A stretch of 37,639 nt of DNA from Clostridia bacterium (GTDB taxonomy: Bacteria; Bacillota; Clostridia; Oscillospirales; Acutalibacteraceae): positions 1 through 37,639 of the forward strand of contig JAFQCR010000006.1 of NCBI GenBank assembly GCA_017416345.1, given 5' to 3'. The notes beneath the pieces are model-generated. The model was not told the origin of the DNA, did no database searches, and saw only the letters and a list, made by a program, of their open reading frames with translations. Positions 1 through 37,639 of the stretch are shown here, piece after piece; the first letter of the stretch is position 1; every line of letters begins with the position of its first letter. The position numbers and the translations under genes were made by a program.

Positions 1-62
1 CCACGCAACGCGCGGCCCTCTCCCCTTTAGACAAGGGGCGCTAAACGGGAGGCAATAGATAT

Positions 63-138
63 TCCTCCATAGCTCAGTCGGTAGAGCGCATGACTGTTAA
101 TCATGATGTCACTGGTTCGAGCCCAGTTGGGGGAGCCA
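63..138 (+). tRNA. tRNA-Asn (anticodon GTT)
   Basis: A complete 76-nt cloverleaf is visible. The acceptor stem TCCTCCA (63-69) pairs with TGGGGGA (128-134) with one G-T wobble. The discriminator is G135 and CCA is encoded at 136-138. The anticodon loop CTGTTAA has GTT at 96-98, which reads Asn AAC/AAU codons. The T-arm contains the GGTTCGA core. A U-tailed hairpin follows directly, so this is the last or only gene of its transcript. Confidence 0.95.
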
Positions 139-172
139 AAAAACTCTCGTTCTTTTGAACGAGAGTTTTTTT
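139..172 (+). terminator. Rho-independent terminator after tRNA-Asn
   Basis: The arm AAACTCTCGTTC (141-152), a TTTT loop and the arm GAACGAGAGTTT (157-168) form a perfect 12-bp stem followed by more T residues. It begins one base after the tRNA CCA end. Confidence 0.9.
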
Positions 173-175
173 ATA

Positions 176-363
176 CAAGCCGACAGGCTTGGTATATCAT
201 CACGACGCTGTCGTGTATATCATCAACACGGCAAAGCCGTGTTGTATCTCATCACACCGTAGGTGTGTATCAAAAAACTGTCGGCTTGATGATATACAAA
301 ACTTCGTTTTGATGATATGCAATTCCTCCGGAATTGATGATATACAACGGCAAGCCGTTGATT
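176..363. repeat. Array of short hairpins with a GATGATATAC linker, arranged as an inverted pair
   Basis: The left half has linkers GTATATCATCA at 192 and 215, GTATCTCATCA at 244 and a truncated GTATCA at 267. The right half has the reverse complement, TGATGATATAC or TGATGATATGC, at 287, 310 and 335 and a truncated TGAT at 359. Each linker is separated by a different perfect hairpin with a 2-4 nt loop, for example CACGAC/GTCGTG, AACACGGC/GCCGTGTT, CAATTCC/GGAATTG and CAACGGC/GCCGTTG. CAAGCCGACA (176-185) is repeated inverted as TGTCGGCTTG (279-288). No protein is evident. Confidence 0.8.
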
Positions 364-386
364 TTATTCGTGTTTTCTAGTATAAT
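358..386 (+). promoter_or_regulatory. Sigma-A-type promoter for the HAD gene
   Basis: The -35 TTGATT (358-363), a 17-bp spacer and the -10 TATAAT (381-386) lie just upstream of a ribosome site and GTG start. The -35 overlaps the right arm of the last hairpin of the preceding array, so the array and the promoter are physically coupled. Confidence 0.65.
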
Positions 387-409
387 CTTTTAAAGGAAGT
401 GAGATTATT

Positions 410-1093
410 GTGAAATATAAAGCAATATTTTTTGACCGTGACGGAACGTTAACATATTTCGATAAAAACAAAGAAAAATGGCGCGACAATATTATAGAAG
501 AATGGTCGGGAAAGACCTTTGAATTGCCATATGAGAAAATGATGAAACTTTTTAATATGGCAAGTGAAGGCAAAAAGCCCTGGTATAAAACGCTTGATGA
601 CGAACGTAATTTCTTCAAAAGATATTATAAATTCTTGCTAGTTGAAGAAGGTGTCGTTGTAAATATTGAAGAACGAGCAGAAATATTATTTAATGAATTG
701 TGGTGTAATGGAGATAGAAAGCTTTTCCCTGAAACGATAGAAGTATTAGAATATTTTAAAAGCAAGGGTTACAAAATGGGCGTTATTAGTGATACTTCAC
801 CGTCTCTTGAATATACTTTACAGCAATTAGGCATAGCGAAGTATTTTACATCCTTTACTGCAAGTTCTTTAGTTGGTGCGGGAAAGCCAAGCCCGATTAT
901 TTTTAATGCTGCTCTAACTGCACAAGGTGTAACAGCAGAAGAAAGTATTTATGTTGATGATTATAAACCGGAAGCAGATGGAGCAAGAGAGCAAGGCTTT
1001 GCATCTTTTTGGCTTGACCGTGATAGTAGTAATGATAATAAATGGAAAATCATATATTTAAAACAATTGATTGAATTTGTAGAAAAAATATAG
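410..1093 (+). CDS. HAD-superfamily hydrolase (phosphatase-like)
   Basis: This 227-residue protein has all four haloacid-dehalogenase motifs: D9-x-D11-G-T at the N-terminus (nucleophile and acid/base), S127 in VISDT, K159 in GAGKPSP, and the acidic pair D183-D184 in YVDDYKPE. The helical insertion between about residues 20 and 100 is a C1 cap, as in phosphoglycolate-phosphatase, pyrophosphatase and beta-phosphoglucomutase-like members. It is expected to be a soluble Mg2+-dependent phosphatase of a small phosphorylated metabolite, with substrate not predictable from motifs. The start is GTG at 410, placed about 9 nt after AAAGGAAG (393-400). It stands alone between the hairpin array promoter and a terminator. 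Its AT-rich codon use differs from the GC-richer genes after 5 kb and resembles the sorC-like unit that follows. Confidence 0.85.
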   Translation: MKYKAIFFDRDGTLTYFDKNKEKWRDNIIEEWSGKTFELPYEKMMKLFNMASEGKKPWYKTLDDERNFFKRYYKFLLVEEGVVVNIEERAEILFNELWCNGDRKLFPETIEVLEYFKSKGYKMGVISDTSPSLEYTLQQLGIAKYFTSFTASSLVGAGKPSPIIFNAALTAQGVTAEESIYVDDYKPEADGAREQGFASFWLDRDSSNDNKWKIIYLKQLIEFVEKI

Positions 1094-1147
1094 AAAATCC
1101 CCAGTTCTCAGGCACGTTTCATTCGTGCCATTAAGTTCAAAACTCCC

Positions 1148-1186
1148 AAAACAAAGAGCACACCACACGGTGCGCTTTTTGTTTTG
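1148..1186 (+). terminator. Terminator after the HAD gene
   Basis: AAAACAAA, an AGCACACC/GGTGCGCT stem with an ACAC loop, and TTTTTGTTTT form an imperfect stem with A-rich and T-rich flanks. It could work in both directions. Confidence 0.65.
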
Positions 1187-1549
1187 CTGTCTGAATGGCT
1201 TCAACTAATAGTATCTTGGCTGACCGTCATACTTTCCACCGACTGAGCGTGCGAAGTCGGGAAGGCTCAGCCCGACCGCCGCCGGTGGCGGATGAAGGGA
1301 GGAGCGCAGAGGGGCAACGGTCAAAATCGTCAGCGTCGACCGACGCGTGAAGACGATTTTGGGCACCGCAACCGTCGCCAAAGCCAAGTTCTGACGATAT
1401 TTCACTTGGCAGTTTTCTTTTTAAAGCCGATTATTGGCTCATCTCTCCCTTTGAGTTTTGCTTCGCAAAACCCACCTCCCTCGTCAGAGGGAGGTTCTAC
1501 GGGCGAACAGTAAAGCCCCTACGGCATAAGCCCGGTTGGCGAGCCAATT
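1187..1549. repeat. GC-rich noncoding stretch with nested palindromes
   Basis: I find no convincing gene in this stretch. It holds AAAATCGTC (1323-1331) pairing with GACGATTTT (1352-1360), which encloses a second perfect hairpin GCGTCG-AC-CGACGC (1333-1346). It also holds GTTTTG-CTTCG-CAAAAC (about 1454-1470) and ACCTCCCTC-GTCA-GAGGGAGGT (1474-1495). The base composition is much richer in G+C than the flanking genes. The pattern is that of degenerate interspersed palindromic repeats, and the short reading frames across it have no ribosome site or recognisable domain. Confidence 0.5.
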
Positions 1550-1592
1550 AAGAGGAATGTTACTAAAAGTAACATTCCTCTTTGCTTTTTTT
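1550..1592 (+). terminator. Strong hairpin with T-rich tail
   Basis: AAGAGGAATGTTAC (1550-1563) and GTAACATTCCTCTT (1569-1582) form a perfect 14-bp stem with a 5-nt loop, followed by TGCTTTTTTT. It has no obvious upstream gene, so it may end a small untranslated transcript or insulate the sorC-like promoter. Confidence 0.6.
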
Positions 1593-1767
1593 AAGAAAAG
1601 AAAGGGACTTGAACCCTAAGCGGGCACGATGCGTTAAGCAAAACTTCAGGAAACGGCTTCATTATTCACTAGTCAACATTTATTTTTACAAAAGTAAAAA
1701 TACACACAAATCATAATCGGTTTTGACGTGTTTTTATCCCCTAATTCTAAAAAATGAAAATTATTCG

Positions 1768-1796
1768 TTGACAATATAATGCGCGCATGATATAAT
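1768..1796 (+). promoter_or_regulatory. Promoter with embedded palindromic operator candidate
   Basis: A consensus TTGACA (1768-1773), a 17-bp spacer and TATAAT (1791-1796). The spacer contains the perfect 10-bp palindrome ATGCGCGCAT (1779-1788), a position where a repressor would block RNA polymerase. The adjacent SorC-family gene is the obvious candidate binder. Confidence 0.75.
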
Positions 1797-1827
1797 AATA
1801 GCAGCCTTTTTAAAGGATGATTATAAA

Positions 1828-2775
1828 ATGAAAAAAATTGCAAATGATATTAGAGTTATGATAAAAGTATGCGAACTATATTATAATCAAAATATGAAGC
1901 ATCAACAAATTGCGGATATTTTAAATATTTCCAGACCGACTGTTTCAAAAATTCTTTCGAGTGCCTTAGTACATAAAATTGTAAGTATCGACATTTATAA
2001 TTTGGACACCGTTAAATATTGGGACCTAGAACAACAACTCAAGAAGAAGTTGAATCTGAACGACATAGTAATCGTTGATACAACAGAAAATGACACCGAG
2101 CTCAAAGCAAGGTTGGGCAATGCTGCGGCTAAATATCTTGAGCACACTGTAAAAGATGGGGACTTGATTGGAATCTCTATGGGTTCTACTCTTTATCATA
2201 TTGCGAACTATCAATTTGAGCATACTCAAAATAATATTACTTTCGTACCGCTCATAGGAGGAATGGGAAATCTTCGCACAGAACTTCATTCCAATCATTT
2301 GGCGGAAAAGTTGACTAAAGTTTACGGCGGCACCTTTGTTCCTCTATATGCCCCTGCACGCGTTTCGAGTGCGTCGGTGCGTAGAGAACTTGTGAAAGAG
2401 CCAAGCGTAGCCTCGGTGCTCTCTCTTCAAAAAAATCTTTCAATATCCGTAGTAGGTATTGGCTATCCAAATGAAAATTCATCCATTAAGGCTACGGGAT
2501 ATTATAAAACCAATGAAATACAGTCACTTATTGAAAGAGGCGTTTCAGGTGAGATATGTATGCAGTTTTATGATATTCAAGGCAATACATCTCAATATAA
2601 AAACGATAATAATATCATAGGACTTGATATAAACAGACTTAAAAAGATTCCCTGCTCCATCGGTGTTGCAGGAGGAATAGATAAACTTACCGCAATCAAA
2701 GGTGCAATAAAAGGTCAATATATCAATACTTTGATTACAGACTATAGTTGTGCTGAAGCATTGCTTTGTGATTGA
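1828..2775 (+). CDS. SorC/DeoR-type sugar-responsive transcriptional regulator
   Basis: At 315 residues, the length matches the SorC family. An N-terminal helix-turn-helix spans about residues 24-46 (QQIADILNISRPTVSKIL). It is followed from about residue 60 by the phosphosugar-binding Rossmann-like domain with the typical GISMGSTLYHIA and FVPLIGGMG segments. Members bind a phosphorylated sugar effector and regulate the adjacent catabolic operon. The start ATG follows AAAGGA (1812-1817). The stop is directly before the KTR gene, so it is co-transcribed with the downstream genes. Autoregulation through the palindrome in its own promoter is an inference. The effector is probably a phosphorylated tetrose, pentose or glycerol-type intermediate, judging from the neighbouring enzymes. 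Confidence 0.88.
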   Translation: MKKIANDIRVMIKVCELYYNQNMKHQQIADILNISRPTVSKILSSALVHKIVSIDIYNLDTVKYWDLEQQLKKKLNLNDIVIVDTTENDTELKARLGNAAAKYLEHTVKDGDLIGISMGSTLYHIANYQFEHTQNNITFVPLIGGMGNLRTELHSNHLAEKLTKVYGGTFVPLYAPARVSSASVRRELVKEPSVASVLSLQKNLSISVVGIGYPNENSSIKATGYYKTNEIQSLIERGVSGEICMQFYDIQGNTSQYKNDNNIIGLDINRLKKIPCSIGVAGGIDKLTAIKGAIKGQYINTLITDYSCAEALLCD

Positions 2776-2790
2776 TTGGTGGTGAATAAC

Positions 2791-2994
2791 TTGGAAAAAG
2801 TATCTGAATGGCTGTTATGCCCACGCTGTCAAAGTAAAACGAGAATAAAAATCAGACCCGATACAATGCTTGAAAATTTTCCTCTGTTTTGTCCTAAATG
2901 CAAGTTGCATACGCTGATAGAGGTTAAAAACTTAAAACTAAATATAATTGAAGAGCCGGATGCAAAAAATGACACAGAGCCGATTGACACTTAA
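2791..2994 (+). CDS. Cysteine-rich KTR-domain protein (zinc-ribbon-like)
   Basis: A small protein of 67 residues if translated from TTG at 2791. That start is supported by the SD-like GGTGGTGA just upstream; TTG2776 and GTG2779/2782 are alternatives. Two CxxC pairs, C10-C13 and C34-C37, surround the KTR signature and the segment NFPLFCPKCK, which I recognise as the Cys_rich_KTR family. It probably binds one zinc. Its biochemical role is unknown, and family members often occur in mobile or accessory regions. Here it sits between a sugar regulator and two sugar enzymes. A terminator begins inside its last codons, so expression of the downstream genes may be attenuated. Confidence 0.75.
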   Translation: MEKVSEWLLCPRCQSKTRIKIRPDTMLENFPLFCPKCKLHTLIEVKNLKLNIIEEPDAKNDTEPIDT

Positions 2995-3018
2995 AAGGTT
3001 GATTGACTCTGTTTTTTT
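2974..3018 (+). terminator. Terminator or attenuator overlapping the 3' end of the KTR gene
   Basis: ACAGAG (2974-2979) pairs with CTCTGT (3007-3012). After one mismatch, a further 8 pairs including wobbles form between CGATTGAC and GTTGATTG. Seven T residues follow. The left arm lies inside the coding sequence. Confidence 0.6.
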
Positions 3019-3042
3019 ATCTTTATAAAGGAGTGAATTATT

Positions 3043-4221
3043 TTGAACGAAATACTTAATATGGATATTAACAATATGCCGCAAGCAAAATTCAAATGCA
3101 GTTGCGGCAGAGAGCATTTTTTCGATATAAAGGAGCTGTCGATAAGAAAGGGTGCTGTAAATGATATCGTGAAAATGGCAAATCCTTTTAAAAAGGGAAA
3201 AATTCTTGTTGTTTATGATAACAACACATACAAAGTTGCAGGAAAAAAGGTAATAGGTCTTTTAAAGGCAAACAACTTTAACACTAAAGAAGTCTTGTTC
3301 GACTGTGGTGATGATATTCTCATACCCGATGAAAGAACCTTGGGAAGAATCGTTCAAGAACTAGACCTGGATGTTGAACTTATGATAGCCGTAGGCTCAG
3401 GCGTCATAAACGATTCAGTTAAATTCGTAACATCTAGAGCGAAGCTTCCTTATATCATTGTAGCTACCGCACCTTCTATGGACGGATATGTTGCCGATGG
3501 TGCGCCTATTATATCAAAAGGATATAAATATTCACCGCAGGCACATCTGGCCTACGGTGTTATAGGAGATATAGATATCTTAAAAACAGCTCCACAGGAT
3601 TTAATTCAGGCAGGCTTTGGCGATGTAGTGGGAAAAATCACAGCTATTGCCGATTGGGATTTGGCTGTGAAAGCCAATGACGACTATCGGTGTAACACCT
3701 GCGTAACTTTGGTTAAACGAGCGTTAGACAACTGTTTTTCTATGGCATCAGGAATTAAAACGCGAGACCCCGAAGCTCTGATGGCGTTGTTTGAAGCACT
3801 CATTATGACAGGGGTTGCTATGGCACTTGTCAACATATCTCGTCCGGCATCCGGAGCAGAACATATGTTGTCCCATTATTGGGAAATGGATTATATTGCA
3901 AAAGGATGCAATCCTAATCATCACGGTATTCAGGTTGGAGTGGCAACGGTGATTATTGCACGCTTTTTTGAAGAACTGGCAGATATATTACCCGAAGGTA
4001 CAAAAGAACTTTGTCCTAGCCATACACAAATAGCGGCTCTCTTGAAAACTGCAGGAGCACCCTCGTCTCCGGTGGAAATAGGAATCAGCCGAGAACTTTT
4101 CTATGAAAGCCTTTTGAACGGGCACACAGTACGTCCCAGATATTCGGTATTACAGTTTGCAAAGGAAAAGGGACGTTTAAAAAAAATTGCAGATAAAATA
4201 ACGATCGAAATTTACGGATAA
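3043..4221 (+). CDS. sn-Glycerol-1-phosphate dehydrogenase family protein (AraM/EgsA-like)
   Basis: This 392-residue member of the iron-containing alcohol dehydrogenase superfamily belongs to the AraM/EgsA branch. The nucleotide-binding segment is AVGSGVINDSVKF, followed by APSMDGYVADGAPI. The likely metal ligands are D194 (GFGDVVGK), H274 (GAEHMLSH) and H294 (NPNHHGIQVG). Family members reduce dihydroxyacetone phosphate to glycerol-1-phosphate with NAD(P)H and need Ni2+, Zn2+ or Fe2+. The operon pairs it with an RpiB-type isomerase and a sugar regulator but no lipid gene, so another phosphorylated polyol or ketose is also plausible. The N-terminal extension carries CSCG. The start TTG at 3043 has AAAGGAGTGA about 8 nt upstream; an ATG at 3061 is a weaker alternative. 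Confidence 0.85.
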   Translation: MNEILNMDINNMPQAKFKCSCGREHFFDIKELSIRKGAVNDIVKMANPFKKGKILVVYDNNTYKVAGKKVIGLLKANNFNTKEVLFDCGDDILIPDERTLGRIVQELDLDVELMIAVGSGVINDSVKFVTSRAKLPYIIVATAPSMDGYVADGAPIISKGYKYSPQAHLAYGVIGDIDILKTAPQDLIQAGFGDVVGKITAIADWDLAVKANDDYRCNTCVTLVKRALDNCFSMASGIKTRDPEALMALFEALIMTGVAMALVNISRPASGAEHMLSHYWEMDYIAKGCNPNHHGIQVGVATVIIARFFEELADILPEGTKELCPSHTQIAALLKTAGAPSSPVEIGISRELFYESLLNGHTVRPRYSVLQFAKEKGRLKKIADKITIEIYG

Positions 4222-4234
4222 AGGTGTGTAGAAA

Positions 4235-4672
4235 ATGAAAATAGCATTTGGAAGCGACCCTAATGCAACAGAATTCAAATACAGTCTTATGGAATATGTA
4301 AAAGAACTGGGCTATGATGTATATGACCTTGGAAGTGACGACCCAATTTATGCAAATGTAGCGATTCAATGCGCTAAGGCTGTAGCTAACAAGAAATATG
4401 ACCGTGGAATTCTTGTTTGTGGAACAGGAATAGGAGTATCTATTGCGGCTAATAAGGTGAAAGGCGCTTATGCCGCTTGTATTCACGATGTATATCAGGC
4501 ACAAAGAGCACAGTTATCAAACTGCGCCAATATCATTACGATGGGGTCTCAGGTTATAGGTATTGAACTTGCCAAATGTATGGTAAAAGAATACTTAAGT
4601 TTAACGTTTGACCCAAACGGTCGTTCAAAAAGCAAAGTAGGAAGAATTTATGCTTTTGAGGATGAAATTTGA
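4235..4672 (+). CDS. RpiB/LacAB-family sugar-phosphate isomerase
   Basis: A full-length family member of 145 residues. The catalytic loop CGTGIG spans C62-G67 and is followed by ANK (72-74), HDVY (84-87), the MGSQVIG strand (103-109) and R130 near the C-terminus. The family interconverts aldose and ketose phosphates (ribose-5-P, galactose-6-P, allose-6-P, erythrulose phosphates). The ring-opening histidine after D8 (DH in E. coli RpiB) is Pro here (SDPNATEFK), and the second C-terminal Arg is Lys, so the substrate is probably not ribose-5-phosphate. It lies 13 nt after the dehydrogenase with an AAGGTGTG site, in the same operon. Its last codons and stop lie inside a 106-bp interspersed repeat. 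Confidence 0.85.
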   Translation: MKIAFGSDPNATEFKYSLMEYVKELGYDVYDLGSDDPIYANVAIQCAKAVANKKYDRGILVCGTGIGVSIAANKVKGAYAACIHDVYQAQRAQLSNCANIITMGSQVIGIELAKCMVKEYLSLTFDPNGRSKSKVGRIYAFEDEI

Positions 4673-4766
4673 AGATGTTGCGTAGTTGAAAAATGCAGGA
4701 ATACTTCCGTATTTCAAGGCTTTTCAACAAGCGACATATCAAATTTCACCGAAAAACCGATTTCTC
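4661..4766 (+). repeat. 106-bp interspersed palindromic element, copy 1
   Basis: It matches the reverse complement of 9853-9958 at about 97 of 106 positions without gaps in my hand alignment. It is bounded by inverted GAAATTTGA (4664-4672) and TCAAATTTC (4739-4747). An internal stem is built from GTTGAAAA and TTTTCAAC. It extends beyond TCAAATTTC through ACCGATTTCTC. No reading frame lies inside, so it looks like a MITE or REP-type element. Confidence 0.8.
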
Positions 4767-4775
4767 CTCAACCAC

Positions 4776-4803
4776 AACTCCCTAAAGTGTGCGGGGTTTT
4801 TAC
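4776..4803 (+). terminator. Weak terminator after the isomerase operon
   Basis: AACTCC (4776-4781) and GGGGTT (4793-4798) form a 6-bp stem with an 11-nt loop, followed by TTTTT. The stem is short, so the call is tentative. Confidence 0.35.
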
Positions 4804-4940
4804 TTCTTACTTCTTATATCTTCACTCTTACTTCAAAATAAAATTCGAACGGGATTTTTTGGGAAGTAATAAGTAGTAGGTAAGAGGTAAGAGGTAAGAG
4901 GTAAGAGGTAAGAGGTAAGAGGTAAGAGGTAAGAGGTAAA
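4801..4940. repeat. 7-bp tandem repeat with an inverted partner
   Basis: Eight perfect copies of GGTAAGA run from 4879 to 4934, with a partial copy to about 4940. To the left, the pyrimidine-rich ACTTCTTACTTCTTA (4802-4816) is a degenerate reverse complement of the same pattern. Between them TTACTTC (4828-4834) pairs with GAAGTAA (4863-4869). The copies are identical, as expected for a slippage-prone microsatellite. Confidence 0.85.
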
Positions 4941-4961
4941 GTGTGCTTTTGTCAACTTTGG

Positions 4962-5045
4962 TTGCGTTTGGCGAAGAGATGTGGTATAATTATAAAAACC
5001 TTTTTATTTAATGCGAGACGGTTCGGGTTCAACTCTCCTCGCATT
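4962..5045 (+). promoter_or_regulatory. Promoter and leader hairpin for the metallophosphoesterase gene
   Basis: TTGCGT (4962-4967), a 17-bp spacer and TATAAT (4985-4990). The predicted leader then contains AATGCGAG (5010-5017) pairing perfectly with CTCGCATT (5038-5045) just upstream of the ribosome site TTGGAGGA. The 20-nt loop contains GGTTCGGGTTCAA, which resembles a tRNA T-loop, but no cloverleaf can be drawn. The hairpin could control translation or stability. Confidence 0.55.
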
Positions 5046-5062
5046 GAGTTTTGGAGGACAAA

Positions 5063-6169
5063 ATGGAGAAAAAACTTACGGCTTTTTGCTTTACCGACAT
5101 ACATAATCAGCAGTCTATGCTGGATTTCCCGACCACCTTGAGAAAATCGCTCATTCAGGCTAAAGATTTGGCCGTGAAGGAGTTTGGGTTGGCCGATATA
5201 GCGCTTATAGGCGGAGATAACATATCGGATTATCCGTATTGGAACAAGTCGTGCGCACTGCCCAAAAAGAATTTTCTTGACATCAAACAGAAGCTGCATG
5301 CGTGTGTGTCGGAAAGCGCTGTTGACGGCAAGGTGATGTACGTCACGGGCAACAACGATATGATCTTAGGCGACATCGGCACCGAGGGAAACGAGCCGTA
5401 TAACACCACCGATTTTTATGATGTAATGGAGGCCGCTTTGGGCGAATTGCCCGACAGCGAAAAGCTGATACTCCATTCCACGCATAAGCCCAACGAGCTT
5501 TATTGGGGCGCTTTTCATTATGTTGTCAACGGAATTGACTTCATCGGCATCAACATCGACCCCGACACGGCGTTTGATTCCCACGAAGGGTACTACAGCA
5601 ACGAGTCCATGTTGTGGGTCAAGGATAAGCTTAATGAGATCGACCCCGACGGCAAAAAGACGGTTTTTGTGGTGGGACATCTGTCGGCGATATATTATTA
5701 TAACGACGGCGTGTTGAAGGAAACCATGATAAACGGTGACGTTGAGCTGTTTTATGACATTTTCAAGGGTCACCGCAACACCTTTTATCTTTACGGTCAC
5801 GTGCACGGCGAACGTGCTTGTTATAAGGATTACTCCTCGGGTGCGGTTTTGCACATCAAGGATAAGCAACCTATAGACTTTAATCTTGCTTCGGACGACT
5901 CCAAGGGCAAGAATTATGAATATACCTTTGTTCACATGGGCGGCTTGCGACCGTTTGGCAAGGAATATTTTGCCGATGACGGTCTGACGGGCTTTGGCGG
6001 AAAGTCTGAAAAAGTTTACCACCCCGGTACTGCAACGCCGACCTTGGCGCAGTATCTTGTGTTTGAGGTCTATTCCGACCGTGTGGTCTTCCACATCCGC
6101 AACACCGGCACGCACGAGAATTATACCCAAGATGACAGCTTAAAGGAATACACGGTGTATCTTGTGTAA
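5063..6169 (+). CDS. Calcineurin-like metallophosphoesterase
   Basis: The protein has 368 residues from ATG 5063, preceded by GGAGG at 5053-5057. The metallophosphatase motifs occur in order: D12-x-H14, GGD52-N53, GNND (96-99), GH206, and GH246-V-H248. There is no signal peptide or membrane segment, so a cytoplasmic enzyme is expected. The usual His of GNHD is Asn98, which normally assists leaving-group protonation, so catalysis or substrate may be altered. The substrate (phosphomonoester, phosphodiester or nucleotide) cannot be told from sequence. It is monocistronic between its own promoter and a terminator, next to a glycosidase with its own start region. Confidence 0.85.
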   Translation: MEKKLTAFCFTDIHNQQSMLDFPTTLRKSLIQAKDLAVKEFGLADIALIGGDNISDYPYWNKSCALPKKNFLDIKQKLHACVSESAVDGKVMYVTGNNDMILGDIGTEGNEPYNTTDFYDVMEAALGELPDSEKLILHSTHKPNELYWGAFHYVVNGIDFIGINIDPDTAFDSHEGYYSNESMLWVKDKLNEIDPDGKKTVFVVGHLSAIYYYNDGVLKETMINGDVELFYDIFKGHRNTFYLYGHVHGERACYKDYSSGAVLHIKDKQPIDFNLASDDSKGKNYEYTFVHMGGLRPFGKEYFADDGLTGFGGKSEKVYHPGTATPTLAQYLVFEVYSDRVVFHIRNTGTHENYTQDDSLKEYTVYLV

Positions 6170-6221
6170 ATTATACCGTGATGTATGTACCAAATTTGAA
6201 ATAATGGATTTTTCTATATAT

Positions 6222-6261
6222 AACACAAAACCTCTGCTTTACAAAGCGGAGGTTTTATGTT
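6222..6261 (+). terminator. Terminator after the metallophosphoesterase gene
   Basis: AAAACCTCTGCTT pairs with AAGCGGAGGTTTT (one mismatch) around a short ACA loop. AACA and TGTT extend the stem outside. Confidence 0.7.
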
Positions 6262-6264
6262 ATA

Positions 6265-6295
6265 TTGAACGGGTCAGGGGAAATCCCATTATATT
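6265..6295 (+). promoter_or_regulatory. Possible weak promoter for the glycosidase gene
   Basis: TTGAAC (6265-6270) and TATATT (6290-6295) are 19 bp apart, longer than ideal. It is the best candidate between the preceding terminator and the ATG at 6311. Confidence 0.3.
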
Positions 6296-6310
6296 TTTGG
6301 ATGTGATAAT

Positions 6311-7846
6311 ATGGCAAATAAATTTGGCGCTGAAAATTATAAAGACTATATTCCAAAGCCTGTTTGCGAGGCTTATCCGCAGTATAACGAGTTTTATGAA
6401 AAGGCCTGGGAGCTGGCTTTTGACCACATAAAGTTCATTGACGGAATGCCGCAGAATCCTTATATGGACGAGGCTTTCTGTGCGACGCAGGTCTGGATCT
6501 GGGATACCTGCTTTATGACCCTTTTCTGTAAATATTGCAGGGATGTTTTCCCCGGAGTCGAGACACTTAACAACTTCTATGAAACTCTTTATGGTAAAAA
6601 AAGAATGCCGGTCATAACCACTCCCGACGACGAGCCTGAGTGGACAAAGGCAGTCCCCGGTGAACCTTATAGAATCGTGGTACATCTTGCCGATAATCCG
6701 CCGCTTTTTGCTTGGGCTGAGTATCAGAATGCTCTCGTTTCGGGTGATAAAGAGTATATCAAGACTCTTTTGTACGAAAGAAAATTCTTGCAGAAGCATT
6801 TTTATTGGTTTGAATCTTTGACCGAGCCTCTTAAAAGCATTGATGGTGTACTGATACGCACACGCGTCTTTAAAGAGGACAAAGGATATCATTGGGAGGG
6901 CGGTACCTCGGGTATGGACAACACCCCGAGAGGCAGAACCACCGAGCACTGCGAAAAACAACGCCCCAACAACCCCGATATGCTGTGGCTCGATGCCATT
7001 TGTCAGCAGGCTTTGTCGGCTAAAATGATTGCTGAGCTGTTCAAGCTCATTGACGACACCGATAACGAGAAGCTTTGGCTTGAACGTTATAACGAAAAGA
7101 AGGATATCGTCAACAAGTATTATTGGGATGACGAGGATAAGTTCTACTACGACATAGACTGCAAGACCGAAGCGTTTTATAAGATCATGACCATTGCGTC
7201 GTATTGGGCAATGACGGCCGAAATTGCCTCGAAAGAGCAGGCCGACGAAATGGTAAAGCAACTCTTTAACGACAAGACCTTGCACGCCAAGGCACCGTTT
7301 TTGTCGCTGTCAAGAAGTGATAACGACTATAAGACCGTCGGTCAGTATTGGCGTGGCGGTGTTTGGCTTCCCACAGCCTATGCCACCGTCAAGGGTCTTG
7401 AAAACTACGGTAAATTTAAGGAAGCACACACCCTTGCAACCGAGCTTCTGAACCACATGTATAAGACCTATTCTGAGTTTGAGCCGCACACCATCTGGGA
7501 GGCTTATTCCCCCGAGGAATACAAGCCCGCCACCAACGAAACGGGTCGTCCCGAATATTCACGTCCCGACTTCTGCGGCTGGTCGGCTTTGGGCCCCATT
7601 TCGATGTATATCGAGCAGGTTTTGGGATTCTATTCCATTGATGCCTTCACTAATACCGTCAAGTGGCAGAAGCCCGATGATATTAAGGGTGAGATTGGCA
7701 TTAAGAATCTCCGTTTCGGCAATATCATCACCGATATCGTGGCTAACGGCAACGACTGCACCGTTACCTCCAACGGTGAGTACACCTTGGCCGTAAACGG
7801 CGTTGAGCATAAGATCACAGCAGGCGAAAATAGGATCACGGTTTAA
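6311..7846 (+). CDS. MGH1/GH63-like (alpha/alpha)6-barrel glycoside hydrolase
   Basis: This 511-residue protein without a signal peptide is therefore cytoplasmic. The sequence follows the trehalase/GH63/mannosylglycerate-hydrolase-like fold: an aromatic WIWDTCFMTLF segment near residues 60-70, then GGTSGMDNTPRG with D203 as candidate general acid, QYWRGGVWLPTAYATVKGL, and HTIWEAYSPE with E397 as candidate base. A small beta-rich tail after about residue 435 resembles a C-terminal sandwich. It should hydrolyse an intracellular oligosaccharide or glycoside, with trehalose, mannosylglycerate and glucosylglycerate among the options. The ribosome site GGATGTGAT is imperfect but complementary to the 16S tail. 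No transporter gene is adjacent in this window. Confidence 0.8.
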   Translation: MANKFGAENYKDYIPKPVCEAYPQYNEFYEKAWELAFDHIKFIDGMPQNPYMDEAFCATQVWIWDTCFMTLFCKYCRDVFPGVETLNNFYETLYGKKRMPVITTPDDEPEWTKAVPGEPYRIVVHLADNPPLFAWAEYQNALVSGDKEYIKTLLYERKFLQKHFYWFESLTEPLKSIDGVLIRTRVFKEDKGYHWEGGTSGMDNTPRGRTTEHCEKQRPNNPDMLWLDAICQQALSAKMIAELFKLIDDTDNEKLWLERYNEKKDIVNKYYWDDEDKFYYDIDCKTEAFYKIMTIASYWAMTAEIASKEQADEMVKQLFNDKTLHAKAPFLSLSRSDNDYKTVGQYWRGGVWLPTAYATVKGLENYGKFKEAHTLATELLNHMYKTYSEFEPHTIWEAYSPEEYKPATNETGRPEYSRPDFCGWSALGPISMYIEQVLGFYSIDAFTNTVKWQKPDDIKGEIGIKNLRFGNIITDIVANGNDCTVTSNGEYTLAVNGVEHKITAGENRITV

Positions 7847-7888
7847 AGCCTTTCAAAAAACAACCCACGGTTGATTTAATAAATTTTG

Positions 7889-7961
7889 CCTCCGTTGAAA
7901 ACAAATGAAGGTTGTGCTATCATAAAAATGAAGATAGCGCTGTCATTAATTTCAACGGAGG
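7889..7961 (+). promoter_or_regulatory. Promoter/operator region of the first XRE gene
   Basis: TTGAAA (7895-7900), a 17-bp spacer and TATCAT (7918-7923). The near-palindrome GATAGCGCTGTC (7932-7943) lies just downstream of the -10. A larger inverted repeat, CCTCCGTTGAAA (7889-7900) and TTTCAACGGAGG (about 7950-7961), covers the -35 on one side and the ribosome site on the other. This arrangement suits autorepression by the encoded XRE protein. Confidence 0.55.
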
Positions 7962-7968
7962 TTTATTT

Positions 7969-8808
7969 ATGGATATGACTGTTATAGGTAAAAACATAGC
8001 CGATCTGCGTCGGCAACGCTCGGTCAAGCAGGACGAGCTGGCAAGGTTTGTCGGTGTTTCGGCGCAGGCTGTTTCCAAATGGGAAAACGGCGGTGTCCCC
8101 GACACCGAGCTGCTCCCCAAGATCGCCGACTTTTTCGAGGTCTCGATAGACGCACTTTTTGGGAGAAACAACACGGTTGTCGATATTCAGGAGGCGATAT
8201 TAAAAGATATCCAATCCAAAAAGGAAAGTGACCGAATATCAAGAGCGTTTGAGCTGTGCTGGGCGATCGAGCAGTCGATGTACGGAACCATCTTTTCGGA
8301 TCCCGAAAGGTTTAAGGAAGAAGCCGATGCGCACACCGAGGACGATCAGCTTTACTCGCAGGTGCTTGTCGACTCGGGCTATACGGAAATGGGGCTTTTT
8401 AACCGAATCAAGTATTTCCTTGTGGTCCCCGATGCAATTGATAAGGACAAGGCACTTTTAAACGGAATCGATTATCCTGCGTTCTTTAAGATAATGTCGG
8501 ATAAAGAGCTTTTTGATTCGCTTGTGCTTTTGTACAAGCGTGAAAGCACACACGCTTTTACCGAAAAGCTTTTGGTTGATGGGCTAAACATCACTGCGGA
8601 CAAGGCTAAGCAGATAATATCACAACTGCTGAAATTAAGCCTTTTAGGCAGAACGGTTGCCGAAACCGATGACGGTTTGGTGGAGTTTTACAGCTTTTAT
8701 CCGAGACCGTCGTTCGTTTCAATGCTGATATTTGCAAGAGAAATGATAGATATTCCCGACAATTTTTACGTCAATAACCGAAGCCGCCGCAAACCGTTCC
8801 TTAAGTAA
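7969..8808 (+). CDS. XRE-family transcriptional regulator with a long C-terminal domain
   Basis: The protein has 279 residues from ATG 7969, which sits 7 nt after CGGAGG. The N-terminal HTH_3/XRE domain covers about residues 6-64 (NIADLRRQRSVKQDELARFVGVSAQAVSKWENG, then LLPKIADFFEVSIDALFG). The remaining 210 residues are helical and acidic with a winged-helix-like segment near residues 185-235 (LLVDGLNITADKAKQIISQLLKL), and I recognise no named domain. It presumably senses a ligand or partner protein. It is monocistronic and probably autoregulated. It shares its HTH type with the XRE gene at 9443 but not its C-terminus. Confidence 0.85.
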   Translation: MDMTVIGKNIADLRRQRSVKQDELARFVGVSAQAVSKWENGGVPDTELLPKIADFFEVSIDALFGRNNTVVDIQEAILKDIQSKKESDRISRAFELCWAIEQSMYGTIFSDPERFKEEADAHTEDDQLYSQVLVDSGYTEMGLFNRIKYFLVVPDAIDKDKALLNGIDYPAFFKIMSDKELFDSLVLLYKRESTHAFTEKLLVDGLNITADKAKQIISQLLKLSLLGRTVAETDDGLVEFYSFYPRPSFVSMLIFAREMIDIPDNFYVNNRSRRKPFLK

Positions 8809-8825
8809 CAAGGTACAAATTGACC

Positions 8826-9310
8826 GTAGGGGAGCACCTATGTGTGCTCCCGAAAGCCTGCTTGCGGCGGCAGGGATAACCTCTGACAGAGGCCGTCCCC
8901 CTTTGTCGCTTTGCGACATTTCCCCCACGCCGTGGGGGAATCTTCCTTGCCCTACAAAACTATCTGAGGTTTATTGTAGGGACCGACCTCCCGGGCGGTC
9001 CGCAAAGCCGGCATCGGCGGGCGGCCAATGGCCGCCCCTACGGTTAGCTGCGCTCTGCGCAATTTAGCTTTTGCGATAGCAAAAATTTAGCACTATCGTA
9101 GGGAACGACGCCCTCGTCGTTCCGCAAGCCAACTTACGGCGGCAGGAGCAACCTCTGACAGAGGCCGTCCCCCTTTGTCGCTTTGCGACATTTCCCCCAC
9201 GCCGTGGGGGAATCTTCCCTGCCCTACATTTTTTGGTTGTTTTTGTAGGGAACGGATTTATCCGTTCCGCAAAGCCTGCTTACGGCGGGCGATTCGTGAA
9301 TCGCCCCTAC
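8826..9310. repeat. Four GTAGGG...CCCTAC modules alternating 130, 66, 130 and 66 bp
   Basis: The modules are 8826-8955, 8976-9041, 9098-9227 and 9245-9310. Each starts GTAGGG and ends CCCTAC. Each begins with a hairpin whose arms differ in sequence but still pair (GAGCAC/GTGCTC, GGACCG/CGGTCC, GAACGAC/GTCGTTC, GAACGGAT/ATCCGTTC). This is followed by a conserved linker like CGCAAAGCCTGCTTACGGCGG. The 66-bp modules then close with a second palindrome (GCGGCCAATGGCCGC or GCGATTCGTGAATCGC). The 130-bp modules carry a nearly identical tail with three hairpins (CCTCTGACAGAGG, TGTCGCTTTGCGACA, CCCCCACGCCGTGGGGG). No gene is apparent in this interval. Confidence 0.85.
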
Positions 9311-9385
9311 GAGGTTGAGGCCAAAAATCAACCAACGGTTGGGGAGTTTGGGCGTTTTGAGCTTGTGAACTCTAAAACGGGTGTG

Positions 9386-9414
9386 TTGCGGTGGAAGTTT
9401 TCGTGTGGTATACT
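9386..9414 (+). promoter_or_regulatory. Promoter for the second XRE gene
   Basis: TTGCGG (9386-9391), a 17-bp spacer and TATACT (9409-9414), about 30 bp before the start codon and upstream of AAAGGAGG. Confidence 0.55.
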
Positions 9415-9442
9415 TTATTCAGAAAATAAAGGAGGTCATATT

Positions 9443-9814
9443 ATGAACGAACTTACCATCGGAACAAGGATCGCAGACCTGCGTACTGCACTTAATCTCA
9501 CACAGCTTGAGCTTGCCGAGAGGCTTGGCGTGACCGACAGGGCTGTTTCTAAATGGGAAACGGGTGCAAGCTACCCCGATATCACGCTTTTACCGCAGTT
9601 GGCCGATATTTTTAACGTCACGACCGACTATCTGTTGAGAGGTCAACCTACGGTCAAGCGGGAATTTTACGTGGATTACGCCAACTTCAAGTTTAACGAT
9701 ACCGTTAATAAAAAGTACCTTGCGAACGGGTGGAATATCGCAGATATGAAGCTGTCGGGCGACGGTGACGGTGCCTGCGTGTGCGCAATTCTTTTTGAAA
9801 AAGAGGTATACTGA
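9443..9814 (+). CDS. Small XRE-family regulator with a short C-terminal domain
   Basis: The protein has 123 residues from ATG 9443, with AAAGGAGG at 9428-9435. The open frame extends upstream, but that part crosses the GTAGGG repeat and the promoter and is unlikely to be translated. The N-terminal XRE helix-turn-helix spans about residues 7-66 (QLELAERLGVTDRAVSKWETG). The last 50 residues, from REFYVDYANF to CAILFEKEVY, form a compact alpha/beta segment containing LANGWNIADM. It resembles DUF4177-type domains but I am not certain. It is probably a repressor; its targets are unknown. It is followed by copy 2 of the 106-bp element. Confidence 0.8.
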   Translation: MNELTIGTRIADLRTALNLTQLELAERLGVTDRAVSKWETGASYPDITLLPQLADIFNVTTDYLLRGQPTVKREFYVDYANFKFNDTVNKKYLANGWNIADMKLSGDGDGACVCAILFEKEVY

Positions 9815-9852
9815 AAAATAGAAAAACAGCGACTCACGGAGCGTTCAATTAG

Positions 9853-9958
9853 GGAGAAATCGGTTTTTCGGTGAAATTTGAATTGTTGCTTGTTGAAAAG
9901 CCTTGAAATACGGCAGTATTCCTGCACTTTTCAACTTCGCAGCTACTTCAAATTTCAT
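9853..9958 (-). repeat. 106-bp interspersed palindromic element, copy 2
   Basis: It is the reverse complement of the element at 4661-4766, with about nine differences and no gaps in hand alignment. The inverted ends GAAATTTGA and TCAAATTTC and the GTTGAAAA/TTTTCAAC stem are preserved. It lies between the second XRE gene and the araC-like gene. Confidence 0.8.
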
Positions 9959-10011
9959 CCTACAAAACTGCATAGCACCCAAAACAGATGAATTTTTGTT
10001 GGTATAAAAGG

Positions 10012-10052
10012 AAAAAGACCACGTTAACGCTGGCGCGTACCGTGGTCTTTTG
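10012..10052. terminator. Bidirectional terminator between the convergent XRE and AraC genes
   Basis: AAAAGACCACG (10013-10023) pairs with CGTGGTCTTTT (10041-10051), with an inner ACGC/GCGT stem. The A-rich and T-rich flanks allow it to end transcripts from both directions. Confidence 0.75.
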
Positions 10053-10094
10053 ACGCATTAGACCGCAAAAGGCGCTGTTTTGGGCGAATTATCC

Positions 10095-10895
10095 CTAAGT
10101 GAACGCTCCGCAATCGAGTCGCTGTTTTTGTCTGTATTCGGTTGGGGAAATGCCCTTCAGCTTTTTGAACTGCTTACTGAAATGGTATTCGTCGTAAAAG
10201 CCAAGGTTGTGTGCAACCTGCTTCATCTGGATGTCGGGGAACATATTAAAATACGAAATGGCTTCCTCGATCTTGAAATTCAAAATATATTGGTGGATGG
10301 AGACCCCATGCTTTTGCTTGAACTTGTTTTCGGCCGTTTTGACCGAAACGTTAAGAGCGGCCGCAAGCTCGGAATTGCTGAAGAATTTTTCGGGGTTGGA
10401 GTGGATTATGTTCTGCAGCTTGACCGCAAGCTCGGTGTCGGCCGTGTAGAGGTGGTGCCCGTAAAGCTCACACAGTAAAAGCTCAAAATAAAGGTCGGCC
10501 TTACGCTGATTGCCTGCAAGCTTGGCGTTGACGGTGTGGGAAAACAAGCGCTTAATGTTGGGGTTGTTGGAGGCATCTATCAACGGATCAATTCCACTGC
10601 TTCCATTGGTCAGCAGATCGCCGTCCTCTTTTGACACGTGAAAATACATGGTTTTGGTGGCAGGTGAGCAGGGTGCAAGTCCAAAATGCAGGTTTTCGGC
10701 CGTGAGGATGAGCAAATGATCCTTTTCCACATCAAAAACCTCATCGTTTTGTCCGAATTTCCATTCGCCCTGCAGAACGTAGATAAAATCGTGCTCCCGC
10801 ATTTTGCGCTTTGGGTGCACAAACGGCGTGGCGTAAAAGTTGATATTAGCCTCGGTCACGGTGTGCAGATGCTCGGTCGTAAACAGATTTTTCAT
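10095..10895 (-). CDS. AraC-family transcriptional regulator
   Basis: The protein has 266 residues from the ATG at 10895, with GGAGGTGA just upstream on the minus strand. An N-terminal cupin-like sensor of about 120 residues (HDFIYVLQGEWKFG) is followed by the two C-terminal helix-turn-helices of the AraC family: AAALNVSVKTAENKFKQ with HQYILNFKIEEA, and VAHNLGFYDEYHFSKQFKK with ISPTEYR. The gene is transcribed divergently from the activase-GRE operon from back-to-back promoters. It is therefore very likely the regulator of that operon, with a sugar or related metabolite as ligand. Confidence 0.92.
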   Translation of the reverse strand: MKNLFTTEHLHTVTEANINFYATPFVHPKRKMREHDFIYVLQGEWKFGQNDEVFDVEKDHLLILTAENLHFGLAPCSPATKTMYFHVSKEDGDLLTNGSSGIDPLIDASNNPNIKRLFSHTVNAKLAGNQRKADLYFELLLCELYGHHLYTADTELAVKLQNIIHSNPEKFFSNSELAAALNVSVKTAENKFKQKHGVSIHQYILNFKIEEAISYFNMFPDIQMKQVAHNLGFYDEYHFSKQFKKLKGISPTEYRQKQRLDCGAFT

Positions 10896-10920
10896 TTGTT
10901 CACCTCCGCTTGTTTTCTTA

Positions 10921-10978
10921 ATTTTACATCTTGTTTTCCCGTTTGTCAATTGAAAATAACTCAAGTAGGGTATATGAT
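10921..10978. promoter_or_regulatory. Back-to-back divergent promoters between the AraC gene and the GRE operon
   Basis: The plus-strand promoter is TTGAAA (10950-10955), 17 bp, TATGAT (10973-10978). The minus-strand promoter is TTGACA (complement of 10944-10949), 17 bp, TAAAAT (complement of 10921-10926). The two -35 boxes directly abut, so one bound regulator could control both directions. Confidence 0.7.
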
Positions 10979-11007
10979 ATGATCAGACCTGAATTTGAGG
11001 AGCAATT

Positions 11008-11730
11008 ATGAAGATTTTTCAAAAGGGATTCAACTACTCGCAGGACGGCCCCGGGAACCGACTTGTGTACCATTTGCTTGGGTGCAATATGCGGTGTCCG
11101 TGGTGCTCCAACCCAGAGGGGTTTAGCGTTAACGGTGACGTACTTTTTGAGATGACACCGCAGGATATCCTGGCCGAGGCGCTATCATGCAAGCCAATGT
11201 TTTTTGATGGCGGCGGAGTGACCTTCACGGGTGGCGAATGTACCCTTTGGGGCGCAGAGCTGACCGAAGCATTGAAGCTTTTGCAGGAAAATGGCATCGA
11301 CACCTGCATCGAGACCAATGGCACAAGTGCTGATTTTGAGAAAATAGCCGAGCATCTGAACCAAGCGATAATTGATTTAAAGCACCCCGATTCCGACAGG
11401 CTGCAGGCGGTCTGCGGTGTGGGTAACGAGGTCACACGGCAGAATATCATCGCCTTTGCTCAAAGCGGTAAGGAGCTGCTTATCCGTGTGCCGCTTATCG
11501 GTGGCTTTAACACCGACCGTGAGGCGATCGACGGTTTTGCAAAATTTTTCTGCTCTGTCAACCGTCCCAACGTGAAGATCGAGCTGCTGAAATACCACGA
11601 ATACGGCAAGGACAAGTGGGAAAAGGCAGGGCTTCAATATAAAATGGAAAATGCCTTTGTACGGGAAGAGCAACGGTGTGAGACAGAAGAAAATTTCAGA
11701 CGTTTTGACTTGAACGTAGTGAGAACATAA
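11008..11730 (+). CDS. Glycyl-radical-enzyme activating protein (radical SAM)
   Basis: This 240-residue protein has the radical-SAM cluster motif C26-NMR-C30-PW-C33, followed by GGGVTFTGGECTL, which contributes to SAM binding. It uses a [4Fe-4S] cluster and S-adenosylmethionine to install the glycyl radical on its partner enzyme. It is compact like PflA and lacks the extra ferredoxin-type domain between the first strand and the rest of the barrel that most non-PFL activases carry. The start ATG has AGGAG 5-6 nt upstream. It is the first gene of the operon and ends 12 nt before the GRE start, so the pair is translationally close. Confidence 0.92.
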   Translation: MKIFQKGFNYSQDGPGNRLVYHLLGCNMRCPWCSNPEGFSVNGDVLFEMTPQDILAEALSCKPMFFDGGGVTFTGGECTLWGAELTEALKLLQENGIDTCIETNGTSADFEKIAEHLNQAIIDLKHPDSDRLQAVCGVGNEVTRQNIIAFAQSGKELLIRVPLIGGFNTDREAIDGFAKFFCSVNRPNVKIELLKYHEYGKDKWEKAGLQYKMENAFVREEQRCETEENFRRFDLNVVRT

Positions 11731-11742
11731 AGGAGAATGCTT

Positions 11743-14109
11743 ATGTACGGTATATATAATTCGGCTTCGGTAACGGCCGCCGCAAAGGAGCTTTTTAAAG
11801 AGGAACGTGCCAAAAAACGTGTTGACGGTTGGTTTTTGGCAAGGGAAACGGTCTGCGACCTTGGTGATAGCTTAAAAGACCTTTCCAAAGAAATGCGTGC
11901 CGCCAAGGAGCTGGAGGCTATCGTTTCCAAGCTGCCGCTTTCTATCAGCGACAACGCCGTTTTTGCAGGCAGTCAGTCGGATGCCTTTGCCCGAAGCTAT
12001 GCGCTTATCAATCCGACCTTTAAAGTCGAGACCTTTTCGGGCTATTGCGACCCCACGGCGGTTTATAACGATATTGAGCCTGATGAGGAGTTCACCAAGG
12101 AGCGTATCGACCGTGTGCGTGAGTTCTCCAAAAATTCGGCCTATGTCAAGAGCCTTACTGCGATGTACAGCCAATACGAGGACTACACCGCCGAGGTTGC
12201 ATTTTTCATCGAGCAGGTCACGGGTCACATTATACCCGATTTCCGTTTTATTTTGAAAAACGGTGTCAAGGCGGTTATTGACGAGATAAATCAAAGAATG
12301 GCCGCCGAAATAGACCCTAAAAGACTTGACAATTATGAGGCCTTCAAGGTTGCGGTTAATTGTGTGCTGATCTTAAGCCGCAGATATGCGGAAATTGCCG
12401 CCGAAAAGGCAAAGACGGTCGAAGGCAAGAAAAAGGATGAGCTTTTGCACCTTGCCGCAACCTTGAAAAAGGTGCCCTTTAACGGTTGCGACACGCTGTT
12501 TGAGGCTATTCAGAGCTATATGCTGCTGTGGGAGGTAATGTGTTTAGAGCAGGCTCCCAACCCGTTTGCCTTCTCGGTGGGTAATGCCGACCGCATTTTT
12601 GAGCCTTACCGTTTGAAGGACGGTATGTCACGTGAGGATGCCGCTTCTCTTTTAAAGCATTTTCTTGTGTTCTTCAACGTTGGTGACCGTAGCTGGGCGA
12701 TCTCTCAGAATTTGCTTATCTCGGGCCGTGACGTTGAGGGAAACGACCTCACCAACGAAACATCCTATGCCTTGATGGATGCTTATTTTGATATGAACCT
12801 GCCACAGCCGATACTGTCGGTGAAATTACATAAAAACACCCCCGACAAGGTCTATGAGGAGCTGGGTCGGTTTTTCTTCTCGCCCGGTGTGCTGACACCG
12901 TCGCTTTTCAATGACGATTCGGTGTTTGAAATCTTAAAGGGCAGAAACGTTAAGGAATGCGACCTTGCCGATTACTCGGTTGCAGGCTGTCAGGAGCCGC
13001 TTATCATGGGCAAGGACAACGGCAACACCACCAACAGCTGGCTGAGTATGCCCAAGGTGCTGGAGCTTTGCCTTAACAACGGTTATTCGATGATAACCGG
13101 TAAGGCAATTGAGCCCACCGAGCCAAAAGACACAAAATATCTGCTGGAAAATATCCGTGAGATATTCTATAATACTCTTGAGCATTACGTTGACAAGATG
13201 TGTGATGCCGCAAACGGTGCATCCAAGGCCGTCAGCGAGCTTCCCGTGCCGTTTTTGAGCGTTGCGATGGGCGGAGTTAAAACGGGCTATGATATGCGTG
13301 ATACCGAAAATCAAGGCACCGAGTACAACGGAAGCGGATGCCTTATCCACGGCTTAAGCGTTATGGCCGATTCGTTTGTAGCCATCGACAAGCTTTTGGC
13401 CGAGAGACCGGAATGGACAGACCAACTTATCCCTGCACTTAAGGCCAATTTCGAAGGCTTTGAGGAGCTGCACAATTTTTTGAAATCGGCACCCAAATTC
13501 GGCAACAATATTGCCGTTGTTGATGATGAGGTCGCCGAGATCGCCGCCCGTGTTTCGGATATCGTGTCGGCTCGCAAAAACTACCTCGGCAACCCCTTCA
13601 GAGCCGACTGGGCAAGTCCCACGACCCATTTGACCTACGGTTATTGGGTGGCCGCAACCCCCGACGGACGTGTTGCACGTGAACAGCTCAACTACGGCGT
13701 TGATCCGCTTTACGGTGAGGCAAGTGGGGGTATGGGCTTCAGAATGCTGTCCAATATGAAGCTCCCGTTTGAGAAATTTGGTGGCGGATATGCTTCGCAT
13801 CTTGGCATCGACCCCAAATATTTTACTGCCGACAGTTTTGAGGGCAAGGGTCTTGATTTTTCTCGCAGAGTGGTTAAGCCATTGTTCTTTAATCCTTCGA
13901 TAAAGGGACGTGTTTCACCGTTCTACCTCTATGTAAACGTGACCACGCCCGACACCTTGCGCAAGGTCTTGGCCGACCCCAAAAAGTATGCGCCCTCGGG
14001 TGTTTACATTATGCGTATCCACGGAACCTTTGTGAATTTCCTCGATCTGTCACCTGCAATTCAGCAGGATATCATTAAGCGTCTCGACCCCAACTCTACC
14101 GAAATGTGA
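11743..14109 (+). CDS. Glycyl radical enzyme with non-canonical glycyl and cysteine motifs
   Basis: The protein has 788 residues from ATG 11743. AAAGGAG lies 7 nt upstream, whereas the in-frame ATG at 11737 is only 1 nt from it. The PFL-like domain covers most of the chain. The thiyl cysteine is C416 in AGCQEP, with E418 two residues on, as in GRE dehydratases and lyases. At the C-terminus the glycyl site aligns as RIHGTFVNF with G761, where RVxGYxxxF is typical; the downstream DLSPAIQQDIIKR matches the usual helix. It lacks the CC pair of true pyruvate formate-lyase. Reaction unknown: radical dehydration or C-O/C-C cleavage of a polyol, sugar or anhydrosugar is inferred from the linked kinase and isomerase genes. 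The stop overlaps the following gene's ribosome site. Confidence 0.88.
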   Translation: MYGIYNSASVTAAAKELFKEERAKKRVDGWFLARETVCDLGDSLKDLSKEMRAAKELEAIVSKLPLSISDNAVFAGSQSDAFARSYALINPTFKVETFSGYCDPTAVYNDIEPDEEFTKERIDRVREFSKNSAYVKSLTAMYSQYEDYTAEVAFFIEQVTGHIIPDFRFILKNGVKAVIDEINQRMAAEIDPKRLDNYEAFKVAVNCVLILSRRYAEIAAEKAKTVEGKKKDELLHLAATLKKVPFNGCDTLFEAIQSYMLLWEVMCLEQAPNPFAFSVGNADRIFEPYRLKDGMSREDAASLLKHFLVFFNVGDRSWAISQNLLISGRDVEGNDLTNETSYALMDAYFDMNLPQPILSVKLHKNTPDKVYEELGRFFFSPGVLTPSLFNDDSVFEILKGRNVKECDLADYSVAGCQEPLIMGKDNGNTTNSWLSMPKVLELCLNNGYSMITGKAIEPTEPKDTKYLLENIREIFYNTLEHYVDKMCDAANGASKAVSELPVPFLSVAMGGVKTGYDMRDTENQGTEYNGSGCLIHGLSVMADSFVAIDKLLAERPEWTDQLIPALKANFEGFEELHNFLKSAPKFGNNIAVVDDEVAEIAARVSDIVSARKNYLGNPFRADWASPTTHLTYGYWVAATPDGRVAREQLNYGVDPLYGEASGGMGFRMLSNMKLPFEKFGGGYASHLGIDPKYFTADSFEGKGLDFSRRVVKPLFFNPSIKGRVSPFYLYVNVTTPDTLRKVLADPKKYAPSGVYIMRIHGTFVNFLDLSPAIQQDIIKRLDPNSTEM

Positions 14110-14117
14110 GGATAAAA

Positions 14118-15473
14118 ATGTACGCAATAGGAATTGATATCGGCACCACGTCGGTGTCGGGAATACTGCACGGCGTGGCCGACGGTAAGGTCGTGCGGTC
14201 GCTGACCGTGCCGAACGATACCTTTATAAAAAGTCCGTTCCCGTGGGCCAAACTGCAGGATGCAAACCGCCTTTTGGAGATTGCAAAAGGCGTTTTGACC
14301 GAACTTTTAAGCGGCGGTGAGAAGGTGGTCTCCATCGGTATCACGGGTCAGATGCACGGTATCGTGTATCTTGATCGCAAGGGTGAGCCGATAAGTGACC
14401 TATGTATATGGCAGGACGGTCGTGGTGATCTTTTCTATAAGGATGATAAAAGCTATTCTGCATTTATGACCGAAGAAACGGGTTATAATGTTGCAACGGG
14501 CTATGGCTCGGTGACCTATTTTTACGATAACGAAAACGGCTTTGTGCCCGAAAACGCCGATGTTTTCTGCACCGTTCACGACCTTTTTGCAATGCGTCTT
14601 GCAGGACTTAAAAGACCCGTTACCCATCCGTCGGATGCCGCATCGCTGGGACTTTTTGACCTTAAAAGCGGTCGGTTTGATGTTGAAGCCATCCAAAAGC
14701 TTGGGCTTAAAACCTATATGTTTCCCGATGTTTGCCGTGAAAACACCGTTTTGGGTCATTACAACGGCATTCCAATAAGCGTTGCGATAGGGGATAATCA
14801 GGCAAGCTTTTTGGGCTCGGTCTCCGATATAAAGAACAGTATTCTCATAAACGTCGGCACGGGTAGTCAGGTTTCGTGCTATACCGATTCTGTCCCAAAA
14901 AGCGCCGCCGTTGATTGCCGTCCGTTGGTCGACGGAGGCTATATCCTGGCAGGCTCGTCACTTTGCGGCGGCAGAGCTTACGCAATGCTTGAAAAGCTTT
15001 TCCGTGAGATCGCCGAGGGTGTAACGGGTGTCAAGGTGGACAGCGCTTACAAAATGATGGACGCCTTGACCGACGGAGAATCGGACAGCGAGCTTACCGT
15101 CAACACACAGTTTGGCGGAACCCGTGAGAATCCCGAATTAAGGGGCAGTATCTGTAACATAAATACCGAAAATCTCACCGCAAAAGCGCTTTGCGACGGC
15201 TTTATGAACGGTATGGCCAAGGAGCTTTTTGATATGTTCAATGCAATGAAGCCGTATCTTGATTCGTCGCCCAAGGTGGCGGTCGGCTCGGGCAACGGTG
15301 TCAGAAACAACAAGGCTTTGAGCCGTGTGATTGAAAGGATGTTCGGTATCCCGCTGATGATACCCAAAACCCAAGAGGAAGCCGCATTTGGTGCTTCGTT
15401 GTTTGCTTTAGTGTCGGCAAGGGTCATCCGTGATCTTGAAACGGCAGGCAAGCTGATAAAATACGAGGAGTGA
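14118..15473 (+). CDS. FGGY-family carbohydrate kinase, sedoheptulokinase-like
   Basis: The protein has 451 residues from ATG 14118, with GAGGAT overlapping the GRE stop. It has the FGGY signatures: N-terminal phosphate loop GIDIGTTS (5-12), GQMHG, WQDGR, catalytic base D226 in AIGDNQAS, nucleotide loop VGTGSQVS, and GSGNGVRNN near the C-terminus. The order ATGYGSVTYFY, VHDLFAMRLAG and PSDAASLGLFD is closest to sedoheptulokinase (SHPK) proteins as I remember them, rather than xylulokinase or glycerol kinase. It should phosphorylate a ketose or polyol, perhaps a heptulose or deoxyketose produced by or feeding the glycyl radical enzyme. The tight spacing on both sides shows it belongs to the GRE operon. 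Confidence 0.85.
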   Translation: MYAIGIDIGTTSVSGILHGVADGKVVRSLTVPNDTFIKSPFPWAKLQDANRLLEIAKGVLTELLSGGEKVVSIGITGQMHGIVYLDRKGEPISDLCIWQDGRGDLFYKDDKSYSAFMTEETGYNVATGYGSVTYFYDNENGFVPENADVFCTVHDLFAMRLAGLKRPVTHPSDAASLGLFDLKSGRFDVEAIQKLGLKTYMFPDVCRENTVLGHYNGIPISVAIGDNQASFLGSVSDIKNSILINVGTGSQVSCYTDSVPKSAAVDCRPLVDGGYILAGSSLCGGRAYAMLEKLFREIAEGVTGVKVDSAYKMMDALTDGESDSELTVNTQFGGTRENPELRGSICNINTENLTAKALCDGFMNGMAKELFDMFNAMKPYLDSSPKVAVGSGNGVRNNKALSRVIERMFGIPLMIPKTQEEAAFGASLFALVSARVIRDLETAGKLIKYEE

Positions 15474-15476
15474 ACC

Positions 15477-16532
15477 ATGAAAATGGAAAATTTGCTTAAA
15501 AAGCCTATATTTTTTGAACCCAACCGTGTTGGTCGTGTATACCTCGGCGGTGCGCTGTTTGCCGACTTTTTTGGGGACGGTTCGACCGACGGCTTTGAGC
15601 CCGAGGAATGGGTCGCATCCAACGTGAAGGCTATAAACAAGGTCTCAAAGGGTGAGAAAGAGGGCGTTTCAAGGGTCAAGGATACCGATATATATTTTGA
15701 TGACCTTTTGACAGAACACAAGGCAGAAATGCTGGGTGACCGTGAGGAATTCGGTGTGCTGACCAAGGTCTTGGACAGTGCCATAAGGCTTCCTGCTCAA
15801 GCCCATCCCGACAAGGCGTTTTCAAGGGAGCATTTCAACTCGAACTACGGCAAGGCCGAGTCTTGGGTGGTGCTGGCCACAAGAGAGAATGCAAGTCTTT
15901 ACTTTGGCTTCAACAAGCAGTACACCGAGGATGAGTTTAAGGCCGCCATTGAGCAAAGCAAGACCGACAAATCGGCTATGGAGCGCCTTTTGAACCGTAT
16001 CCCCGTCAAAACGGGTGATGTGTTTTTTGTGCCGGCCAAAATGGCACACGCCATCGGTGCAGGGTGCTTGATTCTGGAGATTCAAGAGCCGTCGGACTTC
16101 ACCGTTCAGCCCGAATATTGGTGCGGTGAGTATCTTTTGAATGATAAGGAAATGTATATCGACCTTCCGAAGGACACCGCCGTCAAGGTGTTTGACTTCT
16201 CGGTGTTCGGTGAAGAAGCCGTCAATATGGGCAGAAAGATTCCGCAGGTGATTTCGGACAAAAACGGTGTGAAGCACGAGGCGCTGATAACCTATTCCGA
16301 TACACCTTGCTTTGCGGTTGAAAGGTATGTGCTGAATAACGCCGAAACCGTTTTGGAGCATAAGCCGTGTGTGTACGTTGTGACCGAGGGTGAGGGTGCC
16401 GTGCTTTGCGGCGGTGACGAAAAGCCGCTTAAAAAGGGTGATTATTTCTTCCTGCCGTTTGCCGCCGACGAGACCGTTATTAAAACCGATACAGCCATTA
16501 CGGTCGTGGCTTGTCTGCCGCCCGAAAAATAA
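15477..16532 (+). CDS. Class I mannose-6-phosphate isomerase-like cupin
   Basis: This 351-residue protein is of the size of short bacterial ManA proteins. The metal-binding residues are Q108 and H110 in AQAHPDK, E128 in GKAESWVVL and H191 in MAHAIGAG. A second cupin-like domain lies at the C-terminus (EGEGAVLCGG, KKGDYFFLP). The family interconverts mannose-6-phosphate and fructose-6-phosphate using Zn2+. As the last gene of the GRE operon, 3 nt after the kinase stop and with GAGGAG upstream, it may act on a different aldose/ketose phosphate. There is no mannose transporter or mannosidase beside it. Canonical ManA function is therefore possible but not shown. Confidence 0.85.
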   Translation: MKMENLLKKPIFFEPNRVGRVYLGGALFADFFGDGSTDGFEPEEWVASNVKAINKVSKGEKEGVSRVKDTDIYFDDLLTEHKAEMLGDREEFGVLTKVLDSAIRLPAQAHPDKAFSREHFNSNYGKAESWVVLATRENASLYFGFNKQYTEDEFKAAIEQSKTDKSAMERLLNRIPVKTGDVFFVPAKMAHAIGAGCLILEIQEPSDFTVQPEYWCGEYLLNDKEMYIDLPKDTAVKVFDFSVFGEEAVNMGRKIPQVISDKNGVKHEALITYSDTPCFAVERYVLNNAETVLEHKPCVYVVTEGEGAVLCGGDEKPLKKGDYFFLPFAADETVIKTDTAITVVACLPPEK

Positions 16533-16554
16533 TATAAAAATCCGTGAATTATCA

Positions 16555-16583
16555 TTGACACCGTAAATCTGCGGTGCTACAAT
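16555..16583 (+). promoter_or_regulatory. Promoter with operator-like inverted repeat, SGNH gene
   Basis: TTGACA (16555-16560), 17 bp, TACAAT (16578-16583). An inverted repeat CACCG (16559-16563) and CGGTG (16572-16576) fills the spacer, which suggests repression. Confidence 0.75.
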
Positions 16584-16615
16584 GACAAGGTAAAAATCCT
16601 TTGGGAGGTAATTTT

Positions 16616-17260
16616 ATGTCAAAGTTAATTTTGTTTCAGGGAGATTCCATAACCGATTGCGGCCGTGCCCGTGACAACAACGTAAACGTTGGTGTCGGCT
16701 ATCCGTTGCTCATAAAGGCAACGCTCGGTCATGATGCACCCAATGAATATCAGTTCATCAACCGAGGTATCAGCGGCAACCGTGTTGTTGACCTTTATGC
16801 CCGTATCAAAAAGGATTTTATCAATCTCAAGCCCGATTACGCCAGCATTTACATCGGCGTAAACGATGCCTGGCACGAGATAAACGATAAAAACGGTGTT
16901 GATACCGAAAAGTTTGAAAAAATATACACAATGATGCTTGATGAGATATATGCCGCTTGCCCCAACATTAAGCTCATTATCATTGCACCGTATGTTCTGC
17001 ACGGCCCTGCAACAGCCGACTGCGAGACCATCCCCAACCGTTGGGAGCTTTTCCAAAGGGATGTTGCCGAAAAGGCCGCCGTTTGCAAAAAAATGGCCGA
17101 AAAGTATAACCTTCCGCTTATCGAGCTTCAGCCTGCATTTGATGCCGCCTGCGAAAAGGCAGAGCCGGGATTTTGGACAGCCGACGGTGTTCATCCCACC
17201 GCACACGGTCACGAAATTATCAAAAGACTCTGGCTTGAGGCTTTTGAGAAAATCAAATAA
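16616..17260 (+). CDS. SGNH/GDSL-family hydrolase (esterase)
   Basis: The protein has 214 residues from ATG 16616, with GGGAGG 7 nt upstream. All four SGNH blocks are present: GDSIT with S11, the NRGISGNR glycine block near residue 51, GVND with N83, and the D190-G-V-H193 dyad in TADGVHPT. There is no signal peptide, so it acts in the cytoplasm. Family members deacylate or deacetylate carbohydrates, lipids or small esters. A role removing acyl groups from a sugar imported for this metabolic region is plausible but not shown. The gene has its own promoter and terminator. Confidence 0.88.
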   Translation: MSKLILFQGDSITDCGRARDNNVNVGVGYPLLIKATLGHDAPNEYQFINRGISGNRVVDLYARIKKDFINLKPDYASIYIGVNDAWHEINDKNGVDTEKFEKIYTMMLDEIYAACPNIKLIIIAPYVLHGPATADCETIPNRWELFQRDVAEKAAVCKKMAEKYNLPLIELQPAFDAACEKAEPGFWTADGVHPTAHGHEIIKRLWLEAFEKIK

Positions 17261-17269
17261 CCTTTCTTT

Positions 17270-17300
17270 CCGAGTGTCAAACGGCACTCGGATTTTTGTT
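17270..17300 (+). terminator. Terminator after the SGNH gene
   Basis: CCGAGTGTC (17270-17278), loop AAAC, GGCACTCGG (17283-17291), then ATTTTTGTT. Confidence 0.8.
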
Positions 17301-17321
17301 GTATTATATTCAAATCCCACC

Positions 17322-17350
17322 TTGTCAATAAAAAAGCAATGTGGTACAAT
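17322..17350 (+). promoter_or_regulatory. Promoter for the M20-glycerate kinase-NTPase unit
   Basis: TTGTCA (17322-17327), 17 bp, TACAAT (17345-17350). Transcription would start near 17357, which excludes the in-frame ATG at 17339 as the translation start. Confidence 0.65.
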
Positions 17351-17383
17351 TATCCTATATCGAACTTGAAAGAAGGCTACAAT

Positions 17384-18535
17384 GTGGACAAGGAAATTTT
17401 GTTTCAAAAAATAGACTCGCTTTACGAAAAATACCTCAAGGTCTGGGAGGATGTTTGCAATATCGAAAGTCCGACCGACTTTAAAAAAGGCGTTGACGCT
17501 TGCGGTGATTACTTTGTAAAGTGCGCCAAAGCTCTGGGTTGGGACGTTGAAAAGCTTCCGCAACCTGTTTCGGGCGACCCTATCTGTATTACTATGAACC
17601 CCGAAGCCAAGGGTACACCTATCAGCCTTTCGGGTCATATCGACACGGTACATCCCGCGGGATTGTTCGGCACACCTGCCGTTCGCTTTGATGATGAAAA
17701 GATCTACGGTCCCGGTGTTACCGATTGCAAAGGCGGCGTTGTCGGTGCTTTGTATGCAATGGAGGTCTTGCATAACTTGGGTTATGCTGACCGTCCCGTA
17801 AAATTGATTATTCAAACCGACGAGGAAGGCAGCTCTAAAGGGAGCGATAAGGCCACTATCAACTGGATATGCGACAAGGCCAAGGGTAGCCGTGCTTTCT
17901 TGAATCTTGAGGGCTATACCAAGGGCGAAGCTTGTATTCAGCGCAAGGGTATTCTCACACTGAAATTTAAGATCACAGGCATTGCGGCTCACTCTTCTGC
18001 TTGTGCCACAAGCGGTGCCAATGCCATTATTGAGGCGGCGCACAAAATGCTTGAACTCGAAAAGCATAAAGACAACGAGGGCTTGACCTGCAGCTGTAAT
18101 ATGATAAGTGGCGGCAATGCTGTGAATACCGTTGCGGGATATTGCGAGTTTGTCTGTAACGTCCGTTTTGCCACGGCTCAACAGCTTGAACAAATTAAGG
18201 CAGAGGCCAAAGCCCTTGCGGATACTGTTTATATAAAGGGCTGTAAGACCGAGCTTGAGATCGACGGCTTCAGAGTGGCTATGGAGCGTGTTGAACGCAA
18301 CTTAAAATTGGTTGATGACCTGAATAAGGCTTTTGTAAAATACGGTTTACCTGAGCTTAAAGCTTCCAAGCGCACGGGCGGTTCGGATGCCGCCGATGCT
18401 ACCGTTTACGGATTGACGGCGGTCGATTCGATCGGAACCGAGGGCGGCAGAATACACTCGGCCGAGGAGTTCGGTATAAAAGCCTCCTTGAAGGAATGTG
18501 CCAAGCGTTTGGCTGCGGCTGTTCTGGAATTATGA
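17384..18535 (+). CDS. M20-family metallopeptidase (ArgE/DapE/CPG2-like)
   Basis: The protein has 383 residues from GTG 17384, chosen because AAGAAGG is 7 nt upstream and the promoter lies at 17322-17350. An ATG two bases earlier is out of frame. The di-zinc site is complete: H85 and D87 in SGHIDTVHP, bridging D114 in GVTDCKGG, E147-E148 in TDEEGSS, E176, and H358 in GGRIHSAEE. The dimerisation domain lies at about residues 185-300. The family removes N-acyl, aminoacyl or C-terminal residues (ArgE, DapE, carboxypeptidase G2). The TDEEGSS and GGSDAAD elements are most like glutamate carboxypeptidase/CPG2 relatives. It is a cytoplasmic hydrolase, with substrate not determined. Confidence 0.87.
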   Translation: MDKEILFQKIDSLYEKYLKVWEDVCNIESPTDFKKGVDACGDYFVKCAKALGWDVEKLPQPVSGDPICITMNPEAKGTPISLSGHIDTVHPAGLFGTPAVRFDDEKIYGPGVTDCKGGVVGALYAMEVLHNLGYADRPVKLIIQTDEEGSSKGSDKATINWICDKAKGSRAFLNLEGYTKGEACIQRKGILTLKFKITGIAAHSSACATSGANAIIEAAHKMLELEKHKDNEGLTCSCNMISGGNAVNTVAGYCEFVCNVRFATAQQLEQIKAEAKALADTVYIKGCKTELEIDGFRVAMERVERNLKLVDDLNKAFVKYGLPELKASKRTGGSDAADATVYGLTAVDSIGTEGGRIHSAEEFGIKASLKECAKRLAAAVLEL

Positions 18536-18585
18536 TAAATTCTTGATTTTACGATCTCAAAAATTATTTGATCTGTGAGGATTTT

Positions 18586-19713
18586 ATGAAGCTTGTAATA
18601 GCCATTGATTCTTTTAAGGGCAGTCTTTCGTCAATTGAGGCAGGCAACGCCGTTAAAGAGGCGGCCTTAAAGGCGTTTGATACCCCTTTAGTCACGGTCT
18701 GTCCTTTGGCCGACGGCGGTGAGGGTACCGTTGAGGCGCTTTGCGAAGGCTTAGGCGGAAGGATGGTCAAGGTCGATGTGACAGGGCCTTTATACTCGCC
18801 CGTCGAGGCCGAATACTGCATCCTGCCCGACGGCAAAACCGCCATAATGGAAATGGCCTCGGCGGCAGGTATAACGCTTGTACCCGATAATATGCGTAAC
18901 CCCTTGAACACCACCACCTACGGTGTAGGTGAGATGATACGTGATGCTGTCTCACGGGGCTGCAGGGAGTTTATCATCGGTATAGGCGGAAGTGCCACCA
19001 ACGACGGTGGCACGGGTATGTTGAGAGCTTTAGGCTTTGAGTTTTTCAAGGAAAACGGTCAGCCTATGGGTATGGGCGCAAAGGGTCTTAAAGAGTTGTG
19101 CTCGATCTCGACTGAAAATGCTATGCCCGAGCTTTCAAAATGTAGTTTCCGCATTGCCTGCGACGTTACCAATCCGCTTTGCGGTCAAAACGGCTGCAGT
19201 GCTGTGTTTGGCCCACAAAAGGGCGCTACGCCCGAAACTGTGTCGGATATGGACAAGTGGCTTGAAGGCTATGCGAGCATTGTTAAAGATATTTTGCCCA
19301 ATGCCGACCCCAACGCCCCGGGAGCAGGTGCCGCAGGCGGTCTCGGGTTTGCTTTTTCGGCATTCTTGGATGCCGAGCTGAAATCGGGCATAAAGATCGT
19401 GTCGGAATTGACCCACCTTGAAGAACACATCAAAAATGCTGATATAGTAATAACAGGCGAGGGAAGACTTGATTCGCAGACAGTCTTTGGCAAGGCTCCG
19501 ATAGGCGTTGCCAAGCTTGCAAAAGCTCACGGCAAAAGGGTAATTGCCTTTGCAGGCTGTGTGACCGAGGATGCCGAAGCGCTGAACGACTGCGGAATAG
19601 ATGCCTTTTTCCCGATACTTCGCAGTGTTGTCACTTTGGATGAGGCGCTTGACAAAAACAACGCTTATAAAAATCTGGTCAGCACCGCATATCAGGTATT
19701 CAGACTGCTCTAA
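18586..19713 (+). CDS. Glycerate kinase, GarK/GlxK family
   Basis: The protein has 375 residues from ATG 18586, with TGAGGAT upstream. It shows the family pattern: N-terminal AIDSFKGSLSS, ADGGEGTVEAL, the central GIGGSATNDGGTGMLRALG loop, VFGPQKGA, and GEGRLDSQT(V)FGKAP near the C-terminus. It phosphorylates D-glycerate, usually giving 2-phosphoglycerate in this family, which feeds lower glycolysis. The gene is 50 bp after the M20 peptidase and 32 bp before the NTPase with no terminator, so the three are likely one operon. It could drain glycerate formed by oxidation of C3 fragments from the nearby sugar pathways. Confidence 0.93.
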   Translation: MKLVIAIDSFKGSLSSIEAGNAVKEAALKAFDTPLVTVCPLADGGEGTVEALCEGLGGRMVKVDVTGPLYSPVEAEYCILPDGKTAIMEMASAAGITLVPDNMRNPLNTTTYGVGEMIRDAVSRGCREFIIGIGGSATNDGGTGMLRALGFEFFKENGQPMGMGAKGLKELCSISTENAMPELSKCSFRIACDVTNPLCGQNGCSAVFGPQKGATPETVSDMDKWLEGYASIVKDILPNADPNAPGAGAAGGLGFAFSAFLDAELKSGIKIVSELTHLEEHIKNADIVITGEGRLDSQTVFGKAPIGVAKLAKAHGKRVIAFAGCVTEDAEALNDCGIDAFFPILRSVVTLDEALDKNNAYKNLVSTAYQVFRLL

Positions 19714-19745
19714 AAACTACATTTCTCATTTTACGGAGGCCGAGA

Positions 19746-20366
19746 ATGAAAAGAATTACCAAAATAGTTGTCACGGGCGGTCCGTGCGGCGGAAAATCCA
19801 CCGCTTTGGAGCGCATAAAAGAGGAATTCTGCGCCAAAGGCTATACCGTTCTGATCGTTGCCGAAACGGCGACCGAGCTGATAAGCGGCGGTGTTGCGCC
19901 GTGGACCTGCGGCACCAACGGACAGTATCAGATGTGCCAGATGAAACTCCAGCTTGAAAAGGAGCGTGTTTTTGAGCTTGCGGCAGGTACGATGCCGCAG
20001 GAAAACATACTCATTGTGTGCGACCGAGGTCTTATGGACAACCACGCATATATGACCGAGGAGGAATATTTCGAGTCGCTGAAGTTCATAGGCATGACCG
20101 AGCAGGAGGCCTTCGGGGAATATGCGGCGGTGTTCCACCTTGTTACGGCGGCCAAGGGTGCCGAAAGGTTTTACACTACCGCCAACAACACAGCCCGAAC
20201 CGAAACGGTCACCGAGGCGAGGGCGCTGGATGAAAAGACCGTAAGCGTTTGGGAAGCGCATCCGTATCACAGAATTATCGACAACTCGACTGATTTTAAC
20301 GGAAAAATGGACCGCTTGATCCAAGAGATCGACCGATTTCTTCGGTCGACACAGACAACTGAATGA
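19746..20366 (+). CDS. NadR-like P-loop NTPase/kinase (AAA_28 type)
   Basis: This 206-residue protein has a P-loop GGPCGGKST at residues 11-19 and a Walker-B-like strand ILIVCDRG with D93. The layout resembles the AAA_28 family, which includes the ribosylnicotinamide kinase domain of NadR. It presumably phosphorylates a small nucleoside-like metabolite or acts as a regulatory NTPase. CGGAGG sits 6 nt before the ATG. It follows glycerate kinase closely and immediately precedes the CARF/RyR/kinase cluster, but a hairpin and a new strong promoter separate them. A link to NAD-type ligands of that cluster is attractive but speculative. Confidence 0.7.
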   Translation: MKRITKIVVTGGPCGGKSTALERIKEEFCAKGYTVLIVAETATELISGGVAPWTCGTNGQYQMCQMKLQLEKERVFELAAGTMPQENILIVCDRGLMDNHAYMTEEEYFESLKFIGMTEQEAFGEYAAVFHLVTAAKGAERFYTTANNTARTETVTEARALDEKTVSVWEAHPYHRIIDNSTDFNGKMDRLIQEIDRFLRSTQTTE

Positions 20367-20373
20367 GTTTTTC

Positions 20374-20410
20374 GATCAGGGGATGTAAAAGTCTCCTGAT
20401 CTTCTTTTAC
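20374..20410 (+). terminator. Possible terminator after the NTPase gene
   Basis: GATCAGG (20374-20380) and CCTGATC (20395-20401) form a 7-bp stem followed by TTCTTTTAC. The T-tract is interrupted, so it is weak. Confidence 0.4.
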
Positions 20411-20519
20411 CCCTTCAAATTTTGTATCGGTTGGCGTGTTATATTGTTGATATAAGGCAAAATTATACCTTTGATGTGTGAAATTCGGCAAATAATCAAC
20501 GTTTAAGGCGTCGGATTTG

Positions 20520-20548
20520 TTGACATTGGTAAAATTTTGAGTTATAAT
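20520..20548 (+). promoter_or_regulatory. Consensus promoter of the CARF-nuclease/RyR/CASTOR unit
   Basis: TTGACA (20520-20525), exactly 17 bp, TATAAT (20543-20548). This is a perfect match to the vegetative consensus and suggests constitutive expression. The predicted transcript start near 20555 lies on top of an in-frame ATG, so translation must begin further down. Confidence 0.8.
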
Positions 20549-20574
20549 CAACTATGTATAAGGAGGGGTGTTTC

Positions 20575-21819
20575 TTGACGGCTGTTGAATTTTATGACCG
20601 TACACCGGTGGAAAATATAATCAGTTCGGTAACGACCGCTCCCGACAAGATAATTTTCATAGGCGACGGTAAGCGAATGAAGAAGTTTCACGGAAATTTC
20701 AGAGCATTTCTTGCCGGCAGGGGAATAGACACCAAGCTTGAGTACCGCAGCATCAACCGTCACGACCTTGACAGCATTGTCAAGGTGCTGACCGATATCG
20801 TGGAAAACGAGGATGAGTGCTTTTTTGATCTCACGGGCGGCGATGATCTGGCGCTTGTGGCAATGGGTATCGTTTATCAGAAATACAAGGATACCAAAAA
20901 ACTTCAGATGCAAAGGTTCAACATCCGCAACGGCGTGGTCACCGATTGCGACGATGACGGAACCGTTATATACGAGGGCACTCCCGAGCTTACGGTTGCC
21001 GAAAACATTATGCTGCACGGCGGCTCTATCAGAAAGTCTGAGTTTGATTCCAGAGTTAACGAATGGGAGCTTACCGAGGATTTTAAGACCGATGTTGAGC
21101 TTATGTGGGAGATATGCCGCAGAGACCCCGGCCTTTGGAATACCCAGCTTAACGTGCTGGCCGCACTTGACGATTTTGCGGCCGATGAGGATTCCCTGGA
21201 GGTCTCGGTGAACCTTGCAAATGTTGAGGAGCATCTTGAAAACGTCGGTGTTAAGTATGTTTCGGTGCTTGAGATGCTGATAGAGCTCTTCAGAAACGAG
21301 TTGATACTCGACCTGTCTGCCGATGAGGAGCATATTTCCTACAGCTATAAGAACCAACAGATCAAAAAGTGTCTTACCAAGGCCGGTAATGTGCTGGAGC
21401 TTAAGGTACTGGTTGCCGCAGGCGACCTTACCGAAAAGGACGGAAGCCCTTATTACACCGACAGCTTAAGCAGTGTTTTTATCGATTGGGACGGCGAGGA
21501 GCATTGCATCGGGGATGACGAAAAGGATACCGAAAACGAGATAGATGTCATTCTGATGAAGGGTATGGTTCCCGTGTTTATCTCCTGTAAAAACGGTCAG
21601 GTGGGTGACGATGAGCTGTACAAGCTGGATGCCGTTGCCAACCGCTTTGGCTCAAGGCACGTGAAAAAGATACTCATTGCGACCTATCTCGGCAAAAAGG
21701 CGCAGAGCATGGAATATTTCAGACAACGTGCCAAGGATATGAACATCACGCTGATCGACGGTGTTCACAAGCTTGATTACGATGAGTTTCAAAGGATGAT
21801 CCGCAACCTTTCGGTCTGA
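20575..21819 (+). CDS. CARF-wHTH-DUF1887 nuclease-like protein (Card1/Can2-like), not linked to CRISPR
   Basis: The protein has 414 residues from TTG 20575, which is 8 nt after AAGGAGG. The N-terminal CARF-type Rossmann domain covers about 1-130: strand KIIFIGDG near 25-32 and FDLTGGDDLALVAMG with TGGD at 87-90, where CARF proteins have TGGTK. A winged-helix segment lies at about 205-265. The C-terminal PD-(D/E)xK domain of DUF1887 has E275, E322, D324 in ENEIDVILMKG and S337-C338-K339 in VFISCKNG. In Card1/Can2 this effector is switched on by cyclic oligoadenylate and cuts DNA and/or RNA. Here the catalytic Glu position is Ser, which may weaken or relocate activity. No cas gene or array is nearby. 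It is the first gene of the cluster, and its ligand is unknown. Confidence 0.83.
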   Translation: MTAVEFYDRTPVENIISSVTTAPDKIIFIGDGKRMKKFHGNFRAFLAGRGIDTKLEYRSINRHDLDSIVKVLTDIVENEDECFFDLTGGDDLALVAMGIVYQKYKDTKKLQMQRFNIRNGVVTDCDDDGTVIYEGTPELTVAENIMLHGGSIRKSEFDSRVNEWELTEDFKTDVELMWEICRRDPGLWNTQLNVLAALDDFAADEDSLEVSVNLANVEEHLENVGVKYVSVLEMLIELFRNELILDLSADEEHISYSYKNQQIKKCLTKAGNVLELKVLVAAGDLTEKDGSPYYTDSLSSVFIDWDGEEHCIGDDEKDTENEIDVILMKGMVPVFISCKNGQVGDDELYKLDAVANRFGSRHVKKILIATYLGKKAQSMEYFRQRAKDMNITLIDGVHKLDYDEFQRMIRNLSV

Positions 21820-21832
21820 CGGACAAGTTTTT

Positions 21833-21871
21833 AATGATGCGTAAGGCTGCGCCTTGCGTTCAGATATCATT
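21833..21871 (+). other. Intercistronic hairpin without T-tract
   Basis: AATGAT (21833-21838) pairs with ATCATT and encloses CGTAAGGC-TGC-GCCTTGCG. With no T-run it is more likely an mRNA processing or stability element than a terminator. Confidence 0.4.
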
Positions 21872-21909
21872 TATCGCTTGGATTAAAAGCGGTAATAAGA
21901 GGTGTTTTT

Positions 21910-23724
21910 ATGGAATGGTTGGTATTTTTTATACTTTCGTTGGCCTGCTTCTTGCTTTCGATAGTATGGGCGGTCAAAAAATCACGGTCCAAGTATAGGA
22001 TCGGTGATTTTATCGATCCCACGAAGATCATTTTTGTGGGCGTTGTTGTGGCAGCGTTGCTTTTGTTCGTTCCGATCTATTGGAATGCGCTTCCCTCAAA
22101 CTGTAAGTTCTGGGAGTATCTGCTCATTCCTATCCACAATATGATAAAGCTGTTTGTCGTTGATGCCGACTTTACCGATACCATCGGCAGCATTGCGGCA
22201 GAGCAGCCATGGCTCAATATTGCCTATTCGTTACTGTTTTCGATCTACTTTGTTTTTGCTCCTATCCTTACCTTCGGTTTTGTACTGTCGTTCTTCAAAA
22301 ACATTTCGGCGTACAAGGAGTATATCACACATTACCATTCCGACGTTTATATCTTCTCGGAGCTGAACGAGAAGTCGTTGGCCTTGGCCAAGAGCCTTGA
22401 CGGCAACCCCGATAAAAACCGCTTTTTTGTTTTTACCGACGTGTTCACAAAGGAAGACGACCGAAGCTATGAGCTGGTCGAGCAGGCAATGCAGCTTGGT
22501 GCTGTCTGCTTCAAAAAGGATATCAATTCGGTAGACTTTACACGTCACAGCAAAAACAGCGAAATGAATTTCCTTGTAATAAGCGAGAACGAGGACGAGA
22601 ATATCAGCCACGCTCTGTCGCTTATAACAAAATTCAAATACCGTGAGAACACCAACCTTTATGTTTTCTCGACCTTGGTAGAGTCGGAAATGCTGTTGGC
22701 TGCCGCCTTTAATAAGCAGACCTCCAAGGACGGTGAAAACGAAGAAACACCCAGAATGAAGATAAGAGTCCGCCGTGTTGACGAGGTACAGTCGCTGGTC
22801 TTCCGTACCCTTTTCGAGCAGGGCTATGAAAAGATCTTCCAAAGTGCGACCGAGCTTCAAAACGGTCAAAAGCAGATATCTGCTGTGCTGGTCGGTATGG
22901 GCAAGCACGGTACCGAAATGGCCAAGGCTTTGGCCTGGTTCTGCCAGATGGACGGATATATTCCCGAGATCACCGCTTATGATATCACGGAGAATGCCGC
23001 ATCGGTATTTGCATCCAAGTGTCCCGAGCTTGTCGATCCCAAGCTCAACGGCGTATATGATATCGACGGTGAGATGAAGTTTAAAATAACCGTCAACGGC
23101 GGTGTTGATGTCAAAAGCAAGGCCTTTGACGATGCCGTTACGGCTCTGCCTAACGTGACCTATGTGTTTGTTGCTTTGGGCGAAGACGGTGACAACATCT
23201 CGACAGCAGTTAAGCTGAGAGGCCTGTTTGCCAAGAACGGTATGGATCCCATTATTCAGGCCATCGTTTATAATACCGATAAGCGTGTTGCTTTGGACGG
23301 TATCACCAACTTCAAGGGTCAGCCCTATGACATCGATTTTATCGGTGATATGGAGACCTCCTATTCCGAAGAGGTCGTGCTGGATTCCGATGTTGAGGAG
23401 CTGGCCTTGGCAAGGCATATGAAGTGGGGCAACGAGGACGACTTCTGGAAATACGGCTATAACTACCGTTCATCCATCGCCTCGGCTATCCACACCGTAA
23501 TGAAGAAAAAATGCGGCATTCCCGGCGTTGAAAAGAAGCCCTGCGACCGTGAAGAGGGAGAGCTTTGGAACTTAAGAAAGCTTGAGCATTGCCGCTGGAA
23601 TGCATATATGCGCTCTCAGGGTTATGTGTATGCACCTAAAAGAAACGATCTGGCTAAAACACATCATTGCCTTGTTCCGTTTGACGAACTTCCGCTTGAA
23701 GAGCAGATAAAGGATGACGATTGA
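21910..23724 (+). CDS. Membrane protein with TrkA/RCK-like Rossmann domains and a C-terminal RyR domain
   Basis: This 604-residue protein starts at ATG 21910 with AAGAGGTG upstream. Hydrophobic segments lie at about 3-23, 40-60 and 103-129. A first Rossmann-like domain begins near residue 143 (DVYIFSELNEKSLALAKSL). A second begins near 323 with the loop G329-M-G331-KH-G334 and continues through YVFVALGEDGDN (418-429). Residues 550-604 (NLRKLEHCRW, YAPKRNDLAKTHHCLVPFDELP) match the ryanodine-receptor repeat (RyR) domain seen in some prokaryotic proteins. There is no K+ selectivity filter. It probably senses NAD-like or ADP-ribose-like nucleotides at the membrane; that is inference from the domain types. 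The Rossmann-RyR part has a diverged copy in the kinase gene at 28797. Confidence 0.78.
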   Translation: MEWLVFFILSLACFLLSIVWAVKKSRSKYRIGDFIDPTKIIFVGVVVAALLLFVPIYWNALPSNCKFWEYLLIPIHNMIKLFVVDADFTDTIGSIAAEQPWLNIAYSLLFSIYFVFAPILTFGFVLSFFKNISAYKEYITHYHSDVYIFSELNEKSLALAKSLDGNPDKNRFFVFTDVFTKEDDRSYELVEQAMQLGAVCFKKDINSVDFTRHSKNSEMNFLVISENEDENISHALSLITKFKYRENTNLYVFSTLVESEMLLAAAFNKQTSKDGENEETPRMKIRVRRVDEVQSLVFRTLFEQGYEKIFQSATELQNGQKQISAVLVGMGKHGTEMAKALAWFCQMDGYIPEITAYDITENAASVFASKCPELVDPKLNGVYDIDGEMKFKITVNGGVDVKSKAFDDAVTALPNVTYVFVALGEDGDNISTAVKLRGLFAKNGMDPIIQAIVYNTDKRVALDGITNFKGQPYDIDFIGDMETSYSEEVVLDSDVEELALARHMKWGNEDDFWKYGYNYRSSIASAIHTVMKKKCGIPGVEKKPCDREEGELWNLRKLEHCRWNAYMRSQGYVYAPKRNDLAKTHHCLVPFDELPLEEQIKDDD

Positions 23725-23751
23725 TCACAATAAAAAACATAAGGCTTACGG

Positions 23752-23799
23752 TATCGAAAGCGGGTAAAAACCGCTTTCGATATTGTCGCTGTTTATAAT
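23752..23799 (+). promoter_or_regulatory. Perfect hairpin and isolated -10-like TATAAT before the CASTOR-like gene
   Basis: TATCGAAAGCGG (23752-23763) and CCGCTTTCGATA (23771-23782) form a perfect 12-bp stem with a 7-nt loop and no T-tract. TATAAT follows at 23794-23799 without a good -35, so an internal promoter is possible but weak. Confidence 0.4.
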
Positions 23800-23829
23800 G
23801 GTTACTGTAGATTGTGTAGGGAGATGTTT

Positions 23830-25959
23830 ATGAGAAAATTTAAAGAATGGCTTAATATTCAGTTGATAAAAAGCCCGGGAAGAATGGTGTTGGGCGCAAT
23901 TATTTTGTTCAACATACTGTTCTTTTTGCTATCTTCCGTAATAATCAGCAATTTCTCTTTAAGCGGAACAGAAAACATGGGCTTTATGGAGGCGGCTTTT
24001 TGTACGCTTACCATGATCCTTGATGCCGGCTGTATACAGTTTGTTGTGGCTGATATAGGCACTGCCAATGTTGTTGTTGCAATAATTTGCCTGGTTGTTA
24101 TTCTTATCGGTATGGTGTCGTTTACCGGCGCTGTTATCGGTTACATAACCAACTATATTTCCAAGTTTATCGAAAATGCAGACGTGGGTGCCAAAAGGCT
24201 GAAGATATCCGATCATTCGGTTATCCTTAACTGGAACTCACGTGCATCCGAGATCATCAATGACCTTATGTATTGTGCGACCAAGCAAAAGGTCGTCGTG
24301 CTTGTGGATTCTCGAAAAAAAGAGATCGAAAAGGAAATATCGGAGCGCCTTGCCGATACCATTCACAAGGAAAATGCTTTGCTGCTGGATTACTGCAGAA
24401 AACAAAACTTCGGATATTTCAAAACCAGGATGTATATGCACAAAAACGCATTCAAAAATAATGTGACCTATATCGTGCGTGAGGGTGATGTTTTCTCGTC
24501 CAAGCAGTTGCTTGATATTTCACTCGACAAAGCCAAAATGATCATTATCCTGGGAAGTGATATTCAAAACTCGGCCTGCAAGTATGAAATGCAGGAAAGA
24601 AGTAATGAGAAGAACAAGGGAAACTCTCAGACCGTCAAGACCTTGATGCAGGTTGCGGATATTACCGCTGCGGAAACTTCAAGTGACAATCAGAAGATAA
24701 TTGTTGAGATCACCGACGATTGGACGGCCGAGCTGGTTCAGAAAATAATCCGCAGTAAGCAGGTCGATGGCAAGTGCAACATAGTTCCCATAATGGTAAA
24801 TCAGGTGCTCGGACACATCCTGTCGCAGTTCTCGCTTATGCCTGAGCTGAACCTTGCCTACCGTGAACTCTTTTCCAACCGTGGTGCCGCCTTCCACACT
24901 GAAGAGGGTGATGAGAAGGATGAGATCGAATTTGTTAAAAAATACCTCAAGAATCACCGCCACGCCATACCGCTGACCTGTATGTCGCAGGGTGGAAAAA
25001 CATTCCACTATTTCTCGGCCGATTCTGAAAAGAATATCAAGAAAACAAGTGACGTAAAACCGTTTGAATACTCCGTTTTGCTCAATCCCGAATACTGGAT
25101 CGAGCGCAAGAACGTCATAATCCTCGGCCATAATAACCGATGTGACGATATTATGCAGGGATTTGAGTCGTTCAGGGGTGAGTGGCAGTATGCCGATGGC
25201 CATGACGAGATAGTTCGTGTTGTTGTTATTGATGATAAGGAGCACCTTGAAAAAGAAAACTACTATAAAAAGTATCCCTTTGTCATCAAAACCGTGGCCG
25301 CTGAGATTTACGACAAGGATCTTATCTGCTCAACCATCAACGATTTTGTATCCTCCAATACTGAGGATACCAGTGTGCTTATCCTTTCGGATGACAGGGC
25401 ATCCAACGAGGATATTGACGCCAAGGCTCTGGCAAACCTGGTTTATGTCCAGGATATTGTTAAGGATAAGGTTTATGAAAACCCTGATTTTGATGTTGAA
25501 AGTATTGATGTCATTGTTGAAATTATCGACCCCAAGCATCATGATGTTGTCAACAGCTACAGCACCAATAACGTTGTTATCAGTAACCGCTATATCAGTA
25601 AGATGATAACCCAGATAGGTGAAAAAGAGGCTTTGTTTGGCTTCTATAACGATATTCTTACCTACGATGTGCAGGATGAAACCATTGAGGGTGTTGAAAC
25701 CGACAGTAAGGAGATTTATATCAAAAAGATATCCCGTCTGTTTACCGAAATACCCAAGGACACTACAGCGGATGTATTTGTCCGTGCACTTTACGAGGCT
25801 TCGGTCGATGCTTCGCTGCCGCCCGACAAGATCAATCCTACTCTTGCTTTGGGATATGTCAAGCCCGGCGGTGATATGACACTTTTTGCAGGTGATCTTT
25901 CACAGATCAGGCTTCATTTTGAAAAGCACGATAAGCTGATACTTTTCAGCAGCCATTAA
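23830..25959 (+). CDS. CASTOR/POLLUX/DMI1-like ion-channel protein with RCK-type domains
   Basis: The protein has 709 residues from ATG 23830. AGGGAG is 6 nt upstream, while the ATG at 23824 abuts it. TM1 is about 19-41, a re-entrant pore-like segment about 55-72 (AAFCTLTMILDAGCIQF) and TM2 about 80-110. The junction into the cytosolic part, ISDHSVILNWNSRASEII at 127-144, follows the layout of plant CASTOR/POLLUX channels (NHTLILGWS). Two RCK/Rossmann units follow, the second from about 428 (NVIILGHNNRCDDIM). The motif ISNRYISKMITQIGE near the C-terminal half is also typical of this family. The plant proteins are Ca2+-regulated or Ca2+-conducting nuclear channels. Ion selectivity cannot be read here because the filter ADxG is replaced by LDAG. 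It is last in its transcription unit. Confidence 0.8.
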   Translation: MRKFKEWLNIQLIKSPGRMVLGAIILFNILFFLLSSVIISNFSLSGTENMGFMEAAFCTLTMILDAGCIQFVVADIGTANVVVAIICLVVILIGMVSFTGAVIGYITNYISKFIENADVGAKRLKISDHSVILNWNSRASEIINDLMYCATKQKVVVLVDSRKKEIEKEISERLADTIHKENALLLDYCRKQNFGYFKTRMYMHKNAFKNNVTYIVREGDVFSSKQLLDISLDKAKMIIILGSDIQNSACKYEMQERSNEKNKGNSQTVKTLMQVADITAAETSSDNQKIIVEITDDWTAELVQKIIRSKQVDGKCNIVPIMVNQVLGHILSQFSLMPELNLAYRELFSNRGAAFHTEEGDEKDEIEFVKKYLKNHRHAIPLTCMSQGGKTFHYFSADSEKNIKKTSDVKPFEYSVLLNPEYWIERKNVIILGHNNRCDDIMQGFESFRGEWQYADGHDEIVRVVVIDDKEHLEKENYYKKYPFVIKTVAAEIYDKDLICSTINDFVSSNTEDTSVLILSDDRASNEDIDAKALANLVYVQDIVKDKVYENPDFDVESIDVIVEIIDPKHHDVVNSYSTNNVVISNRYISKMITQIGEKEALFGFYNDILTYDVQDETIEGVETDSKEIYIKKISRLFTEIPKDTTADVFVRALYEASVDASLPPDKINPTLALGYVKPGGDMTLFAGDLSQIRLHFEKHDKLILFSSH

Positions 25960-25963
25960 GCAC

Positions 25964-26003
25964 AAAAGGCTTTGGACAATTCCGAAGCCTTTTATCTTTT
26001 TTT
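25964..26003 (+). terminator. Terminator after the CASTOR-like gene
   Basis: AAAAGGCTT (25964-25972) pairs with AAGCCTTTT (25985-25993), with an inner GG/CC, followed by ATCTTTTTTT. It splits the cluster into two transcription units. Confidence 0.85.
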
Positions 26004-26026
26004 GATTGCAGTTTTGACAAATGATA

Positions 26027-26055
26027 TTGCCTCAGTCTGATTGTTGTGTTATAAT
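26027..26055 (+). promoter_or_regulatory. Promoter of the unknown-PP2C-kinase unit
   Basis: TTGCCT (26027-26032), 17 bp, TATAAT (26050-26055), about 30 bp before the ATG at 26087. A TTGACA at 26014-26019 is too far from this -10 to be its partner. Confidence 0.6.
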
Positions 26056-26086
26056 TAAAAAAATATGGGTTTTGGGGGAGAAATGT

Positions 26087-28075
26087 ATGCCTGATAATGA
26101 TAAAAGCGTTTTTTATAATTTCACCGAATTGACCAAGTCGCTCAAGCACGAGCTTGATGAGAGATTTAAAAACATCCATTCCAGGGAAGAAATACTGACC
26201 CTTGTTGACGATTTTGTTACCGTCCCTGCTGACGGTAAGGGCGAAAGTGAGCGTGATATAATCACCATCCTCACCGAATCCGACCGATATACAGGCTTTG
26301 TCAAAGCCCACGGAACAAAGCCCTTGTGTGACGACCGTACCGACAGCCAAAAGGTGCAAAAGGCGGCCGAGGAATACCGCAAATACGCCGAGCTTCTGCC
26401 CAAGGATGATGAGGTCGACGGTATTTTCATGAACGAGCTTCATGAGCTTTATGCTCATTACCGTCCGTCCGAAAGCTATATCGACCGTATCGTGCGCCGA
26501 CGTATCGGCAGCATAAGTCCCGAGTTTATCAACGAAAACGATACGACCCGTCTGCTTATTTTAAAGCAGTTTTTAAAGGCTGTGGAGTTCCCCAAGAACA
26601 CGGCTCATTTTTCACGTGCGTTTATGGCCTATATAATCGAGGCTATGGGGTGTGAGCTGAAGGGCGGAAAATCGTCCCGTGCCGCCACGGCCGAGGAGAT
26701 CGCTTCTTTGACCGACAGCGTTTTTGATAAGCTGGCCGAGGCTCCCGAAAAGGGCAAGGATGCTCAAAAGGAGTTCAAGGAAAAGTGGGAGTGGCTGATC
26801 TTTGCCGACGATGTTGCTTCGGGCTTTTTTGACAATCAGCACACCATTCGCCGTAAGATATACATTTTCTCCATCATTTTCCAAATGACCTTCAACACGG
26901 GTGAGGACGGCGATGAGTTTGACGAGCTGACCGATATCGAAAAGAACCTTTTTGCCGATTATTATTCCGATAATCTGATCGACAGCCTTAAATCCGACCG
27001 TGCAACCTCCCGTGACCGTGAGCCTTCGGGCTACGGCATAAACTATAAAAATTTTGTTGAGGTAATTTACCTGTATTTCCTGCACCGAAGTGATCTTTCG
27101 CCCAACGAAAAGCTGCTTCGAGCCGAAAAGATGATAAAAAACTGCGAAACCAAGGATCCTACCGTGCTCAAAATGCAGGAAAAGCTTCACGGCAAAAAGC
27201 ATACTCAATATTATATGAGCCCGCTGCTTTCGGGCGTTATGAGAATGGATGAAGCCGAGTTTGAGGAGTTTATCAAGGAAAACTACATACTCGGTCAAAA
27301 GGGCGTAAATGTTATCCGTGTTGCCGAAAAGAATCTTTCGGCCGCCGATATCTACGAAGGCCTTTACGAAAACCTTGTATCGCTGGTGACCGAGATCTCC
27401 GAAAGCTGCAGAGTGGGTAACGATGTGCTGTATCCTCTGCTTGAAAAGAAGTATTACGAGGAGATACGTTGCCTGGGTTGTGCACGCCGCAAAAAGGAAA
27501 ACGGCGAAAAGCTTTATAAGGATTGTCCTTATTTCGCAGAGGATTGCGCCAACTTTTTTGCCGAATACACCACCGAATCGCACAAGCCGCAGGAGTGGCG
27601 CAGGGTAATAAAAGAGGGCATCGTTAAGGATAATGTGTTCCCGTTGCTTAAAGATCTGGGAACCTTTGAGCTGCCGGATGAGCTGAAGAACGATACCGAT
27701 TTCTGTGATATTATCTCCAAAATCGAGGCCAAGCTTAAGATAAAGGACAAGCGTAATATCATTGAATGCATCGAGTCGACCTTTATGCCGAATGAGGATG
27801 TGGCCTCCTTTGTAACACGCACCAAGATGGTGGTATTATACTATTACAATTTCATACTCACCTATCAGGCCGAGGGCGTTTTGTCCAAGCTTGATTTCAA
27901 CGGATTCAAAGCCTTTTTCGAGGAGTTTTGCGACAGCTTTGAGCTGTATATCGGTGATGAGGCGTTTTACGGCCTTAACACCTGCCTTATGGAGGCCGGA
28001 TATCAGCAGGTAAGCTCCAAAAATCTGTTTGATATGATAATGGTGTTTATGGCGTTCAAAAAATACAAATTCTGA
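26087..28075 (+). CDS. Conserved-looking helical protein of unknown function with a Cys cluster
   Basis: The protein has 662 residues from ATG 26087, with GGGGGAG 6 nt upstream. I do not recognise a family. It is predicted by eye to be almost entirely alpha-helical, charged and soluble, with no signal peptide or membrane segment. A cysteine-rich insert at about residues 462-487 (CLGCARRKKENGEKLYKDC, then PYFAEDC) has the spacing CxxC-x15-C-x6-C and may bind Zn2+ or an Fe-S cluster. No catalytic motif is evident. It opens the second transcription unit and its stop is 8 nt from the PP2C gene, so it is tied to the phosphatase and kinase. It could be an adaptor, a phosphorylation substrate or an effector. 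Confidence 0.7.
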   Translation: MPDNDKSVFYNFTELTKSLKHELDERFKNIHSREEILTLVDDFVTVPADGKGESERDIITILTESDRYTGFVKAHGTKPLCDDRTDSQKVQKAAEEYRKYAELLPKDDEVDGIFMNELHELYAHYRPSESYIDRIVRRRIGSISPEFINENDTTRLLILKQFLKAVEFPKNTAHFSRAFMAYIIEAMGCELKGGKSSRAATAEEIASLTDSVFDKLAEAPEKGKDAQKEFKEKWEWLIFADDVASGFFDNQHTIRRKIYIFSIIFQMTFNTGEDGDEFDELTDIEKNLFADYYSDNLIDSLKSDRATSRDREPSGYGINYKNFVEVIYLYFLHRSDLSPNEKLLRAEKMIKNCETKDPTVLKMQEKLHGKKHTQYYMSPLLSGVMRMDEAEFEEFIKENYILGQKGVNVIRVAEKNLSAADIYEGLYENLVSLVTEISESCRVGNDVLYPLLEKKYYEEIRCLGCARRKKENGEKLYKDCPYFAEDCANFFAEYTTESHKPQEWRRVIKEGIVKDNVFPLLKDLGTFELPDELKNDTDFCDIISKIEAKLKIKDKRNIIECIESTFMPNEDVASFVTRTKMVVLYYYNFILTYQAEGVLSKLDFNGFKAFFEEFCDSFELYIGDEAFYGLNTCLMEAGYQQVSSKNLFDMIMVFMAFKKYKF

Positions 28076-28083
28076 ACATTGGA

Positions 28084-28776
28084 GTGAGTGTTATCATCGG
28101 TGTTTACTGCAGTTCTGTTATAGGCAGAGCGCATAAAGAAAACGGTCTGCAAAATCAAGATGCCGTATCGGTTTTTGAAAATGAAAGAATAGCGCTTGCG
28201 GTGTTGTCCGACGGGGTCTCTGAATGTGAATTCGGCGGCCAAGGTGCCGAAGCGGCAGTCAAGGTGACCGAACGGCTTTTGGTCAAGAACCACCAAAAGC
28301 TTTGGAAAATGCCGCCGCAAAAAACGGTTGGCATCATATTGAATGAGGTGCGTCACGGATTGTCGAGCCTTGCTGAAGGTGACCTTTCCCGATGCGCCAG
28401 CACGCTGTGCTTTGCGCTGTTGGACAAGGTCTCACGCCGCTTGATGCTGTTTAAATTAGGGGACAGCAATGTGTATCTTTTTTCAAAGGACGGGTGCGCC
28501 TTGTTTGGCAAGGGTCAGGGTGCGGACACACGTTTTACCGTTTCACCCGATGCCGAAGCGGCCGCCGAGCTTGAGATGGTGGACGGTGTTGGTCTGACCG
28601 CTGTTATGCTGTGCTCCGACGGTGCCTGGCGCTCGATGTATGACGGCAACCGTTTGAAAGATGAACTGACAGCCGCCGCAGCTTCGGGCGATACCGAGAC
28701 GTTCAAACAGCATTTTGATTCGCAGGAAAACACAGACGATTCCAGCTTTGCTTTAATACATTTAAGTAACAATTAA
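28084..28776 (+). CDS. PP2C-family Ser/Thr protein phosphatase
   Basis: This 230-residue protein is of the compact PP2C_2 type. Visible motifs are NQD26 near the N-terminus, SD43-G44-VSECEFGG, GD127-S, CSD179-G-AW and the terminal D218-D219-SSF. These acidic residues coordinate the di-Mn/Mg centre. It should dephosphorylate targets of the adjacent kinase, an arrangement common in bacterial phospho-signalling pairs. The start is uncertain: GTG 28084 fits the family N-terminus, but GGAG at 28081-28084 overlaps it, so translation may depend on coupling with the upstream gene, whose stop is 8 nt away. The kinase gene begins 20 nt after its stop. Confidence 0.85.
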   Translation: MSVIIGVYCSSVIGRAHKENGLQNQDAVSVFENERIALAVLSDGVSECEFGGQGAEAAVKVTERLLVKNHQKLWKMPPQKTVGIILNEVRHGLSSLAEGDLSRCASTLCFALLDKVSRRLMLFKLGDSNVYLFSKDGCALFGKGQGADTRFTVSPDAEAAAELEMVDGVGLTAVMLCSDGAWRSMYDGNRLKDELTAAAASGDTETFKQHFDSQENTDDSSFALIHLSNN

Positions 28777-28796
28777 CTGCTTTTGGGAGGTTCACA

Positions 28797-31700
28797 ATGG
28801 AAACAGAAAGCCGACAGTTTTTGTTGAACGGTGATACCATTGTTTTGAACAAGATAAATATGAGCACGGGACAGACGCTGTCAAACGAGGGCGACGAGTT
28901 TACCGTGCTTTCTCGCGTTGGTGAGGGCGGCTCATCGGTGTGCTACGAGGCACGCTGCGAAAGCGACGGTGCTCACGGTCGCCTGAAGGAGTTTTACCCT
29001 ATAGATCTGCCCGAGGAAAAGGCTTATTTTTCGGTTGAGCGTGGGCAAAATAACCAGCTCACCGCCGCATTGGAGACCGACGGCACACTCAAGGCCTTTG
29101 AGACCGCACGTAGTGACTTCAAGGAGGCCTATTGTGCGCTGGCCGGAGCCAAAAACCGTGAGTTTGGCGCTGTGCTCAACAACTATATCCCGCCCTTTGA
29201 GCTTTACGAGGGTCTGGGACAAAGCGGTTCGGGACTCAAAAGCATTTATGTTTGGACACGGCACGACAAGCAGGTCATGCCGTTTGACCGATATATTGAA
29301 ATTTTAAGGGATGACCTTAAGCTCAACAAAAACCCCGAAAAGCATCTGTTTAACGTGCTTAATGCGTTGCTTACGCTTTCAAAATGCATACGCGCGTTGC
29401 ACACAGCCGACCTTGTTCATCTGGACATCAAGCCGAGTAACTTCGGCATCCATACCGATGAAAAGGGTCAGGTCGATTCCAGCAGTATCTCGCTGTATGA
29501 TGTCAACACGATCTTTTCGGCGGGGGATAGCTTTACCAGAACGGCAGGCACCTTTGGCTTCAGAGCTCCCGAGGTGGAGTTTGGCCGTGGAGGCACACGT
29601 TCGGATATTTATTCCATCGGCGCAACGCTGTTTTATGCTCTTACTGCGGCCGACAGCTTTGACGGTGTTTACCGTGACGAGTATTACGGCAGGATCGACA
29701 CGCTTGTGTCTAACTCCAAGCTTATAACCGCTTCGGATAAGAATTCCAATTCCGGACTTCACGACATTTTGGTCAAGATACTTAAAAATTGCCTTGCACA
29801 CCATCCCGACAAGCGTTACAAGGCTTGCTCTTATCTTGTGGATGACCTTGCATTGGCACGTGCTTTTATACTTCCCTATGAAGCAAGAGAAGCGTTGACA
29901 GAGCTTGGTCAGGAAATAAAGATAGTCAACATTGAGGAGCACCTTGACAGCGAGATAGAATCGGGTGCTTTGGGTGCTATTCAGCGGCTTTTGTTTGAGC
30001 GTCCGCTTTATACTGCCGCCGTTGACGGTGTTGTCAGAGTACTGGTGCTGGGCGCAGGAACCTATGCTCAAAAGTTTATCGACACGGCATTTGCCGCCGC
30101 ACAGATAAAGGATCTGAGGCTTCAGATAACCGCCGTTTCGCAAGGCAAGGAAGCCGACAAACAGCGTTATCTCAATTCAAGACCTGCGTTTGAGCGCTTT
30201 TTTACGGTCGATTCTATTCCGCCCGAGGGTACTTCTCTGGGTGAGATAAGCTTTGTGTCTACCTCAAAGGGTAGGCGTGAACGCAGCTTCAGCCGTGATG
30301 ACGATGCGGTCAACCAAGCTATAATCAGCGATATCAGAAACAGCCACGATGCGTTTTCGTACGTGTTTATTGCTCTGGGTGAGGATGGGCTTAATTACCG
30401 CCTGGCCGAGGAATGCCTTAAATGCGACGGACTTTTGGCCGAAAACTGCAGCGTGAACTTTGTATGGTACGGCGAAAAGCGTGATCTTGCGGCAGGCACT
30501 CCCGTTTTTGTTAACGATGTCATCACCGAATCACCTGAGTACGGTGATCTTAAAAGAATGGCCTTTAACTGCCATTGCTTATGGAACGATTCGCTCAATG
30601 TTGATCTAAAAAAACTCAAAGCCGAGTTTAAAAACCGATATAATTTCCATTCCAGCCTGAGCAATGCGCTTTCCATAAAATATAAGCTTCACAGCGTTGG
30701 TATCGACGATATCAGCGACCGTTGTACTGCGGCAAGGGCTTTTTGCCGTTTTATTGAGGAAAACCGTGAGGCCGAGCAACAGCTTTCGATGTATGAGCAC
30801 CGCCGTTGGCTGGTCTGCAATATATGTGAGGGCTGGGATACCTTGAGTGACCTTTCGGCACTCACCAATGACACACGTGACCGCAAAAAGAGACTGCATC
30901 CGTGTATTGTAGAAAGCCATGCCGAGCGCAGGCTTCAGACCGCCGAATGGCAGGCTGACAGCCACGCAAAATGGGATACGGCAACCGATGCGGAGCTTTG
31001 CGAGCTCGACGGACTTGACCGTGCTTCGGTGCTGATGCACCGTCACTTCAAGAATATAGCCGAGAAGGCAATACGCCTTTCACAATATAAGACCGATGTT
31101 GAGCAGATAAGATATGCTTTGCACGGTCACACCGAGGCTCTTAAGGCGTTTGAGCTTTTTGTTGATTGTCTTGACGGAATAGCCAACGGAAAAAAGCGTC
31201 AGGTGAGACTGTATGATTTTTATAATGCGGAATTCAAGGCGCAGGTGAAAAAACTGCCGACGTCTGTGGCTCAAAGCATCAAAAATAATTTCGAAGCCTT
31301 GGAGGAAACATTCTATCCCGTGCTTCAAAGCCTTAAATATACCGATTACAAGCAACACGACCGAAAACTGGTCGAGGGTATTCCGTTTATTCTGACCTAT
31401 TCCGACAGTATCGGTCTTGTGCAGACCCTGGAGCACGGCGAACACGTCGGTGTTAAGGAAAATAAATGGTTTGACCGTATAGCGCCGGTCATCGCTGTCG
31501 ATCCGAGGTCGGTCATTTTGGTTGCCGAGCTTGAAGGTCAAGACGACAGCGATATGCTGACCGACGGCTTGAGGTATATGGTAAAAGCGGCAGATGCTCG
31601 GAATCTGCAAACAAGGTTTGACGTTTTGTTTTTGAATAACGGACTTTTTGACGAAACGGCCGAACTAAGATTTAAACTGAAGCAGTTGTCTCCGAGGTTT

Positions 31701-32960
31701 GGCAATATTGAGTTTGCCGACAGCGACGACGGAGAGTTTCTTCGGGAATATTTTGCCGAAAAGAGCCGCAAAGATACGCTCTGTGCTTTGAGAAAGGCCA
31801 AGGGAGGCATCTTTGAAAAGCTTTTGTCGGCAGGGGTCGACAAGCTGCTGCCGACCTTTGAGTTTGATTCATATAACGGACGCTTTGAGACCGATGAGCG
31901 GTGCGATCATTTGAAGTACATCGACCGTCACCAATGCCTTAAACCGAGCGATATGCCGCACGTTGCCGCTTCCGACAGTATCGGTGCAGGACTTGGGGCA
32001 GAGCTTAGGCTTATGGGAGAGATCTCAAATACCGAGTGTTGGCATTATCTGTGCAACTCCTTAAAGGAGCATACTGAGAATATCGACACCGTGCTTGAGT
32101 TTCACGTTTCGTTGGGATCGGTCAAGGCTGATGTGTTTGTGCCGACGGCGTTAAAGGAAAAGGTCGAAAAGCTGTTGGAGGACATAAAAGAGGCGGTACC
32201 GACGGCTGTTGATTCTTATAAGATCACTTCTCACACCGCTTCGGTAGTGAGGTTGACGCTTTGCGGAAACGAGGGGCTTATAAACGGCTTGAAGAACCTT
32301 TCGTTTAAGCAGTATCTTTTGAACGATGTTCCGTCGTTGAGGGTGATAGCCGACCGAAATAAGGTCAAGGCAATGGGCTGCAGCCTTGCGGTCGAGGGCT
32401 TTAAGCTCAACTTCGGTGACCGTTCAGAGAAGCTGTCACAGCAGGCCTTTGCGGTGCTTGAAGCATTGGCCGAGGACGGCAGGATACTTGGCCTGCAGCG
32501 TGACGGTGATAATGTTGGATTCTGCTTCCCGTCGTTAAGAGAAAAGCTGTTGCTGACCAATCCCGAGCTCAATTTTGCGCTGTCGCTTTACCGCAGCGTG
32601 CTGGAATCGGGTCGGTTTGACGATTGCTTCGGTGTGTTTGACACCGAGACCTATAAGTCGATGCTGAAATACCCGTTTGATATGATACTGATAAAGGACT
32701 TTAGGTCGCTTATCGTTGAGTGCTGTGTTGAGGCGTTGGATGAGGCAGTTTATGAAAAACTGCTCAATACCTACCGCAATATCGGCATCAACGCAACACC
32801 CGTTATGGTTTGTCCAAGAGCATATGCGAATGCCGACAAGGCCTTGACTGAAAAATATGAGGCTTTGGGCGTCCAGACCGTTTTCGATGATGATGGCACA
32901 AAAAGCAGTACAGCACTTGAAAAGCTCGAGCGCATTTTGTCCGATAAAAAGAAAAAATGA
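28797..32960 (+). CDS. Ser/Thr kinase fused to Rossmann-RyR-like and pseudo-CARF-DUF1887-like regions
   Basis: This 1387-residue protein has GGGAGG 6 nt before ATG. Residues 35-355 are a eukaryotic-like kinase: G-loop GEGGSS (42-47), K64, HLD210-IKPSN, D235-V-N in place of DFG, and APE (257-259) with SDIYSIGATLF. Residues 411-710 repeat the arrangement of the membrane protein at 21910: VLVLGAGTYAQKF, YVFIALGEDGLN (522-533), YNFHSSLSNAL, then an RyR-like segment EHRRWLVCNICEGW with KRLHPCIV. Residues from about 885 to the end follow the CARF-wHTH-DUF1887 protein at 20575. The TGG motif is lost, and D1295...E1308-C-C1310 corresponds to D324...S337-C-K339. It is probably a soluble signalling kinase whose tail is a non-catalytic sensor or dimerisation partner. 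Confidence 0.8.
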   Translation: METESRQFLLNGDTIVLNKINMSTGQTLSNEGDEFTVLSRVGEGGSSVCYEARCESDGAHGRLKEFYPIDLPEEKAYFSVERGQNNQLTAALETDGTLKAFETARSDFKEAYCALAGAKNREFGAVLNNYIPPFELYEGLGQSGSGLKSIYVWTRHDKQVMPFDRYIEILRDDLKLNKNPEKHLFNVLNALLTLSKCIRALHTADLVHLDIKPSNFGIHTDEKGQVDSSSISLYDVNTIFSAGDSFTRTAGTFGFRAPEVEFGRGGTRSDIYSIGATLFYALTAADSFDGVYRDEYYGRIDTLVSNSKLITASDKNSNSGLHDILVKILKNCLAHHPDKRYKACSYLVDDLALARAFILPYEAREALTELGQEIKIVNIEEHLDSEIESGALGAIQRLLFERPLYTAAVDGVVRVLVLGAGTYAQKFIDTAFAAAQIKDLRLQITAVSQGKEADKQRYLNSRPAFERFFTVDSIPPEGTSLGEISFVSTSKGRRERSFSRDDDAVNQAIISDIRNSHDAFSYVFIALGEDGLNYRLAEECLKCDGLLAENCSVNFVWYGEKRDLAAGTPVFVNDVITESPEYGDLKRMAFNCHCLWNDSLNVDLKKLKAEFKNRYNFHSSLSNALSIKYKLHSVGIDDISDRCTAARAFCRFIEENREAEQQLSMYEHRRWLVCNICEGWDTLSDLSALTNDTRDRKKRLHPCIVESHAERRLQTAEWQADSHAKWDTATDAELCELDGLDRASVLMHRHFKNIAEKAIRLSQYKTDVEQIRYALHGHTEALKAFELFVDCLDGIANGKKRQVRLYDFYNAEFKAQVKKLPTSVAQSIKNNFEALEETFYPVLQSLKYTDYKQHDRKLVEGIPFILTYSDSIGLVQTLEHGEHVGVKENKWFDRIAPVIAVDPRSVILVAELEGQDDSDMLTDGLRYMVKAADARNLQTRFDVLFLNNGLFDETAELRFKLKQLSPRFGNIEFADSDDGEFLREYFAEKSRKDTLCALRKAKGGIFEKLLSAGVDKLLPTFEFDSYNGRFETDERCDHLKYIDRHQCLKPSDMPHVAASDSIGAGLGAELRLMGEISNTECWHYLCNSLKEHTENIDTVLEFHVSLGSVKADVFVPTALKEKVEKLLEDIKEAVPTAVDSYKITSHTASVVRLTLCGNEGLINGLKNLSFKQYLLNDVPSLRVIADRNKVKAMGCSLAVEGFKLNFGDRSEKLSQQAFAVLEALAEDGRILGLQRDGDNVGFCFPSLREKLLLTNPELNFALSLYRSVLESGRFDDCFGVFDTETYKSMLKYPFDMILIKDFRSLIVECCVEALDEAVYEKLLNTYRNIGINATPVMVCPRAYANADKALTEKYEALGVQTVFDDDGTKSSTALEKLERILSDKKKK

Positions 32961-32962
32961 TC

Positions 32963-33083
32963 CCCTTATGATTCTCCTCAAACAACGGTGTAACATAAAC
33001 ATACGGAAAAGCTTTAGTTTATGAGCAGGTGCAAAAATACTGATCACAGCACCGTTGTATAAGGGTGAGAATGGGTACTCACC
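32963..33083 (+). ncRNA. Candidate structured RNA in the 3' region of the kinase transcript
   Basis: CCCTTAT (32963-32969) pairs with ATAAGGG (33059-33065), and ACAACGGTG (32982-32990) with CACCGTTGT (33050-33058). The right arms are contiguous and there is a 12-nt bulge on the left. Inside, CATAAAC (32994-33000) pairs with GTTTATG (33017-33023). Two alternative stems compete with these: GGTGC (33028-33032) with GCACC (33049-33053), and GGTGAG (33064-33069) with CTCACC (33078-33083). A terminator follows at once. No promoter specific to it is evident. It does not match a riboswitch class I can name. Confidence 0.5.
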
Positions 33084-33089
33084 AAAATT

Positions 33090-33122
33090 AAACCGTGTCG
33101 CTACCATGCGACACGGTTTTCT
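33090..33122 (+). terminator. Terminator closing the signalling cluster
   Basis: AAACCGTGTCGC (33090-33101), loop TACCAT, GCGACACGGTTTT (33108-33120): a perfect 12-bp stem with a short T-run. Confidence 0.85.
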
Positions 33123-33218
33123 ATTGCGATTTTATTTATCCACGGCACTTTTAGGGTACTTTATACGAGGATAGCACCCGCAAAAACGCCAAAATTCAAA
33201 GATATCCGCATAAATCAC

Positions 33219-33247
33219 TTGACGAAACACAAGATATGGTGTAAAAT
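33219..33247 (+). promoter_or_regulatory. Promoter of the topoisomerase pair
   Basis: TTGACG (33219-33224), 17 bp, TAAAAT (33242-33247), with a leader of roughly 60 nt before the ATG. The interval 33123-33218 otherwise shows nothing I can name. Confidence 0.7.
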
Positions 33248-33316
33248 ATATTGGATAATGGATAAATTATGCAATAATGCAGATTTTAAAAACGATGATA
33301 TAAGGATGGTAAAGCT

Positions 33317-35308
33317 ATGGCTAAAAAGCCGGAATACGGTAATGAAAGTATCACATCGTTAAAGGGTGCCGACCGAGTACGAAAGAGACCTGCGGTCATC
33401 TTCGGCTCGAACGGTCTTGAGGGCTGTCAGCACTCGGTTTTTGAGATCATCTCAAACTCTATTGACGAAGCACGTGAGGGTCACGGTAAGAAAATTATAA
33501 TAACAAGATTCAGCGACCATTCTATCGAGGTGCAGGACTTCGGACGTGGCGCACCGGTCGACTTTAACCAAAAGGAAAACCGCTACAACTGGGAGCTTTT
33601 GTACTGCGAAATGTACGCAGGCGGTAAGTATGACACCGGCAGCGGTGACGGTTATGAGTTTTCACTCGGTATGAACGGTCTCGGTCTTTGCTCAACGCAG
33701 TATGCCTCGGAGTATATGGATGTTGAGATCAAGCGTGACGGCTTCCTTTACACCCTGCATTTTGAAAAGGGTGAAAACGTCGGCGGACTTAAAAAGGAGC
33801 CTTATTCGGGTAAGGATACAGGAACCAAGACCCGTTGGAAGCCCGATCTTGAGGTCTTTACCGATATCGACATTCCGCTGGACTATTATATGGATGTTTT
33901 GAAGCGTCAGGCCGTTGTCAATGACAATGTTGTGCTGGTGCTCCGTGACCAGGTTGGAAGCAACAAGTTTGAGACCTACGAGTTCTGCTATAAAGAGGGT
34001 ATCAAGGACTACGTTACCGAGATAGTTGCCGATAAGGGACTTTCAACGGTACAGTTCTGGCAGACCGAGCGAAAGGGTCGTGACCGTGAGGACAAGCCCG
34101 AGTATAAGGTCAAGATAAATGCCGCTGTCTGCTTCTCCAACCAAGTTCAGCTTAAAGAGTATTACCACAACTCAAGCTGGCTTGAGCACGGCGGCTCGCC
34201 CGAGCGTGCTGTCAGAAACGCATTTGTCTACCAGATAGACAAGTACATCAAGGACAATAATAAATACACCAAAAACGAGAGCAAGATATCCTTTGCCGAT
34301 ATCGAGGAATGCCTTGTGCTTTGCACCTCGAGCTTCTCGACCGCATCGCAGACCTCTTACGAAAACCAGACCAAAAAGGCCATCACCAACAAGTTTATCG
34401 GTGATGCAATGGCCGAATTCTTCCGCCATCAGCTTGAGGTCTATTTCATCGAAAATAAAGAAGAAGCCGAAAGAATAGTCAATCAGGTGCTTATCAACAA
34501 GCGCAGCCGTGAACGCTCCGAGCGTGAGAGACTTAACCTTAAAAAGACCTTGTCCACGGGTAACGATCTGCTCAGCAGGATCGACAAGTTTGTTGATTGC
34601 CGCTCCAAAGACCCCAATGAGCGTGAGTTGTTTATCGTTGAGGGTGATTCGGCTTTGGGTTCGGTCAAAATGGCAAGAAATGCAGAATTCCAGGCCGTTA
34701 TCCCGGTCAGAGGTAAGATTCTGAACTGCCTTAAGGCTGAGTATGAGCGTATCTTCAAGTCGGAGATCATCACCAACCTTATCAAGGTTTTGGGATGCGG
34801 TGTTGAGGTAAAATCCAAGGCCAATAAGGATATTTCCAACTTTAATCTTGATGCCCTTCGCTGGAACAAGGTCATAATCTGTACCGATGCCGACGAGGAC
34901 GGATTCCAGATAAGAACGCTTATCCTTACCATGATATACCGTCTTGTGCCTACATTGATCGAAGCAGGTAAGGTCTTTATTGCGGAAACTCCGCTTTATG
35001 AGATAACCACCAAGGACAAGACCTATTTTGCCTACGACGAAAGGGAAAAGGCCGACATTATGACCAATATGGTGGGCGATAGTAAATGCACCGTACAGCG
35101 TTCAAAGGGTCTTGGTGAAAACCAGGCCGATATGATGAGCCTTACCACCATGAATCCCGATACACGCCGTCTTATAAAGGTTTCTCCCGAGGATGCCGAG
35201 GCTACCGCCCATATGTTTGACATCCTTTTGGGTGACAACATTGACGGACGTAAGGAGATCATCACCGAAAAGGGCAACCTTTATATTGCCAATGCCGACT
35301 TGAGCTAA
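33317..35308 (+). CDS. Divergent type II topoisomerase subunit B (GyrB/ParE-like)
   Basis: This 663-residue protein is of the size of ParE/GyrB. The GHKL ATPase domain is at the N-terminus: Mg-binding N47 in EIISNSIDEA, FGRGAPVD, GMNGLGL and GTKTRWKPD. The QTK element appears as YENQTKKAITNKF. The TOPRIM domain has E442 in VEGDSALGS and the D524-A-D526-E-D528 cluster, then SKGLGENQADMM. Compared with canonical EGDSAGGSAKQGRD and TDADVDGAHIRTL, several core residues differ, so it belongs to the divergent clostridial topoisomerase group and may serve as topoisomerase IV. AAGGATGG precedes the ATG by 8 nt. It is co-transcribed with the A-subunit gene 35 bp downstream. Confidence 0.88.
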   Translation: MAKKPEYGNESITSLKGADRVRKRPAVIFGSNGLEGCQHSVFEIISNSIDEAREGHGKKIIITRFSDHSIEVQDFGRGAPVDFNQKENRYNWELLYCEMYAGGKYDTGSGDGYEFSLGMNGLGLCSTQYASEYMDVEIKRDGFLYTLHFEKGENVGGLKKEPYSGKDTGTKTRWKPDLEVFTDIDIPLDYYMDVLKRQAVVNDNVVLVLRDQVGSNKFETYEFCYKEGIKDYVTEIVADKGLSTVQFWQTERKGRDREDKPEYKVKINAAVCFSNQVQLKEYYHNSSWLEHGGSPERAVRNAFVYQIDKYIKDNNKYTKNESKISFADIEECLVLCTSSFSTASQTSYENQTKKAITNKFIGDAMAEFFRHQLEVYFIENKEEAERIVNQVLINKRSRERSERERLNLKKTLSTGNDLLSRIDKFVDCRSKDPNERELFIVEGDSALGSVKMARNAEFQAVIPVRGKILNCLKAEYERIFKSEIITNLIKVLGCGVEVKSKANKDISNFNLDALRWNKVIICTDADEDGFQIRTLILTMIYRLVPTLIEAGKVFIAETPLYEITTKDKTYFAYDEREKADIMTNMVGDSKCTVQRSKGLGENQADMMSLTTMNPDTRRLIKVSPEDAEATAHMFDILLGDNIDGRKEIITEKGNLYIANADLS

Positions 35309-35343
35309 AGTCGATTTTCAAATAACAGTCAAGGAGTAAAAAT

Positions 35344-37584
35344 ATGCCTCCGAAGAAAAAGGAAAAAACCGAAATAAAATCATCGGAACCCATAACCAAC
35401 GCTTATATTGCTGGCGCAGGTACCGTTGTTGAGCAGCCTATAACCGAAACGCTTGAAACCAACTATATGCCCTATGCAATGAGCGTTATTTTGTCCCGTG
35501 CGATCCCCGAGATAGACGGCTTCAAGCCCTCGCACCGTAAGCTGTTGTACACTATGTACAATATGGGACTTTTAAAGGGTGCCAAGACCAAATCTGCCAA
35601 CATTGCAGGTCAGACCATGCGTCTTAACCCTCACGGTGATGCCGCCATTTATGAGACCATGGTTCGTCTTACCGAGGGTAACGAAGCATTGCTTCACCCT
35701 TATGTTGAGTCAAAGGGTAATATGGGTAAGGCCTATTCACGTGATATGGCCTATGCCGCACCCCGTTATACCGAGGCAAAATTAGCACCCATTGCCGCCG
35801 AGCTGTTCAGCGATATCGACCACGACACCGTCGATATGGTCGACAACTATGATGCGACCATGCTTGAGCCGACGCTTTTCCCCGTAACCTTCCCAACGGT
35901 TCTGGTCAATGCAAATACGGGTATCGCTGTCGGTATGGCAAGTTCAATTTGTCCGTTTAACCTGGCCGAGGTCTGCAAGACCGAGATCGAGTTTATCAAG
36001 GATGAGGACATCAACGTTGCCGATTACCTCACAGCGCCCGATTTTCCGGGCGGCGGTGAACTGCTTTATGACCGTAATGAGATTGAAAACATATACCGCA
36101 CAGGCCGTGGCAGTATCAAGGTAAGAGGTGTATATTCTTACGATAAATCGGCCAACTGTATTGATATCACACAGATTCCGCCGACTACCACCATCGAGGC
36201 TATTATCGAGAAGATAATCGACCTTGTAAAGCAGAAAAAGGTCACCGAGATCAACGATATCCGTGACGAGACCGATCTTAAAGGTCTCAAGATCACCATT
36301 GATCTGAAGCGTGGAATCGACCCCGAGAAGTTTATGCAAAAGATGTTCAGGATGACACCGTTGCAGGACAATTTTTCGTGTAACTTCAACATTCTTGTCG
36401 GTGGAACTCCACGTGTAATGGGCGTTAAGGAGATTTTGACCGAGTGGACGGCCTTCCGTGTGGAATGTGTCCGCCGCAGGGTATACTTCAACCTTAACAA
36501 GGCCAAGGAAAAGTATCACCTTTTGAAGGGCCTGCAGAAGATACTGCTTGATATCGACAAGGCCATCAAGATAGTCCGTGAGACCGCCGAGGAAAAGGAT
36601 GTTGTTCCCAACCTGATGATCGGCTTCGGTATTGATGAGGTTCAAGCCGAGTATGTTGCCGAAATAAAGCTCCGTCATTTAAACCGTGAGTACATCTTAA
36701 AGCGTTTGGAAGATGTTGAGGAGCTTGAAAAGGAGATCGCCGAGCTTGAGGATATTCTCAAAAACCGCCGCAAGGTTATGAATATCATCATAAAAGAACT
36801 TGAGGAGGTCGCCAAAAAGTACGGTCAGGAAAGAAAGACCAAGATAATTTCGGCCGAAGAGAACAAGATAGAAATAGAGGAAGAAAAGGTTCCCGATTAC
36901 CCGGTAACGCTGTTCTTCACCAAGGACGGTTACTTTAAGAAGATAACGCCGCAGTCATTGCGTATGAGCGGTGAGCACAAGCTTAAAGAGGGTGACGAGA
37001 TCATCACAACGGTCGAGACCACCAATGCGGCCGAGCTTCTGTTCTTCACCGATAAGTGTCAGGTCTATAAGTCCAGAGCTAACGACTTTGAGGATTCAAA
37101 GACCAGCGTTTTGGGTGACTATGTACCTGCCAAGCTCGATTTTGACGAGGGCGAAAAGCCGGTCGCAATGATCGTCACCACCGATTACGCAGGCTTTATG
37201 ATGTTCTTCTTTACAAACGGTCGTGTTTCCAAGGTCTCGCTTTCGGCCTATGCCACAAAGACCAACCGTAAAAAGCTCATTTCGGCCTATACCGATAAGT
37301 TTGAGCTGTGTCAGATAATGCATATCAAAGAGGATCAAGAGCTTCTGATGAAGTCGACGGGCGGCAGAATGCTGTTGCTTCACACGGGCGCTTTGCAGGT
37401 CAAGGCAACCAAGGATAACGGCGGTGTGGCCGTTATGACCCAGAAGAAGGGTCAGCGTCTGTTTGAGGTCGTGCCTTATACCGAGGGTATGTTCCAGAAG
37501 CCTCACCGCTACAGAACAAGAACTCTGCCTGCCGCAGGAAGCCTGCCTGCCGCCGAGGAGCAGGGTGAGCAACTTAAATTGTAA
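35344..37584 (+). CDS. Divergent type II topoisomerase subunit A (GyrA/ParC-like)
   Basis: This 746-residue protein is complete. After a Lys-rich N-terminal extension of about 35 residues comes YMPYAMSVILSRAIPEIDGFKPSHRKLLY. The winged-helix breakage-reunion domain has catalytic Y142 in APRYTE and its partner R141. The tower and coiled-coil dimerisation region (about 400-490) contains LEKEIAELEDIL. A beta-pinwheel-like C-terminal domain follows from about 520, and I do not see the GyrA box QRRGGKG, which favours a ParC-like decatenase over a supercoiling gyrase. The Pro/Ala-rich tail is unusual. AAGGAG lies 7 nt before the ATG. With the B subunit it would form an A2B2 enzyme acting on DNA topology. 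Confidence 0.88.
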   Translation: MPPKKKEKTEIKSSEPITNAYIAGAGTVVEQPITETLETNYMPYAMSVILSRAIPEIDGFKPSHRKLLYTMYNMGLLKGAKTKSANIAGQTMRLNPHGDAAIYETMVRLTEGNEALLHPYVESKGNMGKAYSRDMAYAAPRYTEAKLAPIAAELFSDIDHDTVDMVDNYDATMLEPTLFPVTFPTVLVNANTGIAVGMASSICPFNLAEVCKTEIEFIKDEDINVADYLTAPDFPGGGELLYDRNEIENIYRTGRGSIKVRGVYSYDKSANCIDITQIPPTTTIEAIIEKIIDLVKQKKVTEINDIRDETDLKGLKITIDLKRGIDPEKFMQKMFRMTPLQDNFSCNFNILVGGTPRVMGVKEILTEWTAFRVECVRRRVYFNLNKAKEKYHLLKGLQKILLDIDKAIKIVRETAEEKDVVPNLMIGFGIDEVQAEYVAEIKLRHLNREYILKRLEDVEELEKEIAELEDILKNRRKVMNIIIKELEEVAKKYGQERKTKIISAEENKIEIEEEKVPDYPVTLFFTKDGYFKKITPQSLRMSGEHKLKEGDEIITTVETTNAAELLFFTDKCQVYKSRANDFEDSKTSVLGDYVPAKLDFDEGEKPVAMIVTTDYAGFMMFFFTNGRVSKVSLSAYATKTNRKKLISAYTDKFELCQIMHIKEDQELLMKSTGGRMLLLHTGALQVKATKDNGGVAVMTQKKGQRLFEVVPYTEGMFQKPHRYRTRTLPAAGSLPAAEEQGEQLKL

Positions 37585-37592
37585 AAAATATG

Positions 37593-37639
37593 TGTAGGGA
37601 GCGACGCCCTCGGCGCTCCGCATATAAAACAAATGGAGC
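37593..37639 (+). repeat. Start of another GTAGGG module, cut by the window end
   Basis: GTAGGG at 37593-37598 is followed by GAGCG...CGCTC, a new pairing arm, and CCGCA. This matches the first hairpin of the modules at 8826-9310. The remainder runs off the window. Confidence 0.7.

What the first reader, a model, noticed from the sequence alone, without database searches (positions are those of the whole stretch)
20520..32960. CRISPR-independent signalling/conflict cluster: CARF-nuclease, RyR membrane sensor, CASTOR-like channel, unknown protein, PP2C and composite kinase
Six adjacent same-strand genes in two transcription units (20520-25959 and 26027-32960) combine a Card1/Can2-like CARF-DUF1887 protein, two membrane proteins with Rossmann/RCK domains (one with RyR, one CASTOR/POLLUX-like), a phosphatase and a kinase. 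CARF effectors are normally driven by cyclic oligoadenylates from type III CRISPR, but no cas gene or array is in the window. Prokaryotic RyR and TrkA-N domains have been proposed by comparative genomics to recognise nucleotides. The set reads as: nucleotide or NAD-derived signal, membrane channel response, phospho-relay, nuclease output. Anti-phage defence and general stress signalling are both possible.
Basis: partly seen in the sequence, partly recalled or inferred. Interest (0 to 1): 0.95.

Follow-up and report, generated by a model that had tools for sequence, protein, structure and literature searches.

The report
Kinase-phosphatase operon with RyR sensors
A gut-type bacterium carries a cluster of signalling genes that joins a protein-kinase switch to parts resembling a CRISPR-type nuclease, a ryanodine-receptor nucleotide sensor and a plant-type ion channel; its core recurs in other bacteria, often beside immune genes, and looks like an undescribed anti-virus alarm.

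Summary
The six genes, their order and the two transcription units are real. The second unit, g4-PP2C-kinase, is a discrete system: a search with g4 alone found the kinase just downstream in 7 of 7 new, evaluable loci, one in Erysipelotrichaceae. The kinase also carries a Rossmann segment, an RyR-like segment and a Can2/Card1 fold. Its nuclease motif is intact in 6 of 9 core loci and dead in 3, including the window, where the separate Card1-like g1 is intact. g1, g2 and g3 mostly occur elsewhere without the core. No other locus I fetched has four of the six orthologues, so one six-gene system is only partly supported. Cas10 and Cas1 were not found in this genome. TIR genes lie in 5 of 9 core loci. 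g2's RyR keeps, at exact spacing, four residues that bind cADPR in phage RyDEP. Best reading: a mobile, CRISPR-independent immune phospho-switch, probably reading an NAD-derived or other nucleotide signal, with nuclease and channel outputs. Ligand, polarity and phage defence are untested.

The parts
20520..20548 (+). promoter-like site of unit 1 (TTGACA-17-TATAAT, 12 of 12)
20575..21819 (+). g1: free-standing Can2/Card1-like CARF-PDDEXK protein; motif NEID...ISCK intact, 'DLTGG' present; start placed at TTG 20575 by comparison with homologues
21910..23724 (+). g2: membrane protein (by eye) with Rossmann (TrkA-N-like) segment and C-terminal RyR domain
23575..23721 (+). RyR domain of g2; H560, W563, H585, D602 at the spacing (0, 3, 25, 42) of RyDEP H75, W78, H100, D117
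23830..25959 (+). g3: RCK protein related to plant CASTOR/DMI1 ion channels; two hydrophobic segments around a pore-like loop by eye
25964..25993 (+). terminator-like hairpin with T run after g3
26027..26055 (+). promoter-like site of unit 2 (10 of 12, TG-extended)
26087..28075 (+). g4: mostly helical protein of unknown fold, signature of the core operon (DN, EPSGxGINxKN motifs)
28084..28776 (+). g5: PP2C-family phosphatase
28797..32960 (+). g6: composite kinase (kinase - Rossmann - RyR-like - CARF-like - PDDEXK-like), 1387 aa
28908..29861 (+). kinase domain of g6 (LKEFYP, HLDIKPSN, SLYDVNT); boundaries approximate
29979..30551 (+). Rossmann segment of g6, like that of g2; boundaries approximate
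30759..30911 (+). RyR-like segment of g6 (EHRRW...HPCIV)
31413..31787 (+). CARF-like fold of g6, motif degenerate; boundaries approximate
32535..32945 (+). PDDEXK-like domain of g6 with dead motif (YPFD/VECC) near 32670-32726; boundaries approximate

Best explanation
The window holds a mobile, CRISPR-independent immune signalling locus made of a conserved core (g4, PP2C, composite kinase) and three add-on modules (a free Card1-like nuclease g1, a membrane Rossmann-RyR sensor g2, and a CASTOR-like RCK channel g3). Proposed working: (1) infection or membrane stress raises a nucleotide ligand, most likely an ADP-ribose-type molecule from TIR enzymes, or a cyclic oligonucleotide read by CARF; (2) the RyR/Rossmann segments of g6 and g2 bind it; (3) the kinase of g6, normally held off by PP2C, phosphorylates itself, g4 and/or the partners and so sets a threshold; (4) the outputs are nucleic-acid cleavage by the Card1-like domain (in most relatives fused to the kinase, here by g1 because the fused copy is dead) and ion flux through g3, giving dormancy or death of the infected cell. 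Shown: anatomy, recurrence of the core, loss of the fused nuclease motif here, conservation of the RyR ligand residues in g2, TIR neighbours of relatives, no Cas10 or Cas1 found. Inferred: the ligand, the order of events, activity of every enzyme, and anti-phage function.
For: Core recurrence: the g4-only search gave 11 loci; 2 were in the query alignment and 2 end 0 and 229 bases after g4; the other 7 of 7 have the kinase as next or next-but-one gene (in L057 only its first 213 residues are on the contig, and in L056 its C-terminus is cut). The core is also in G669. Foldseek of the g6 model: all 9 matches with E<=0.001 are Can2, Card1 or Cdn1. Nuclease motif intact in 6 of 9 core loci with a C-terminus, dead in 3 (window, L051, L034). 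An RyR gene directly follows the kinase in L011, L053, L060 and L093; a g2 homologue lies downstream in L052. TIR genes in 5 of 9 core loci against 0.25 expected at genome-average density. RyR binding residues in g2 as in RyDEP. Conjugation genes near L034 and L054. No full-length g6 in the 3 other genomes of the genus searched.
Against: No phage challenge or biochemistry. TIR genes are absent from the window; five lie elsewhere in the genome. If TIR density in defence islands is tenfold the genome average, the TIR excess is weak (P 0.044). The small RyR genes of L011, L053 and L048 have Thr where RyDEP has the phosphate-binding His, and g2 of L052 lacks the exact spacing, so ligands may differ. 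The orphan CARF nuclease VC1899 does not respond to cA4 (PMC7969007, passage). L051 and L034 have a dead fused nuclease and no g1 in the fetched stretch, so nuclease output is not universal. PP2C was not detected in 4 of 11 core loci. In the loci fetched, g2 is tied to the core only in the window and L052, g3 only in the window.
Confidence: 0.5

Rival explanations
1. Two unrelated neighbours: the g4-g5-g6 core is one defence or stress system, and g1-g2-g3 is a separate nucleotide-sensing membrane and nuclease set that merely landed beside it in a variable spot upstream of the parE-like gene.
For: Separate promoter-like sites and a terminator-like hairpin between the units. g1 shows no other cluster member nearby in 11 of 12 loci examined. 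g2 is common without the core (27 of 345 genomes with own; 0 of 15 fetched loci show g4 or the kinase). g2-g3 without the core in L071. The stretch upstream of the parE-like gene differs among genus relatives; in G002 a homologue of the window's 18568 gene lies about 15 kb upstream with other genes between.
Against: L052 has g4, kinase and a g2 homologue of 45% identity together; four core loci have an RyR gene right after the kinase. Loss of the fused nuclease motif beside an intact free homologue suggests complementation, though L051 and L034 lack g1.
Confidence: 0.3
2. A general stress or envelope-signalling relay (osmotic, potassium or calcium, redox): CASTOR-like RCK channel, RyR/Rossmann sensing of NAD(H) or adenine nucleotides, and kinase-phosphatase output to housekeeping targets, without anti-phage purpose.
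For: Many g1 and g2 homologues lie among housekeeping-looking genes (by eye); RCK and TrkA-N domains commonly read adenine nucleotides (established knowledge).
Against: Patchy distribution (g4 profile: 3 of 394 order genomes, own included, not counting one weak partial hit), location near conjugation genes, TIR and NB-ARC neighbours, type I cas genes beside L011.
Confidence: 0.15
3. A cyclic-oligoadenylate pathway cut loose from type III CRISPR: g1 and the fused module still answer cA4-type ligands made by an unidentified cyclase.
For: Can2/Card1 architecture in g1 and g6; 'DLTGG' motif in g1.
Against: No Cas10 match in 18 of 18 genomes searched; the CARF motif is degenerate in the kinase of the window; VC1899 precedent without cA4 response. 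CD-NTases were not searched.
Confidence: 0.15

Closest known systems
Can2/Card1 (DUF1887) type III CRISPR ancillary nucleases
   Same: CARF plus PD-ExK architecture of g1, and the fold of the C-terminal part of g6
   Different: No Cas10 or Cas1 found in the genome; in the core loci the module is fused behind kinase, Rossmann and RyR segments, and is dead in the window
Can1 (duplicated Can2 with one dead nuclease-like domain; PMC7969007, passages)
   Same: Pairing of one dead and one intact Can2-like unit
   Different: Here the two units are separate proteins, the dead one in a kinase; whether they assemble is unknown
Thoeris (TIR plus effector; cADPR signals) and phage RyDEP (PMC13232231, parts 1-2 of 6 and passages)
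   Same: TIR genes in 5 of 9 core loci; RyR domain with the RyDEP ligand residues in g2
   Different: No TIR or ThsA-type effector recognised among the six; RyR here is host-encoded and joined to membrane and kinase proteins
GTPase-centric GAP1-N2 and related NTP-dependent conflict systems (PMC7159879, section 29 and passages)
   Same: Kinase, PP2C and vWA genes beside the core in L053, vWA and PP2C in L060 (Pfam; the L053 PP2C by tblastn); tubulin-like plus vWA-like (by eye) beside the core in L051 and beside g2-like genes in L044 and L128
   Different: No GTPase or GAP1 match among the six; RyR and TrkA do not occur in that paper's main text
KKP kinase-kinase-phosphatase anti-phage module (PMC11341870, abstract and section list)
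   Same: Kinase-phosphatase balance as a defence switch
   Different: One kinase, fused to sensor and nuclease-like domains, with g4; no prophage seen
CASTOR/DMI1 (POLLUX) plant ion channels
   Same: g3 RCK region, profile E 8e-11
   Different: Bacterial, in an operon with an RyR protein; ion selectivity unknown

Membership tests
Type III CRISPR Can2/Card1 effector | CARF domain followed by PD-ExK nuclease with intact motif (g1) | tested here: met
Type III CRISPR Can2/Card1 effector | Cas10-containing type III system in the genome | tested here: not met
   PF22335 in 0 of 18 genomes incl. G000; control rang in 5 of 14, E. coli among them. Cas1 in 1 of 8 genomes (G085), not in G000; control 9 of 14
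Type III CRISPR Can2/Card1 effector | activation by cA4 | not testable with these tools
   needs biochemistry
RyR (PF02026) domain family | sequence match to RyR domains | tested here: met
   g2: single sequence under the Pfam cut-off, profile 2.9e-10 to an RyR structure
RyR (PF02026) domain family | ligand residues H, W, H, D | tested here: met
   g2: 4 of 4 at exact spacing; g6 keeps H, W and a displaced H, D not placed
CASTOR/DMI1-type channel | RCK-region homology | tested here: met
CASTOR/DMI1-type channel | two-helix pore with cation conduction | tested here: inconclusive
   hydrophobic segments and pore-like loop by eye only; no structure predicted for g3
Thoeris | ThsB TIR plus ThsA effector gene pair | tested here: not met
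   no TIR or SIR2-SLOG match among the six proteins; TIRs only on other contigs
GAP1-N2 GTPase-centric system | GTPase and GAP1 components | tested here: not met
   no such Pfam match among the six; other window genes not scanned
g4-PP2C-composite kinase core (defined here) | g4 immediately upstream of the kinase, with or without PP2C between | tested here: met
   11 contigs including the window; kinase cut short in L056 and L057
Known PADLOC 2023 defence system | model covering g4 or full-length g6 | tested here: not met
   g4 none; of 34 matches to g6 the 25 shown lie in the kinase domain

The most novel reading that the evidence does not exclude
A bacterial forerunner of ryanodine-receptor signalling: TIR-made cyclic ADP-ribose is bound by host RyR domains on a membrane protein (g2) and on a kinase (g6), opening a CASTOR-like channel (g3) and releasing a Card1-type nuclease (g1) under kinase-phosphatase control, as an immune death programme independent of CRISPR.
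Probability: 0.2. Interest if true: 0.92.

Novelty: new variant of a known kind. Interest (0 to 1): 0.72.

Why it matters
If right, it adds a kinase-phosphatase switch wired to Card1-type nuclease and RyR sensing to the immune repertoire, explains some CARF nucleases in genomes without Cas10, and offers a tractable bacterial setting to ask what RyR domains bind and how they couple to CASTOR-like channels. I found no description of the composite kinase or g4 in the listings of the paper searches made; two likely papers, Makarova 2020 and Burroughs 2015 (recalled), are not held, so prior mention there cannot be excluded.

Tried and rejected
One type III system with g1 as its effector: rejected, no Cas10 or Cas1 found. 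The first CRISPR query, PF09651, was uninformative because its control rang nowhere. Phage or plasmid carriage: viral contigs gave no relatives of g2 or of g6's C-terminal part (pattern scans that miss distant kin); plasmids gave 13 records, all in the kinase region. Proof of an empty site: the upstream nucleoside-kinase-like query matched nothing in 8 genomes, so only the parE-like side could be compared; the stretches upstream differ, so no clean empty site is claimed. A distant g4 upstream of the L035 kinase: weak, hhalign probability 13%, not claimed. g4 fold: model mean pLDDT 67.5, no PDB match with E<=0.001. Sequence search of g1 and of the A5 profile against PDB chains found nothing; only the fold search did. 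The kinase tree has long branches and few well-supported forks (2 of 9 starred), so only the window-L051 pair and the six-row clade are used. g4 as a nucleotide cyclase: no evidence. On re-checking, my ORF picker had hidden some genes: a raw tblastn showed a small RyR gene also in L129, and g2 in all 15 loci.
Full report
WHAT IS THERE. Six plus-strand genes fill 20575-32960. g1 is a CARF-PDDEXK protein, g2 a membrane (by eye) Rossmann-RyR protein, g3 an RCK protein, g4 an unknown, g5 a PP2C phosphatase, g6 a 1387-aa kinase. g3's channel identity was not significant by single-sequence search but is with a profile of four homologues: DMI1 8e-11, CASTOR 1.1e-9.

g6 is more than a kinase. Its middle shares the Rossmann-RyR arrangement of g2 ('YNYxSS...KYK...LEHRRW...H.C.V'). 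Its C-terminal third is a Can2/Card1-like unit: the 1018-residue model (mean pLDDT 78.9, 11 sequences) has nine PDB matches at E<=0.001, all Can2, Card1 or Cdn1. Their TM-scores are at most 0.30 with rmsd over 22, because short targets were aligned across more than 500 columns of a multi-domain model, so the fold call rests on the E-values and on sequence: g1 matches the C-terminus of the L011 homologue (29%, 9e-10). In g6 the nuclease motif is lost (YPFD/VECC); in g1 it is intact (NEID/ISCK).

THE CORE OPERON. Among 59 relatives besides the window's own genome, one (G028, 32% identity) matched g6 along its length; the other matches there are kinase-domain only. In that contig, L011, the order is g4, PP2C, composite kinase with an intact nuclease, a small RyR gene, then cas3 (Pfam) and cas5- and cas8-like genes named by eye. 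Scanning the contigs of 84,980 species' genomes with two degenerate patterns from three g4 sequences gave 107 stretches, of which 11 encode g4; such a scan is not exhaustive. Two of the 11 were already in the alignment. L055 and L059 stop 0 and 229 bases after g4. In the remaining 7 of 7 the kinase is the next or next-but-one gene; in L056 and L057 the contig cuts the kinase (1176 and 213 residues left), and g4 there lies in two ORFs. With G669, L011, L034 and the window this makes 11 contigs with g4 followed by the kinase; G407 has the parts at contig ends. PP2C lies between them in 7 of 11 (window, L011, L051, L053, L057, L060, L093) and was not detected in L034, L052, L054 and L056. The nuclease motif is intact in 6 of 9 core loci that hold the C-terminus (L011, L052, L053, L054, L060, L093), dead in the window, L051 and L034, and partly altered in the G407 fragment. 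Two relatives of g6, L035 (with kinase) and L036 (without the kinase domain), lack a recognisable g4.

DISTRIBUTION. Core hits are rare and patchy. By the g4 profile 4 of 394 order genomes rang: the window's own, G407, G345 and one weak partial hit (G154) that I do not count. By the C-terminal kinase profile, 7 of 398 phylum genomes rang: own, one further long match (G669) and five with Card1-like nucleases only. The Erysipelotrichaceae copy (L060) lies among Clostridia copies, and G028, of the window's own family, falls outside the window's starred six-row clade, which suggests transfer (long branches, few strong forks). L034 lies beside a T4SS coupling protein and L054 has a relaxase upstream. 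The three genus relatives lack a full-length g6.

THE ADD-ONS. g1: the order search found 16 genomes with a Card1-like single protein besides the window's; I fetched 12, and 11 show no other cluster member in the stretch (some stretches are short); L048 has an RyR gene and two g2-like proteins nearby. g2: 27 of 345 genomes, own included. In 15 fetched loci g2 was found in all, none of g1, g3, g4, g5 or g6 beside it, and a small RyR gene in 3 (L121, L129, L133). TIR genes were confirmed beside g2 in 4 (L121, L123, L126, L129; only these four neighbours were sent to Pfam). g3: two strong homologues in 345 genomes (65-66%), one beside g2 (L071). So g1-g3 are portable parts; g4-g6 is the system.

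LINK TO IMMUNITY AND LIGAND. Within 9 core loci with usable flanks, 5 contain TIR genes (L052, L053, L054, L060, L093). The contigs of L011, L034 and the window have no TIR_2 match, and none was seen in L051. At the mean TIR density of 8 genomes (26 in 19.3 Mb) 0.25 loci are expected, P 1.8e-6; at tenfold density P is 0.044. The baseline genomes were chosen because they carry parts of the cluster, one of them (G669) supplies a counted locus, and the test was made after seeing the pattern. The window has no TIR; five lie on other contigs. [quoted passage not shown] In g2 and its L071 homologue H, W, H and D stand at the same spacing 0, 3, 25, 42. g2 of L052 lacks this exact spacing. g6-type segments keep W and the later H in 11 of 11 aligned rows and the first H in at least 90%. 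The small RyR genes of L011, L053 and L048 have T at the third place (those of L060, L093 and L044 gave no row there). So cADPR-like binding is plausible for g2, less certain for the others.

MECHANISM. The arrangement kinase + opposing PP2C + sensor + nuclease in one operon fits a thresholded kill switch, as in the KKP kinase-phosphatase module (PMC11341870, abstract). Can1 is a precedent for a dead Can2 copy kept beside a live one (PMC7969007, passages), so the window's dead fused copy and live g1 may assemble. L051 and L034, with a dead copy and no g1 nearby, show that the kinase can have another output.

VERDICT.

Noticed in passing
L053:3628-5586, L092:2524-4140, L093:1541-3596: A three-gene set next to g4 (about 160-250 aa, 150-160 aa, and a membrane protein of about 300 aa, cut by the contig end in L092; similarity judged by eye) may be a further component; the membrane proteins of L053 and L093 have no Pfam match.
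   Followed up: partly
L044:8513-18903, L051:12564-17273, L070:203-8612, L071:1-11347, L125:9670-19999, L128:9976-18171: Clusters joining g2- or g3-like membrane proteins or the core with vWA-like proteins (by eye), tubulin-like GTPases (Pfam in L044 and L051) and very large membrane proteins, resembling the GAP1-N2 tubulin theme of PMC7159879.
   Followed up: partly
L011:12337-17187: A type I CRISPR cas3 followed by cas5- and cas8-like genes (names by eye except cas3) beyond the core operon of G028; no Cas1 match in that 72%-complete genome.
   Followed up: partly
window 11008-16532: By eye, a glycyl-radical enzyme with its activase, a sugar kinase and a mannose-6-phosphate-isomerase-like gene; an ordinary-looking sugar operon.
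   Followed up: no
window 33317-37584: GyrB/ParE-like and GyrA/ParC-like pair just downstream; the first is 86-89% identical in three genus relatives, while the DNA upstream of it differs in each.
   Followed up: partly
L135, L136, L137 (own genome): Five TIR_2 matches elsewhere in the genome, none beside RyR or core genes in the stretches read.
   Followed up: partly
L121:1292-5480: Five tandem copies of a similar roughly 240-300 aa lipoprotein-like gene near a g2 homologue.
   Followed up: no
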